Positions 1-64,000 of a DNA stretch of 64,000 nucleotides are shown here, piece after piece (within the stretch, counting starts at the first letter, position 1; each line of letters begins with the position of its first letter). Under the pieces are notes generated by a model. The model was not told the DNA's origin and ran no database searches. It saw only the letters and a list, made by a program, of their open reading frames with translations. Both the position numbers and the translations under genes were made by a program. The stretch is from Closterium sp. NIES-65. Taxonomy: Eukaryota > Streptophyta > Zygnematophyceae > Desmidiales > Closteriaceae. The stretch covers positions 744,001 through 808,000 of the forward strand of contig CANXME010002654.1 of the NCBI GenBank assembly GCA_948144175.1. Reading direction: 5' to 3'.

Positions 1-182
1 CCCTTCCCAGCCCCGTAGCGGCCCCTTCGCGGTCCCTTAGCGGCCCCTTCCCGGCCCCTTCCCGGCTCCTTCGCGGCCCCTTGGCGGCCCCTTCGCGGCC
101 CCTTCGCGGTCCCTTAGCGGCCCCTTCCCGGCCCCTTCGCGGCCCCTTCACGGCCCCTTAGCGGCCCCTTTGCGGCCCCTTC
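1..182. repeat. 11-bp GC-rich minisatellite
   Basis: Tandem copies of an 11-bp unit of the form CGGCCCCTTCG, about 16 copies with single-base variants (CGGTCCCTTAG, CGGCTCCTTCG). The array runs off the left edge of the window. No coding function is apparent. Confidence 0.9.
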
Positions 183-299
183 TCAGCCCCGCCCCGTTGC
201 CCGTAGCGTCCCAGCCCCCTCGCCAGTCGTGGCCCCGCCTCGTCGCCACCCGCGTGTCGCCCGTGCGGGACCCGCGAGGCGCGGCTCCTGCGCGTTGCG

Positions 300-875
300 A
301 TGCCCCAACGGGACACGGGCGTCGCCCCCGCTCGTCGTGACGCCCCTGCGGCACCTGCGCGGCGTCGCCCCTACCTGCCGCGGCGCCCTGCCCTAACCCG
401 CGCCCGACCTTCGGACGGCCGCCCCTGCCCCCGCCCCTTGCAGCAGCTGCCCTTGCAGCAGCCGCCCCTAGCCCCTGGAGTAGCAGCCCTTGCAGCAGCC
501 GCCCCTGGCCCCTGGAGCAGCTGCACCTGCAGCAGCCGCCCCTGGCCACTGGAGCAGCCGCCCCTGCAGCAGCCGCTTCTAGCCCCTGGGGCAGCCGTCC
601 CTGGCCCCTGGAGCAGCCGCCCCTGGCCCCTGGAGCAGCCACCCCTGCAGCAGCTGCCCCTGGCCCCTGGAGCAGCCACCCGTGCAGCACCGCCCCTGGC
701 CACTGGAGCAGCCACCCCTGCAGCAACCGCTTCTGGCCACTGGAGCAGCCACCCCTGCAGCAGCTGCCTCTGGCCCCTGGAGCAGCTGCCACTGCAGCAG
801 CCGCGGCGCCCTTGCCCTGCAGTGGTAGAAGCCTCGCCGTTGCCGCCGTCGTACGCCTGCCCTTCTCGCCACTAG
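300..875 (+). repeat. Low-complexity CTGGAGCAGC-rich repeat, open in several frames
   Basis: From about 430 to 815 the DNA is a degenerate tandem repeat built on CCCCTGG, AGCAGC and CGCCCCTGG blocks. It leaves both strands open (a 191-codon frame on + and frames of 244 and 114 codons on -), but the products are only Pro/Leu/Gln/Ala or Gly/Ala/Cys repeats with no domain. It may be the 5' low-complexity leader of the Copia element that follows, but nothing proves this. The flank 183-300 is GC-rich with no recognisable feature. Confidence 0.6.
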
Positions 876-883
876 TGAGCACT

Positions 884-1142
884 GCCCTGCCCGTACTGCT
901 GTTACTGCTGCTCCTGCTGCTACTGCTCTTTCTACTGCTACTGCTCCTCCTGGCATGGCCAGATGCAGCTCCACCACCGTATGCGTGAGTCCCTCACGCC
1001 CCAATAGCTTCGTGAGTGGTACATTAGTTGGAGTTGTAGGGGTGGCCGCGGTGCTACTACTGCTACTGCTGGTACTAAGGCTACTACTGCTACTGCTGTT
1101 ACTACTGCTACTGCGGCTACTACTACTACTGCTACTCCTTGC
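884..1142 (+). repeat. CTG/CTA trinucleotide repeat
   Basis: Imperfect (CTGCTACTG)n tracts at about 890-950 and 1045-1140. In frame 3 they read as Ala/Thr repeats joined to the linker modules of Copia A, so they are probably expanded coding repeats within that decayed element. Confidence 0.7.
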
Positions 1143-1390
1143 GGTGGCCAGCGGCAGCTCCAGCGACGTTCACGTGAGTCCCTCCCGCCCTAGCCGCTTC
1201 GTGTGTGGTACGCTAGTTGGGGTTGTCGGGGTGGCCGTAGTGGGAGTCGTCCTGGAGTGAGTAGTTCAGGAGCTTCTTGTAGTGGCCAGGTGCAGCTGCA
1301 GCGTCGTCCGCGCGAGATCCTTTCGCCCCAGCAGCTTCACGAGTGGTTCGCTCAGAGTAGAGGGTCAGTGAGTAGTGCTCGCTGCCCGTA
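957..1390 (+). repeat. Three tandem linker modules in Copia A
   Basis: In frame 3 a module beginning G-Q-x-Q-L-x-R-R and continuing R-E-x-L-x-P-Q-Q-L-x-E-W occurs three times, starting near 957, 1146 and 1284, with Ala/Thr tracts between the copies. The first two copies carry TAG where the third has CAG (Gln). A related block with the L-S-P-Q and K-W-F motifs lies near 3390, downstream of the integrase. Confidence 0.65.
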
Positions 1391-1802
1391 CGTCATTCGC
1401 ACGGGTATTCGGACTGGTCAGACTTGCAGGACTCCTGGTCACACAGAGGCCCGTTTGAGCGACGCTTGGCGTACAGAGTTTGGCGTCGACGCTGAGCTCC
1501 CCTTTTGGCTGGAGCTGCTTAGGCAGAGGGTAGATATCTTTGATCTTGACTATGATGCTCTTCTCACTGCAATGTATGCATTGTCTACTAGTCCTGAGGG
1601 TGCCTGTCATCTGTGTGTGCCGCCTGACCCCGGAATCCAGTTTGCTGCTCTAGGTGCTGGTGAGGCTGCTGCTCTAGGTGCTCGTGCGTCTCCAGCTCCA
1701 GTTGTCTGTGAGGCTGCTGCTCTAGGTGCTAGTGAGTCTCCTGCTCCAGATGCTGGTGAGTCTATTCTCTCTGGTGTTGCGCCTGTACACACTGACGGCT
1801 GA
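1203..1802 (+). pseudogene. Copia A protease-proximal segment
   Basis: An open stretch of 199 codons in frame 3. It holds the third linker module and then a segment ending in the C-x-x-C-V-P-P-D-P-G motif and Ala/Leu/Gly/Ser repeats (EAAALGA type), which in related elements leads into the protease. The protease active site itself (D-S-G) is not present before the TGA at 1800-1802, and the next homologous sequence is in frame 1 from about 1849. The protease core therefore appears deleted or scrambled. I infer the identity from the flanking integrase and general layout, not from a catalytic motif. Confidence 0.5.
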
Positions 1803-1848
1803 GTCTCCTTCGGTTACTGCGTCTGGTCAGGTTGCTGCGTCGGGTTAG

Positions 1849-2892
1849 GTGTCTGCTGCAGCTTCTCGGTCTGGTCCTAAGTCTGCCCCCTGCTCGTGTC
1901 GCCTCCTGTCTCACCAGACTCTCCTCTGGAGCCACCGCCTTGGTCACCCCTCCCCGCCTTGTCTTCGAGGCATGGCCTCCCGTGTCCTTGTCTCTGGTCT
2001 CCCCAGGTCCCTCCCTCCCCTTCCTCCGGGGCCTGCCCCTACCTGCGTTCCCTATATCGAGGGACAGCAGCGCATTGCTCCTCACTCCTCCGAGTTTCCT
2101 CTGACAGAGGCTCCGCTGCACACTCTCCACACGGACGTGTGGGGCCCCGCCCGCGTCCGTGGACAGGGTCATGAGCGTTACTTCCTGCTGGTGGTTGACG
2201 ACTACTCGCGTTACACCACAGTCTTCCCCTTGCGCCGCAAGGGTCAGGTCACTGAGGTGTTGATCGATTGGATCCGCGCTGCTCGTCTCCAGCTCAGAGA
2301 GAGTTTCGGCTTGGACTTTCCTGTTCTGCGTCTGCACTCCGACATTGGTGGAGAGTTTACCTCCGACCTTCTGCGGGCCTTCTGCCGTGCGGAGGGCATC
2401 CGCCAGACGTTCACGCTTCCTACCTCTCCACAGCAAAATAGGATTGCTGAGCGCCGCATTGGCATGGTCATAGACGTCGCTCGTACGTCCATGATCCATG
2501 CGGCTGCTCCCTATTTTTTGTGGCCGTTCGCGGTTCTGTACACGGTGCATCAGATCAACCTTCAGCACCGGGTCTCCATCCCGGAGACCTCCCCTATTTT
2601 GCGGTGGACGGGGAAGGTTGGCGATGCGTCTGCGTTCCGTGTCTAGGGATCTCGAGCTTTCGTCCGCGACTTGTCTGCGCACAAGCTGTCCTCCCATGCT
2701 AATCCTTGCGTCTTCCTTGGCTTCCCCCCTGACGCGCCTAATTGGCAGTTTTACCACCCCACCTCGCGCCGTGTTCTGTCCTCTCAGGACATCACGTTTG
2801 ACGATTCGGTTCCCTACTACCGTCTCTTCCCCTACCGCACTGCTGCCCTTCCCCCCCCGCCGCTCTTCCTCGCGCCAGGTCCCCCCCGGTAG
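1849..2892 (+). pseudogene. Copia A pre-integrase and integrase region
   Basis: Frame 1 encodes a GAG-pre-integrase motif (HRLGHP near 1936-1950) and an integrase core. The three acidic positions are visible: Asp at 2134-2136 (H-T-D-V-W-G-P), Asp at 2341-2343 (S-D-I-G-G-E-F) and Glu at 2449-2451 (N-R-I-A-E-R-R). The frame is broken by TAG at 2644-2646, in the R-V-W-G motif where Trp is expected, and then continues to 2892 with the conserved F-L-G-F-P-P-D-A and F-Y-H-P-T-S-R-R segments. The stop at 2890-2892 follows a C-tract with seven C; the downstream duplicate has eight, so a one-base slip is likely. Basis: motif reading only. Confidence 0.85.
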
Positions 2893-3285
2893 ACTCCCCT
2901 CCCCCCCGAGGGTCCTGCTCCCTTAGGTGTGTCCCTGGTAGACGTGGTCGAGCCTGTCGAGGTAGTTGTTGACTGTGGTGCTGCTAGGGGTGCTAAGCCT
3001 GCGGGTGCCATGTCTGGGGGTGCTGAGCCTGAGCGTGCGGAGCCTAGGGGTGCTGAGTCTGCGAGCCTTCCCCCCCCCGCCGCTCTTCCTCGCACCAGGT
3101 CCCCCCCCGGTAGACCCCCCTCCCCCCCCAGGGTCCTGCTCCCTTAGGTGTGTCCCAGGAAGACGTGGTCGAGCCTGTCGAGGTAGCTGTTGACTCTGGT
3201 GCTGCTAGGGGTGCTGAGCCTGCGGGTGCCAGGTGTGGGGGTGCTGAGCCTGGGGGTGCTGAGTCTGGGGGTACTAAGCCTAGGG
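2847..3285 (+). repeat. 219-bp tandem duplication in the Copia A linker
   Basis: The segment starting at about 2847 (C-tract, CCGCCGCTCTTCCTCGC, a second C-tract, then GACGTGGTCGAGCCTGTCG) recurs from about 3066 with roughly 219-bp spacing and few differences. The two copies differ by one C in a homopolymer, which changes the reading frame between them. Confidence 0.8.
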
Positions 3286-3331
3286 TTGCTGAGTCTAGGG
3301 GTGTGGAGCCTGAAGGTGTGGACCTACTCGT

Positions 3332-4357
3332 GTGGAGTCTCGTGGTGCTGGGCCTGGAGGTCCTTCCGGTGCTTCGTCCCGGCGGGAGCCACTCTCTCCG
3401 CAGAAGCTGCGCAAGTGGTTTGCTAGGCGCTGGCGCCGTGCTGCTGATGCTGGTGGTGCTTCCGGCGCTGGAGGTTCTGCTGCGGCTGGAGGTCCTTCTG
3501 CTGCTGGGGCTGCTAGGGGTTCTGGAGCCACGGGTCCCGGAGGTGCTTGTACTGGAGGTACTGGAGCTGCCGGGCCTGGTGGTGCTGCTGGAGCTGGTGC
3601 TGCTGGCGGTGCTGGACCTAGCGGTGCTGCTGGAGTAGGTGCTGCTGGAGGTACTGGAGCTGGAACTTCTTCGTCTTCCGGTGGTCCTGCTGGAGCTGGA
3701 GCTGCTGGCTGTGCAGGAGCTGGGGGTGCGGCTGGAGGTGCTGCTAGAGGTGCTGGAGCTGGAGGTGCTGCTGGAGCCGGTGCTCCTGTGGGTGCTGGAG
3801 TTGGCGCTACTAGAGCAGCTGGTGGAGCTGCTGGAGCTGTTCCAGCTGATGCTGGGGGTGCTGGTGCTGTCCGTGCTGGTTCTGGAGGTGCTGCGCAGCC
3901 ACGGCCGTACTTCGTTCCGCTCCTTGAGCAGGTTCTTGGTCTTCCGCCCTCTACTGGTCCTGCTCCTCCCTTAGAGTGTCCACCGCCTGTCCAGTCCGAG
4001 TCACAGTTACAGCCCGCCTCCCTACTGCCTGCTCCTTCTCCCTACACTGGTCCTAGTGGAGGTCTTGCTGAGCGTCGTGAGCCTGCGTCTCGTCCTGCGT
4101 CGCTTGTTCATGCTGCTCGCACTAGTCGTCGTGTTCCGCATCAGCGTCCTCCTGCGGTCCCATTTACGCACCAGATGGCACTGCGTCCTTCCACTGCTCC
4201 ACTGCGTGTCCCTTTGCCGTCTCCTCCAGAGTCCTCTCTTCCTACTCTGCTGACCCGGAGTCTGACTCCCTTCATGCTGCCGGTCCTACTGTCACGCGTC
4301 TTCTGGCTACTGTTGTCACTGACCCTTCCTTTGAGTCCACTGCTGCGTCTGCGTTAG
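3332..4357 (+). pseudogene. Copia A Gly/Ala-rich linker
   Basis: Frame 2, 341 codons. It begins with an R-E-P-L-S-P-Q-K-L-R-K-W-F segment and continues as about 150 residues of Gly/Ala-rich repeats made from GGTGCTGCTGGAGCT-type DNA (about 3430-3890). A Pro/Ser-rich region follows (R-P-Y-F-V-P-L-L-E-Q near 3900). From about 4250 the homologous sequence moves to frame 1. The repetitive part links integrase and reverse transcriptase in this Copia type and has no predicted enzymatic role. Confidence 0.65.
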
Positions 4358-4614
4358 TTGCTGAGCTTGTCGACTTCGCTGCTCACTGTCGTCTAGACTA
4401 CGCTGCTAGTCTTGTTGCTGAGTCTGAGTCTGTCTGTCCTCCGTCCGTCGGGGGTGAGTGTGCTCTTAGCACGGATGTCCTTGAGGACAGGCAGGAGGAG
4501 TTCCAGTGTTTTGCTGCTGCTTTACCTCATCTCGTGTCCATGCTTGACTGGTCTTGTGACCTCTTGTTCTCCCCCACTTTGCCTATGGGGGTGTGTGAAA
4601 CATATATGCCATAG
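4252..4614 (+). pseudogene. Copia A pre-RT segment, truncated
   Basis: Frame 1 from 4252 encodes D-P-E-S-D-S-L and then T-V-T-R-L-L-A-T-V-V-T-D-P-S-F-E-S, V-A-E-L-V-D-F-A and L-E-D-R-Q-E-E-F. This Ala/Glu-rich stretch precedes the RT in this Copia type, by my recollection of the family. It runs directly into a short hydrophobic tail and a TAG at 4612-4614. No RT motif (Y-V-D-D) or RNase H is found, so an internal deletion of the RT and RNase H is the simplest reading. Confidence 0.6.
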
Positions 4615-5014
4615 TCTATCTAGGCTGTAGTGGGGTAGATGCTACAGGGTACAACACTTCTAGGTTTCCTACATGTACCAACATGTTTCCTAGTCAATTT
4701 ATTCCTCTTTCTTCACAATAACTATTTATTCCTTCTCTTTTTGTAGCTGGATATAGTCAATTTGATTCAAGCAAATTCCTTCCTTGCTGGAATTTCGTTT
4801 CTACGCGATTCGACGGCGGAATGCTACCCGAGTCAACGCTAGTACGCTAGCGCGCAATTGCTAGGCAAACGCTGTCTGAGCCATAACTTCGTAGGGCAAA
4901 GCTTTTTGGGTTGCGTAGCAACCTTATACATTCGTTTTCACTTTTCGGTTGACTGACGTGAACAGTGATTTTCCCCCATCAATTTTGAAGGAATCACTGT
5001 TCACGTAAGTCCCA
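4592..5014 (+). repeat. Possible 3' LTR of Copia A
   Basis: A G-rich tract (ATGGGGG, about 4584-4591) that could act as a polypurine tract is followed by TGTGTGAAACATATATGCC. The next ~400 bp are AT-richer than the coding part and hold no open frame of note. The end near CCCACA at about 5014 is a guess. No second copy exists in the window to confirm the boundaries. Confidence 0.35.
4956..5006. repeat. Perfect 15-bp inverted repeat with 21-nt loop
   Basis: Arms ACGTGAACAGTGATT (4956-4970) and AATCACTGTTCACGT (4992-5006) are exact reverse complements around a pyrimidine-rich loop. It lies at the end of the presumed Copia A LTR and could be a hairpin, a transposon terminus or a foldback remnant. 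Confidence 0.85.
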
Positions 5015-5159
5015 CAAAATGTGAAACCAAATGTACCCAATCATTCCATAGTTGTCGATAAATACGGCGAATGGAGTAATTGGTTCCGTAGGACAAAAAC
5101 CCGAGGGGAAATTACCACGCGCACAAGAGAACGTGTACAAAAACAGCATTTCGAAATCG

Positions 5160-5508
5160 TGCATGTTTCGAGGCGAACACTAAATGCATCAATGCTGCAA
5201 GTGAGGTTGATATGGTTGGAAGAGGTGAGCAAAGCTGCCCCACCAACGATGACAACCCCAATTGCATACACGAAGCACTTAGCACCACACCCCAAAACAG
5301 ACAACACGTTACACAAACGAGAGCACACAAACACGTACATAAACGAGGGACAATAGTTGTGAATGCTTCGAAGCTAGTGCTAGAATGCATTGATTATGCA
5401 AATGAGATTGATCTGGTATGGAAGAGGCGAGCAAAGCTGCCCCACCAACGATCACAACCCCAGTTGCATATACGAGGCACTTAGCACCACACCCCAAAAC
5501 AGACACAA
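5160..5508. repeat. Direct repeat, two copies spaced about 202 bp
   Basis: The block at about 5160-5306, with GCAAAGCTGCCCCACCAACG at 5229 and GCACTTAGCACCACACCCC downstream, recurs at about 5360-5508 (same motif at 5431). The copies are similar but not identical, and the short open frames across them are not convincingly coding. Confidence 0.8.
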
Positions 5509-5509
5509 A

Positions 5510-6060
5510 CAACACCAACATGCGTTTACACATGTATGCACAGCACAGACAAATACAGGCTCACTCACGCACATACATACACGCGCAAACAAACACAAAA
5601 GCATACTACCGCTATTGAACATGCAATGCAAGCGTAAAGAATGGAGTTCAGACATGTATAAATCATCGTTAGCCTGTCCCACATTCCCCTCCCTCCCTCC
5701 CTCATCTCCCATCCCCCCCTCCCTTCCAATATCCCCTTTTCTTTCGACCCTCCCGTAGTGCAGCACTCCCTGCACAAGAAAGCACAAACAGCGCATGCAG
5801 CTCACCACACTCCCTGGACAAGAGAGAAAAACAGATAATGCAGCTGACACTCCCTGCACAAACAAAAAGAAAAGCAGAGAATACAAGTTGCATGCGCTGC
5901 ACAACACAGGAAAACAAATAACAGGAATGCAGCCCACCCGATGCACAAGAAACGAGGTAGGCATTATAGAAATATGATGATGAAGAATGAAGTACTGAAA
6001 AGAAAGATGAGGGTCGAAAACAATCAAATTTGACATCTCGTGAAGGTGATTCGGTATAAG
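5510..6060. other. AC-rich DNA without a recognisable gene
   Basis: A-rich and CA-rich sequence with scattered ACACA microsatellite runs and a short pyrimidine tract at about 5690-5755. Open frames on both strands are short or of low complexity, and I see no coding signal. Confidence 0.5.
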
Positions 6061-7050
6061 ACCTCGTGTCTTCACACGTACCATGCCAGCACGCACGCAA
6101 TACATCGCAGCCACCCTCGCAGCCACCCTCGCCTTCAACCTGACACTCATCCTCGCACCTCAGTCTCGCACTTCCTCTCGCATTCACCCTCGTACACACA
6201 CTCACATGCACCCTCAAGTGCATGCGTGCACTCACTCTCGCACTCCCGCACTCATTTCCTCACACTCTTTCGCACTCACGCTCGCAACCATCCATGGACA
6301 CACAAGTAACTTAGAGACACACACAGAAACACACACATAAACCCTCACTCACCTTCGGACTCGTGCTCGGCTCACCCTCGCACTCACTCGAACACGCACA
6401 CGCACACACGGCGCACACACACTCGAACTCAACTCGCACTCACACCCACACTCGCACCTACAGTCACACCCACACTGACGCTCGCACTCCTTCTCGCACT
6501 CGTACTCGCCCTCACTCTCCCACTTGCTCTTGCACATACTCGTGCTCACCCTCGCACTCACTCTTACACTCACACCGCGATCACCCTTGCACTCAACATT
6601 GCAGCCACCAACTCACTCACTCAGCCTCACACTCTTGCAGTCACTCTTCACTCACACAAATATACTCTCAACTCTTCTTTGACACTCACGAAAACACACA
6701 CACCCTTGCACACATCCTCGCACTCACCCTCACACACACTCGAACGCACTTGCACTCAACCTCGCACGCACACACACACTCATGCTCGCACTCACCCTCA
6801 AACTCGCCCTCGCACTTACACTCGCACTCACTCTCACACTTGCTTTCCCAGTCACCTTCTCACTACTGACGCACTCACTCATGCACTTGCTCTCTAATTC
6901 AACCTCGCACTCGCCCTTCCGCTCACAACCGCACTCAACCTCGAGTGCATGCGCGCATCTCACTCTTGCACTCACACCTACACAAGCACTCACCCTCTCG
7001 CACACTCTCGACTCACTCTTGCAACCACCCACATACACACACACGCCCTA
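6060..7050. repeat. CACTC/CTCGCACTCA minisatellite
   Basis: About 1 kb of degenerate tandem repeats built on CTCGCACTCAC and CACACACTC. The open frames give only Ser/His/Thr/Arg or Cys/Glu/Val/Arg repeats and are artefacts of the composition. Confidence 0.85.
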
Positions 7051-7145
7051 AGCGCAAGCGCCCACGGTGCAGAGCCCTAATCGCAAGCGACATAAGCGCA
7101 AGCGGATTAGGCGCAAGCGCCCAAGGCACCCACGCAAACGGCGCA
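7045..7145. repeat. GCGCAAGCG-type short repeat
   Basis: Within 100 bp the motif (G)CGCAAGCG or close variants occurs about six times (7052, 7080, 7092, 7110, 7140 and nearby) at irregular spacing. The DNA from 7146 to 7484 is CT-rich and then unique, with no recognisable gene. Confidence 0.6.
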
Positions 7146-7484
7146 AGCACGCACACACTCTTCATCCCGCCTCTCTCTCCCACACGCGCTTCGTGCTCCC
7201 TCCAGATCTTCCTTCTCTCTCACATACGCTCTCTCACGCGCACTCTCCTGCGTGCTCGCTTCCCCTCGCGCTCCCTCTCTCCCCTTCTTCAATCGGTAGT
7301 GCAACGCAAGACGAGGCAAGTCTACACACAGAAAGGACAAATAAGGTAGGAGAACAATGGAATTTCAGAGGGGTGGGAGGAATAAACGCACCTGCAAATG
7401 ACGGTGCCTCGAAGACCATCCCGCGCTCGCGCACCAGCTCTCGTTCGCGCACCATCCTTATCCATGCTCACAAACCTCCCCACG

Positions 7485-8135
7485 GCGGGACGGGAGGGAG
7501 TGGCGCGGCGGGGATGAGGGAGATGCGGCGGCGGAATGGAATGGAGAGGCGGCGGCGGAATGGAAGGGAGAGGCGGCGGCGGAATGGAAGGGAGAGGCGG
7601 CGGCGGAATGGGACAGAGTGGCGACGGCGGGATGAGAGAGAGTGGCGAAACGGGACGGGAGGGGGAGAATTCGGCGGGATAAGAGGGAGAAGCGGTGGCG
7701 GGATGGGAGGGGAGTGGCGGTGGCGGGATGGGAGGGGAGTGGCGGCGGCGGGATAGGAGGGAGAGCCGGCGGCGGGATGGTAGGGAGAGGCGGCGGCGGC
7801 GGCGTGGGAGGGAGTGGCGACGGCGGCGTGGGAGGGCGAGGCGACAGGGGGGTGGGAGTGAGAGGCGACGGCGGGGTAGGTGAGAGAGGCAACGGCGGGG
7901 TGGGAGAGGACGAGGGCGGGATGGGAGGGAGCGGTGGCGACGGGATGGGAGGGAGCGGTGGCGACGGGATGGGAGGGAAAGGTGGCGGCGAGATGGGAAT
8001 GAGAGGTGGCGACGGGATGGGAGGGAGAGGTGGAGGTGGGATGGGAAGGAATGACGACGGCGGGGTAAAAGGGAGGGGCGACGGCGGGGTAAAAGAGAGG
8101 GGCAACGGCGGGGTGAGAGGGAGAGGCGACGGCTA
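7485..8135. repeat. 24-bp G-rich minisatellite
   Basis: The core at about 7525-7615 has nearly perfect copies of a 24-bp unit, AGGCGGCGGCGGAATGGAAGGGAG, and decays into GGCGACGGGATGGGAGGGA variants to 8135. The strong G/C strand bias makes G-quadruplex formation plausible on +. Frames of 164 codons (+) and 215 codons (-) are Gly/Arg or Pro/Ser repeats and are not credible genes. The DNA from 8136 to 8575 has no recognisable gene. Confidence 0.9.
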
Positions 8136-8575
8136 GGTGTTAGGAAACACTAGTAGCAGGAGTAGGGTTTGCAGTTGGGAGAGAAGGGTATTGAGAGCAG
8201 GTACGGGAGGAATTCAAGGAACCAGGAAGAGAGGAGATGAGTTGGAGCTGACAGATGGGAAAGGGAAGGATCTTGTTGGGGTGGTTCGTGCTGCTGGTAA
8301 GTTTTTTTTCTGCCGGAATCAAAACAACGCTTGAAGAGTTCTCTACACAGAAAAATAGAACCGGTGGAGCGAATTACAAAAACTTCAACAGAATCTGGGC
8401 ACTTCACAATCCAAAAAAAAAAAAAACACATAACATTTGGAAGCTAGTGTCACGTGAACTCACAAGCGCGACACATCAGAGTCAGATGCAAAACACAAAC
8501 CCAATATAGTCCGACTTCAAAACCGTATTTTAAGAAAACAAAATCTACTCACGTGAGGGCACAGTACGATCACAG

Positions 8576-8869
8576 TATATATAACTGTGGAAACATAGAA
8601 CACATAATTCTATAAGTATGATCTAGTACAAACCTTCGTTAATGGTATCTTTTATTCTGCCATACGAACGTACCTTATACGCAACCCTTACGACGTTAGC
8701 GTCGAGTCTTGTTGAAAGGCAACTTGGCTTATTTAAAGCTCTTGGAGCGAGCTTCGATATAACAAATTTTCAGCATAATCCAATCAACGGTCTGCATGAT
8801 ACGCTGCTTGACGTTCAAGGTACTCTTGCTATTTTGGCTTAAATAGCTTCAGTTTATTGGGCCCTTACA
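8576..8869 (+). promoter_or_regulatory. Probable 5' LTR (right part) of Copia D
   Basis: A TATA-like TATATATAA at 8576-8584 lies about 290 bp upstream of a plant-type primer site. The LTR would end near CCCTTACA (8869). The left boundary cannot be fixed, because no 3' LTR copy of element D exists in the window. Confidence 0.4.
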
Positions 8870-8878
8870 CCGACCAGC

Positions 8879-8890
8879 TGGTATCAGAGC
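8879..8890 (+). other. Primer binding site of Copia D (tRNA-iMet type)
   Basis: TGGTATCAGAGC matches the primer site used by many plant Copia elements, complementary to the 3' end of initiator methionine tRNA. It sits about 150-170 bp upstream of the first gag-like sequence of element D. Confidence 0.85.
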
Positions 8891-9024
8891 TGCGTTATAG
8901 CGATCCTCGTTATAGGTTGCTATGTCGAGCAACACCTTGACAGAAGCTGGTGAATCTTCAGCCCAAGATCGCAGCGGCAGCCAAGATTCTTGTGTTTCAG
9001 CGCCAAGGGGAGCGTGAACAAACC

Positions 9025-10018
9025 AGGGCTTGCTGGTCAAGGAGGTGCTGAAGAACTTCAACGTCGAGAAGTTCAATGGTGAGGGCTATGATGATTGGGC
9101 CTGGAAATGCAATTGTATTTCCGTCAGATCGGTTTGCTGAAACTAATGATTGGGGAGGAGCCTAGACCGAGTGACCCTGCGCTGCAGGAAGATTGGGACG
9201 AGCGCTCCTCGGCTGGCTACTATTCGATGTAGCAGAGTTTGGAGCTGAACCAGTGTCACCACGTCATGCACCTGCTGCCGGAGGTTGAGTGCGGTCCGAA
9301 GGCGTGGACCGTGTTAAAGGAGCTACATGCCCCAACTTCCATTGTTGCAACGTTGATGCTGGAGAGGGAGCTGTCCGCGTTGTGCCTGAACGAGGGAGAG
9401 CCGGTGTAACCTGTCCTGGACAAATTGCGCGACCTCTACGCGAAGCTAGCGACCGCGGGAATCACCTACCCGAAGCAGACCAAGTGCTTGAAGATGCTCT
9501 CGCTGCTGCTGGAATCGTGGCTTCAATTCACGAGCAGATTGAGCGTGCCGCAGAACCAGAGCTCGTGGACACTCGAGTGGGTGCGGACAAAGATTCTGGA
9601 GGAGGACTTCCGTTGCCGCCAACTAAGAGGTGGAGATGACGGCAGCAGCGGCTATGGGATGCAAGAGAGCCGGCATGGACGAGGACATGGCTTCGGTGGT
9701 GCTGGACGCGGTGCAAAGAAGGACGACGACTCCAACGAGCAACAAGGAGGTACCGGTTGGGGTCGCGGTGCGAAATCTGGACGTGGGGGCAAGTCGGGTG
9801 CTGGTGGCAAAATGAAAGGGAGTTGCTGGTATTGTGAGAAGGAAGGGCACCCCTGGTTCTTGTGCCAACAGAAACCCCCCAGAATGGACCCCCCAGAATC
9901 GTCACCAGGATGGCAGCGCGCGGAGGAACGAGAAAAACGGCGCGAACATGGTCGCCGATTCGTCCGACAACAACCCGAAGAAGAAGGAGCGCACCGCGGG
10001 CCAGTTCTTCCATATTGA
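9025..10018 (+). pseudogene. Copia D gag with zinc knuckle
   Basis: Coding sequence starts near 9025 (K-F-N-G-E-G-Y-D-D-W, the usual opening of Copia gag) and changes frame near 9105. It carries internal stops such as TAG near 9232 (S-M-stop-Q-S-L, Gln expected) and TAA near 9409. From 9425 frame 2 is open for 197 codons, through an Arg/Gly-rich basic region, to a CCHC knuckle at 9824-9865 (C-x2-C-x4-H-x4-C). The continuation into pol lies in frame 3. Role by family: capsid and nucleocapsid for RNA packaging. Confidence 0.8.
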
Positions 10019-12200
10019 AGAGCAGGGGGAGCAAGGAGACGCCTCTGCCAAGGTTGCAGCAGAGCTGCACCCCCAGAACTATTGGGTGTTGGACACGGGC
10101 ACTGCTTGGACGATGACTCCGCGCAAGGACCTGCTGGACCACGTACGCGCAGCACCGATCAATGAGTTGTGCTCTGCCTCTGAATACGCGCTGAAGGTGG
10201 CTGGTGCGGGACGAGCTGCGTTTCAGGGAGCGGACGGCAAGCCGGTGGTGCTTGACGACGTTCTCCTCGTTCTTGAACTCAAGGGCAACCTCATCTCCCT
10301 CCGTAAGCTTGGCAAGGCTGGGGTGAGCACTAGCACGGATGGGGCCCGCACGTACAAGGGACAGCTGGGCAATCGGGTGCTTTGGGATCTGCACGAGAGC
10401 AAGGACGTGTACAGATCCATGTGGCAGCTGCCACCGTTGGCGTGGCATGGTGGGGGGCAGGCTGGAGAGGGGTCTGCATCCCAGGGGGGGTGCAACACCG
10501 TTGGAGGGGTTGGTGTGAAAGTGTCGGCCAGATCTAGGGAGACGGATTGGGCAACGGCACACCGACGCTTGGGGCATGTGGCAATGTCCTTGTTGAAGCA
10601 GCTGGAGAAAGATGGAGCCGTTAAGGGTCTGAAGCTGAACAGACAGCCACCTAATGAGAATTGTGAAATCTGTTTGCTCTCAAAGTTTATCCGTTTCCCC
10701 TTCCATAGTGTGACTGGCAGGAGCAAGAAGCCTTTAGAGTTGGTCCACATGGACTTGGTGGGGCCGGTGCCGGTTCAGGGGCACAAGGGAGAGCGGTACT
10801 TTTTGACCATAGTGGATGATTGGAGCAGGCTTATGTGGGCATATCCGCTGAAGCAGAAGGACCACGCCGCCTCTACGATACGAGAAGATTGGCTGCCATT
10901 TGTGGAGAAGCAAGCGGAGTGTGTGGTGAAGCGGATTAGGACAAATCGGGGTGGTGAGTTCCTTGGAGCTGGGATGACAGCTAGGCTCAAGAAGCAGGGC
11001 ATCCAGAGGGAGCTGACCACGGCTTACACCCCACAGTCCAACGGTGTAGCAGAACCGGCGAACCGGACAATTCTAGAGACAGCTAGGGTGCTGCTCATAG
11101 AATCTGGGCTGGGCAACTTGATGTGGCCCCATGCTGTTCTGCATGCTACCGTCGCTAGGAACAGGGTACTCACCAAGGTTGGGGATGACTTGTGGGTGCC
11201 GTTGGAGAGGTGGCTTGAGAGGAAGCTGCCAGTGGACATGCTAAGGGTGTTCGGTTGCATGGCAGTCGCCCACGTCCCCAAGACCTACCGCAGTAAGTTG
11301 GGGGCAAATGCAATCTGGTGTGTGCATTTGGGGCTGGCTGCTAAGAGCAAGGGATGGCTGCTGTGGGAACCATCCAAGGGTGTGTTGTTTGACAGCAGTG
11401 ATGTGAAGTTTGTTAAGGGCATGATGTTTAGGAGCTGGGAGAAACAGCCGGAGGCCAGGGTGTCCCAGCAGATGGAGCAGATCACCATGCAGCTGGACCT
11501 CACTCCTAGTGTGTGGGAGGAGGGAGAGGAGGCAGCTGCAGAGGGTGGTGATGGAAAGAAGGTACAGGAGGAACCTGCTGGTGGAGAAAATGATGTAGAG
11601 TCTAGCACTAGTGGAGCTGCTGGATCCGAGGGGGGAGAGCAGCAGAAGAGGAAAACTATGAAGCCGAAGGGTGTCGTTATGAAGGGATGGGAGACACCCG
11701 TCTCCAGGCCAGGACATACCCGTATGGCTACTAAGAAGCTGACTGCAGGAGCTGATGTAGCACAGCAGCAGCTTGGGACAGAGGAGGCATTGCTGATTCT
11801 ACCGCATGGCCATGATCCGTATGAGGAGAATGAACGTGCCTACTGTTTTCTTGCCCATGCACCAGAGGAACCAGCTAGCATGGAGGAGGCATTAGCTGGA
11901 TCAGATAGCGAGAAGTGGCTGGTTTCTAGGGATGCTGAGTACCAGAGCCTGCTAGAGAATGGGACATGGGATCTGGTGGTGCTGCCCGATGGGAAGAAAG
12001 CTGTACAGTGCAACTGGGTGCTAAGGATCAAAACTGATGACAAGGGACAGGTCACCATCTACAAGAGTAGGCTGGTGGCTAAGGGGTTTGTGCAGCAGGA
12101 GAAGCGGGACTTCAATGAGATTTTTTCTCCCACTGCCAAACCCCTTACCCTCCGTGTCTTGTTGGCAGATGCAACTGTTAGTGGGAAATTAATCATTTAG
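9834..12200 (+). pseudogene. Copia D protease-integrase-RT N-terminal part
   Basis: A 788-codon open frame. The protease motif D-T-G-T is at 10092-10103, where D-[ST]-G-A is usual. The pre-integrase motif HRRLGH lies near 10560. The integrase has its first Asp at 10752-10754 (H-M-D-L-V-G-P) and a Glu in S-N-G-V-A-E, but the second catalytic position at 10944-10946 is Asn (R-T-N-R-G-G-E-F). The RT begins near 11880 (A-L-A-G-S-D-S-E-K-W) and includes N-W-V-L-R-I-K and R-L-V-A-K-G-F. The frame ends at TAG 12198-12200, where related elements read on with M-D-V/I. The first ~45 codons overlap gag in another frame and are not genuine. Confidence 0.9.
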
Positions 12201-13052
12201 ATGGATATATCAACGGCATTCCTCAATGGAATTTAATAGAAGGATGTGTATATGACGCTGCCGGCTGGGTATGATGATGGTACAGGCAGGGTGTGCAAGC
12301 TGAAAAAAGTCCATTTATGGCTTGAAACAGGCGCCACACTGCTGGTACCAGAAGTTGGCAGCTGTTTTAGAGGAGATGGGATTCAGGACCAGCAGCTATG
12401 ATGAGAGCCTCTTTCTCAAGGGGGAGGGGGAGAAGCTGGTGCTGTTTCTGGTCTACGTGGACGACATTTTTCTCTTTAGCAGTAGCATGAAGGAGATCCA
12501 GAATGTGCAGTAGCAGCTGATGGAGAATTTCAAGTGCAAGAACCTTGGGAAGGTGAAGTACTACCTCGGGATGGACGTGGAGAGGGATCTGGATCACAGA
12601 TGGTTGAAGCTGCACCAGGAGAATATCATCAAGGAGCTAGTGGAGAAGTATTGAATTGAGAATGAGTGCAAGGTTGCAACTCCCCTGCTAGCAGAATTCA
12701 ACCTTGTGAAGGCTGCATAGGATGAAGTGGTTGAAGCCGAGGAGCAGCAGCAATTTCAGTCCTTGGTGGGCAGCCTCTTGTATGCAGCAGTTCACACGAG
12801 GCCCAACATCTCTTTCTCGGTTGGGCAGCTGGCAAGGGTGGTGCAAAATACATCAGAGGAGCAGGTGGATGGTGCTGAGCGTGTGGTAAAGTATTTGAAC
12901 TCTCACCCAAGCATTGGAGTTCAATACTCCGCATCTGTACAGGTGAAGCAGAAAGGGGTTGAGGTTTTGAAAGGGAAGGGGGAGAGGCTTGGAGAAGGCA
13001 AGCTATTTCTCACTTGCTTTACCGATGCTACGTGGGCCTCTGAGAAGGAGGA
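12201..13052 (+). pseudogene. Copia D RT C-terminal part and RNase H fragment
   Basis: After TAG 12198-12200 the sequence continues with M-D-I-S-T-A-F-L-N-G, then TAA TAG, and a frame change near 12310. The catalytic Y-V-D-D is intact near 12457-12468, in L-V-Y-V-D-D-I-F-L-F. Further stops follow at about 12511-12513 (TAG, Gln expected), 12652-12654 (TGA) and 12718-12720 (TAG). RNase H begins with T-D-A-T-W-A near 13022 and is cut off at the satellite junction. Confidence 0.85.
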
Positions 13053-13365
13053 TTCCTCATCGACCAACTCTCCTGTTAGTCCAGTGGACTGGTTGGACCA
13101 AGAAGCCTGTTGGTCCTGTGAACCAGTTGGACACGGTGGCGTGTTGGTCCAATTGACCGGTTGGACCAACTCTTATGTTGGTCTAGTGGACCGGTTGGAC
13201 CAAATGGCGTGTTGGTCCTATAGATCGGCTGGACCACCTCGCCCGTTGGGATAGTGGGCCGGTTGGACCAACTTGCATGTTGGTCTAGTGGACCTGTTGG
13301 ACCAGCTCACTTGTTGGTCCCGTGGACCGGTTGGTCCAACTAGACTGTTGGTCTTGTGGAACGGT
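13053..13365 (-). repeat. Small block of 34-bp satellite S2 (reverse orientation)
   Basis: About nine diverged copies of the S2 unit found in bulk after 41 kb. Here it reads GGTTGGACCAAC...GTTGGTCTAGTGGACC on +, the reverse complement of the orientation at 41-45 and 54-64 kb. It directly abuts Copia D RNase H on the left and the Gypsy G1 LTR on the right. Confidence 0.85.
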
Positions 13366-13729
13366 TGCGTGAGGATCTAGGATCGAGCTCAAGAAAGAGA
13401 GTTTGAATTGAATCCTGGGTACAACATGAGGCTATATATAGTCTCAACGCAAGGCCAGTTACCTAGGTGTTACGCCAATGTTCTGAGGGTCGCGAAGTGT
13501 CCCGAACAGAACCTTCCCGAACTCAGTAGGAATCAATTCGGTGGCAACCAAAAAGGCTTGAGTTTGGTACATGTAACCTGGTTCGGTGGTACAACTTTAA
13601 TAACATATAGGAATGCACCTTACCTAGGAAATCAAGCATATCTATGTATGGTAAATAAAACCCAATATAGTAATAGCATAATAATGTCCAGGCAAGCTAG
13701 CAAAGCTGGCATAAGCCATCGTACTCTCA
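13366..13729 (-). repeat. 3' LTR of Gypsy element G1
   Basis: A 364-bp segment with TG...CA ends (TGCGTGAGG to GTACTCTCA). It has an internal CTATATATAG near 13432-13441 that could be a TATA box. The part from about 13500 to 13729 is clearly homologous to 20734-20962 at the other end of the element, including AACAGAACCTTCCCGAAC and GTCCAGGCAAGCTAGCAAAG. The outer boundary is inferred from the satellite junction and the TG dinucleotide. Confidence 0.7.
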
Positions 13730-13745
13730 AACGCCCCCCCCTCAA
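13730..13745 (-). other. Polypurine tract of Gypsy G1
   Basis: On the minus strand, TTTGAGGGGGGGCGTT lies immediately upstream of the 3' LTR, as expected for the plus-strand DNA primer of an LTR retrotransposon. Confidence 0.65.
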
Positions 13746-14457
13746 AGCTGGGTGGCGTGAGATACACCGTGCTTGACAAGATAGTCCTTGAGAGCAAGGC
13801 TTACGTTGCCCATATCAACTTCTTCAACCCAACTGTCCTCAGTAGGATCGTAACACTTCCAGCGTATTAGGAACTCGATGGTCTTGCCGCCACGGCGCCA
13901 ATGACTGAGAACGCGCTCCAGTGCATACGCTAGTTCATCCTGTATGAGAACAAGTGTTGGTGGCAGTAGCTGCCCTCCCTGGAACTGTTGGTTGGGGTCC
14001 TTGAAGGGCTTCAGTAGTTGGACATAAAAAGCATTATGAAGCTTCCACGTAGTAGGTAAGTGCAAGCGGGATGTTACTAGTGTCATCTGTGCCTCAATGT
14101 GAAATGGACCATAGAAGCGAGGCCTCGACTTGGATGTAGGTGAGACAGGTTCAAGTTGCATGGGTCAAAAAGCACCTGATCTTCGACTGCTACTGAGTGA
14201 TCACGTCGCTGGGGATCGGCATATTGCTTCCGGGAGTTTTGCATCATGGTGAGACGTCGCAGAGTCTTCTCCCATAGCTGCTGCATGGTGGTGACAAAGT
14301 CGTGTGCAGATTTGGCGTGTGCCGGTATTTTTGGCTGCTGTGGTGTGAGTGGTTCCCGTCTGTAGCACAGGAAGAAACGAGTTTTCCCTGTGGCTGCATG
14401 TGACTCGTTTTTGTAACCGAACTCTAGGGTCGGTAACTGTATATCCCAGCCGCTGAC
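13742..14457 (-). pseudogene. Gypsy G1 integrase C-terminus and chromodomain
   Basis: Reading leftwards from 14457 the minus strand encodes L-P-T-L-E-F-G-Y-K-N-E-S and R-R-E-P-L-T-P, the post-catalytic part of a Gypsy integrase. A frame change near 14130 follows, then Y-G-P-F-H-I-E-A, W-K-L-H-N-A-F-Y-V-Q-L-L-K-P and a chromodomain-like end with A-L-E-R-V-L-S-H, F-L-I-R-W-K-C-Y and D-S-W-V-E-E. Chromodomains of this kind target integration to marked chromatin in chromoviruses (family knowledge). The stop is at 13742-13744. Confidence 0.9.
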
Positions 14458-17049
14458 GCCGCCTCGGACGACTCCGTACCAGTTGCTGACCGGGAAGAAG
14501 CCCGACCTTACGCTGGCGCGGGTCTGGGGCTGCATGGTGCAGTTCATGGTTCCCGAGCAACAGCACAGTGGGAAGCTGGCGCCGAAGGCTCGTTGGGGGC
14601 TTCACCTGGGTATGTCGCAGGAAAGCAAGGGCTGGGAGGTGCTCGACCTGACCGACAACAAGGTGGTCACCTCGATCGAGGTGATCTTCTACGAGACGGT
14701 GTCGCTTGAGGTGTAGAAGGCGAAGTATGGGCCGGCGTCGGAGCGGACGCAGGCACACCTGCTGACGAACACATTGACGACAACGATTCCATTGCTTGCC
14801 GAAGTCGACGAGCCTGTTGATGAGGATGTTGTGGAGGTTCCCTCCCCTCCCCCTGTTCTTGCTCCTCCGTTCCCCGTCGCAGATCGGCCTATGTCAGCAC
14901 TTTTGCTGACCACCAGCGATGAGGGGAGCCTTGAGGCGTCGCCTATGGCGCCGGCCGGTGGCTTCGCCGGCGGTCGACAAGGCACCAAGCCCGTCGACCA
15001 GGATGGGAAGTCGTTGACGACAGTGGAGCACCAGACAGGGGAGCCGGTTGAACAGGAAGCAACAGCAGGGGTGAACTCGACAGAGGAGCAGCTGCTAGAG
15101 CGGTCGACAAGGGAGCTGTCGAAGTTAGTAGCAGGCGAGCAATTGGTCGAAGGGTCAAAGCAGCTGTTCGACGACGAGGACGTCGACGAGGAAGGGGAGC
15201 AGTCGGCGGGTGAGGAGTCCACCGACAGCGACGTGGTGGAAGTGCCGATAACGAAGCCTAAGCTGCAACGCACAGGTCGAGCTCGACGGCCGCCGGAGCG
15301 GCCTAGCTTCCACGCCTGCCTTCCCCCAGCTACCTTCACCACGGTTTACGATGAGGTTGACGACGACCTGTTGTACGACGACGCCGAGGAGGATGAAGAC
15401 CTGCCGGAGCTCGACCCTGACATGCATGCCGACCCGAACAGTGCTGGGACATCGCCACGATGACGGTGAACGAGGCGCTGTCAAGCTGGAAGGGCGAGGC
15501 GGTGAAGGGCGCCATGGAAGAAGAGATTCGCAGCCTCATCGGCATGGGCACTTGGGAGCTGGTCGAACGCCCACGTGGGGTGAACATCATGAAGAGCCGG
15601 TGGGTGCTGCGGACCAAGTACCGCATCGACGACACTGTCGAGCGCGAGAAGGCGAGGCTGGTCGTGAAGGGCTTCACGCAGGTGTACGGTGCCGACTATG
15701 ACGAGACGTACTCGCCGGTGAGCAGCTACGTCACACTCAGGATCTTCCTCAGCATTGTCACTATCCTTGACCTCAACCTGATGCAGCTTGACATGAAGAA
15801 CGCTTTCCTGCAAAGCAAGCTCGACAGGGTGCTCTACATGTACCAGCCGGACTACTTCAACGATGGGACTGGCCGGGTGTGTAAGCTGCTGAAGAGCCTC
15901 TACAGGCTAAAGCAGTCGCTGCTGCTGTGGTACAGGGCTCTCGACGGAGTGCTGCTGGGCACTGGCTGGAAGAAAAGTCAGGTCGACGAGTTGATCTACT
16001 TCAAGACCGGCGGCGACGGAGTAACGTGCTGGGTGCTGGTCTAAGTCGACGACCTGCTCGCCGCTAGCAGCAGAATAGCGATGCTGAAGGAGCTGAAGGA
16101 GCTGCTGAAGGCCGCCTTCGAGCTGCGCAAGATCTCGCCGGTGGTGAAGTACCTTGGGCTAGAGATCGTGCGTGACAGGCCGGCCAGGAAGCTGTGGCTG
16201 CACCTGCATGGCTACGCCGACAAGCTCCGCAGGCGCTTCATCGACGAGGAGCAGGGCGGTCGAGTCCCGAAGACGCCGGTCTCGGTCGACGCCTACGCTC
16301 AGCTGACGTTCGACGATGAGGAGGCTCAGGAGCGCGAAGAGGAGGAGTACCGGCAGAAGGTCGGCTCGCTGCAGTTCGAGGCGACAACGACGAGGCCGGA
16401 CATCGCGTTCCCCTGCAGCAAGCTGGGGAGCGGCCTCAGGCTGAGGAGCAACCAGCATTGGCGCGAGGTCGACCGCTGCCTCGCTTACCTCGCCGACACC
16501 CGCGACACTGCCCTGGCGTTTGGCTGTAGACCAGAATTGTTGGAGCTAATCGGCTACGTCGATGCCGACGACGCGTGCGACAAGCAGAACCGGACGAGCA
16601 CAGGAGGCTACATGTTCGTCTACGGAGGGGCCGTGGTCTCCTCGTCGAGCTCGCGCATCAAGTGCGCGACATTGTCATCGACCGAGTCGGAGTACGTGGC
16701 GGCCACGGATGCCGGCAAGGAGGGGCGTCGACTTCACTTCCTCCTTGCGGAATTCAAGCTGCTCAACGCTGGGAAGCCGACCTTCCTCCGCGTCAACAAG
16801 TCGGCAATCACGGTCGCTAAGAGCTTGGGGCTGACGGGCAACCTCAAGCACATGGAGCGACGCTACGCCTGGCTGCAGCACATGGTGAGGCGCGGAAAAT
16901 TTGTGCTGAAATACATCCCGACCACCGAGCAGCCGGTGGACTTCCTGACAAAGGCGTTGCATTTTCCGGCTTTCAACCTGTGCTTTGTCGCCATTGACCA
17001 AGTTCGTCTGTCCGACGTCGGGGACGGCGACGATGAGGTGCAGCAGTAG
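14458..17049 (+). pseudogene. Copia B pol fragment (integrase C-terminus, RT, RNase H)
   Basis: Homology to the intact copy C shows these breaks: TAG at 14714-14716, where C has Trp; a frame change from 2 to 1 near 15440; and TAA at 16042-16044, which replaces the Tyr of the catalytic Y-V-D-D box (L-V-stop-V-D-D-L-L). RNase H retains S-S-T-E-S-E-Y-V-A-A, but its D-N-K-S-A motif is shortened to N-K-S-A near 16794, losing the Asp codon. Acidic linker repeats rich in Glu/Asp/Val fill 14780-15440. The last 322 codons (16081-17049) are open. Confidence 0.9.
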
Positions 17050-17170
17050 GTGCCGTGCCCTTCTGCACGGCTGGTGCGGTGACGGCGTGCTGTGTGTGGG
17101 GTGCACGCCGCGGACGGGTTTTCTCCGTGGAGTACTACCGTGCGGGCTGGAAGTCCAAGCGTGAGCGCGG

Positions 17171-18248
17171 CAGAGGAGTGTTAACAGGAATGGAGTGTTG
17201 GCCCTGCCGTCGCTTGGGCAACGCCGACGACTTAGTCGGATGTACGGGAATAGCAGCCGACCGCTCACAGTGGGAGAGCTGCTCGACAGGCATTGTCGAG
17301 GTGCAGGGGACCGCTGTGGTGCTGCTATCGACCAGGGAGCTCGACAGCTGCAACTGACTGGTCTGGGCAACGGGTGGGCCGTCGACCAGGAGGGGCAGTT
17401 CGACCGGGAGCAGTCCGTCGACCTGCAGCTCAACTCGGAGCATTCCGTTGATCTGCAGCTCGAGCGGGAGCAGTCTGTCGACCTGCAGTTTGAACGGGAG
17501 GTCGACGAAGGAGTCCGTCGACCTGACAAGTGAGCAGCGGTCGACGAGGGGAGCTCGGTGACAACCGCTGACGGTTTGGTCGGCGGAAGGGGTCCTTCGA
17601 CCAGGGGTTAGCTCGACGGGAGTTGTGGTCGACCAGAGGGACCTGGTGGTCAACCAGAAGCAGTGGTGGTCGACCGGAAGCACCTGGTGGTCGACTGGGT
17701 CGACCGGGTAACCTGCTTGACGAGTTCTTCGGGGGCACACGAACGTCGTCAAGGTTGCGATGGCGCAGGCGACTGCGGGCTGGTATCCCGGAGTCAATGT
17801 GGCTCGTCAGGCGCAGACAACAGCCGACGGATGCCCAACGAGGCAAGTCGGGCCAATCGTCTCTGCGCATCTGTAAGCGTGCGTACTGCTGTGTTCTACG
17901 GGGCAACGCTAGACAGCCGCTCTGCTGCAGCGTTGGCACGCCGTCGACCTGCTCTGTTGGCATATTGCCTTTTTGCAGTGTTGGCGCGGCTCCTCTACGC
18001 AACGCTGGCAGGCGGTCGACCGAGCTGCGCTGGCGGTCGACCAGGCTAGTAGCAGGTGTTTGATGTAGTCATTGTTGTCATGGCTTGTAAACTAAAACTG
18101 CAATTCCAACTTTGTTAGTTGAAACTATTGCCGATTACTCTCGTGTATGTGCAAGCACTAAGGAACCAAGCAAAGCTACGATCACTCCTAGTAGTTCGTG
18201 CCAACCCCCGTAGTCTAGCTCTCTACCGTTGTAGAGTGAATCTCCACA
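17171..18248 (+). repeat. Polypurine tract and 3' LTR of Copia B
   Basis: CAGAGGAG (17171-17178) precedes TGTTAACAGG, and the LTR runs from 17179 to 18248 (1,070 bp), ending AATCTCCACA. Both ends match the LTR of Copia C (TGTCAACGGG ... ATCTCCGCA on its coding strand). Like C it is rich in GTCGAC. Homology to C is clear at the ends and patchy in the middle. Confidence 0.8.
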
Positions 18249-18966
18249 CACGTGAGACGGGTTTGGCACCTGGTTCCTCCACGATCTCGTGCTCTTGGGT
18301 GCGTGCTGGAGGTACTCCTGCAGATAGGTCGTCTGGCTTTTTATCCTTGTACTGCTCCAAGACCTTCTTCACTGCTGCAGGTAGCTCCGAACTCGGCTTC
18401 TTCTTCTCTGCTACTGCCATAACCAGTGCTAAGTAACCTGTGTTACTCTCGTTCACCGTCCGTTCGAACCGTGCCAGTGTCGTTTCAGGAACGCTCCCTG
18501 TATCCGTCCAGCTTTGCAGCTCCACTCGTTTCCCGTTGTTGTAGTTGCATGCCTTCCTGTTGACCCAGTCGATCTCGGGGTTGAACCGCTTTAAGAAATC
18601 TCGCCCCAAGATGAAATCTGATCCGTTGATGTTCGTGATCGGCAGCGTCGGCTTCCACCTCAGCGCCCCTATGTGTAGCTGCAGTGATGCTTCGCCGTGG
18701 ATGGGAAATTTGGTACCGTCCACCATCGTTGCCGTGAACTTGGTCTCCTCCGAAGGTTCTCCAAATTTCTCCAACGTCTCGTGGTCGCACACCGAGTGGG
18801 ACGCACCATTGTCCACCAATTCCTAGAGGCATCGTCCATTGCAGATCACCTCAATCAGTAGTGGTTGTTGCTGCTCCGAGTAGCCGTAGATGGTCTCGCT
18901 TATAGGATCGTAGGGTACGTCGAATAGATCATCTCTCGGTCCTTTGCTCGAAGCTGCTGAGTCCAT
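18249..18966 (-). pseudogene. Gypsy G1 protease and start of RT region
   Basis: Read leftwards from about 18966 (M-D-S-A-A-S-S-K-G). A TAG where Gln would fit precedes the protease core L-V-D-N-G-A-S-H-S-V-C-D near 18790-18822. The usual D-S-G-A is D-N-G-A here, so the catalytic Asp is kept but the following residue is changed. Flap and helix segments follow (F-I-L-G-R-D-F-L-K-R-F). Then comes the linker to RT with P-D-D-L-S-A-G-V-P-P-A-R and H-E-I-V-E-E-P-G-A-K-P, broken off at the Copia B junction. Confidence 0.85.
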
Positions 18967-19498
18967 ATCAGTTTTTAAGTGAACATTGTTAAAAGGATTT
19001 ATCTGACGCAGATTCAGCTTCGTCTTGGCCTGGAACCTTCCCTTAAGCCTTTGCAGCTGTGTAGGCTTCTCCTGTGGGCAATGGGGAGCGTTTACACTAT
19101 GCTGCGGGGAGAGAATATTTACTTCTTGGAATGCATGACCCTAATCAACGCTCCAATGTGGTTTGCCCAACTTCCCAGGTACCTGAATAATGTCTGAAGG
19201 CTTTTTCTTGGCCTTTAAATCTCCCCTGAATTTTTTAAAGGCCTAAAAACCTTTAGAGGAAATATTCTTACTCTCGGGGGTGTTCGGCTGGAGTTTCCCG
19301 GTCGGTGCAGAGTCTCTTTTTCGCAGAGCCTCCATTTGTCTTGGCGGTTTCCCCTGTTGCCGGCCGGTTGTGGCATTTTAAATTTGCGCCATCGTGTCCT
19401 CTTTTTTTTTATCGCTCCGAAGTCGCTATGTCTTTTGACTTAGGGGGTGCTACACTATTGTTGCCCTTCCGCTCCGCTTGTGCCTTCTTCATTTTCCA

Positions 19499-20270
19499 AC
19501 AGGCCAAGAGTCCATGTCCTGCTGCGCTGCAAAATTAACAGTTCTCATATTTTGTCGGCCGCTGCTTCGCGTCGGTCTTGTCGATATCCATCGGGCTGGC
19601 GGTCGTGGGTGGTGCCGCTGAATGATCTGTTCCGCATGCATCGTCGTGTTTCAGGTTGACCTCGAGTCAGTGCATCAAATCTCTCAATTGCGCACACCGT
19701 GTCGCGGAAGTTGTTGTAGTTCGAGGCAATCATCTTTCAGCAGACTTCCATTTTCAGCCCCTTGATATACGCTTAGATTTTTTCCCCTTCGGTCAGGTCG
19801 GTTGAAGAGGCTCTCCATCTGCTGCGTGTACTGTGTTATACTGTTGTACTGTTTATGCCGATAAATCTGCTGCCGCGCCATGTAGCTGGAGTTGATTGGT
19901 TCGAAACGTTGAATTAAAGCTGCCCAAATTTGCGTCCATGACCCCTCGCCTCGGGCCTCGTTGCTATTGTAAATCCACTCGAGCGCCGAGCCTCGTAATA
20001 GTGTTGCTGCGAGCCGAATCGGCATTGCATCGTGTGTCGGAGTCGTACAGCCAACGGCCTCGAAGAAAATTTCGAGGGACGCAATGAATCGACGGACGTC
20101 GATGTCTCTCTCATTTGGATTGAATGTTTCTGGTTGCCTCAGACGTGCCGCCTCAAGATTCACTGTAGCCATTGCGGCTGCTGCTGGGTGAAGTGTCGGT
20201 GTCACCGTTGCTGACGCTGCTGCATTCGCTGCTGCGTTCGCTGCTGCTATGGCGGCTGCCGACTAGAACG
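19499..20270 (-). pseudogene. Gypsy G1 gag with broken zinc knuckle
   Basis: The minus strand from about 20270 encodes a retrotransposon gag domain: P-E-T-F-N-P-N-E-R-D near 20130, A-A-T-L-L-R-G-S-A-L-E-W near 20000, and F-E-P-I-N-S-S-Y-M-A-R and Y-T-Q-Q-M-E-S-L-F-N-R near 19820-19910. The frame then shifts. A CCHC knuckle lies at 19499-19540 (C-x-F-C-S-A-A-G-H-G-L-L-A-C), but its second residue is a TAA stop (19535-19537). Between 18967 and 19498 I see no further domain. Confidence 0.8.
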
Positions 20271-20733
20271 CAAGAAGCTCCTCTATTCACTAGAGTGCCG
20301 CTCGCGTCAGGTCCAGGCCGGTGTGTAACTCCGTATTTTTTCGTACGGAATTATCACCATTTTCCTCCATTTTGCTATTTGCAGGAAGATTTGCGACGAA
20401 AATAATTTAATTATGGGCGCTGGTCATCTTACTGTGAGTCGAATCGACTGTAGAAATGACGAGCGCTGATTCTGTAGGTTGCGAAATTCTCCCTTAATCG
20501 AAATTCGCGTCCGATCTCGGCCGTTGAGAAGAAATTCGATCCGACGCTCCAAATTCCAACATTTTTGGGCGAAATTCTTAGGGCCGTTGAGATTCGAATT
20601 GACCTCACGGTCGAAATTCCAACTTTCTTGCCACTAGACCCGAGGGAGTTTGAAAACCGGTTAGAGGGGGACGTTAAAAAATAGGGTGGAATTGGTTTAC
20701 GTACCTAAAATCGGCGCTTTCCGTCGTCGCCCC
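20271..20733. other. Noncoding 5' region of Gypsy G1
   Basis: AT-richer DNA with no convincing gene. GAAATTC or a near variant recurs about seven times between 20485 and 20630. It may be the leader and inner LTR part of G1, but it shows no visible match to the left LTR before 20734. Confidence 0.4.
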
Positions 20734-20962
20734 CGAACAGAACCTTCCCGAACTTAGTAGAAAGCCATTCGGTGGAAACCGTATAGGCTTGAGTTCGGTA
20801 CACGTAACCTGGTTCGGTGCTATAACTATAATAAATAATAGGAATGCACCTAACCTAGGAAATTAAACATATCTATGCATGATAAAATAAACCCAAGCTA
20901 GATATAGCATAATAAAGTCCAGGCAAGCTAGCAAAGCCAGCATAAGCGGTCGTACTCGAACA
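20734..20962 (-). repeat. Partial 5' LTR of Gypsy G1
   Basis: Homologous to 13500-13729 over about 230 bp, with several substitutions and small indels. The part matching 13366-13499 is absent. The outer end (CGTACTCGAACA) meets the 182-bp satellite directly. Confidence 0.7.
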
Positions 20963-23900
20963 CGGAGAGCTGCGAATTCCGCAGCGGTACAGAATGTGAA
21001 GGCATATTACTTGGATCCTGGACCGCCAAGCACGATCGTTTTTGCCACAATCCTAGATACTCTGGGACACGTTTCCAGCTCGTGTTGCCTTCAAACGAGC
21101 CCGCCGCATGAAGAACCGTCCCCCTATATGGGCGTTTATGAGTCCAGAGAGCTGCGAATTCCGCACCGGTACAGAATGTGAAGCCATGCTACTCGGTTCC
21201 TAGACCGCCAAGCTCGATCGTGTTTGTCACAATCCTAGATACGCTGGGACAGGTTTCCAACTTCTGTTGCCTTCAAACGAGCCCGCCGTACGAAGAACCG
21301 CCCCCCTACAGAGGCGTTCATGAGCCCGGAGAGCTGCGAAATCCGCAGCGGTACAGAATGTGGAGCAATGTTTCTTGGATCCTGGACCGCGAAGCACGAT
21401 CGTAATTGCCATAGTCAAAGATACCCTGGGACATGTTTACAGCTCCTGTTGCCTTCAAACGAGCCCGCCACACAAAGAACCGTCCCCCTATAGGGGTGTT
21501 CATGAGCCCAGAGAGCTGCAAAATCCGCAGCCGTACAGAATATGAAGCCATGTTATTCGGATTCTGGACAGCCAGGTCTGATCATGTTTGCCACAATCCT
21601 AGAAGCAATGTGATATGTTTCCAGCTCCTGCTGCCTTCAAACGAGCCCGCCGCACGAAGAACCGTCCCCCTATAGGGGCGTTCATGAGCCCGGAGGGCTG
21701 CGAATTCCGCAGCGGTACAGAATGTGAAGCCATGTTACGCCGATCCTAGACCGCCAAGCATGATCATGTTTGCCACAATCCTAGATACCCTAGGACAGGT
21801 TTACAGCTCCTGTTGCCTTCAAACGAGCCCGCCGCTCGAAGAACCGTCGCCCCATAAGGGCGTTCATGAGCCCAGAGAGCTGCGAATTCCGCAGCGGTAT
21901 AGAATGTGAAGCCATGTTACTCGGATCCTGGACCGCCAAGCACGATCGTGTTTGCCAAAATGCTAGATACCCCGGGACACGTTTTCAGCTTCTGTTGCCT
22001 TCAAACGAGCCCGCCGCATGAAGGACCGTCCCCCTAGAGGGGCGTTCATGAGCCCGGAAAGCTGCAAAATACGCAGCGGTATAGAATGTGAAGCCATGCA
22101 ATTCGGATCTTGGACCGCCAAGCTCGATCGTGTTATCCACAATCCAAGATACGCTGGGACACGTTTCCAGCTCCTTTTGCCTTCAAACGAGCCCGCCGCC
22201 CAAAGAACCATCCCCCTATAGGGGCGCTCATGAGCCCGGAAAGTTGCGAATTCCGGACCGCCAAGCTTGATCTTGCCACAATCCTAGATACCCTGGGGCA
22301 CGTTTCCAGATCCTAATGCATTCAAACGAGCCCGCTACACGAAGGACCGCCCCCCTACATGGGCGTTCATGAGCCCGAAAAGCTGCGAAATCCGCAGCGG
22401 TACAGAATGTGAAGCCATGTTACTCGGATCCTGGACCACCAAGCACGATCATGTTTGCCACAATCCCAGATACCCTGGGACACGTTTCTTGTTCCTCTTA
22501 CCTTTGAACGAGCCCGCCAAACGAAGGAACGTCGCCCCATAGGGGCGTTGATGAGCCCGAAAAGCTGCGAATTCCGCAACGGTACAGAATGTGAACCCAT
22601 GTTACTCGGATCCAAGACCGCCAAGCATGATTGTGCTGCCACAATCCTATATACCCTGGGACACGTTTCTAGGTCCTATTGCCTTCAAACGAGCCCGCCG
22701 CACGAAGGACCGTCCCCCTAGAGGGGCGTTCATGAGCCTTGAAAGCTGCGAATTCCGCAGCGGTGTAGAATGTGAAGCCATGCTACTTGGATCCTGGCCC
22801 GCAAGCTCGATCGTATTTGCCACAATCCTAGATACCCTCGGACACGTTTCCAGCTCCTCTTGCCTTCAAAAGAACCCGACGCACAAAGAACCGTCCCCCT
22901 ACAGGGGCGTTCATGAGCCCGGAAAGCTGCAAATTCCACAGCGGTACAGAATGTGAAGCCATGTTTCTCGGATCCTTGACCGCCAAGCACGATCATGTTT
23001 GCCACATTCCTAGATAACCTGTGGCACGTCTCCAGGTCTAATTTCTTCCAAACGAGCCCGCCGCACGAAGGACCGTCCCCCTACAAGGGCGTTCATGAGC
23101 CCAGAATGCTGCGAATTCTGCAACGGAATAGAATGTGAAGCCATGCTACCTAGATCCTAGACCGTCAAGCTCGATCGTGTTTGCAACAATCCTAGATACC
23201 CTGGGGCACGTTTCCAGCTCCTATTGCATTCAAACGAGCCCGCCGCATGAAGGACCGCCCCCCTACATGGGCGTTCATGAGCCCGGAAAGCTGCGAAATC
23301 CGCAGCGGTATAGAATGTGAAGCCATGCTAATCGGTTCCTGGACTGCCAAGGACGATCGTGTTTGCCACAATCCTAGATACCCTGGGACAGGTTTTCAGC
23401 TCCTCTTGCCTTCGAACGAGCCCGCCGCACGAAGGACCGTCGCCCTACAGTGTCATTCATAAGCCCACAAAGCTGCGAATTCCGCAGCGGTGTAGAGTGT
23501 GAAGCCGTGCTACTCGGATCCTGGACCACAAGCTCGATCGTATTTGCCACAATCCTGGATACCCTCGGACACGTTTCCAGCTCCTGTTGGCTTCAAAAGA
23601 GCCCGCCGCACAAAGAACCGTCCCCTCACAGGGGTGTTCATGAGCCCGAAAAGCTGCGAAATCCGCAGCGGTATAGAATGTGAAGCCATGCTAATCAGTT
23701 CCTGGACCGCCAAGCTCGATCATGTTTGCCACAATCCTAGATACCCAGGGACAGGTTTTCAGCTCCCGTTGCCTTCAAACGAGCCCTCCGCATGAAGGAC
23801 CGTCTCCCTAGAGGGGCGTTCATATGCCCGAAAAGTTGCGAATTCCCCAGCGGTGTAGAATGTGAAGCCATGTTACTCAGATCCTGGACCGCAAGCTCGA

Positions 23901-26900
23901 TCGTATTTGACACAATCCTAAATAACCTGGGGCACGTTTCCAGCTCTAATTTTTTTCAAACGAGCCTGCCGCACGAAGGACCGTCCCTCTACACGTGCGT
24001 TCTTAACCCGGAAAGCTGCGAATTCTGCAGCGGACTAGAATGTGAAGCCATGATACTCAGTTCCTGGACCGCCAAGCTCGATCGTGTTTCCAGCAATCCT
24101 AGATACCCTGCGGCACGTTTCCAGCTCTTATTGCATTCAAACAAGCCCGCCGCGTGAAGGATCGCCCCCCGACATGGGCGTTCATGAGCCTAGAAAGCTG
24201 CGAAATCCGCAGCGGTATAGAATGTGAAGCCATGCTTCTCGGTTCCTGGACCGCCAAGAACGATCCTGTTTGCCACAATCCTAGATACCCTGGGACAGGT
24301 TTTCAGCTCCTCTTGCCTTCAAGCGAGCCCGCCGCACAAAGAACCGTCCCCCTATAGGGGCGTTCATGATCCCGGAAAGCTGTGAGATCCACAGCGGTGT
24401 AGAATGTGAACCCATGTTTCTCGGATCCTGGACCGCCAAGCACGATCATGTTTGTCACAAACAAAGATACGCAAGGACAGGTTTTCAGCTCCTGTTGCCT
24501 TCAAACGAGCCCGCCACTCGAAGAACCGTCGCCTCATAGGGGCGTTCATGAGCCCGGAAAGCTGCGAATTCCGCAGCAGTATAGAATGTGAACCCATGTT
24601 ACTCGGATCCTGGACCGCCAAGCACGACCGTGTTTGCCACAATCCTAGATACCCCGGGGCACGTTTCCAGCTCCTTTTTCCTTCAAACGAGCCCCCCGAA
24701 CAAAGGATTGTCCCCCTACAGGGGCGTTCATGAGCCCGGAAAGCTGCGAATTCCGCAGCGGTATAGAATGTGAAGCCTTGCTACTCGGATCCTAGACCTC
24801 CAAGCTCGATCGTGTTTGCCACAATCCGAGATACGCTGGGACAGGTTTTCAACTCCTGTTGCCTTCAGACGAGCCCACCGCACGAAAGACTGTCCCCCTA
24901 TAGGGGCGTTTATGAGCCTAGAGAGCTGCGAGATCCGCAGCGGTGCAGAATATGGAGAATTGTATCTCAAATGCTGGACTGCCAAGCACGATCGTGATTG
25001 CCACAATCCTATATACGCAGGGACAGGTTTCCAGCTTCTGTTGCCTTCAAACGAGCCTGCCGCACAAAGGACCGTCCCCCTATAGGGGCGTTCATGAGCC
25101 CGGAGAGTTGCGAAATACGCAGCGGTGCAGAATGTGAAGCCATGTTTCTCGGATCCAGAACCGCCAAGGACGATCGTGTTTGCCACAATCCTAGATTCGC
25201 TAGGACAGGTTTCCACCTCCTGTTGCCTTCAAACGAGCCCGCCGCAGGAAGAACCGTCCCCCTATAGTGGCGTTCATGAGCCCTGAGAGCTACGAACTCC
25301 ACAGCGGTGGAGAATGTGAAGCCACGTTTCTAGGATCCTGGACCGCCAAACACGATCGTGTTTGCCACAATACTAGATACGCTGGGAGAGGTTTCCAGCT
25401 TCTATTGCCTTCCAACGAGCCCGCCGCTCAAAGAACCTTCGCCCCATAGGGGCGTTCATGAGCCCAGAGAGGTGCGAAATCCGCAGCGGTACAGAATGTG
25501 AAGCCATGTTACTCAAATCCTGGACCGCCAAGCACGATCATGTTTGCCACAATCCTAGATACACTGGGACAGGTCTTCAGCTCCTGTTGCCTTCCAACGA
25601 GCCCGCCGCACGAAGAACTGTCGCCCCATAGGGGCGTTCATGAGCCCGGAAAGCTGCGAATTCCGCAGCGGTACAGAATGTGAAGCCATATTACTCTTAT
25701 CCTGGACCGCCAAGCTCGATCTTGTTTGCCACAATCCCAGATAACGTGGGACAAGTTTTCAGCTCCACTTGCTTTCAAACGAGCCTGCCGCACGAAGGAC
25801 CGTCGCCCTACAGGGGCATTCATGAGCCCGGAAAGCTGCAAATTCCGCACTGGTACATAATGTGAACCCATGTTACTCGGATCCTGGACTGCCAAGCACG
25901 ATCGTGTTTGCCACAATCCTAGATGACCTGGAACATGTGTTCAGCTCCTCTTGCCTTCAAACGAGCCCGCCACACGAAGGACCGTCACCCGTTCATGAGC
26001 CCGGAAAGCTGCGAATTCCGGAGCGGTACAGAATGTCATCCCATGTTACTCAGATCTTGGACCGCCAAGCACGATCGTGTTTGCCACAATCCTAGATACT
26101 ATGGGACACGTTTCCAGCTCGTGTTGCCTTCAAACGAGCCCGCCGCACGAAGAACCGTCCCCCTATAGGGGCGTTTATGAGCCCGGAGAGCTGCGAATTC
26201 CGCAACGGTACAGAATGTGAAGCCATGCTACTCGGTTCCTAGACCGCCAAGCTCGATTGTGTTTGTCACAATCCTAGATACGCGGGGACAGGTTTCCAAT
26301 TTCTGTTGCCTTCAAACGAGCCCGCCGCACGAAGAACCGCCCCCATACAGAGGTGTTCATGAGCCCGGAGAGCTGCGAAATCCGCAGCGGTACAGAATGT
26401 GGAGCAATGTTTCTTGGATCCTGGACCGCGAAGCACGATCGTAATTGCCACAGTCATAGATACCCTGGGACATGTTTACAGCTCCTGTTGCCTTCAAACG
26501 AGCCCACCACACAAAGAACCGTACCCCTATAGGGGTGTTCATGAGCCTGGAGAGCTGCAAAATCCGCAGCGGTACAGAATATGAAGCCATGTTATTCGGA
26601 TTCTGGACAGCCACGCATGATCATGTTTGCCACAATCCTAGAAACAATGTGATATGTTTCCAGCTCCTGTTGCCTTCAAACGAGCCCGCCGCACGAAGAA
26701 CCGTCCCCCTATAGGGGCGTTCATGAGCCCGGAGGGCTGCGAATTCCGCAGCGTTACAGAATGTGAAGCCATGTTACGCCGATCCTAGACCGCCAAGCAC
26801 GATCATGTTTGCCACTATCCTATATACCCTAGGACAGATTTACAGCTCCTGTTGCCTTCAAACGAGCCCGCCGCTCGAAGAACCGTCGCCCCATAGGGGC

Positions 26901-28811
26901 GTTCATGAGCCTAGAGAGCTGCGTATTCCGCAGCAGTACAGAATGTGAAGCCATGTTACTCCGATCCAGGACCGCCAAGAACGAACGTGTTTACCACAAT
27001 CCTAGATACCCTGGGACAAATTTCCAGCTCCTGTTTCCTTCAATTGAGCCTGTCGCTCGAAGAACCGTCGCCCCATAGGGGCGTTCATGAGCCCGGAGAG
27101 CTGCGAATTCCGCAGCGGTATAGAATGTGAAGCCATGTTACTCGGATCCTGGACCGCCAAGCTCAATCGAGTTCGCCAAAATCCTAGATACCGCGGGGCA
27201 CGTTTCCAGCTCCTGTTTCCTTCAATCGAGCCTGCCGCTTGAAGAACCTTCGCTCCATAGGGGCGTTCATGAGCCCGGAGAGCTGCGAAATCCGCAGCGG
27301 TACTGAATGTGAAGCCATGTTACTCAAATCCTGGACCGCCAAGCTCGACCATGTTTGCCACAATCCTAGATACACTGGGACAGGTCTTCAGCTCCTGTTG
27401 CCTTCCAACGAACCCGCCGCACGAAGAACTGTCGCCCCATAGGGGCGTTCATGAGCCCGGAAAGCTGCGAATTCCGCAGCGGTACAGAATGTGAAGCCAT
27501 GTTACTCAGATCCTGGACCGCCAAGCTTGATCGTGTTTACCACAATCCTAGATACCCTGAGACACGTTTCCAGCGCCTATTGCATTCTAACAAGCCTGCC
27601 GCACGAATGACCGTCCCCCTAGATGGGCTTTCATGAGCCCGAAAAGCTGCGAAATCCGCAGCGGTGCAGAATGTGAAGCCATGCTACTCGGATCCTGGAC
27701 CGCCAAGCTTGATCGTGTTTACCACATTCCTAGATAGCCTAGGACAGGTTTCCAGCTCCTGTGACCTTGAAACGAGCCTGCCGCACAGAGGACTGTCCTC
27801 CTATAGGGGCGTTCATGAGCCCGAAGAGCTGCAAAATCAGCACCGGTGCAGAATGTGGAGGAATGTTTCTTGGATCCTGGTCAGCCAAGCTTGATTGTGT
27901 TTGCCACAATCCTAGATACGCTGGGACAGGTTTCCAGCTCATGATGCCTTCAAACTAGCCTGCTGCACGAAGAATCGTCCCCCTATAGGGGCGTTCATGA
28001 GCCCGGAGAGCTATGAAATCCGCAACGGTGCAGAACGTGAATTCATGTTTCTCGGACCGTGGACCCCCAAGGATGATCGGGTTTGCCACAATCCTAGATA
28101 CGCTGAGACAGGTTTCTAGTTTCTGTTGCTTTCAAATAAGCCCGCCGCACGAAGAACCGTCCCCCTATAGGGGCGTTCATGAGCCCGGAGAGCTGCGAAA
28201 TCTGCAGCGGTGCAGAATGTAAAGCCATGTTTCTCGGATCCTGGACCGCCAAATACGATCGTGTTTGCCACTATCCTAGATACGCAAAGACAGGGTTGCA
28301 GCTCGTGTTGCCTTCAAATGAGCCCGCCGCTTGTAGAACTGTCGCCCCATAGGAGCGTTCATGAGCCCGGAAACCTGCGAATTTTGCAGCGGTACAGAAT
28401 GTGAAGCCATGCTACTCGAATCCTGGACCGCCAAGCACAATTGTGTTTGCCAGAATCCTAGATACGCTGGGACAGGTTTCCAGCTCCTCTTGCCTTCAAA
28501 CGAGCCCGCAGCATGAAGGACTGTCCCCCTATAGGGGCGTTCATAAGCCCGGAAAGCTAGGAATTCCGCAGCGGTACAGAATGTGAAGCCATGTTACTCG
28601 GATCCTGGACAGCCAAGCACGATCGTGTTTACCACAATCCTAGATACGCTGGGACAGGTTTCCAGCTCTTGTTGCCTTCAAACGAGCCCGTCGCTCGTAG
28701 AACCGTCGCCCCATAGGGGCGTTCATGAGCCCGGAAACCTGTGAATTCTGCAGCGGTACAGAATGTGAAGCCACGCTACTCGGATCCGGGACCGCCAAGC
28801 TCGAACATGTT
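20963..28811. repeat. 182-bp satellite S1, about 43 tandem copies
   Basis: Landmarks recur every 182 bp (for example the GAAGCCATG block near 20996, 21178, 21360, 21724 and 22088), with some shortened units. Each typical unit contains GCGAATTCCGCAGCGGTAC, GATCCTGGACCGCCAAGC, CACGATCGTG, CACAATCCTAGATAC and CCCCTATAGGGG. Because 182 is not a multiple of three, short frames of about 60 codons appear once per unit; they are by-products of the repeat, not genes. Copia C is inserted at the right end of the block. Confidence 0.95.
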
Positions 28812-28816
28812 TGTCA

Positions 28817-29970
28817 TGCGGAGATAACAGCTACAACGGGAGCTAGACTGCAGGCTAGGCACGTGTGCTCTTGTGATCTCTGCGTTCTCTGATCCTTAGT
28901 CGTTTTCCTTGTGCGCACACTACTTGCTAGTTCACGGGGAAAGTTGGCAAGAGTTCTACTAGGAAAAAATCAGAACAATGGTACAATGAAGTTGGCATAG
29001 CAAGACTACATCAGAGCAAGCATTCAGGTCGGCCAACTGCCAGCGCAGCTTGGTCGACCGCGTTCCAGCACAACTTCGTTGACCGCGCTCCAGCAAGGCA
29101 AGGTCGACGGCGTGCCAACGTCGCAGGTTGATGGCGTGACAGCGTTGCTCACGCAGGACAGCAGTGCACCCTGCTTCGCAGTTGTGCGCATATGATTGGC
29201 GCGCAAGGTCTTGTCACCTGCACAGCGCACACACCACGTCAACCTCGAGCTAACGACTGCCTCTGATCCGCCACGACGACCTCGGGATACCACCACCGAG
29301 GTCGGGCTCGCCAACTTCGCCTGGGCGACCGTCGCACTCCTCCGCAGCACTTCGTCACCCAGGTAACCTGGTCGACCAGGCAACCACGTCGACCAGCAAC
29401 TCCCGTACGTGCCCGTCGACCTCCCAAGTCGACGACCACCTCCACGTCGACCTCACCAGGTCGACGACACCATCGGTCGACCTCCTCCAGGTCAACATCC
29501 CCTCTGGTCGACCAGCTCCACGTCGACCAGCACACCTGGTCGACCTGCTCCTCGTCGACCAGCACAGTCGTCGGCCGACCACCCACGTCGGCCACCCGAA
29601 GCTGGCGTCACGAAGTTGACGCCCCGCTACTCGACGCCCAACTGCTCGGCGTCCTGAGTCGAGGTCGACGTCGGCCCCTCCTTCGTCGACCACCAGGTCC
29701 AGTCGACCACTAACAGGTCGACCAGCGGTCCGTTAGCAGACTGCCGAAGTCGGCTTCCCCAAGTTGACGTCACCAAGTTGACGTCCTCCGGAGGTCGACA
29801 CCCAAGTCAACCTCCCTGAAGTCGGCGCCCGTGCAGTGGTCCCTCGTGCAGGTCGACCTCCTCGTCGACCAGCTCACCCACTGCTGAAGGCCGGCTGCTC
29901 CCCTCACACCCGACCACGAAGTCGGCTCCGCCCAAGCGAGGACGGGGCCAATACCCAACTCCCGTTGACA
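28817..29970 (-). repeat. 3' LTR of Copia C (1,154 bp)
   Basis: Ends are TG...CA on either strand (TGCGGAGATAAC ... CCCGTTGACA on +). It is nearly identical to 35354-36554. It lacks a ~30-bp duplication and an ~18-bp segment present in the right copy. Confidence 0.95.
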
Positions 29971-29984
29971 CTCCCCTGCCGCGT
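29971..29984 (-). other. Polypurine tract of Copia C
   Basis: On the minus strand CGCGGCAGGGGAG directly precedes the 3' LTR start TGTCAACGGG. The same arrangement (GCGGCAGAGGAG then TGTTAAC) is seen in Copia B at 17168-17185. Confidence 0.8.
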
Positions 29985-30084
29985 TCACGCTTGGGCCCCC
30001 AGCCCACACGGCAGTACAGCTCCGGGAATAGCCCAACACACAGCACATCGGTCACCGCACCAGCCATGCAAGAGGGCATGGCAC

Positions 30085-33000
30085 CTAGTGCTGCACGTCG
30101 TTGTCGCCGTCGCTCACGTCAGCCAAGCGCACCTGACCGATTGCGACGGAGCACCGGTTGAAGGCCGGATAGTGCAGCGCCTTCGTCAGGAAATCGGCCG
30201 GCTGCTCAGCGGTTGGGATGTACTGCAGCGAGAACTTCCCGCGCTTCACCATGTGCTGCAGCCAGGCCTGTCGCCGCTCCATGTGCTTGAGGTTGCTCGT
30301 CAACCCCATGCCCTCGGCGACCGTGATGGCCGACTTGTTGTCCACTCGCAGGACAGTCGGCTTCCTGGCGAGGAGGAAGCGAAGGCGGCGTCCCTCCTTG
30401 CCAGCTTCAGTGGCCGCCACGTACTCCGACTCGGTCGACGACAGCGTCGCGCACTTGATGCGCTGGCTCGACCAGGAGACTGCAGCCCCTCCGTAGACGA
30501 ACACGTAGCCACCCGTGCTCGTCCTGTTCTGTTTATCACCAGCGTCGTCGGCGTCCACGTAGCCGACCAGCTCCAATGACTCAGGTCCACCGCCGAACTC
30601 CAGTGCGGTGTCGCGCGTATTGGCGAGATAGGCGAGGCAGCGGTCGACCTCGCGCCAGTGCTGGTCGCTCCTCACCGTGAGGCCGCTCCCCAGCTTGCTG
30701 CAGGCGAAGGCGATGTCCGGCCTCGTCGTCGTCGCTGCGAACTGCAGCGAGCCGACCTTCTGCCGGTACTCCTCTTCTTGCCGCTCCTGTGCCTCCTCGT
30801 CATCGCACGTGAGCTCGGCGTAGGCATCGACCGAGACCGGCGTCTTCGGGGTGCGCCCGGTCTGCTCCTCGTCGATGAAGCGCCTACGAAGCTTGTCGGC
30901 GTAGCCCTGCTGGTGCAGCCACAGCTTCCCCGCCGACCTGTCGCGGACGATCTCCAGCCCGAGGTACTTCTGCACCGGCGAGATCTCACGCAGCTCGAAG
31001 GCGGCTTCAAGAAGCTCCTTCAGCTCCTTCAACATCGCGGCGCTACTGCTGGCGGCAAGTAGGTCGTCGACGTAGACCAGCACCCAGCAGGCCACTCCGT
31101 CCTTTCCGTCCTTGAAGTAGAGAGCCTTGTCGACCTGGCTCTTCTTCCACCCGGCGCCGACCAGCACGTCATTGAGCGCCAAGTACCATAGCAGCGGCGA
31201 CTGCTTTAGCCCGTATAGGCTCTTCAGCAGCTTGCACACCCGGCCGGTCCCGTCGTTGAAGTAGTCCTGCTGGGACATGTAGAGCACCCTGTCGAGCTTG
31301 CTCTGCAAGAAGGCGTTCTTCATGTCGAGCTGCATCAGGTTGAGGTTGCGGACGGCGACGATGCTGAGGAAGATCCTCAGCGTGACATAGCTGCCCACCG
31401 GCGCGAACGTCTCGTCGTAGTCGGTGCCGTACACCTGCGTGAAGCCCTTCACAACCAGCCTCGCCTTCTCGCGCTCGACGGTGTCGTCGACGTGGTACTT
31501 CGTCGTCAACACCCACCGGTTCTTCATGACGTTCACTCCCGGCGGACGTTCGACCAACTCCCACGTTCCCATGTTGAGGAGGCTGCGAATCTCCTCCTCC
31601 ATGGCGGCCTTCACCGCCGGGCTCTTCCAGCTCGCCAACGCCTCCTTCACCGTCATCGTTGAGATGTCCCAACGGTGCTCGGGGTCGCCTAGCATGTTAG
31701 GGTCGAGCTCCGGAAACTCCTCATCATCCCCAGCGTCATCGTACAGCAGGTCGTCGTCATCGTCCACGTCATACACCGTGGTGAAGGCAGCGGGGACGAA
31801 GAAGTCGGGCGGCTTCCGAAGTCGGCCCGAACGCCGTGGTCCCGACTGGGCCTCCTCGGCATCCCCTCCATCGTCAGTGTCGTCGCTGCCCTCGGCGTCC
31901 TGCTGCTCCGCAGCCGGCGTCCCAGCCGACTGCTCCACTGCGGTCGGCTTCCCAGCCGACTTCTCCCCTGTGGTCAGCTCCCCTGCCGACGGCCTGGTCA
32001 TCGACTGCTCCATGGTCGGCTTCACGGCAGCCTGCTCCCTTGTTGGCTGCTGCTCCTTTACCTGCTTCTCGACCTGCTCCTCCCCTGTCGACGTCGATTG
32101 CAATCCCACATCGACCTGCCGCTCGTCACGTCGGCCACCGGCGATGCACTTGGCCGACGCCGAAGGCGGCGTCCCACTACTCCCCTCATAGCCGGAGGCC
32201 GACACCGAGGTCAGCCCACGCAGGCCGGCCACGAGGGGAGGGGCAGGGGTCGGGGGGGGAGGGGTAGGGCGGACGTCCTCGACGTCCGTAAGAGCAAGCT
32301 CACCGACCTTGGCAAGCAGTGGCAGCGTCGCCGACGAGGTGTCAGAGGGCGGGGTGGGCGACGAGCGGCCGGACACCGACCCGTACTCCGTCTTCCACTC
32401 GGCCAGCGACAGCTCCTCGTAGAACACCACATCCGACGTGGTGACCACCCGGTTGGCGTCGACGTCGAGGAGCTCCCAGCCCTTGCTCGCCGCCGACACG
32501 CCAAGGTGCAGGCCCCACCTGGCCTTCGACTTCAGCTTCCCACTACGCTGCTGCTCAGGGACTAGGAACTGCGCCATGCAGCCCTACACCCGCGCCAGCG
32601 ACAAGTCGGGCTTCTTCCCGGTCAGCAGCTGGTACGGCGTTGTCCCCGGCGGCAGCGTCGACCTCTCAAGGCAGTTGCGGACCCAGACGGCTTGCCGCAG
32701 AGCGAGGTGCCACCAGTGGTGCTGCACACCCATGTGCAGCAGCATTGTCCACACCGACTCCACCACCGTCCTCATCTCCCGTTCCGCCATGCCGTTCTGC
32801 TGCGGGGTGTATGGGCAGGTCAGGTCATGGACGATCCCCTTGCTGTTTACGAAGTCGGTGAACTGCTTCCCGAGGAACTCCCCTCCCCTGTCTGAGCGCA
32901 GCATCAACACCGACTTCTTCGTCTGCCGCTCAGCCACCGCCAGCCACTGCACGAACGCTTGCAAGGCATCTGACTTCTTGGCGACCGGCTTCACCCACAC

Positions 33001-35277
33001 GTAACGGGTCTTGCGGTCCTTCAGCAGCAAGAAGTACAGGCTGCCATCCTTGGCAGCCACGCGAAACGGCCCGCACAGGTCGATGTGCACGACGGCCAGT
33101 ACGTCGTCGGCGTCGAAGCCTTGGTCGGGGAAGGTGTGTCGCGCCAACTTCCCGCCGACGCACGAGACACACGGGGAGTCGGCGTCCGTCGCCGACTTGA
33201 GGTCCAGCCCAATGGCGACCTCGTTCTTCGCTGATCTCCGTATGGTGTCCATGCCGACATGTGCAAGCCTCGCATGCATCCGGACCGGCGTCAACTTCGT
33301 CTTCGAGATGATCGCCCGCAGAGCCACCACCTCCGACGTGGGCGGCGTCGACCTCGTCGCGCAGGGACGCAGGTCGGTGCAAAGGACTCGCCCAGAGTAC
33401 GTCGCCCGCCCGAGCACCTCCCCTGCTGCCGAGACGAGCAGCATGCCGTCTCTGTCCTCATGCAGCTTCACTCCGTGCTCCTTCAGCTGGCCGGCCGACA
33501 GCAGGTTGGCTCGCACACCTGGGACGTACAACACGTCGGGGATGAGCACCTCCTTCCCGGCCTCTTCTCGCAGAGCGACGGTTCCACTGCCCTGAACGTC
33601 CTGCAGCGCCCCATTGAAGCCGCGCACGTGCTTGATGGAGCCACTCGGCTGCAGGTCAATGAAGGCTTCCTTCGTTCCCATCAGGTGGTGGGAGCAACTG
33701 CTGTCGAGCAGGACCACCGCCGGGTTCGCATGCACAGCCGCCGCCACCGCCTGGAAGTCATCTCCGGCCTCCGGCGCCAGAGAGATGGTCAGCTCCACGA
33801 CGCCGACCAGCGAGCACGACGCCATCTTGTCGTCTCGTCCCTTGCCGCCTGCAACGGAGTCGGCGTCCTTCGCCGAAGTCGATGCCTTGGTCGACTGTTT
33901 CTCCTTGCGCGGATGATTTCCTCCACGACGAGGACGACGGCTGCCAGACCTCCCGCGGCCGCCCTTGTCGTCGTCGTCGGAGTCACTGCGGTTGGGACAA
34001 TCGAAGGAGAGGTGATCGGGGCTGTGGCAGATCCAGCACTCCCGACGTCGACCTCCTCCTCCTCGACCGCCGTCCTTGGTCGACTTCTTCTCGACCTCCT
34101 TGGTCGACTTCCGGCCACCGCTCCCGCCGCCACCAGACTGTCCGCGCTGTCCTGGTCGGCCTCCTTGCTTTGCCGGAGCGACGAAGATGGCCTGCGCCAA
34201 GAGAGCCTGCGATCGCTCAGCCTCCTGCATCGCCTCGTTCTGCAGGATGTACGAGGTCAGGTTGTCCTCGTTGAGCGTCGCCCTCGTGCTCGGCGCCATA
34301 GACAGCTGCTTCAGGAGGTTATAGCTGCTAGACAGTCCCTGCATGACATGGGTGAAGTACGACGCCGTGGAGTACTGCGCGCCGGCCATCCTGATGGTGG
34401 CGAGGATTCGCCTGGCTCGGTTGCAGTAGTCGGTCGCACTCTCCTCGTCGCCCATACGCAGGTGTGTAAGCTGTCCCTCCAGCTGGGCGATGAACAGGTC
34501 GTTGGTGATCTGGTACGTCGACTCAATGAAGTGCCACGCCCGGTGGCCGGCGTCGAGGTACTCCCGGCACCACTTCAAGGCGATCTGCACGCCCGACGAG
34601 CAGCACCGCGAGATGACCGTGAAGGTCAACAGCTGCACGGCGCGAAACTCCGCACGCAGGTCGGGGTGGTGCTCCTCCGGCGTCGCCACGGTCCCTCGGG
34701 CGAAGCCGATCCGCCCGGCCATCTCCAGCTGGGGCTCGATGGCTTCCTTCCAGGTGAGTATGTCGGGTCGACCGACCAGCGGAGGGGTGACCGAGATCCT
34801 GTCCGGCGTAAACTTGAAGTAGCCGTAGCTCGGTGCAATCCCACCCGCCGTCACCTGGGACGCCGACATCGTCGACAGCCCACTCCGTCGACCTATGACG
34901 TCACCCCGCGAAGAGCCTGCAGCCGCCGACGGCTTCATCCCTCGCGCCTGAACGCCGCCGACTTCACCGGCGTGTATCACACCTCTTTGCCTCGACGTGC
35001 CTCCAGCACTGCTGCCGACTTGACCACCACAGGTGTTGACGCCCACGTCGACGCCGCCTTCGTTGTTCACCGGACGAGGAGAGGCAGGTCGAGACAGGTG
35101 CTCCGTCGCCCACATGGAGCGGAGTCCAGCCTCGACGACCGGCCAGGGCAAGTCGCCATACTCATTGGCCTCGTGCTTCCTCCTCGCGTTCTCCAACCGT
35201 GCCTCTAGGGTGTCCACCACCCCCGCGTCACCTACGGCTCCTACCATAGTGACTACAGCACAGTTGCCGGCCTGCAA
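30085..35277 (-). pseudogene. Copia C gag-pol polyprotein, one internal stop
   Basis: A single frame of 1,731 codons with one break: TAG at 32584-32586, in R-V-stop-G-C-M where Trp is conserved. The first part (35277-32584, 897 aa) has gag at about residues 160-380. A Gly/Arg/Lys-rich region and a CCHC knuckle (C-W-I-C-x4-H-x4-C) near residue 409 follow. The protease is near residue 524, with L-D-S-S-C-S-H-H where D-S-G is expected. The integrase has V-H-I-D-L-C-G-P, R-S-D-R-G-G-E-F and Q-Q-N-G-M-A-E-R, all catalytic acids present. The second part (32577-30085, 830 aa) has an acidic linker, the RT with Y-V-D-D at 31063-31074, and RNase H with Y-V-D-A-D-D, S-S-T-E-S-E-Y and V-D-N-K-S-A. Translation ends at TAG 30085-30087. 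Confidence 0.93.
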
Positions 35278-35339
35278 CTACGAAATAGGTAAGTGGTGTC
35301 TATGTCGACCTGACTGAAAGGTAAGTCGTGTGCCTTCCA

Positions 35340-35353
35340 CGCTCACCGCACCA
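35340..35353 (-). other. Primer binding site region of Copia C
   Basis: Immediately inside the 5' LTR the coding strand reads TGGTGCGGTGAGCG. A site beginning TGG fits pairing with the CCA end of a tRNA. I cannot name the tRNA, and it is not the initiator-methionine type seen in Copia D. Confidence 0.6.
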
Positions 35354-36554
35354 TGCGGAGATAACTGCTACAACGGGAGCTAGACTGCAGGCTAGGCACG
35401 TGTGCTCGTGTGATCTCTGCGTTCTCTGTTCCTTAGTCGTTTTCCTTGTGCGCACACTACTTGCTAGTTCACGGGGAAAGTTGGCAAGAGTTCCACTAGG
35501 AAAAATTCAGAACAATGGTACAATGAAGTTGGCATAGCAAGACTACATCAGAGCAAGCATTCAGGTCGGCCAACTGCCAGCGCAGCTTGGTCGACCGCGT
35601 TCCAGCACGACTTCGTCGACCGCGCTCCAGCAAGGCAAGGTCGACGGCGTGCCAACGTCGCAGGTTGATGGCGTGACAGCGTTGCTCACGCAGGACAGCA
35701 GTGCACCCTGCTTCGCAGTTGTGCGCATATGATTGGCGCGCAAGGTCTTGTCACCTGCACAGCGCACACACCACGTCAACCTCGAGCTAAAGACTGCCTC
35801 TGATCCGCCACGACGACCTCGGGATACCACCACCGAGGTCGGGCTCGCCAACTTCGCCTGGGCGACCGTTGCACTCCTCCGCAGCACTTCGTCACCCAGG
35901 TAACCTGGTCGACCAGGCAACCACGTCGACCAGCAACTCCCGTACGTGTCCGTCGACCTCCCAAGTCGACGACCACCTCCACGTCGACCTCACCAGGTCG
36001 ACGACACCATCGGTCGACCTCATCAGGTCGACGACACCATCGGTCGACCTCCTCCAGGTCGACATCCCCTCTGGTCGACCAGCTCCACGTCGACCAGCAC
36101 ACCTGGTCGACCTGCTCCTCGTCGACCAGCACAGTCGTCGCCCGACCACCCACGTCGGCCACCCGAAGCTGGCGTCACGAAGTTGACGCCCCGCTACTCG
36201 ACGCCCAACTGCTCGGCGTCCTGAGTCGAGGTCGACGTCGGCCCCTCCTTCGTCGACCACCAGGTCCAGTCGACCACTAACAGGTCGACCAGCAGTCCGT
36301 TAGCAGACTGCCGAAGTCGGCTTCCCCAAGTTGACGTCACCAAGTTGACGTCCTCCGGAGGTCGACACCCAAGTCGACCTCCCTGAAGTCGGCGCCACCC
36401 TGAAGTCAGCGCGCGTGCAGTGGTCCCCCGTGCAGGTCGACCTCCTCGTCGACCAGCTCACCCACTGCTGAAGGCCGGCTGCTCCCCTCACACCCGACCA
36501 CGAAGTCGGCTCCGCCCAAGCGAGGACGGGGCCAATACCCAACTCCCGTTGACA
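35354..36554 (-). repeat. 5' LTR of Copia C (1,201 bp)
   Basis: Matches 28817-29970. It contains at least 25 GTCGAC palindromes by eye and a local ~30-bp tandem duplication at about 36000-36060 (ACACCATCGGTCGACCTC repeated) that is single in the left copy. It ends CCCGTTGACA next to the target duplication. Confidence 0.95.
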
Positions 36555-36559
36555 TGTCA

Positions 36560-36943
36560 CACTCATAGATACGCTGTGACAGGTTTCTAGCTCCTATTGC
36601 TTTCAAACGAGCCCGCCGCACGAAGGACCGTCCCCCTACAAGGGCGTTCATGAGCCCGGAAAGCTGCAAATTCCGCAGCGGTACAGAATGTGAAGCCATG
36701 TTACTCGGATCCTGGACCGCCAAGCACGATCGTGTTTGCCAGAATCCTAGATACGCTGGGACAGGTTTCCAGCTCCTGTTGCCTTCAAACGAGCCCGCCG
36801 CTCGTAGAACCGTCGCCCCATAGGGGCGTTCATGAGCCCGCAAACCTGGGAATTCTGCAGCGGTACAGAATGTGAAGCCATGCTACTCGGATCCTGGACC
36901 GCCAAGCACGAAGATGTTTGTCACAATCATAGATACGCTGTGA
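36560..36943. repeat. 182-bp satellite S1, right flank of Copia C
   Basis: Two units and part of a third, continuing the S1 array interrupted by Copia C. The array stops at GATACGCTGTGACC, where RT sequence of Copia E begins. Confidence 0.9.
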
Positions 36944-37480
36944 CCATAGACTGGGTGCTTCGGCTCCCAGACAGTGCCTGGAGGGAAGGGGCAAGGAAAG
37001 CCAGCGGGGCGCTGAAGGAAAATGCGCTCATGAAGTTCGCCCTGAAGAAGGGCATTGGAGACATCCATAGAGTGATTCTTCCAATCCCAGCGAGCACCTA
37101 GGTCAAGAAGGAGGCGAAGAGTGGCGAGACGGGCAGTGGGGGAGTAAGTGGCAAAGTAGTCAATGCCTTCACGTTGGGTGAAGCCTTTGGCAGAGTAACG
37201 GGCTTTGAAGACAGGAAGCTCCCTAGGCAGCTGTTTGACACAAAAGACCCATTTGCCCTTGACAATGGTGGCGCCAGGGGGGGGGGAACAGAGTCAACGT
37301 AAGATTGAGTTCTGGTGAATGCCTCACAGTCGGCAATCATGGCAGCCATCCACTCTGTTGCATGAAAGCCAGACACTGCCTCGGAATAAGTATGAGTGGT
37401 GGGAATAGCGGCAGTGTCAACGGAGAGAAGTGTGGGAAAATTGGAGGGGTGAAATGGGATGAACAGAGAACAGCTCTTCA
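36944..37480 (-). pseudogene. Copia E RT N-terminal fragment
   Basis: The minus strand encodes T-Y-S-E-A-V-S-G-F-H-A-T-E-W near 37380. The frame changes at the C-run (a G-run on +, about 37279-37288). The sequence then continues with G-K-W-V-F-C-V-K, F-K-A-R-Y-S-A-K-G-F-T-Q-R-E-G and M-D-V-S-N-A-L-L-Q-G, and stops at the satellite junction before the Y-V-D-D box. These are standard Copia RT motifs. Confidence 0.85.
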
Positions 37481-39585
37481 AATCGATCCTCGAGAAGATC
37501 GACGTTTGGAGAGGGAGAGAGACGAGTTAAGAGAGTAGAGTGTTGGAAATTGGACATGGCACGTGTCATGGAGCAGGTGAGACGCGGAGAAGGTGGGGGA
37601 GCAGGAGAAGGAGAGAGAGGAGAAGGATGTCGTGAAGGAGAGGGCATGGGAGCTGAAGAGGAAGAGGAAGGAGGAGAGGGGCCAGAGATGACAGCAGAGG
37701 GAGGGGTGGAGGGGGCAGGGAGGGGAGGCGGAGCAGGGGCGGGAGGTAGTGGAGAAGGAGGGAGAGTAGCAGAGGGCAGCGGATCAAAGTCAGACCAACG
37801 AAGAGAGGGAGGAGGAGGGGTGGGAGGGGGGGTGAGGAAAGGGGAACGAGTCTCATCAAAGATAACATCTTGGCTGCGAATGAGCTGCTGAGAGGAGGAA
37901 GCATAGAAAAGATAGCCAGGACAGTCAGAGTTGATGCTAATGAACACACAGAGGTGCGTCTTGGGAGCCAGCTTCCCACCCCGACGTGCTTGATCGGCGG
38001 GATTGATGAGGACATGGGCGACACAGCCCCAGACCCGAAGAAGGCGGGCGGAGGGCTGGCGGCCAGTCCAGAGCTGGAAGGGTGTAATGGAAGGGCGAAG
38101 GGGATGAGGGCGAAGGTTGGAAAGAAGATTGGCATGAAGAAGAGCGTAGCTCCAAAGCGAGTGTGGAGCAGAGGCATGAGTAAGGAGATAGTGGGTGATC
38201 TCCATGAGAGTGCGAATACGACGCTCGGCAATACCATTCTGTTCAGGAGAATGCGGAAGGGTGGAGGTTTGGCGAATGCCATGAGTGGAGCAGTAAGAAG
38301 AGATAGAGTGGTTAAGGAACTCGCCACCACAGTCAGAGTGGAGGCGTGCGACATGATGGCCAAAGTGAAGGGGCGCCTGCTCAGCCCAGCGAATGATGAG
38401 AGAGGGGGCGTCAGACTTGGCACGGAGGGGATAGACAGTGGCAAAGCAAGAGTGGTCATCGACAAGAAGGAGAAAGTAACGATGACCTTGACGAGAGGCA
38501 ATGGGAGAGGGACCCCAGAGGTCCATATGCACAAGATCAAGGGGTTTGGAGGAGGCAGAAGGGGACGAGGGATGAGGAGATTGGGAGAGCTTGGCTTGAA
38601 CACAAGGGGTGCATGGAGGAGCGGGAGAGGGGGGTAGGGGCGGGAGAGAGGAAGGGAGATCATGAAGCAGCTTCAAATGGACCATGCTGCGAAGGAGAGG
38701 GAAGTTGGGGTGGCCAAGGCGATGATGGGGAAGAAGGGTAGGTTGGGTGAGAGAGCGACAGTCGCAAGAGGAGACAGAAGAGGAACTGTGATTGATAGAT
38801 GTGAGGATGGGAACAAGAAGGGTGTAGAGGCGAGTAGAAGGAGAAAGGGTGAAACGAGCGAGGTGCCGGTCGTGGTAATGAAGATCACAATAGAGTTCAC
38901 CTGCGGGGAAGAACACTCGCACACCCAGACGTTGGAGGGCAGGGAGGGAGAGGAGGTTATGACGGCAAGAGGGAACATTAAGTCCCGTAACAGCGCCAGA
39001 GGGAGAGGCAGGACAGGGAAGAGAGGAAGTGCCAGTGCAGATCATGGTCATGGTCTCCCCAGCCCCATTGATAGAGAGGGGACGAGGAAAATTGCAAAGG
39101 ACACCAGCATCACGGAAGACAGAGTCAGTAGCAGCACTATCAAGGACAAAATCCAAGGTGCGAGGAAGTGAGAGAGCGGCAGCCGTAGGGCTGGGAGAGT
39201 GAGAGACAGTGCTGGGAACGGGTGGAGAAAGTGGAACGACAAAACAAGGGTCCATGAGCGGAGGAGCACCAAGGATGCTATCCAGGGATGGCATGGTCAC
39301 ACTGAAGACAGAGGCCAGAGAACCAATACTAGAGGTGACAACGGCACAAGAGTGGCGACTGTGATGGGACAGCGGAAGCCAAGTAGAGGGGCGGAGAAGA
39401 GGGGAGGTCCATCGGCAAGTAGGAGAGGTGCAAGGGGAGGAAGGGGCAGCGAAGGGAGCGGAGATTAAGAAAGGCAAGATTAGGAGAGGAGATACGGCAG
39501 GAGACGGGTGAGGGCGGAAGCGCAGAGGAGGAGAGGTAAAAGGGAGAATAGGCCCCATCGCGGGAAGGGGGTAGCAATGGAGCAT
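37417..39585 (-). pseudogene. Copia E protease and integrase region
   Basis: An open frame of 722 codons. The protease-like segment has F-V-L-D-S-A-A-T-D-S-V-F near residue 150, where D-S-G-A is expected, so the conserved Gly is replaced by Ala. The pre-integrase motif is H-H-R-L-G-H-P. The integrase has H-M-D-L-W-G-P, H-S-D-C-G-G-E-F and E-Q-N-G-I-A-E-R-R, all catalytic acids kept, then R-V-W-G-C-V-A-H. A Pro/Ser-rich linker of about 120 residues leads to the RT. The first ~100 residues are low complexity, and the start codon is not defined by any motif. Confidence 0.88.
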
Positions 39586-39659
39586 ATGTGGGGAGATAAA
39601 AGAGGAGGAGGAATAGGGACGAGGGAGTCAGCTGCTGAGCCGTTGAGGGGAGAAATAAG

Positions 39660-39990
39660 AGGAGGGATAACGGCGGAGTAGTGTGCTGCTGCGCCGTTGA
39701 AGAAAGACATAAGAGGAGGAGGGATAATGGCGGAGTAGTCTGCTGCTGCGCCGCTGAGGGGAGAAATAAGAGGAGGAGGGATAATGGCGGAGTAGTCTGC
39801 TGCTGCGCCGCTGTGGGGAGAAATAAGAGGAGGAGGGATAACAGCGGAGTAGTCTGCTGCTGCACCGGTGAGGGGAGAAATAAGAGGAGGGATAATGGCG
39901 GAGTAGTCTGCTGCTGCGCCGCTGTGGGGAGAAATAAGAGGCGGAGGGATAACAGCGGAGTAGTCTGCTTCTGCGCCGCTACGGGGAGGA
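39660..39990 (-). repeat. 54-57-bp tandem repeat in the Copia E leader
   Basis: About six copies of a unit containing GGAGTAGTCTGCTGCTGCGCCG and AGAAATAAGAGGAGGAGGG. On the minus strand it reads as a repeated segment of 18-19 residues (L-F-L-P-T-A-A-Q-Q-Q-T-T type). Unit length is always a multiple of three, which would suit a coding repeat. Confidence 0.85.
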
Positions 39991-40047
39991 AATAGAGGCG
40001 GAGGAACACAGTGGGGAAGGAGCACGGCTACGAAGCAAGGCTGGCAA

Positions 40048-40340
40048 CCAGCTGCAGCAGTAGAGGAGAGGAGAGAGGCGGAGGAGAGAATGAGATGGGG
40101 AGGGGAATGAAGGGAGAGAAGAGAGGAGGAGGAGGGTGAAGGGGCAGATGGTGAGGGGGGGTATGTATTGATGAGCAAAATGACGAAGTAAAGCCGGCAA
40201 CCAGCTGCGGCAGTAGACGAGAGAAGAGAGGCGGAAGAGAGAGTGAGATGGGGAGGGGAATGAAGGGAGAGAGGAGAGGAGGAGAAGGGTGAAGGGGCGG
40301 ATGGTGTGGAAGGGTAGTAGAGAAGGAGAGGAAATAGGAG
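40048..40340. repeat. 153-bp tandem duplication in the Copia E leader
   Basis: CCAGCTGC(A/G)GCAGTAGA and the following GGGGAGGGGAATGAAGGGAG and GGTGAAGGGGC(A/G)GATGGTG blocks occur twice, starting at 40048 and 40201. Confidence 0.8.
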
Positions 40341-40539
40341 GAGGAAGAACTAAGGTGGTGCTTGAAGCACAAAGGAGAGTGGAAAGGAGGAGGGTGAGGG
40401 AGGGGGGGGGGGGATTGAGAAAGGGGAGAGCGCGGCGGGAGGAGAGGAGGCGCTCGCAAGTGGAAGGGCGGCCACAAGAAGGGCGGCCACGTGGGGCGGG
40501 GCGGGCGCAACCAGGGGAGAATAGAGCGCGCATGGGCAC

Positions 40540-40665
40540 TAAGCAGGGCGCACGACGGCGAAACCAGGGCGCGCACGGCGAAAAGAAGGCGCACGCGGCG
40601 AAAAAAAGGCGCGCACAGCGACGAAGCAGGGTGCGCGCGACGAACGACAGGGCGCGCGCATCAAC
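40540..40665. repeat. GCGCACGGCGAAAA-type short tandem repeat
   Basis: About five degenerate copies of a ~20-bp unit (GGCGCGCACGGCGAAAAGAA and variants) near the 5' end of Copia E. The DNA from 40340 to 40540 is purine-rich with a G-run near 40405-40415. The DNA from 40666 to 40855 shows no gene. Confidence 0.65.
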
Positions 40666-40855
40666 GGTGGTAGGGGAAGGGCGGGGGCGCAGGGCGCGAC
40701 GGCTTTAGGGGTTGCGCCGCTGCCTAAGGGGGGAAAGAAAAGAAAAGAAAAAAAGGTCGAGATGATAGGAAAGAGTGATTTCGCAGGTGCCTAAGGGTGC
40801 CTAAGCATCAAAGCATTTTTAAGAGATGTGAATAATGAAGGATTGCCTAGGATTA

Positions 40856-40868
40856 GGCTCTAATACCA
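40856..40868 (-). other. Primer binding site of Copia E
   Basis: The minus strand reads TGGTATTAGAGCC, one substitution from the TGGTATCAGAGC initiator-methionine tRNA site of Copia D. It directly adjoins the LTR end (TGTTAAGAG on +). Confidence 0.8.
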
Positions 40869-41090
40869 TGTTAAGAGAGTACTTGGAGCCATGGCTAGAG
40901 AGGATGGTTGAAGTAAAAGACTAACAAGAATGTCGAGATACAAAAATAGTAAACCCTAAATGAACTTAGGGTGTGTTCAGTTTGAGCTGGAAACTAAGAA
41001 ATGAACCTAAACTGAACCGAAAGTGAATCTCGCTCTAGACATGGCAAAATGACAAAAGAACACCATGATAAATGCCAGAGGGAGCTCTAG
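40869..41090 (-). repeat. 5' LTR (remnant) of Copia E
   Basis: Starts TGTTAAGAGAGTAC on + next to the primer site and continues to the S2 satellite. The outer end is unclear, and truncation by satellite is possible. Confidence 0.55.
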
Positions 41091-44000
41091 CCTACTCCAA
41101 CCGTCCATCAGACCAACAGGCTAGTTTGTCCAACTGGTCCACTGGACCAACAGGTAAGTTGGTCCAATCGGTCCATTGGAACAACAGGTTAGTTGGCCAT
41201 CCAGACCACTGGACCAACAGGCTAGTTGGTCTAACCGGTCCATTGGACCAATAGGCCAGCTTGTCCAATTGGTCCACTGGACCAACAGGCCAGTTGGTCC
41301 AACCGATCCACTGGACCATCAGGTGAGTTGGTTAAATCCGTCCACAGGACCAACAGGCTAGTTGGTCCAACCGGTCCACGGAACTAACAGGCCAGTTTGT
41401 CCAACCAACCCACTAGACGAACAGGCCAGTTGGTCCAGCCGGTCCACTCGACCAATAGGCCAGCTAGTCCAACCGGTCCATTGGACCAACAGGACAGTTG
41501 GTCCAACCGGTCCATTGGACCAACAGGTGAGTTGGTCCAACTGGTCCATTCGACCAACAAGTCAGTTGGTCCAAGCGGTCCATCAGACCAACAGGCTAGT
41601 TGGTCCAATTGGTCCACTAGACCAACAGGTGAGTTGGTCCAATCGATCCACTAGACCAGCAGGTCAGTTGGTCCAACCAGACAACTGGACCAACAAGCCA
41701 GTTTGTCCAACTGGTCCACTGGACCAACAGGCCACTTTTCCAACCGGTCCATAGGACCAACAGTCCAGTTGGTCCATCCGGTCCACTGGACCAATAGGCC
41801 AGCTGGTCCAGCGGTTCCATTGGACCATCCGGCGAGTTGGTCCAACCGGTCCACAAGACTAACAGGCCAGTTGGTCCAACTGGTCCATTGGACCAACCAG
41901 CGAGTTGGTCCAGCCGGTCCACTGGACCAAGAGGCCAGTTGGTCTATCCAGACCACTCGACAAACAGGCCAGTTGGTCCACCCGGTCCACTGGACCAATA
42001 GGCCTGTTGGTCCAACCGATCCATAAGACCAACAGTCCAGTTGGTCCAGCCGGTCCACTGGACCAACAAGACAGTTGGTCCAGCCGGTCCACTGGACCAA
42101 CAGGCCAATTGGTCCAGCCGGGTCATTGGACCAACACGCCAGTTGGTCGAACTGGTCCACTGGACAAACAGGCCAGTTGGTCCATCCGGACCACTAGACC
42201 AACAGGCCATTTGGTCAACCATGTCTGTTGGTCCAACCGGTCCACTCGACCAATTGGTGAGTTGGTTCAACCGGTCCACGGGACCAACAGGCCAGGTGGT
42301 CTAATCGGTCCATTGGACCAAAAGCCAGTTTGTTCGATTGGTCCACTGGACCAATAGGCTAGTTTTCCAACCGGTCCATAGGACCAAAAGTCCAGTTGAT
42401 CCATCCGGTCCACTCGACCAACAGGCCAGTTGGTCCAGCCGGTCCATTTGACCAACACGCAAGTTGGTCCAACTAGTGAACAGGACTAACAGGCCAATTG
42501 ATCCAACAGGTCTATTGGACCAACCGGCGAGTTGGAATAGCCGGTCCACTGGAGCAACAGGAGAGTTGGTCTAACCCCAGACCACTAGACCAACAGGCCA
42601 GTTGGTCCAACCGGTCCACTGGACAAACGGGCCGGTTGGTCCAACCGGTCCACAACACCAACAGGCCACTTTGTCCAGCTGGTCGAGTGACCAACAAGTC
42701 ATTTGGTCCAACCGGTCCACTGGACCAATTGGTGAGTTGGTTCAACCGGTCCACGGGACCAACAGGCCAGGTGGTCTAATCGGTCCATTGGACCAACAAG
42801 CCAGTTTGTCCAATTGGTCCACTGGGCAAACAGGCCAGTTGGTCCAACCGGTCCATAGGACCAACACGCCAGCTGGTCCATCCTATCCACAGGACCAACA
42901 GACGAGTTGGTCCATTCGGTCCACAGGACCAACGGGCCAGTTGGTCCAACCGATCCACTGAACAAATAGGCCAGTTGGTCCAGCCGACCAACAGGACCAA
43001 GAGGTCAGTTGGTCCAACTGGTCCATTGGACTAACAGGTGATTTGGTCCAACCGATCCACTGGACAAATAGGCTAGTTGGTCCAACCGGTCCATTGGATC
43101 AACAAGCCAGTTGATCCAGCCGGTCCACTGGACCAACAAGCCAGTTGGTCCAACCCATCCACAGGGCCAACAGGCTTGTTGGTCCAACCGGTCCACTCCA
43201 ACAGACCAGTTGGTCCAACCGGTCAATTGGACCAACCGGCGGGTTGGTCGAGCCAGTCCATTGAACCAACAGGCCAGTTGGTCCAACCGGTCTATCGGAC
43301 AAACAGGTGAGTTGGTCAACCCGGTCCACTCGACCACCAAGTGAGTTGGTCCAAGCGGTCCATCGGACCTACAGGCTAGTTGGTCGAACTGGTCCACTAG
43401 ACCAACAGGTAAGTTGGTCCAATCGGTCCATTGAACCAACAGGATAGTTGGCCATCCTGACCACTGGACCAAAAGGCTAGTTGGTCTAACCGGTCCATTG
43501 GACCAACAGTCCACCTTGTCCAATTGGTCCACTGGACCAGCAGGCCAGTTGGTCCTACTGATCCACTGGACCATTAGGTGAATTGGTTAAACCGGTCCAT
43601 AGGACCAAAAGGCCAGTTGTTCCAACCGGTCCATTGGACAAACAGGTCAATTGGTCCAACCGGTCCATTGGACCAACAGGTGAGTGGATCCAACCGGTCT
43701 ACCGGACAAACAGGCCAGCTGGTCCAACCGGTCCACAGAACTAACAGGCCAATTTGTCCAACTGGTCCACTGGACCAACAGGCCAGTTGGTCCAGCCGGT
43801 CCACTGGACCAACGGGCCAGTTGGTCCAATCGGTCCATTGGACCAACACGACAGTTGGTCCAACCGGTCCATTGGACCAACAGGTGAGTTGGTCCAGCTG
43901 GTCCATTCGACCAACAGGTGAGTTGGTCCAATCGGTCCACTGGACCAACAGGTTAGTTGGTCGAACCAGACAACTGGACCAACAAGCCAGTTGGTCTAAC

Positions 44001-45521
44001 TAGACCAATAGGCCAGTTTGTCCAACCGGTCCACTAGAACAACATGCCAATTTTCCAACCGGTCCACTGGACCAACAAGCTAGTTGGTCCAACTGATCCG
44101 CTGGACAAACAGGCCAGTTAGTGCAACCGATCCACTGGACCAACAGGTGAGTTCGTTCAATCGGTCCAAATGACCAACAGGCCAGTTGGTCCAACTTGTC
44201 CATTGGACCAACAGGCCAGTTGGTCCTACCGGTCCACAGGACCAGTACGCTTGTTGTTCCAACAAGTCCACTTGACCAACAAGTGAGTTGGTCTAACCGG
44301 TCTACTGGACAAACAGGCCAGTTGGTCCAACCGGTCCATTGGACCAACAAGTGAGTTGGTTAAAACAATCCACTGGACCAACTAGCCAGTTGGTCCAACT
44401 GGTCCACTGGACAAACAGGCAAGTTGTTCCAACCGTTCCTTTGGACCATTAGGTGAGTTGGTCCAGCCGGTCCACTCGACCAACAAGTGAGTTGGTCCAA
44501 GCAGTCCATCGGCCCAACAGGCTAGTTGGTCCAACCGGTCAACTGGACAAACAGGCCAGTTGGTTCAACCAATCCATTGGACCAACCAGTGAGTTGGTTC
44601 AACCAGTCCATAGGACGCATAGGCCAGTTGGTCCAACTGGTCCATTGGACCAACAGGCCTGTTTGTTCAACCGGTCCACAGGACCAACAGGCTTGTTGGT
44701 TCAACCGGTCCACTACACCAACAAGTGAGTTGGTTCAACCGTTCTACTTGACAAACAGGCCAGTTGGTCCAACCGGTCCACAGGACTAACAGGCTAGTTT
44801 GTCCATCCGGTCCATAGGACCAATAGGCCAGGTGGTCCAGCCGGTCCATTGGACCAACAGGTGGGTTGGTCCAACCGGTCCACTCGACAAACAAGTGAGT
44901 TGGTCCAAGCAGTCCATCGGACCAACAGGCTTGTTGGTCCAACTGGTCCAGTGGACCAATAGGTGAGTTGGTCCAATCGGTCCACTGGACCAACAGACCA
45001 GTTTGTCCAACCGGTCCACTGGACCAACAGGCTGGTTCTCCAACCGGTCCACAGGCTAGTTGGTTCAACAAGTCCATTTGACAAACATGCTAGTTGGTCC
45101 AACCGGTCCATGGGACCAATAGGCCAGTTGGTCGAGCTGGTCCACAGGAACAACAAGCTTGTTGGTCCAATTGGTCCACTGGACCAACAGGTGAGTTGGT
45201 CCAATCGATGCACTGGACCAACAGGTTAGATGGTCCAACCTGAAAACTGGACCAACAGGCCAGTTGGCTAATCGGTCCATTGGACCAACGGGCCAGTTTG
45301 TCCAAACGGTCCACTGAACCAACAGGCTTGTTGGTCCAACCGGTCCATTGGACCAATAGGTGAGTTGGTCCAACCAGTTCACTGGACAAACATGCCAGTT
45401 GGTCCAACCGGTCCATTGGACCAGCAAGCCAGTTCGTCCAACGGGTCCACAGGACCCAACAAGCTTGATGATCCAACCGGTCTACTGGACCAACAGGCTA
45501 GTTGGACCAACCGGTCCACTG
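41091..45521 (+). repeat. 34-bp satellite S2, left array (about 130 copies)
   Basis: The repeat unit is GGTCCAACCGGTCCACTGG followed by ACCAACAGGCCAGTT, 34 bp. Units vary by point changes, and some end GGTGAGTT instead of GGCCAGTT. The unit lacks stop codons in most frames, so many overlapping frames with a 34-residue period (W-T-N-R-P-V-G-P-T-G type) appear on both strands; these are not genes. Gypsy F is inserted at the right end. Confidence 0.97.
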
Positions 45522-45940
45522 TGTCACCGCATATGCACTTAATGCATATGCTATAACAGTAGAATGATGGTGGAGTGTGGGTTTCATCCTAAGTCCATAG
45601 GAAGATGAGATAGGAATAAGAATATAGGTAATAGGTGTAGGATGTAGCAAAGTTACTGTTAGGAGCGAGGGTGTAGAAGGGGGGAAACAGCATAAGAGCG
45701 GTTGAGATAAAAAGGGGGAAAGAATCCGAAAGGCGAAATGTGAAACCAACGAACCCCAACCCCGAGCCGCACATTTTGGAAATGTGCAGCCAGGGGTGGG
45801 GTAAGGTCACTCACCTCCAACCCATCGATGCTTTCTCGCTAATATTCCCTTGCACTAGTGAAACTGATTGTCTCACGCTCTAGCACACGACAGCACGACA
45901 CTAATAGGGAACCTACGGGGTGAGAGATCAGGCTCTTTCA
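45522..45940 (+). repeat. 5' LTR of Gypsy F (419 bp)
   Basis: TGTCACCGCATATGC ... GGCTCTTTCA. It matches 53099-53517 at 411 of 419 positions by eye, with no indel. It holds GCATATGC twice near the start and a small inverted repeat CACATTT-TGG-AAATGTG near 45771-45787. No obvious TATA box precedes the presumed RNA start. Confidence 0.95.
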
Positions 45941-45955
45941 TATTAGCGAGAAAGC
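45830..45955 (+). promoter_or_regulatory. Self-priming pair of Gypsy F
   Basis: GCTTTCTCGCTAATA at 45830-45844, inside the LTR, is the exact reverse complement of TATTAGCGAGAAAGC at 45941-45955, the first 15 bases after the LTR. The last LTR base (A, 45940) can also pair with T 45845. No tRNA-type TGG site follows the LTR. In the S. pombe retrotransposon Tf1 the 5' end of the RNA folds back on such a site and primes reverse transcription. The same mechanism is inferred here and would place the RNA start near 45830. Confidence 0.75.
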
Positions 45956-46089
45956 GGACACGGGGGCTAGGACTGTAACTTCCTAGCGCGAACGAGATGG
46001 ATCGATACGAGCTGCTCTGGGGTAGGGCGTATAGCTGACGGGAGGAGGAACGGGAGCGCCGAGAGTCGTCACGAGAGCGTGGGCGATCC

Positions 46090-48531
46090 ATGGAGCGATC
46101 GCCACGCCATCCCGCCTTCCGCGCCGATCGGGTCCCTGTCGTGAGGGACGGTCGAGTAGCTGATGCGCGAACGAATGACGAAGGACACGCCGAACGCGCG
46201 GATCGAGATGCGTGGCTCCAGGAGAGCGGACGCGGACCTGGCGCGGAGGGCGGAAACCACCCCGGCGGAAGGGTGTTCCGCTCCCCGGAGGAGCGCGGAC
46301 GACGTCGCGACGAGAGAGGGCGGTGGTTGGCGTTCGGCGAGCAGTCTCGCGGACAAGGAGGGAGCGGCGGCAGCGTCGCTCGCGGAGAGAACTCGCCGCA
46401 CAATGCGGTTCGAGAAGAGACGCCGGAGCAGGGCGTGGAGGACAAGGAAGAAGGATCGGAACGGTCAGACGTGGAGGCAGGGATAAAAGGGGCGAATGAG
46501 GCGCGAACAGGAGGAACAAGCGATGCGGAAACCGAGCCGGCGGAGGCGCAAGCGGAGACGAGCCCGGTGGCGGTCGCAGAATTAGAGGCTCCGCCACCGG
46601 GATCGCGCGGTCGAGACGATCCCTACGAGGAAGGGCGGCGCACGGAGAGCTCCGGACGGCAGGAGCTGGGCGGGCCAGAGATGAGCCATCGAGCGTGGCA
46701 GGCGCCAAATTCGCGCGGCAAGGGAAAGGAGGAGCGGTCCCGCTTGGCGGAAAGGGAGCGGCGCCTCGGAGGAGGGTGCGTGGGCGAGTTCCGCCCGCGC
46801 GGCGAGCACCAGGAGCAGGGAGAGTGGAGCGGCGGCGCTTCGCATTTGGCAGGACGGCAGCAGCCGCGCGGGGAGAGGGGGCGAGAGACGGAAACAGCGC
46901 CGCCGAAGTGGCACGGTCAGCAGCAAGGGGGACGCAGCAGCACCATACGCTCGCCAGGCCGGACTAGGCAGAGGGAGCGGAGAGACAGCAGCTGGTCCCG
47001 CTCGCCGGACGGACAACACACGCGCAGGGAGAAGTACGCGGGGGAGTGGTCACCGTGGCGTCAGCCGCGCACTTGGAGTGAGCACCTGGACGCCTGGTCA
47101 CCATCGCCAGAGAGGCGGCCGCGGCGTGAGATGAGCAGATGGGAGGGGCAGGAGGTGCACGGACCGCCGACGGTGCAGTGGGGACGGACAGAGGGGCGAG
47201 GAGAATCGATGGAGTGGTACGAGGCAGGCGGGGGCCGCCAAAAGAGAAGAACGGAAGGCGGAACTCTGGCGCAAGGAGCAGAGCGGGCGCGGGAAGCTAG
47301 AGAGGGCATGCAGAGAGCACGGGTGGGGGGAACAGAGAGGAGTCGGCAGGAAGGGGCCAGCGAGGCATGGGGAGAGGGGCGTGGGGGCAGCAACGGCGCC
47401 CCACGGGTGGAGGTGCCCGCCACATTCTCAGGTGACCAGCGTGCAGGACCGACCCTCAAGAACTACCTCATGCAGGTGGGGAATGTGCGGTACCGCTGCG
47501 ACCGGCACCACATGGATCCAGTAGACTTCTTTCTGAGCCTGCCGAACACGCTCGAGGGAGAGGCCGAGACGCTCTACCGTATGAGGATGGAGGAACTGCT
47601 GTGGAGGGCGGGGAGGTACGGCGAGGACCCCACCGAGGCATTCCTGGAGAGGCTGCAGCGGCAATTCCCAGGGCACACGGCCGAGCGCATAAGGGAGTTC
47701 TAGGAATTCAGCAGGGGCAGGACTGAATCATTGCTGACCTATTACAACCGGCTGATAAATGTGGCGGAGGACGTGAGATGCACGGACAGCAGCCTTCTCG
47801 TCAGCAAGTTCCTGGGGGGCTTGGACGAGGCCTTAGGAGGGGGGCTGAGGATAAGGGTGTATGAGCTCGGAGCGGATGCAAGCCTGGAGGAGGTGTTCGC
47901 CTTGGCGGAGAGGGTGGAGCTCGCGCAAAGGAAATTCGAGGCATATCTCCCCAGGCCAGCAGAGAGGAGTAGGCGGCCAACGTGGGCGGCGGCCATAATA
48001 CCGGGAGGAGGAGGGAGAACAGAGGGACGAGGGGAGACTGGGGCGGATACCAGGACATGCTACAGGTGTGGACAGCCGGGCCATCTGCGCAGGGACTGCA
48101 AAAACTGTGATGGGTGCGGGAAGCCGGGGCATAGGAAGCGGGAATGCCCGGATGCAGCCCGGTGTGAAATCTGCAAAAGGCAGGGACATGAGGCAAAGGA
48201 TTGCTACCAGAGGGAAGGGGGGAGTGGGAGGCATTCAGAGGAGCTGCAGCGGCAGATTCACAGGTTGCAGGCACAGCTGAGGGCAACAGGGCTGAAGGGG
48301 GAGGCGGAGGCAGGAATGTACGCGGGAGAAGGGGGGGGAGAGGAGGTGGAGCAGGACGTGCAGTGTGCTCTCATGGCATGGAGGGGGAGAGAGGAGATGG
48401 GGCTGAGAAGCGGGGGAAGAGATGGCAGGCGAGAGCAAGGAAGGAAGGAGCAGGTGAAGGGAGAAGCGCCATCCGAGCCGGCCCAAGAGCCAGCCCCCGC
48501 ACGCCACCCCCAAGAGAGGCTGGCATGTTAG
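46090..48531 (+). pseudogene. Gypsy F gag
   Basis: Frame 1 from ATG 46090. The first ~430 residues are low-complexity, rich in Arg/Glu/Gly/Ser. A retrotransposon gag domain follows (about 47400-47960: F-L-S-L-P-N-T-L-E-G-E-A, F-L-E-R-L-Q-R-Q-F-P, L-L-T-Y-Y-N-R-L). Three consecutive CCHC zinc knuckles are intact at 48058-48099, 48106-48147 and 48163-48204. TAG at 47701-47703 breaks the gag domain. A second TAG at 48529-48531 lies between nucleocapsid and protease in the same frame as pol, so it is either another lesion or a natural gag terminator needing readthrough. Confidence 0.9.
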
Positions 48532-49089
48532 ACCTTAGTGCTACTGCTTGAAAAGGGAGCCATGGAAGTGGAGGGAGTGAAAGTAACGACAGCCATCATA
48601 GATACGGGGGCACAGAGCGTGATGTTGGGCAGAGGGATGGCTGAGAGGCTGGGACTGCTGGCTCCAGAGAGGCACGTGGCCAAGGGGATGTTGGTGATGA
48701 CAGCGGAAGGGGGGGAGCCGAAATGGATGCCATGCACACGGACGCCCATAGAAGTGACGCTGCTACCGGGGGGAACACATGAAACCAAAATCCGCATGAA
48801 GTGTGGGATTTCCGAGTCAGAGGACTTCGATGTGCTGGTGGGCACCGAGCTGGTGTATGCGGTAGGAATGACCATCTGCACTTGGATGGAGAGGGTGGAG
48901 TTTAGGACCAGATACTGGAAAAGGGAGGGGCCGCTAGGAGAACTGCCAGTGCGATTCGTGAAGGTGGAGCCGAAGAGAGCATACCAGGCCATGGGGGAGC
49001 GGCTACCAGGGGAGCAGGGAGGGCTGCTGGGGAGGGGAGGAGCGCGTAGAATGAAGAGGATGGACAAGCCGCAGCAGCAGAGTGATTAG
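48532..49089 (+). CDS. Gypsy F aspartic protease segment
   Basis: Continues in frame 1. Retropepsin core: T-A-I-I-D-T-G-A-Q-S with the D-T-G-A active site at 48601-48612, then M-L-G-R-G-M-A-E-R-L-G-L and F-D-V-L-V-G-T-E-L, the usual I/V-L-G-x-D/E-type second half. By family it processes the polyprotein. A Lys/Arg/Gln-rich spacer leads to TAG 49087-49089, in the context S-D-stop-Q-Q, just before the methyltransferase domain. Confidence 0.88.
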   Translation, partial: TLVLLLEKGAMEVEGVKVTTAIIDTGAQSVMLGRGMAERLGLLAPERHVAKGMLVMTAEGGEPKWMPCTRTPIEVTLLPGGTHETKIRMKCGISESEDFDVLVGTELVYAVGMTICTWMERVEFRTRYWKREGPLGELPVRFVKVEPKRAYQAMGERLPGEQGGLLGRGGARRMKRMDKPQQQSD

Positions 49090-50070
49090 CAACAGCCCAT
49101 CCACCTGGTGGAGTTATTTGGGGGGATAGGGGCAGGGCTGTCAGCAGTGGTGAGGAATGGGATAGCAGTGAAGAGATGGACATATGTGGAGAAGGAACCC
49201 AAGGTAAGGAGGATGGCGGAGCACCATGCCAAGAAGCTGCAAGCGGAATTCCCGGACCTGCTGAGTGAGGAGGTGATCAGCAAGGCAATGGGGGGGACGA
49301 TTCACGATGTGAAAGACATAGGCGAGGCCGAAGTAGCGAGCTGGGGGCAGGTGGATCTGCTGGTGGCAGGGTGGGAATGCCAAGAGGTGTCGTGGGCAGG
49401 CAGGGGCAAGGGAGGAGAAGATCATAGGACGAGGCTGCTGGAGGATCTGTTTCGAATCATGGAGTGACTGCAGGAGACGCAGGACAGGGTGGCATACTTG
49501 CTGGAGAACCTGGACCTGGAGGGGGATAGCAGAGAGCCAATCCGACTGGTGAGGGACAGGATCAGGGGACAACTGGGAGAAGGGGTGAGCTGTGATGCGG
49601 CCAGAATGGGGTCCTACGCGCACAGGCTCAGAATGTACTGGCAGAATGTGGTCCCTGCCGAGCAACTGCAAGCAGAGATGGAGGGGGTAAGGCGAGCAGC
49701 AGAAAGGAAGGTGAAGGACATCCTGGAACCAGGGCGGACCCCAGCACCAGTGTGTCACAAGAGCTACAGCAGGCACGAGCAGTGCAACCAAGTGGGGCAG
49801 GAGAGGAGGGCCCTGCCCACGCTGGTGGCGTATGTCGGGGCAGCAGGGTACAGGTGGGAAGCAGGGAAGCCGGGGCCAGGAATGGTGTATGACCACAAAA
49901 AGGGGAGATGGGAGGAGCCCACGGCACTGGAGCGGGAGCTGGCTATGGGATACGAGGAAGATGCAACAGTAGCGCCTGGGGCAAGTGAAGCGGACAAGAG
50001 GAGGGCTCTGGGGAATACAATGGATGGCCACGTGATGAGGTGGCTGATTCAGCGGATGTGGCGGGAGACG
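49090..50070 (+). pseudogene. Gypsy F C5 cytosine DNA methyltransferase domain
   Basis: About 325 residues in frame 1 between protease and RT carry the ordered motifs of C5 methyltransferases. Motif I is E-L-F-G-G-I-G-A-G (49111-49137, SAM binding). The motif II region is Y-V-E-K-E-P-K-V. Motif IV is D-L-L-V-A-G-W-E-C-Q-E-V-S with catalytic Cys at 49378-49380. Motif VI is E-N-L (49504-49512). The motif VIII-like H-R-L-R-M-Y-W-Q-N is at 49621-49647. The motif IX-like E-P-T-A-L-E-R-E-L-A-M-G-Y lies near 49917-49955. Motif X is R-A-L-G-N-T-M-D-G-H-V (50002-50034). A TGA at 49465-49467, after motif IV where TGG would fit, is the only break inside the domain. Motif IV has Glu instead of the usual Pro before Cys. 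Predicted role: methylation of cytosine in DNA, perhaps of the element's own copies. Confidence 0.9.
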
Positions 50071-52962
50071 GTCGTGAGCTGGGGGCAGGCGGAAGAGAGA
50101 GGAAGGATGGAGGCGGAGCCACGAGGTGCATGGAGCTGCCAGGAGAAGGAGGAGGGGAGCTGGGTGGTGGGGGAAGCGATGAGCAAGGCGGGAAAGGAGG
50201 CCATGCAGGAGCTGCTCGCCAGGCACAGGAAGTGCTTTGCCTTCACCATGCAGGAACTGGGAAGGTGCAAGGTGAAGGAGATGGAGCTGAAGCTGAGCAG
50301 CACAGAACCATTGTTCCAGCGCAGGAGGAAGATGCCGCCTGGGGATGAGGAGATCTGCAAGGAGAAGATCAAGGAGCTGCTGGAAGCAGGACTGATTAGG
50401 AGATCGGAGTCTGAGTATGCCACACCCACAGTGGTGGCAGCCAGGAGAGACCTGACAGGGGAGGTGCTGAGCAGGAGGATGTGTGGAGACTACAGGGCAC
50501 TCAACAAAATCACCGTAGCAGACAGGTACCCGATGCCGATGGCAGAGGAAATCTTTAACAAACTGGCAGAGGGGGTGTTCTTCACTACGCTGGACCTGCG
50601 GCAGGGGTTCAACCAGATCAAAATCAGAGAGGAGGACGTTAGGAAGACGGCCTTTCATGGGCCAGACGGGCTGTACGAGTGGTTGTACATGCCGTTTGGA
50701 CTGAGGAACGCATCAGCAGTATTCCAGAGGATCATGGACAGCGTGCTGCGGGGAGTGGAGTGCGCAACCTGCTACATTGATGACGTGGTGATCTTCAGCA
50801 CCACAGAGCAGCAGCACCTGCAGGATGTTGAGCGGACCCTAGTGGCGGTTGAAGAGGTGGGACTCACCTGCCATCCGAAGAAGTGCAGATGGGGGGAACA
50901 GACGGTGCAGTACCTAGGGTATGAGGTGAAAGGGGGACAGATTGGGATCCAACAGGCCAAGGTGGAAGTCCTGGACAGACTGAGGGAGCCGAGGGACAAG
51001 TCAGGGCTGAGAGCAGTGCTGGGCTTCTTGAGCTACTACAGGCGGTTTGTCCCCAACTTCAGCAAGCGAGCAGCAGTGTTGAATGTGCTATTGTGGGAGG
51101 ACCAGGCGTGGGAGTGGGGGGAAGCACAGAAAGGGGCGCTGCAGGACCTGATGGCAGCAGTGAAGACCGCGACGGTGCTCAAGCTGCCCGCCGCTGATCA
51201 GCCGTTCACGCTCTACACCGATTGGAGCAGCCAAGGGATGGGAGGGATCCTCTGCCAGGAGGTAGAAAGAGAGGAGAAGGTAGTGGCATATGCGAGCAGG
51301 AGCTGCAACTTGGCAGAGGCACAGTACAGCTCCTACATCGGAGAAGGGTTGGCAGCCATATGGGCAGTAGGGCATTTCAGGGTGTACCTGCAGGGGAGGG
51401 AATTCACCTTAGTAACTGACCACCAGCCCCTGACGTGGCTGATGTCAACCCCAGGACTGACGGGCAGGAATGCAAGATGGGCGATGAAGCTACAGGAGTA
51501 TGACTTCAAGATCAGGCATAGGCCAGGAAAGACACTGCAACACGTAGATGGCCTCTCACGGAACCCCCCACCGCTTGAGCCCACCGTAACCTTGACACTG
51601 CTGGCCAGATTGGTGGAGCAGAACGGGGCCAAGGAGGGGAAGGGGCCAGCAGACATATGGGAGGACGGGCCGGCCCTGCGATGGGTAAAGGGAGAGACGG
51701 GAGAGGATGAAGCGCTACCGGCACGAGTAAGGGCAAGGGGCCAGCACTACCGGTGGTACCAGCAGCAGTTGCAGGTGCAGACAGAGGACGGATGGAAACT
51801 GGTGCTGGCTCCAAGTGAGAGGGGAGCGGTGATTAAGGAGGTCCACAACAAGCTAGGGCACTTTGGGCACGGAAGGACAGTGCAGCTGTTGAAGACAGGG
51901 TGGTGGTGGGAGGGGATGCGGAGGCAAGTAAAGGGGTGGGTGGAGGGCTGTGAGGCATGCCAAAGGAGTAGGGCAAACCTCACCCAAGCCAAGGCGGAGT
52001 TGCAGTCGCTGCCCATCCGAGGCCTCGGCTTCCGATGGTCCTTAGACCTGCCGGGGGAGCTGCCTCTGAGCCGTGGGGGGAAGCAGTACATAGTGCTCAT
52101 GGTCGAACATGTGAGCAAGTGGCTGGAGGTAAGAGCGATCCCGAGCAAGAGCTCCAGACACGTGGCAGCAGCGCTCAAGGAACAAGTGTTGTGCAGGTTT
52201 GGGGCATGTGCAGAGGTCCTAACAGATCAAGGGTCAGAGTTCCAAGGGGAGTTTAAGAGGCTGCTGGAGGAGACCGGGATCACCCACAGGCGCACTTCGC
52301 GGTACCACCCACAGAGCGATGGGCTGACTGAGCGACTGGTCCAGACCTTGAAGCGGGGACTGCGAGCGTACGCGGAAAAGAGGAAGCGGGACTGGGACGA
52401 GGAGCTGCATTGGATAGCAGCAGGGTACAGATTTGGGAAGCAGGCAGAGCTGAGAGATCACTCCCCTTATAGTCTCCTATATGGGTGTGAGCCGCTGCTG
52501 CCGGTGGGAGCAACCCGGGTCCTTACAGACACTGTGACTGCAGGGACGATAGAGAACTGGGTGGCGCTATCCGAGGCCAGGGCAAGATACCTACGAGTGA
52601 TGATGCCAGCAGCATTGAAGAATCTCCACACCGCACAGCTGCGGGATGCTCGGAGATATGAGCAGAGGCAACAGCAAGGGGCGGGGGACAGACCCAGGAA
52701 GGAAGTGAGTCAGGGGCAGGAAGTGTACTTGAAGCGGGCAAAGCAAGACACGCTGGATGTTAAGGTGGGCACGGAAAGGTGGAGGGTGAAGGAGGTCCGT
52801 CCCTCAGGGGTGTTGGTTCTGGAAAATGACACAGGGGCACTCTTGAAGGAGCACCAGAGCAATACGGCCATGGTGAGGGGGAGCAAGCCTCACCAAGCAG
52901 GTCCTGTGACTCGGGCTCAGGCAGCTAGAGCACAAGCACAGGAGGGGGCAGTGGGTAATTGA
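50071..52962 (+). CDS. Gypsy F reverse transcriptase, RNase H and integrase
   Basis: Part of an uninterrupted frame (49489-52962, 1,157 codons) that begins inside the methyltransferase. The RT spans about 50200-51150, with G-D-Y-R-A-L-N-K, T-L-D-L-R-Q-G-F, L-Y-M-P-F-G-L and the catalytic Y-I-D-D at 50773-50784. RNase H follows (51150-51570), with Y-T-D-W-S-S, E-G-L-A-A-I-W and V-T-D-H-Q-P-L. Integrase: H-H-C-C zinc region near 51840-51965, then Asp at 52045-52047, Asp at 52225-52227 and Glu at 52330-52332 (spacing 34). No chromodomain is visible in the C-terminal ~130 residues. All catalytic residues are intact. The frame ends at TGA 52960-52962. Confidence 0.95.
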   Translation, partial: VVSWGQAEERGRMEAEPRGAWSCQEKEEGSWVVGEAMSKAGKEAMQELLARHRKCFAFTMQELGRCKVKEMELKLSSTEPLFQRRRKMPPGDEEICKEKIKELLEAGLIRRSESEYATPTVVAARRDLTGEVLSRRMCGDYRALNKITVADRYPMPMAEEIFNKLAEGVFFTTLDLRQGFNQIKIREEDVRKTAFHGPDGLYEWLYMPFGLRNASAVFQRIMDSVLRGVECATCYIDDVVIFSTTEQQHLQDVERTLVAVEEVGLTCHPKKCRWGEQTVQYLGYEVKGGQIGIQQAKVEVLDRLREPRDKSGLRAVLGFLSYYRRFVPNFSKRAAVLNVLLWEDQAWEWGEAQKGALQDLMAAVKTATVLKLPAADQPFTLYTDWSSQGMGGILCQEVEREEKVVAYASRSCNLAEAQYSSYIGEGLAAIWAVGHFRVYLQGREFTLVTDHQPLTWLMSTPGLTGRNARWAMKLQEYDFKIRHRPGKTLQHVDGLSRNPPPLEPTVTLTLLARLVEQNGAKEGKGPADIWEDGPALRWVKGETGEDEALPARVRARGQHYRWYQQQLQVQTEDGWKLVLAPSERGAVIKEVHNKLGHFGHGRTVQLLKTGWWWEGMRRQVKGWVEGCEACQRSRANLTQAKAELQSLPIRGLGFRWSLDLPGELPLSRGGKQYIVLMVEHVSKWLEVRAIPSKSSRHVAAALKEQVLCRFGACAEVLTDQGSEFQGEFKRLLEETGITHRRTSRYHPQSDGLTERLVQTLKRGLRAYAEKRKRDWDEELHWIAAGYRFGKQAELRDHSPYSLLYGCEPLLPVGATRVLTDTVTAGTIENWVALSEARARYLRVMMPAALKNLHTAQLRDARRYEQRQQQGAGDRPRKEVSQGQEVYLKRAKQDTLDVKVGTERWRVKEVRPSGVLVLENDTGALLKEHQSNTAMVRGSKPHQAGPVTRAQAARAQAQEGAVGN

Positions 52963-53098
52963 GGCTCTGCAAAAGGGAGAAGGAGGAAACTGGAGAGCCG
53001 GCATGAGAAGAACAGGTGCAGGAAGAAGAGCAGGTGCATGGTAAGAGGAGGTGCATGAAGGAGAGCGGCGGCTGAGAGGAGGAAGGTTCGCCGACAGC
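52951..53098 (+). repeat. 3' tail of Gypsy F with polypurine tract (copy B1)
   Basis: Runs from the last codons of pol to the LTR. GAGAGGAGGAAGG near 53075-53088 is the probable polypurine tract, and TG of the LTR follows at 53099. The whole segment recurs after the LTR at 53524-53673. Confidence 0.85.
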
Positions 53099-53517
53099 TG
53101 TCACCGCATATGCACTTAATGCATATGCAATAACAGTAGAATGACGGTGTAGTGTGGGTTTCATCCTAAGTCCATAGGAAGATGAGATAGGAATAAGAAT
53201 ATAGGTAATAGGTGTAGGATGTAGTAAAGTTACTGTTAGGAGCGAGGGTGTAGAAGGGGGGAAACAGCATAAGAGCGGTTGAGATAAAAAGGGGGAAAGA
53301 ATCCGAAAGGCGAAATGTGAAACCAATGAACCCCAACCCTGAGCCGCACATTTTGGAAATGTGCAGCGAGGGGTGGGGTAAGGTCACTCACCTCCAACCC
53401 ATCGATGCTTTCTCGCTAATATTCCCTTGCACTAGTGAAACTGATTGTCTCAGGCTCTAGCACACGACAGCACGACACTAATAGGGAACCTACGGGGTGA
53501 GAGATCAGGCTCTTTCA
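53099..53517 (+). repeat. Second LTR of Gypsy F (419 bp)
   Basis: Same length and ends as 45522-45940. It contains the internal primer segment, but is followed by AACGCTGTGGG and not by the self-priming site. Confidence 0.95.
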
Positions 53518-53523
53518 AACGCT

Positions 53524-53673
53524 GTGGGCAAGTGAGGCTGTGCAAAAGGGAGAAGGAGGAAACCGGAGAGTCGGCATGAGAAGAACAGGTGCAGGAAGAA
53601 GAGCAGGTGCATGGTAAGAGGAGGTGCATGAAGGAGAGCGGCGGCTGAGAGGAGGAAGGTTCGCCGACAACTG
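53524..53673 (+). repeat. Second copy of the Gypsy F tail (copy B2)
   Basis: Repeats 52951-53098 with about six substitutions (offset 573 bp) and stops at, or within a few bases of, the point where an LTR would begin. S2 satellite follows at once. Confidence 0.9.
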
Positions 53674-56600
53674 GGCCAATAGGCGAGTTGGTTCATCCGG
53701 TCCATTGGACCAACAGACTAGCAGGTCCAACCGGTCCATTGGACTAAGAGGCCAGTTGGTCCAACCGGTCCATTGGACCAACTCTCCAGTTGGTCCAACC
53801 GGTCCACTAGACCAACAAGTGAGTTGGTCCAACCGGTCCACTAGACCAACAGGCCAATTGGTCCAAGCGGTCCATTGGACTAACAGTCCAGTTGGTCCAA
53901 CCGGTCCACTGGACCAACAGGTGAGTTGGTCCAACCGGTCCACTAGACCAACAGGTGAGTTGGTCCAATGGGTCCGTTGGAACAACAAGCCAGTTGGTCC
54001 AACCGGTCCACAGGGTCAAGTGGCCACTTGATCCAACCAGTCCACTAGACCAATAGGTGAGCTGGTCCAACCGGTCCACAAGACCAACAGGCTTGTTGGT
54101 CCAACCGGTCCATTGGACAAACAGGCCAGTTGGTCCCACCGGTCAACTGGACCAACAGGCCAGTTGGTCCAACCGGTCCACTGGACAAATAGGCAAGTTG
54201 GTCCAACTGGTCCACTCGACCAACAGGTGAGTTGGTTTAACCGGTCCACACGACAAACAGGCCAGTTGGTCCAACCGGTCCACTGGACAAATAGGCTAGT
54301 TGGTCCAACCAGTCAACTGGACCAACAGGCTTGTTGGTCCAACCGGTCCACAGGACCAACAGGCTTGTTGGTCCAACCAGTCCATTGGACCAACAGGTGA
54401 GTTTGTCCAACCAGTCTACTGGACAAACAGGCCAATTGGTCCAACCGGTCCATTAGACCAACAGGCTAGTTGGTCCAACCGGTCCACTGGGCAAACAGGC
54501 CAGTTGGTCCAACCGGTCCACTCGACCAACAAGTGAGTTGGTCCAACCGGTCCACTAGACCAACAGGCCAATTGGTCCAAGCGGTCCATTGGACGAACAG
54601 TCCAGTTGGTCCAACCGGTCCACTAGACCAACAAGTGAGTTGGTCCAACCGGTCCACTAGACCAACGGGTGAGTTGGTCCAATGGGTCCGTTGGAACAAC
54701 AAGCCAGTTGGTCCAACCGGTCCACAGGGTCAAGTGGCCACTTGATCCAACCAGTCCACTAGACCAATAGGTGAGCTGGTCCAACCGGTCCACAGGACCA
54801 ACAGGCTTGTTGGTCCAACCGGTCCATTGGACAAACAGGCCAGTTGGTCCCACCGGTCAACTGGACCAACAGGCCAGTTGGTCCAACCGGTCCACTGGAC
54901 AAATAGGCAAGCTGGTCCAGCTGGTCCACTCGACCAACAGGTGAGTTGGTTTAACCGGTCCACGCGACCAACAGGCCAGTTGGTCCAAGCGGTCCACTGG
55001 ACAAATAGGCTAGTTGGTCCAACTGGTCAACTGGACCAACAGGCTTGTTGGTCCAACCGGTCCACAGGACCAACAGGTTTGTTGGTCCAACAGGTCCATT
55101 GGACCAACAGGTGAGTTCGTCCAACCGGTCTACTGGACAAACAGGCCAATTGGTCCAACCGGTCTATTAGACCAACAGGCTAGTTGGTCCAACCGGTCCA
55201 CTGGGCAAACAGGCAAGTTGGTCCAACTGGTCCACTAGACCAACAGGCCAGTTGGTCCATCCGGTTCTTTAGACCAACAAGCTAGTTGGTCCAACCGGTC
55301 CACTGGACCAACAGGCCGGTTGGTCCAGCCGGTTCATTAGACCAACAGGCTAGTTGGTCCAACCGGTCCACTGGGCAAACGGGCCAGTTGGTCCAACCGG
55401 TCCACTGGACCAACAGGTCAGTTGGTCCATGCGATCCATTGGACTAAGAGGCCAGTTGGTCCAACCGGTCCATTGGACCAACTGTCCAGTTGGTCCAACC
55501 GGTCCAGTGGACCAAAAGGTGAGTTGGTCCAACCGGTCCACTAGACCAACAGGCTAGTTGGTCCAATCGGTCCGTTGGACAAACAAGCCAGTTGGTCCAA
55601 CCAGTCCACAGGGTCAAGTGGCCAGTTGATCCAACTAGTCCACTAGACCAATAGATGAGCTGGTCTATCCGGTCCACTCGACCAACAGGCCAGTCGGTCC
55701 AACCTGTCCATTGGACCAACAGGCTAGTTGGTCCAACTGATCCACTGAACCAACAGGTGAGTTGGTGCAGCCGGTCCACAGGACCAACAGGTGAGTTGGT
55801 CCAACCGGCCGATTGGACCAACAGGCCCCTTGGTCCAACTGGTCCACTAGACAAACATGCTTGTTGGTTCAACTGGTCCACTGGGCCAACAAGCCAAGTC
55901 AACCCGGTCCATTGGACCAACAGGCTAATGGGTCCAACTGATCCCCTGGAACAATAGGCGAGTTGGTCCAACCAGTCCATTGGACCAACATGCCAGTTGG
56001 TCCAACCGGTCCGTTAGACCAACAGGCCAATCGGTCCAACCATTTCATTGGACCACCAGGCAAGTTGGTCCAACCGGTCCACAGACCAATAGGCCAGTTG
56101 GTCCAACCGGTCCACTGGACCAACACGCCAGTTGGTCCAACCAGTCCACTGGACAAATAGGCCAGTTGGTCCAATCGGTCCACCCGACCAACAGGTGAGT
56201 TGGTTCAAGTGGTCCACAAGACCGAGAGGTCAGTTGGTCCAAACGGTCCAGTGGACAAACAGGCGAGTTGGTCCAACCGGTCAACTGGACCAACAGGCCA
56301 GTTGGTCCAACCTGTCCACAGGACCAACAGGCTTGTTGGTACAACCGGTCCATTGGACGAACAGGTGAGTTGGTCCAACTGGTCCACTTGACAAAAAGGC
56401 CGATTGGTCCAACCGGTCCATTGGACCAGCAGGCTAATTGGTTTAACAAGTCCACAGGACCAATAGGCTTGATGGTCCAACCAGTCTATTGGACCAACAG
56501 GCTAGTTGGTCCAACCGGTCCATTGGACCAACAGGTTAGTTGGTCCAACCGGTTCACAGGACCAACAGGCTAGTTGGTCCAGCCGGTCCGCTAGACCAAC

Positions 56601-59600
56601 AGGCTAGTTGGTCCAAGCGGTCCACTGGGCAACAGGCCAATTGGTCCAACCGGTCCACTGGACCAACAGGCTAGTTGGTCCAACCGGTCCACATTACGAA
56701 CAGGCCAGTTGGTCCAACCGGTCCATTGGACCAACCGGCAAGTTGGTCTAGCCGGTCCACTTGACCAACAGGCCAGGTTGTCCAACCAATCTATTGGACA
56801 AACAGGTGAGTTTGTCCAACCGGTCAACTCGACCACCAACAGGTGAATTGGTCCAAGTGGTCCATCGGACCAATAGGCTAGTTGGTCCAATCGGTCTACT
56901 GGACCAATAGGATAGTTGAAGATCCAGACCACTAGACCAACAGGTGAGTTGGTCTAACTGGTCCATTGGACCAACAGGCCAGTTTGTCCAATTGGTACAC
57001 TGGACCAACAGGCCAGTTGGTCCAACCGATCCACTCGACCATCAGGTGAGTTGGTTAAATCGGTCCACAAGACAAATAGGCCAGTTGTTCCAACCGGTCC
57101 ATAGAACCAAGAGGCCAGTTGGTCCAACAGGTCCAAATGACCAAGAGGCTTGATGATGCAACAGGTCTACTGGACCAACAGGCCAGTTGGACCAACCTAT
57201 CCATTGGACCAACAAGCCAGTTGGTCCAACCGGTTCATTGGACCAACAGGCCAGTTGGTCCAGCCGGTCCTCTGGACCAACAAGCTAGTTGGATCAATTA
57301 GTCCACTGGGCCAAGAGGCCAGTTGGTCCAACCTGTCCACTAGACAAACAGGCCAGTTGGTCAAACTAGTCAACTAGACCAACGGCTTAGTTGGTCTAAC
57401 CGGTCCACTGGACCAACAGGACAGTTGGTCCATCCGGTCCATTGGACCAACACGCCAATTGGTCCAACCGGTCCACATGACTAACAGGCCAGTTGGTCCA
57501 ACCCGTCCATTGGAGCAACTGGCGAGTTGGTCTAGCCGGTCCACTGGACCAACAGGCTAGGTTGTCCAACCAATCCATTTGACAAAAAAGTGAGTTTGTC
57601 CAACAGGTCGACTCGACCACCACGTGAGTTGGTCCAAGCGGTCCATCTCACCAATAGGCTAGTCGGTCCAACTGGTCCACTTGACCAACAGGTGAGTTGG
57701 TCCAACCAGTCCAATGGACCAACAAGTTAGTTGGACCAACCGGTCCACTGGGCCAACAGGCCAGTTGGTCCAACCTGTTCATTGGACCTACAAGCCAGTT
57801 GGTCTAGCTCGTCCACTAGACCAACAGGCTAGTTGGTCCAACCAGTCTACTAAGGAAACAGGCTAGTTGGTCCATCTGGTCCACTGGACCAACAAGCCAG
57901 TTGGTCGATCCGGTCCATCGGACCAACAGGCCACTTGGTCCAACCGGTCCACTTGACCAACAGTCCAGTTGGTTCATCCAGTCTATTGGACCAACATTCG
58001 AGTTGGTCCAATTGATCCACTCGACCATCAGGTAAGCTTACTAAACCTGTCCACAGGACCAACAGGCCAGTTGGTCCAACCGGTCCATAGGACCAACTGG
58101 CCAGTTGGTCCAACAGGTCCACAGGACCCACAGGCTTGATCCAACCGTTCTACTCGACCAACAGGCCAGTTGGAAAAACCGGTCTATTGGACCAACAGGC
58201 CAGTTGGTCCAACCGATTCATTGGACCAACAGGCAAGTTGGTCTAGCCGGTCCACTAGACCAACAGGCTAGTTGGTCCAACCGGTCTACTAGGCCAAAAG
58301 GCCAATTGGTCCAACCAATCCACTGGACCAACAGGCCAGTTGGTCCACCAGGTCCATTTGACCAACAGGCCAGCTGGTCCCACCGGTCCACAGGGCTAAT
58401 AGGCTAGTTGGTCCAACCGGTCCATTGGACTAACTGTTCAGTTGGTCCAATCGGTCCTTTGGACCAACAGGTGAGTTGGTCCATCCGGTCCACTAGACCA
58501 ACAGGCCAGTTGGTCCAACCGGTCCATTGGACCAACAGTCCAGTTGATCCAACCGGTCCACTGGACCAACAGGTGAGTCGGTCCAACCGGTCCTTTGGAC
58601 CAACTGGTGAGTTGGTCCAACCGGTCCACAGGACATACAGGCCAGTTGGTCCAACCGGTCGATTGGACCAGCTGGCCAGTTGGTCCAACTGGTCCACAGG
58701 ACAAATAGGCCAGTTGGTCCAATCGGCCCACTCGACCAACAGGTGAGTTGGTTCAACCGGTCCACAGGACCAAGAGGCCAGTTGGTCCAACCGGTCCACT
58801 GAACAAACAGGCCAGTTGGTCCAACCGGTCAACTCGACCAACAGGCTTGTTGGTCCATTGGACGAAAAGGTGAGTTGGTCCAACCGGTCCACTGGTCAAA
58901 TAGGCTAGTTGGTCCAGCCGGTCTATTGGACCAGCAGGCGAGTTGGTGGAACAGGTGCACAGGACCAACAGGCTTGATGCTCCAACCGGTCTATTGGACC
59001 AACAGGCCTGTTGGTCCAACTGGTCCATTGAACAACAGGTTTGTTGGTCCGACCGGTTCACTGGACCAACAGGCCAATTGGTCCATTCGGTCTGTTGGAC
59101 CGACAAGCCAGTTGGTCCAACCGGTCCACAGGCTCATGTGGCCAGTTGATCCAACCAGTCCACTGGACCAATAGGTGAGCTAGTCCATCCGGTCCATTGG
59201 ACCAACAGGCCAGTCGGTCCAACCGGTCCATTGGACCAAAAGGCTAGTTGGTCCAACTGATCCACTCAACCAACAGGCCAGTTGGTCCAACCGGTCAACT
59301 AGACCAACTGGCGTGTTGGTCCAACCGGTCCACATGACCAATAGGCTTCTTGGTCCAACCGGACAATTGGACCAACAGGTGAGTTTGTCCAACCATTCCA
59401 CACGACCAAGATGCCAGTTGGTCCAACCAGTCCACTAAATATACAGGCCAGTTGGTCCAACCGGTCAATTGGACCAACAGCCCTGTTGGTCCAACCGGTC
59501 CAATGGACAAATAGGCCAATTGGTCCAACAGGTCCACTCGGCCAACAGGTGAGTTGGTTCAACCGTTCCACAGGACCAACAGGCCTGTTGGTCCTACCGG

Positions 59601-62600
59601 TCCATTGGACAAACAGGCCAGTTGGTCCAACCGCTCAACTGGACCAACAGGTCTGTTGGTCCAACGACTCCACAGGACCAACAGGCTTGTTGGTTCAACC
59701 GGTCCATAGGACCAACTGGTGAGTTGGTCCAACCGGTCCACTGGATATAAAGGCCAATTGGTCCAACCGGTCCACTGACAAATAGGCCAGTTGGTCCAAT
59801 CGGTCCACTCGACCAACAGGTGAGTTGGTTCAACCGGTCCACAGGACCAAGAGGCCAGTTGGTCCAACTGGTCCACTGAACAAACAGGCTAGTTGGTCCA
59901 ACCGGTCAACTGGACCAACAGTCCACTTGGTCCAACCGGTTCACAGGACCAACATGCTTGTTGGTCCAACCGGTCCATTGGACGAATAGGTGAGTTGGTC
60001 CAACCGGTCCACTGGACAAATAGGCCAGTTGGTCCAACCGGTCTATTGGACCAGCAGGCCAGTTGGTCGAACACGTGCACAGGGACCAACAGGCTTGGTG
60101 CTCCAACCGGTCTATTGGACCAACAGGCCTGTTGGTCCAACCGGTCCATTGGACCAACAGGTTTGTTGGTCCAACCCGTTCACTGGACCAACAGGCCAGT
60201 TGGTCCATTCGGTCTGTTGGACCAACAAGCCAGTTGGTCCAACCGGTCCACAGGCTCATGTGGCAAGTTGATCCAACCAGTCCACTGGACCAATAGGTGA
60301 GCTAGTCCATCCGGTCCACTGGACCAACAGGCCAGTCAGTCCAACCGGTCCATTGGACCAAAAGGCTAGTTGGTCCAACTGATCCACTCAACCAACAGGC
60401 CAGTTGGTCCAACCGGTAAATTGGACCATCTGGCCTGTTGGTCCAACCGGTCCACATCACCAACAGGCTTCTTGGTCATACCGGTCCATTGGACCAACAG
60501 ATGAGTTGGTCCAACCAGTCCACAGGACCAAGAGGCCAGTTGGTCAAACCGGTCCACTAGATAAACAGGCCAGTTGGTCCAACCGGTCAACTGGACCAAC
60601 AGGCCTGTTGGTCCAACCGGTCCACTCGACCAACAGGTGAGTTGGTTCTACCGTTCCACAGGACCAAAAGGCCAGTTGGTCCAGCCGGTCCATTGGACCA
60701 GCAGGCCAGTTGGTCCAACTGAACAAGTGGACCAACAGGTCTGTTGGTCCAACGAGTCCACAGGACCAACTGGCTTGTTGGTCCAACCGGTCCACAGGCT
60801 CATGTGGCAAGTTGATCCAACCAGTCCACTGGACCAATAGGTGAGCTAGTCCATCCGGTCCACTGGACCAACAGGCCAATCAGTCCAACCGGTCCATTGG
60901 ACCAAAAGGCTAGTTGGTCCAACTGATCCACTCAACCAACAGGCCAGTTGGTCCAACCGGTAAATTGGACCATCTGGCCTGTTGGTCCAACCGGTCCACA
61001 TCACCAACAGGCTTCTTGGTCATACCGGTCCATTGGACCAACAGGTGAGTTGGTCCAACCAGTCCACAGGACCAAGAGGCCAGCTGGTCCAACCGGTCCA
61101 CTAGATAAACAGGCCAGTTGGTCCAACCGGTCAACAGGACCAACAGGCCTGTTGGTTCAACCGGTCCACTGGACAAATTGGCCTGTTGGTCCAACAGGTC
61201 CACTCGACCAACAGGTGAGTTGGTTCAACCGTTCCACAGGACCAACAGGCCAGTTGGTCCAGCCGGTCCATTGGACCAGCAGGCCTGTTGGTCCAACCGC
61301 CCAACTGGACCAACAGGCTAGTTGGTCCCACAAGTCCACTGGGCAAACAGGCTAGTTGGTCCAACCGATCCACTGGACCAACAGGCCAGCTGGTCCATCC
61401 GGTCCATTGGACCAACAGGCCAGTTGGTCCAACCAGTCCACATGAGAAACAGGCTAGTTGGTCCAACCAGTCTATTGGACCAACCGGCAAGTTGGTCCAG
61501 CCGGTCCACTGGACCAACAGGCCAGGTTGTCCAACTAGTCCATTAAATAAATATGTGAGTTTGTCCAACCGGTCGACTCGAACACCAAGTGAATTGGTCC
61601 AAGCGGTCCATCGGACGAATAGGCTAGTTGGTCCAACTGGTCCACTGGACCAACAGGTGAGTTGGTCCAACCGGTCCACTGGACCAAAAGGTTAGTTGGC
61701 CATCCATACCACTGGACCAATAGGCCAGTTGGTCTAACCGGTCCAATTGACCAACAGGCTGGTTTGTCCAATTGGTTCACTGGACCAACAGGCTAGTTGG
61801 TCCATCCGATCCACTGGACCATCAGGTGAGTTGATTAAGCCGGTCCACAAGACCAACAGGCCAGTTGGTCCAACCGGTCCATAGGACCAACAGGCCAGTT
61901 GGTCCAACCGGTCCACGGGACCAACAGGCTATTTGGTCCAATCGGTCCTTTGGACCAACACGTTGAGTTGGTCAAACTGGTCTATTGGACCAACAAGCCA
62001 GTTGGTCCAACCGGTCTAATGGACCAACAAGCCAATTGGTCCAACCACCGGTCCAATGGATCAACAGGTGAGTTGGTCCAACTAGTCTACTAGGCCAACA
62101 GGCAAGTTGGTCCAACCAATCCATTGGACGAACAGTCCTGTTGGTCCAACCGGTGTTTTGGACTAACAAGCCAATTGGTCCAACCGGTCCAGAGGACCAA
62201 CAGGCTTGTTGGTCCAACCGCTCCAATGGATCATTAGGTGAGTTGGTTCAACCGGTCTACTAGACCAACAGGCCAGAAGGTCCAATCGATCCACTGGACC
62301 TACAAGCCACTTGGTCCAACTGGTCCATAGGACGAACAAGCCAGTTGGTCAAACTGGTCCATTGGACCAATAGGTCAGTTTACCCAACCGGTCCATTGGA
62401 TCAACAGGCCACTTGGTTCAACTGGTCCTCAGGACGAACAAGCGAGTTGGTCCAACCGGTCCATTAGACCAACAGGTGAGTTGGTACAACCGGTCCATTG
62501 GACCAACATGTGAGTTGGTCCAACCAGTCCATTGGACCAACAGGCCAGTTGGTCAAACCGTTCCACGGGACCAGTAGGCTTGTTGGTCCAACCTGTCCAC

Positions 62601-64000
62601 TAGACCAACAGGTGAGTTGGTTAAACCAGTCCATGAGACCAATAGGTCAGTTGGTCCAACCGGTCCATTGTACCAACAGGCCACTTGGTCCAACCGGTCC
62701 ACAGGACGAAAAGCCAGTTGGTCCAACCAGTCCATTGGACCAATTGGTGAGTTGGTCCAACCAGTCCATTGGACCAACATGTGAGTTGATCCAACCAAGT
62801 CCATTGGACCAACAGGCCAGTTGGTCTAACCGTTTCACTGGACCTACAGGCTTGTTGGTCCAACCGGTCCACTAGACCAATAGGTGAGTTGGTCAAACCA
62901 GTCAATTGGACTAACAGGCCAGTTGGTCCAACCGGTCCATTGGACCAACATGCCACTTGGTCCAACCGGTCCACAGGACGAACAAGCCTGTTGGTCAAAC
63001 CGGTCCATTGCACCAATAGATGAGTTGGTCCAACCGGTCCATTGGACCAACATGTGAGTTGGTCCAACCGGTCCATTGGACCAACAGGCCAGTTGGTCCA
63101 ACCTGTCCACTCGACCAACAAGCTTGTTGGTCTGACCGGTCCACTAGACCAACAGGTGACTTGGTCAAACCAGATCATTGGACTAACAGGAGATTTGGTC
63201 AAACCAGTCTATTAGACCAACAGGCTTGTTGGTCCAACCGATCCACAAGACCAACAGGTCTACAGAACAAACACGCCGATCAGTCCTACCTGTCAATAGG
63301 ACCAACAGGCTTGTTGGTCCAACCGGTCCACAGGACCAACATTCTTGTTGATCCAACTAGTTCACTGGACCAACAGGCCATTTGGTCTAACCGGTCCATT
63401 TGACCAATAGTTGAGTTGGTCCAACTGGTCCATAGGACCAACAGTCAAGCTGGTCCAACCGGTCCATTGGACCAACATGTGAGTTGGTCCAACCGGTCCA
63501 TTGGACCAACATGTGAGTTGGTCCATCCGGTCCATTGGACCAGCAGGCCAGTTGGTCCAACCTGTCCACTCGACCAACAAGCTTGTTGGTCTGACCGGTC
63601 CACTAGACCAACAGGTGACTTGGTCAAACCAGATCATTGGACTAACAGGAGATTTGGTCAAACTAGTCTATTAGACCAACAGGCTTGTTGGTCCAACCGA
63701 TCCACAAGACCAACACGTCTACAGAACAAACACGCCGATCAGTCCTACCTGTCAATAGGACCAACAGGCTTGTTGGTCCAACCGGTCCACAGGACCAACA
63801 TTCTTGTTGATCCAACTAGTTCACTGGACCAACAGGCCATTTGGTCTAACCGGTCCATTTGACCAATAGTTGAGTTGGTCCAACTGGTCCACAGGACCAA
63901 CAGTCAAGCTGGTCCAACCGGTCCATTGGACCAACATGTGAGTTGGTCCAACCGGTCCATTGGACCAGCAGGCCAGTTGGTCCAACCAGTCCACTCGACC
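53674..64000 (+). repeat. 34-bp satellite S2, right array (about 300 copies)
   Basis: Same unit and orientation as 41-45.5 kb, running off the right edge. Long internal duplications are visible at spacings of 714, 544 and 1,122 bp, all multiples of 34, and one of 459 bp near 63.0-63.9 kb that includes a shortened unit. Open frames on both strands are repeat artefacts. Confidence 0.97.

Follow-up and report, generated by a model that had tools for sequence, protein, structure and literature searches.

The class of Gypsy retrotransposons with a DNMT3-type methyltransferase (MT) is already known: KnitGypsy-Dnmt3 has been described from Klebsormidium nitens, and a DNMT3-like MT also occurs in SymbioDIRS-Dnmt3 of Symbiodinium (de Mendoza et al., 2018, PMC5890265, excerpts). 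A first-pass annotation of the DNA studied here had likewise assigned MT-bearing retrotransposons to charophytes and dinoflagellates, in agreement with these two elements. The excerpts further report that the SymbioDIRS MTs produce CG methylation in yeast and that the MT of KnitGypsy-Dnmt3 produces none, a result called inconclusive by the authors, who proposed methylation of the cDNA for the DIRS case (PMC5890265). In a 2025 paper, some DNMT3 members were placed in retrotransposons; its excerpts name the Copia and DIRS families and contain neither "Gypsy" nor "Closterium", and "DNMT" is likewise absent from the excerpts of a Closterium publication. It is a puzzle why a parasite that is silenced by host DNA methylation carries a methyltransferase of the de novo type.

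In this study, a stretch of 64,000 nucleotides from Closterium sp. NIES-65 (the window), positions 744001-808000 of its contig, was found to contain a Gypsy element with a DNMT3-like MT. With a probability of roughly 70%, we read it as one copy of a multicopy family that inserts by a self-primed, end-joined cycle; this is the best reading of the sequence signals, from which RNA ends, circles and enzyme activity are inferred. The explanation that it offers for the "DIRS-like" repeat order A-ORF-B-A-B may be new, and the way of jumping may be previously undescribed. No account of the primer site, the duplications or the joints was found in a narrow coverage of the literature, partly in excerpts, which tests novelty weakly; in the excerpts of PMC5890265 the primer site, the purine tract, the duplications and the diversity of the joint do not appear. 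A wider claim is tentative, at somewhat less than even odds: a Gypsy branch across green algae and early land plants would have acquired a DNMT3-like MT once and later moved it within Pol, would join its cDNA ends into circles or concatemers and insert these by way of an integrase site located in the LTR, and would use the MT on its DNA before insertion.

Organization of the Element

The element spans positions 45522-53669 of the window on the + strand and lies inside a 34-bp minisatellite. Its Gag-Pol frame (46039..52962, +) contains four in-frame stops before the final TGA, namely TAG at 47701, 48529 and 49087 and TGA at 49465, the last of which falls within the MT domain; these stops make the window copy a dead one. 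With TAG at three of these four positions, a different genetic code was considered, but this was dropped, as relatives show long frames in the standard code. Pfam recognized zinc knuckles, Asp_protease_2, PF00145, RVT_1, RNase H, Integrase_H2C2 and rve on the main frame. The best Gag CCHC zinc knuckle is found at 48052..48105 (PF00098, 44.7 bits). It is followed on the same strand by an aspartic protease (PR, 48550..48918; PF13650, Asp_protease_2), the DNMT3-like C5 cytosine MT (49099..50049; PF00145), reverse transcriptase (RT, 50371..50931; RVT_1), RNase H (RH, 51106..51507; PF17917) and the integrase (INT), with its zinc-binding domain H2C2 (51802..51978; PF17921, Integrase_H2C2) and its core (52006..52446; PF00665, rve); from the protease onward, each domain is also matched by a profile built from homologues.

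The first-pass annotation had placed a C5 MT between the protease and the RT of a Gypsy element, all in one frame, and on this Pfam and the homologue profile agree. In the region 49090-50070 from which that claim was drawn, PF00145 (DNA_methylase) matches the 125-aa piece 49090-49464 at 24.3 bits, over its cut-off of 22; the piece 49468-50250 has no Pfam match of its own and was recognized through relatives, and the homologue profile spans 49099-50049. The C5 MT motifs were also said to stand in the right order, and the order is indeed the unrearranged one, of the DNMT3 group. Absent from that annotation were the split direct-repeat ends, the DNMT3-like type, the Glu in motif IV, and the reach of the family to Marchantia-labelled and chlorophyte proteins.

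Elsewhere in the window, several Copia-type pieces occur, so that the window is rich in such elements. One element at 30088-35277 (- strand) consists of two adjoining frames with Retrotran_gag_2-like, Pol_BBD and rve domains and then SH3_retrovirus and RVT_2. Further pieces with rve and/or RVT_2 lie at 9816-12197 (+), 16045-17046 (+; just under the RVT_2 cut-off), 37420-39627 (-) and 1849-2643 (+).

A Multicopy Family

A PF00145 search of the 874-Mb assembly (2400 contigs) returned 901 first-look candidates. All 123 of those that were scored exceeded the family cut-off, which gives at least 123 MT matches in the assembly; the MT is therefore not a stray host fragment, and the possibility of a host gene piece confined to a single copy of the element falls away. 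Open frames of more than 2000 codons surround 10 of the 123 matches, the longest having 2321 codons. In the 20 copies that were fetched (loci L009-L028), the domain order is PR-MT-RT-RH-INT throughout, with a domain split between frames in three (L018, L026 and L027); since these 20 of the 123 scored matches were picked for long open frames, intactness is overstated. Six near copies belong to the subfamily of the window element, their MTs being 98.0-98.7% identical to the window MT, and in four of the six the MT is free of stops.

Median dN/dS of the MT was 0.087 for 10 pairs with dS 0.05-0.2, 0.064 for three pairs with dS 0.2-0.6, and 0.331 for 16 pairs with dS 0.6-1.5, these 29 of 325 MT pairs being the ones with dS 0.05-1.5 (296 lay outside) and sharing sequences among them. 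In the matching bins, RT gave 0.138 (9 pairs), 0.056 (1 pair) and 0.162 (4 pairs). The low ratios, in few and sequence-sharing pairs, show that the MT is under constraint, which may be weaker than that on RT where the pairs are distant. Within the window subfamily, pooled pN/pS was 0.60 (computed without codons that contain a stop or more than one difference), as expected if most insertions decay.

Identity and Origin of the Methyltransferase

A profile of 12 Closterium MTs matched DNMT3A best among PDB chains (63 bits), followed by DNMT3B (58), 4onj (43), HhaI (34) and DRM2 (33). The chain 4onj is named only "DNA methyltransferase"; we take it to be a plant DRM. A structure model of one MT copy, built with 12 sequences, had a mean pLDDT of 79 and a pTM of 0.84, with values under 50 for residues 103-117 beside the catalytic Cys. 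The 50 best-listed PDB fold matches of this model were all DNMT3 entries, with TM scores up to 0.79 by target length and 0.67 by query length at 18-23% identity, and the segment AHRxRxYW of the MT corresponds to AHRARYFW of DNMT3A. By profile, to DNMT3A/3B, and by fold, on a related copy, the element MT is classed as DNMT3-like. A plain bacterial Dcm fits less well than DNMT3: TIGR00675 matches all 12 members of the profile, the first of them at 31.9 bits against a cut-off of 100.65.

Relatives extend beyond this genome. A search with part of Pol (the C-terminal half of the MT and the start of RT) gave 60 protein matches, 39 of them named Closterium, the best with 84% identity. A second protein search listed 33 proteins, among them five labelled Marchantia polymorpha and one Haematococcus lacustris; K. 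nitens sequences were absent among the matches of both searches. Four of the five Marchantia-labelled proteins have PR and then the MT, and the fifth has the MT followed by a weak RT match. The chlorophyte-labelled and many environmental proteins show the order RT-RH-MT-H2C2-INT, in which the MT is flanked by RNase H and the integrase domains; a PHD finger often comes after them. This finger follows the integrase in the chlorophyte-type proteins P0033, P0036, P0037, P0040, P0053 and others, and P0036 and P0057 combine a PHD finger with an MT placed before RT. Protein P0064, which has an MT of the element clade, is filed under Candidatus Obscuribacterales; its closest relatives suggest that it could be algal DNA contaminating that assembly.

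A tree built with 53 MTs united the 44 from elements in one clade (100/100) on a long stem, within which the 15 MTs of the RH-MT-INT type formed a clade of their own (99/99); the PR-MT-RT type was not one clade, and the Closterium rows were weakly grouped (89/66). A tree of RT, RH and INT from 29 elements also set the 14 RH-MT-INT elements apart (97/98). Some rows of these trees were typed from partial proteins, and the MT tree holds one animal DNMT3, without host streptophyte DNMT3 or the K. nitens element MT. On these trees, the simplest reading would be one acquisition of the MT and one move inside Pol. The union of Marchantia-labelled and chlorophyte-type relatives in one MT clade is new.

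The source of the MT may be sought in a host DNMT3 gene or, alternatively, in a DNMT3-like enzyme of phage or bacterial kind, which we consider rather unlikely. Three phage MTs outscored DNMT3A against the Closterium profile (72, 65 and 63 versus 57 bits), four of six phage MTs stood above or level with DNMT3A, and the best phage match reached 31.5% identity. Against the profiles of the two other groups, however, DNMT3A came first and all six phage MTs fell below it, and the MT tree does not settle how phage MTs, DNMT3A and the element MTs branch from one another. Among possible viral and plasmid relatives, 38 pattern matches in IMG/VR yielded no confirmed one, and the 24 plasmid records were weak.

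Possible Role of the Methyltransferase

Made within Pol, the MT may methylate the cDNA or circle before insertion, which we take as the likeliest of its possible acts, with a nearly even chance. As part of Pol, it would likely be packed with the cDNA. The MTs of seven copies contain 47 private changes, 33 of which are C>T or G>A; of these 33, 24 fall at CG or CHG sites, where about 12 would be expected (chi-square p 1.3e-4), the counts being small and the direction of change being set by the agreement of the other six copies. The excess may be a trace of methylation, by the host or by the element.

Alternatively, the MT might target host chromosomes instead of the element cDNA, for example by shaping chromatin where the element inserts. 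This would suit the DNMT3-type enzymes, which work on chromosomes, as well as the PHD finger frequent in the related chlorophyte-type elements, and effects on the host methylome are discussed in the excerpts of PMC5890265. The location of the MT inside Pol, which favors delivery with the cDNA, and the methylome of K. nitens, described in the same excerpts as ordinary despite its elements, make this alternative unlikely.

We doubt to the same degree that the MT domain is non-catalytic and serves Pol as a DNA-binding or structural part. Support for this comes from motif IV. In C5 MTs, the catalytic Cys of this motif is usually preceded by Pro; all 26 complete Closterium MTs read GWECQ, with an invariant Glu in its place, a feature that is new. 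The inactivity of the K. nitens MT in yeast, inconclusive as it was to its authors, points in the same direction (PMC5890265, excerpts). Against a loss of catalysis, the Cys itself, the Glu aligned with the ENV motif, and the His, Arg and Trp of motif VIII are invariant in all 12 aligned copies, and the Marchantia-labelled pieces retain the Pro, as do most of the other environmental PR-MT-RT pieces. In pattern counts, which refer to pieces and not to proteins, PCQ was found in 4/4 Marchantia-labelled pieces and in 14/16 other environmental pieces (ECQ in 2/16). Pieces of the RH-MT-INT type had ECQ or ECN in 13/17 and PCQ in 4/17, and Closterium pieces had ECQ in 19/20, while the PCN of the remaining one probably comes from a chance match at another place in the domain.

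Proposed Insertion Cycle

The repeats of the element are arranged in the order A1-ORF-B1-A2-B2. A1 (45522..45940, +), which starts with TGTC, and A2 (53099..53517, +) are 98.1% identical over 419 bases. B1 (52949..53096, +) and B2 (53524..53669, +; 5' start placed to within a few bases) both terminate in GACA and are 97.8% identical over 134 bases. Between B1 and A2, a GC spacer (53097..53098, +) completes the internal B|A site GACA-GC-TGTC. This site was found with its partner repeat in 15 of 21 loci and was exact in 14 of the 15; in the other six (L010, L013, L016, L026, L027 and L028), the B|A junction was absent from the fetched 10 kb.

The insertion is bounded by A1 and B2 and not by two LTRs. 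In the window copy, the target-site duplication ACTG stands before A1 (45518..45521), where the minisatellite array stops, and after B2 (53670..53673), where it restarts; accordingly, Tandem Repeats Finder ends the 34-bp minisatellite at 45521 and restarts it at 53670, and the flanks, once joined, match the minisatellite at 81.5% along their full 200 bases. The array (41096-45521 and 53670-63258) has a palindrome-like unit in about 130 and 282 copies and is broken exactly by the element. Duplications of 4 bp before A1 and after B2 were present at all 13 loci with both ends read, the chance of one such match being about 1 in 256 at even base use; L022, in which the 5' end was not located, and L018, in which B2 was not located, are not among the 13. 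The 13 loci represent 12 separate sites, because L009 and L017 share flanks. These two lie on different contigs with common target flanks and a common joint, and for that reason are probably alleles or a duplication.

Directly behind A1, a 16-nt self-complementary primer binding site (45940..45955, +) is the reverse complement of bases 309-324 of A1 (45830..45845, +), where the RNA is predicted to start. In the copies generally, the complement sits about 95-145 bases before the end of A1. The match is 16 nt in the window and 13 nt in 11 others, that is, at least 13 nt in 12 of 14 copies; of the remaining two, L021 has 8 nt and L023 none. The site starts at offset -1 or 0 from the A1 end in ten of the 12 copies; L011 and L012, in which the end of A1 is uncertain, have offsets of 6 and 8. 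Shuffles of A1 (200 per copy) gave a mean match of 6.5-7.3 and a maximum of 13 or 14 in three of the 14 copies (window, L009 and L019). Covariation is stronger evidence than match length: six types of primer site differ at nine of 13 positions, and the complement was present in the type's own A1 in 6/6 cases and in the A1 of other types in 0/30. This fits what self-priming of the Tf1 style would need. TGG, with which a tRNA primer site starts, was absent from the 24 bases after A1 in all 14 copies, and the window contains no tRNA genes.

A purine-rich tract ending in GGGGG abuts B1 in 10 of 14 loci by script. In the window, the polypurine tract on the 5' side of B1 (52940..52948, +) was read by eye and was not linked by the script, which found none in L015 and L018 and linked L023 to another G-run. 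The pol frame runs through the tract and ends just inside B1 (52940-52962).

The A2|B2 joint varies from copy to copy. In the window, it contains extra bases (53518..53523, +) that resemble an end-joining scar. The strings of 12 window-subfamily copies, which include 11 read at A2 ends picked from 40 A matches (loci L050-L060), all differ, with 9 to 23 bases and eight lengths; indels occur in 1/12 copies on the 15-base left flank and in 0/12 on the 16-base right flank. Because small losses and additions thus fall at one place in otherwise alike copies, the joint is read as a product of end joining. In two pairs, L053/L057 and L055/L060, a single substitution is the sole difference, and each pair may have a joint in common. 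The joints of L009 and L017, whose flanks mark them as one insertion, differ from each other by nothing but substitutions.

These signals suggest the following cycle. The RNA would start inside A1 and end in A2, which would make B+A the working LTR. Its 5' end would pair with the site after A1 and prime reverse transcription, the plus strand would start at the purine tract before B1, and the cDNA would have the form B-A-ORF-B-A. The ends of this cDNA (the end of A and the start of B) would be brought together by end joining into a circle or concatemer, in which the integrase would cut the B|A site GACA-GC-TGTC and then insert A-ORF-B-A-B with 4-bp duplications. The joint data fit a circle and a head-to-tail concatemer alike. 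The product A-B-A-ORF-B, from a cut at the other B|A site, was not seen among the loci, which were chosen and read around the ORF.

Closure of the DIRS type would make end joining unnecessary. For DIRS, it has been proposed that the internal B-A stretch serves as a bridging template in the closure of the circle; here, the cDNA would be circularized in this way and then inserted by the integrase. The repeat order is that of DIRS, as was noted for K. nitens (PMC5890265, excerpts), and the near constancy of the internal junction is also in keeping with such a bridge. A templated joint should stay constant, however, and 12 of 12 subfamily copies differ; in addition, the main frame has an rve integrase without a match to a tyrosine recombinase, and 4-bp duplications are present. 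We therefore regard template-bridged closure as improbable. Least likely of all is an ordinary LTR element with A as its LTR, in which B2 would be what remained of a tandem copy or a recombination event: A1 and A2 are nearly identical and both start with TGTC, but the plain LTR reading of the 419-base repeats is strongly disfavored by the second repeat pair and the target duplication, which make A1 to B2 the insertion unit, with duplications outside B2 and not A2 at every locus read and window flanks that restore the minisatellite when joined.

If the end-joined cycle is correct, every insertion keeps its own end-joining scar, and genomes hold a readable record of them. Insertion from circles or concatemers would also explain the DIRS-like look of Gypsy elements, with a joint that can be read copy by copy, and it names a place and a time for the action of the enzyme, both of which can be tested.

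Relation to Known Elements

The catalytic domains of DNMT3A and DNMT3B (PDB 5yx2 and 6u8p) resemble the element MT in fold, motif order and AHRxRxxW. They differ from it in sequence, with about 20% identity in the fold alignment, and in having PCN in place of ECQ; unlike DNMT3A/3B, the main frame of the element shows no ADD or PWWP domain in its Pfam listing.

Among retrotransposons, KnitGypsy-Dnmt3 and the Closterium element share a Pol frame that combines Gypsy domains and a DNMT3-like MT, the DIRS-like repeat order and purifying selection on the MT, in different hosts; this comparison is one of descriptions and not of MT sequences (PMC5890265, excerpts). SymbioDIRS-Dnmt3 also combines a DNMT3-like MT in Pol with A-coding-B-A-B repeats, but it has a tyrosine recombinase, whereas the Closterium element has an rve integrase and 4-bp duplications (PMC5890265, excerpts). 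A tyrosine recombinase, which is a DIRS trait, was not among the Pfam matches of the main frame, where rve is found instead. DIRS retrotransposons, to our knowledge, make no target-site duplication, in contrast to the 4-bp duplications at 13/13 Closterium loci.

In ordinary Ty3/Gypsy elements, the polypurine tract precedes the 3' LTR; in the Closterium element, the tract precedes B1. Insertion sequences of the IS911 kind move by circles with abutted ends, and their recombinase site, two inverted ends 2 bp apart, is like GACA-GC-TGTC; in the Closterium element, the abutted ends belong to the LTR, and movement is through RNA. In Tf1 and sushi-type self-primed LTR elements, the primer site follows the 5' repeat and is complementary to the RNA 5' end. 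If its RNA starts as predicted, the Closterium element would be like them in a primer site complementary to the RNA 5' end, and it differs from them in its split repeats, its MT, and insertion ends that lie inside the LTR.
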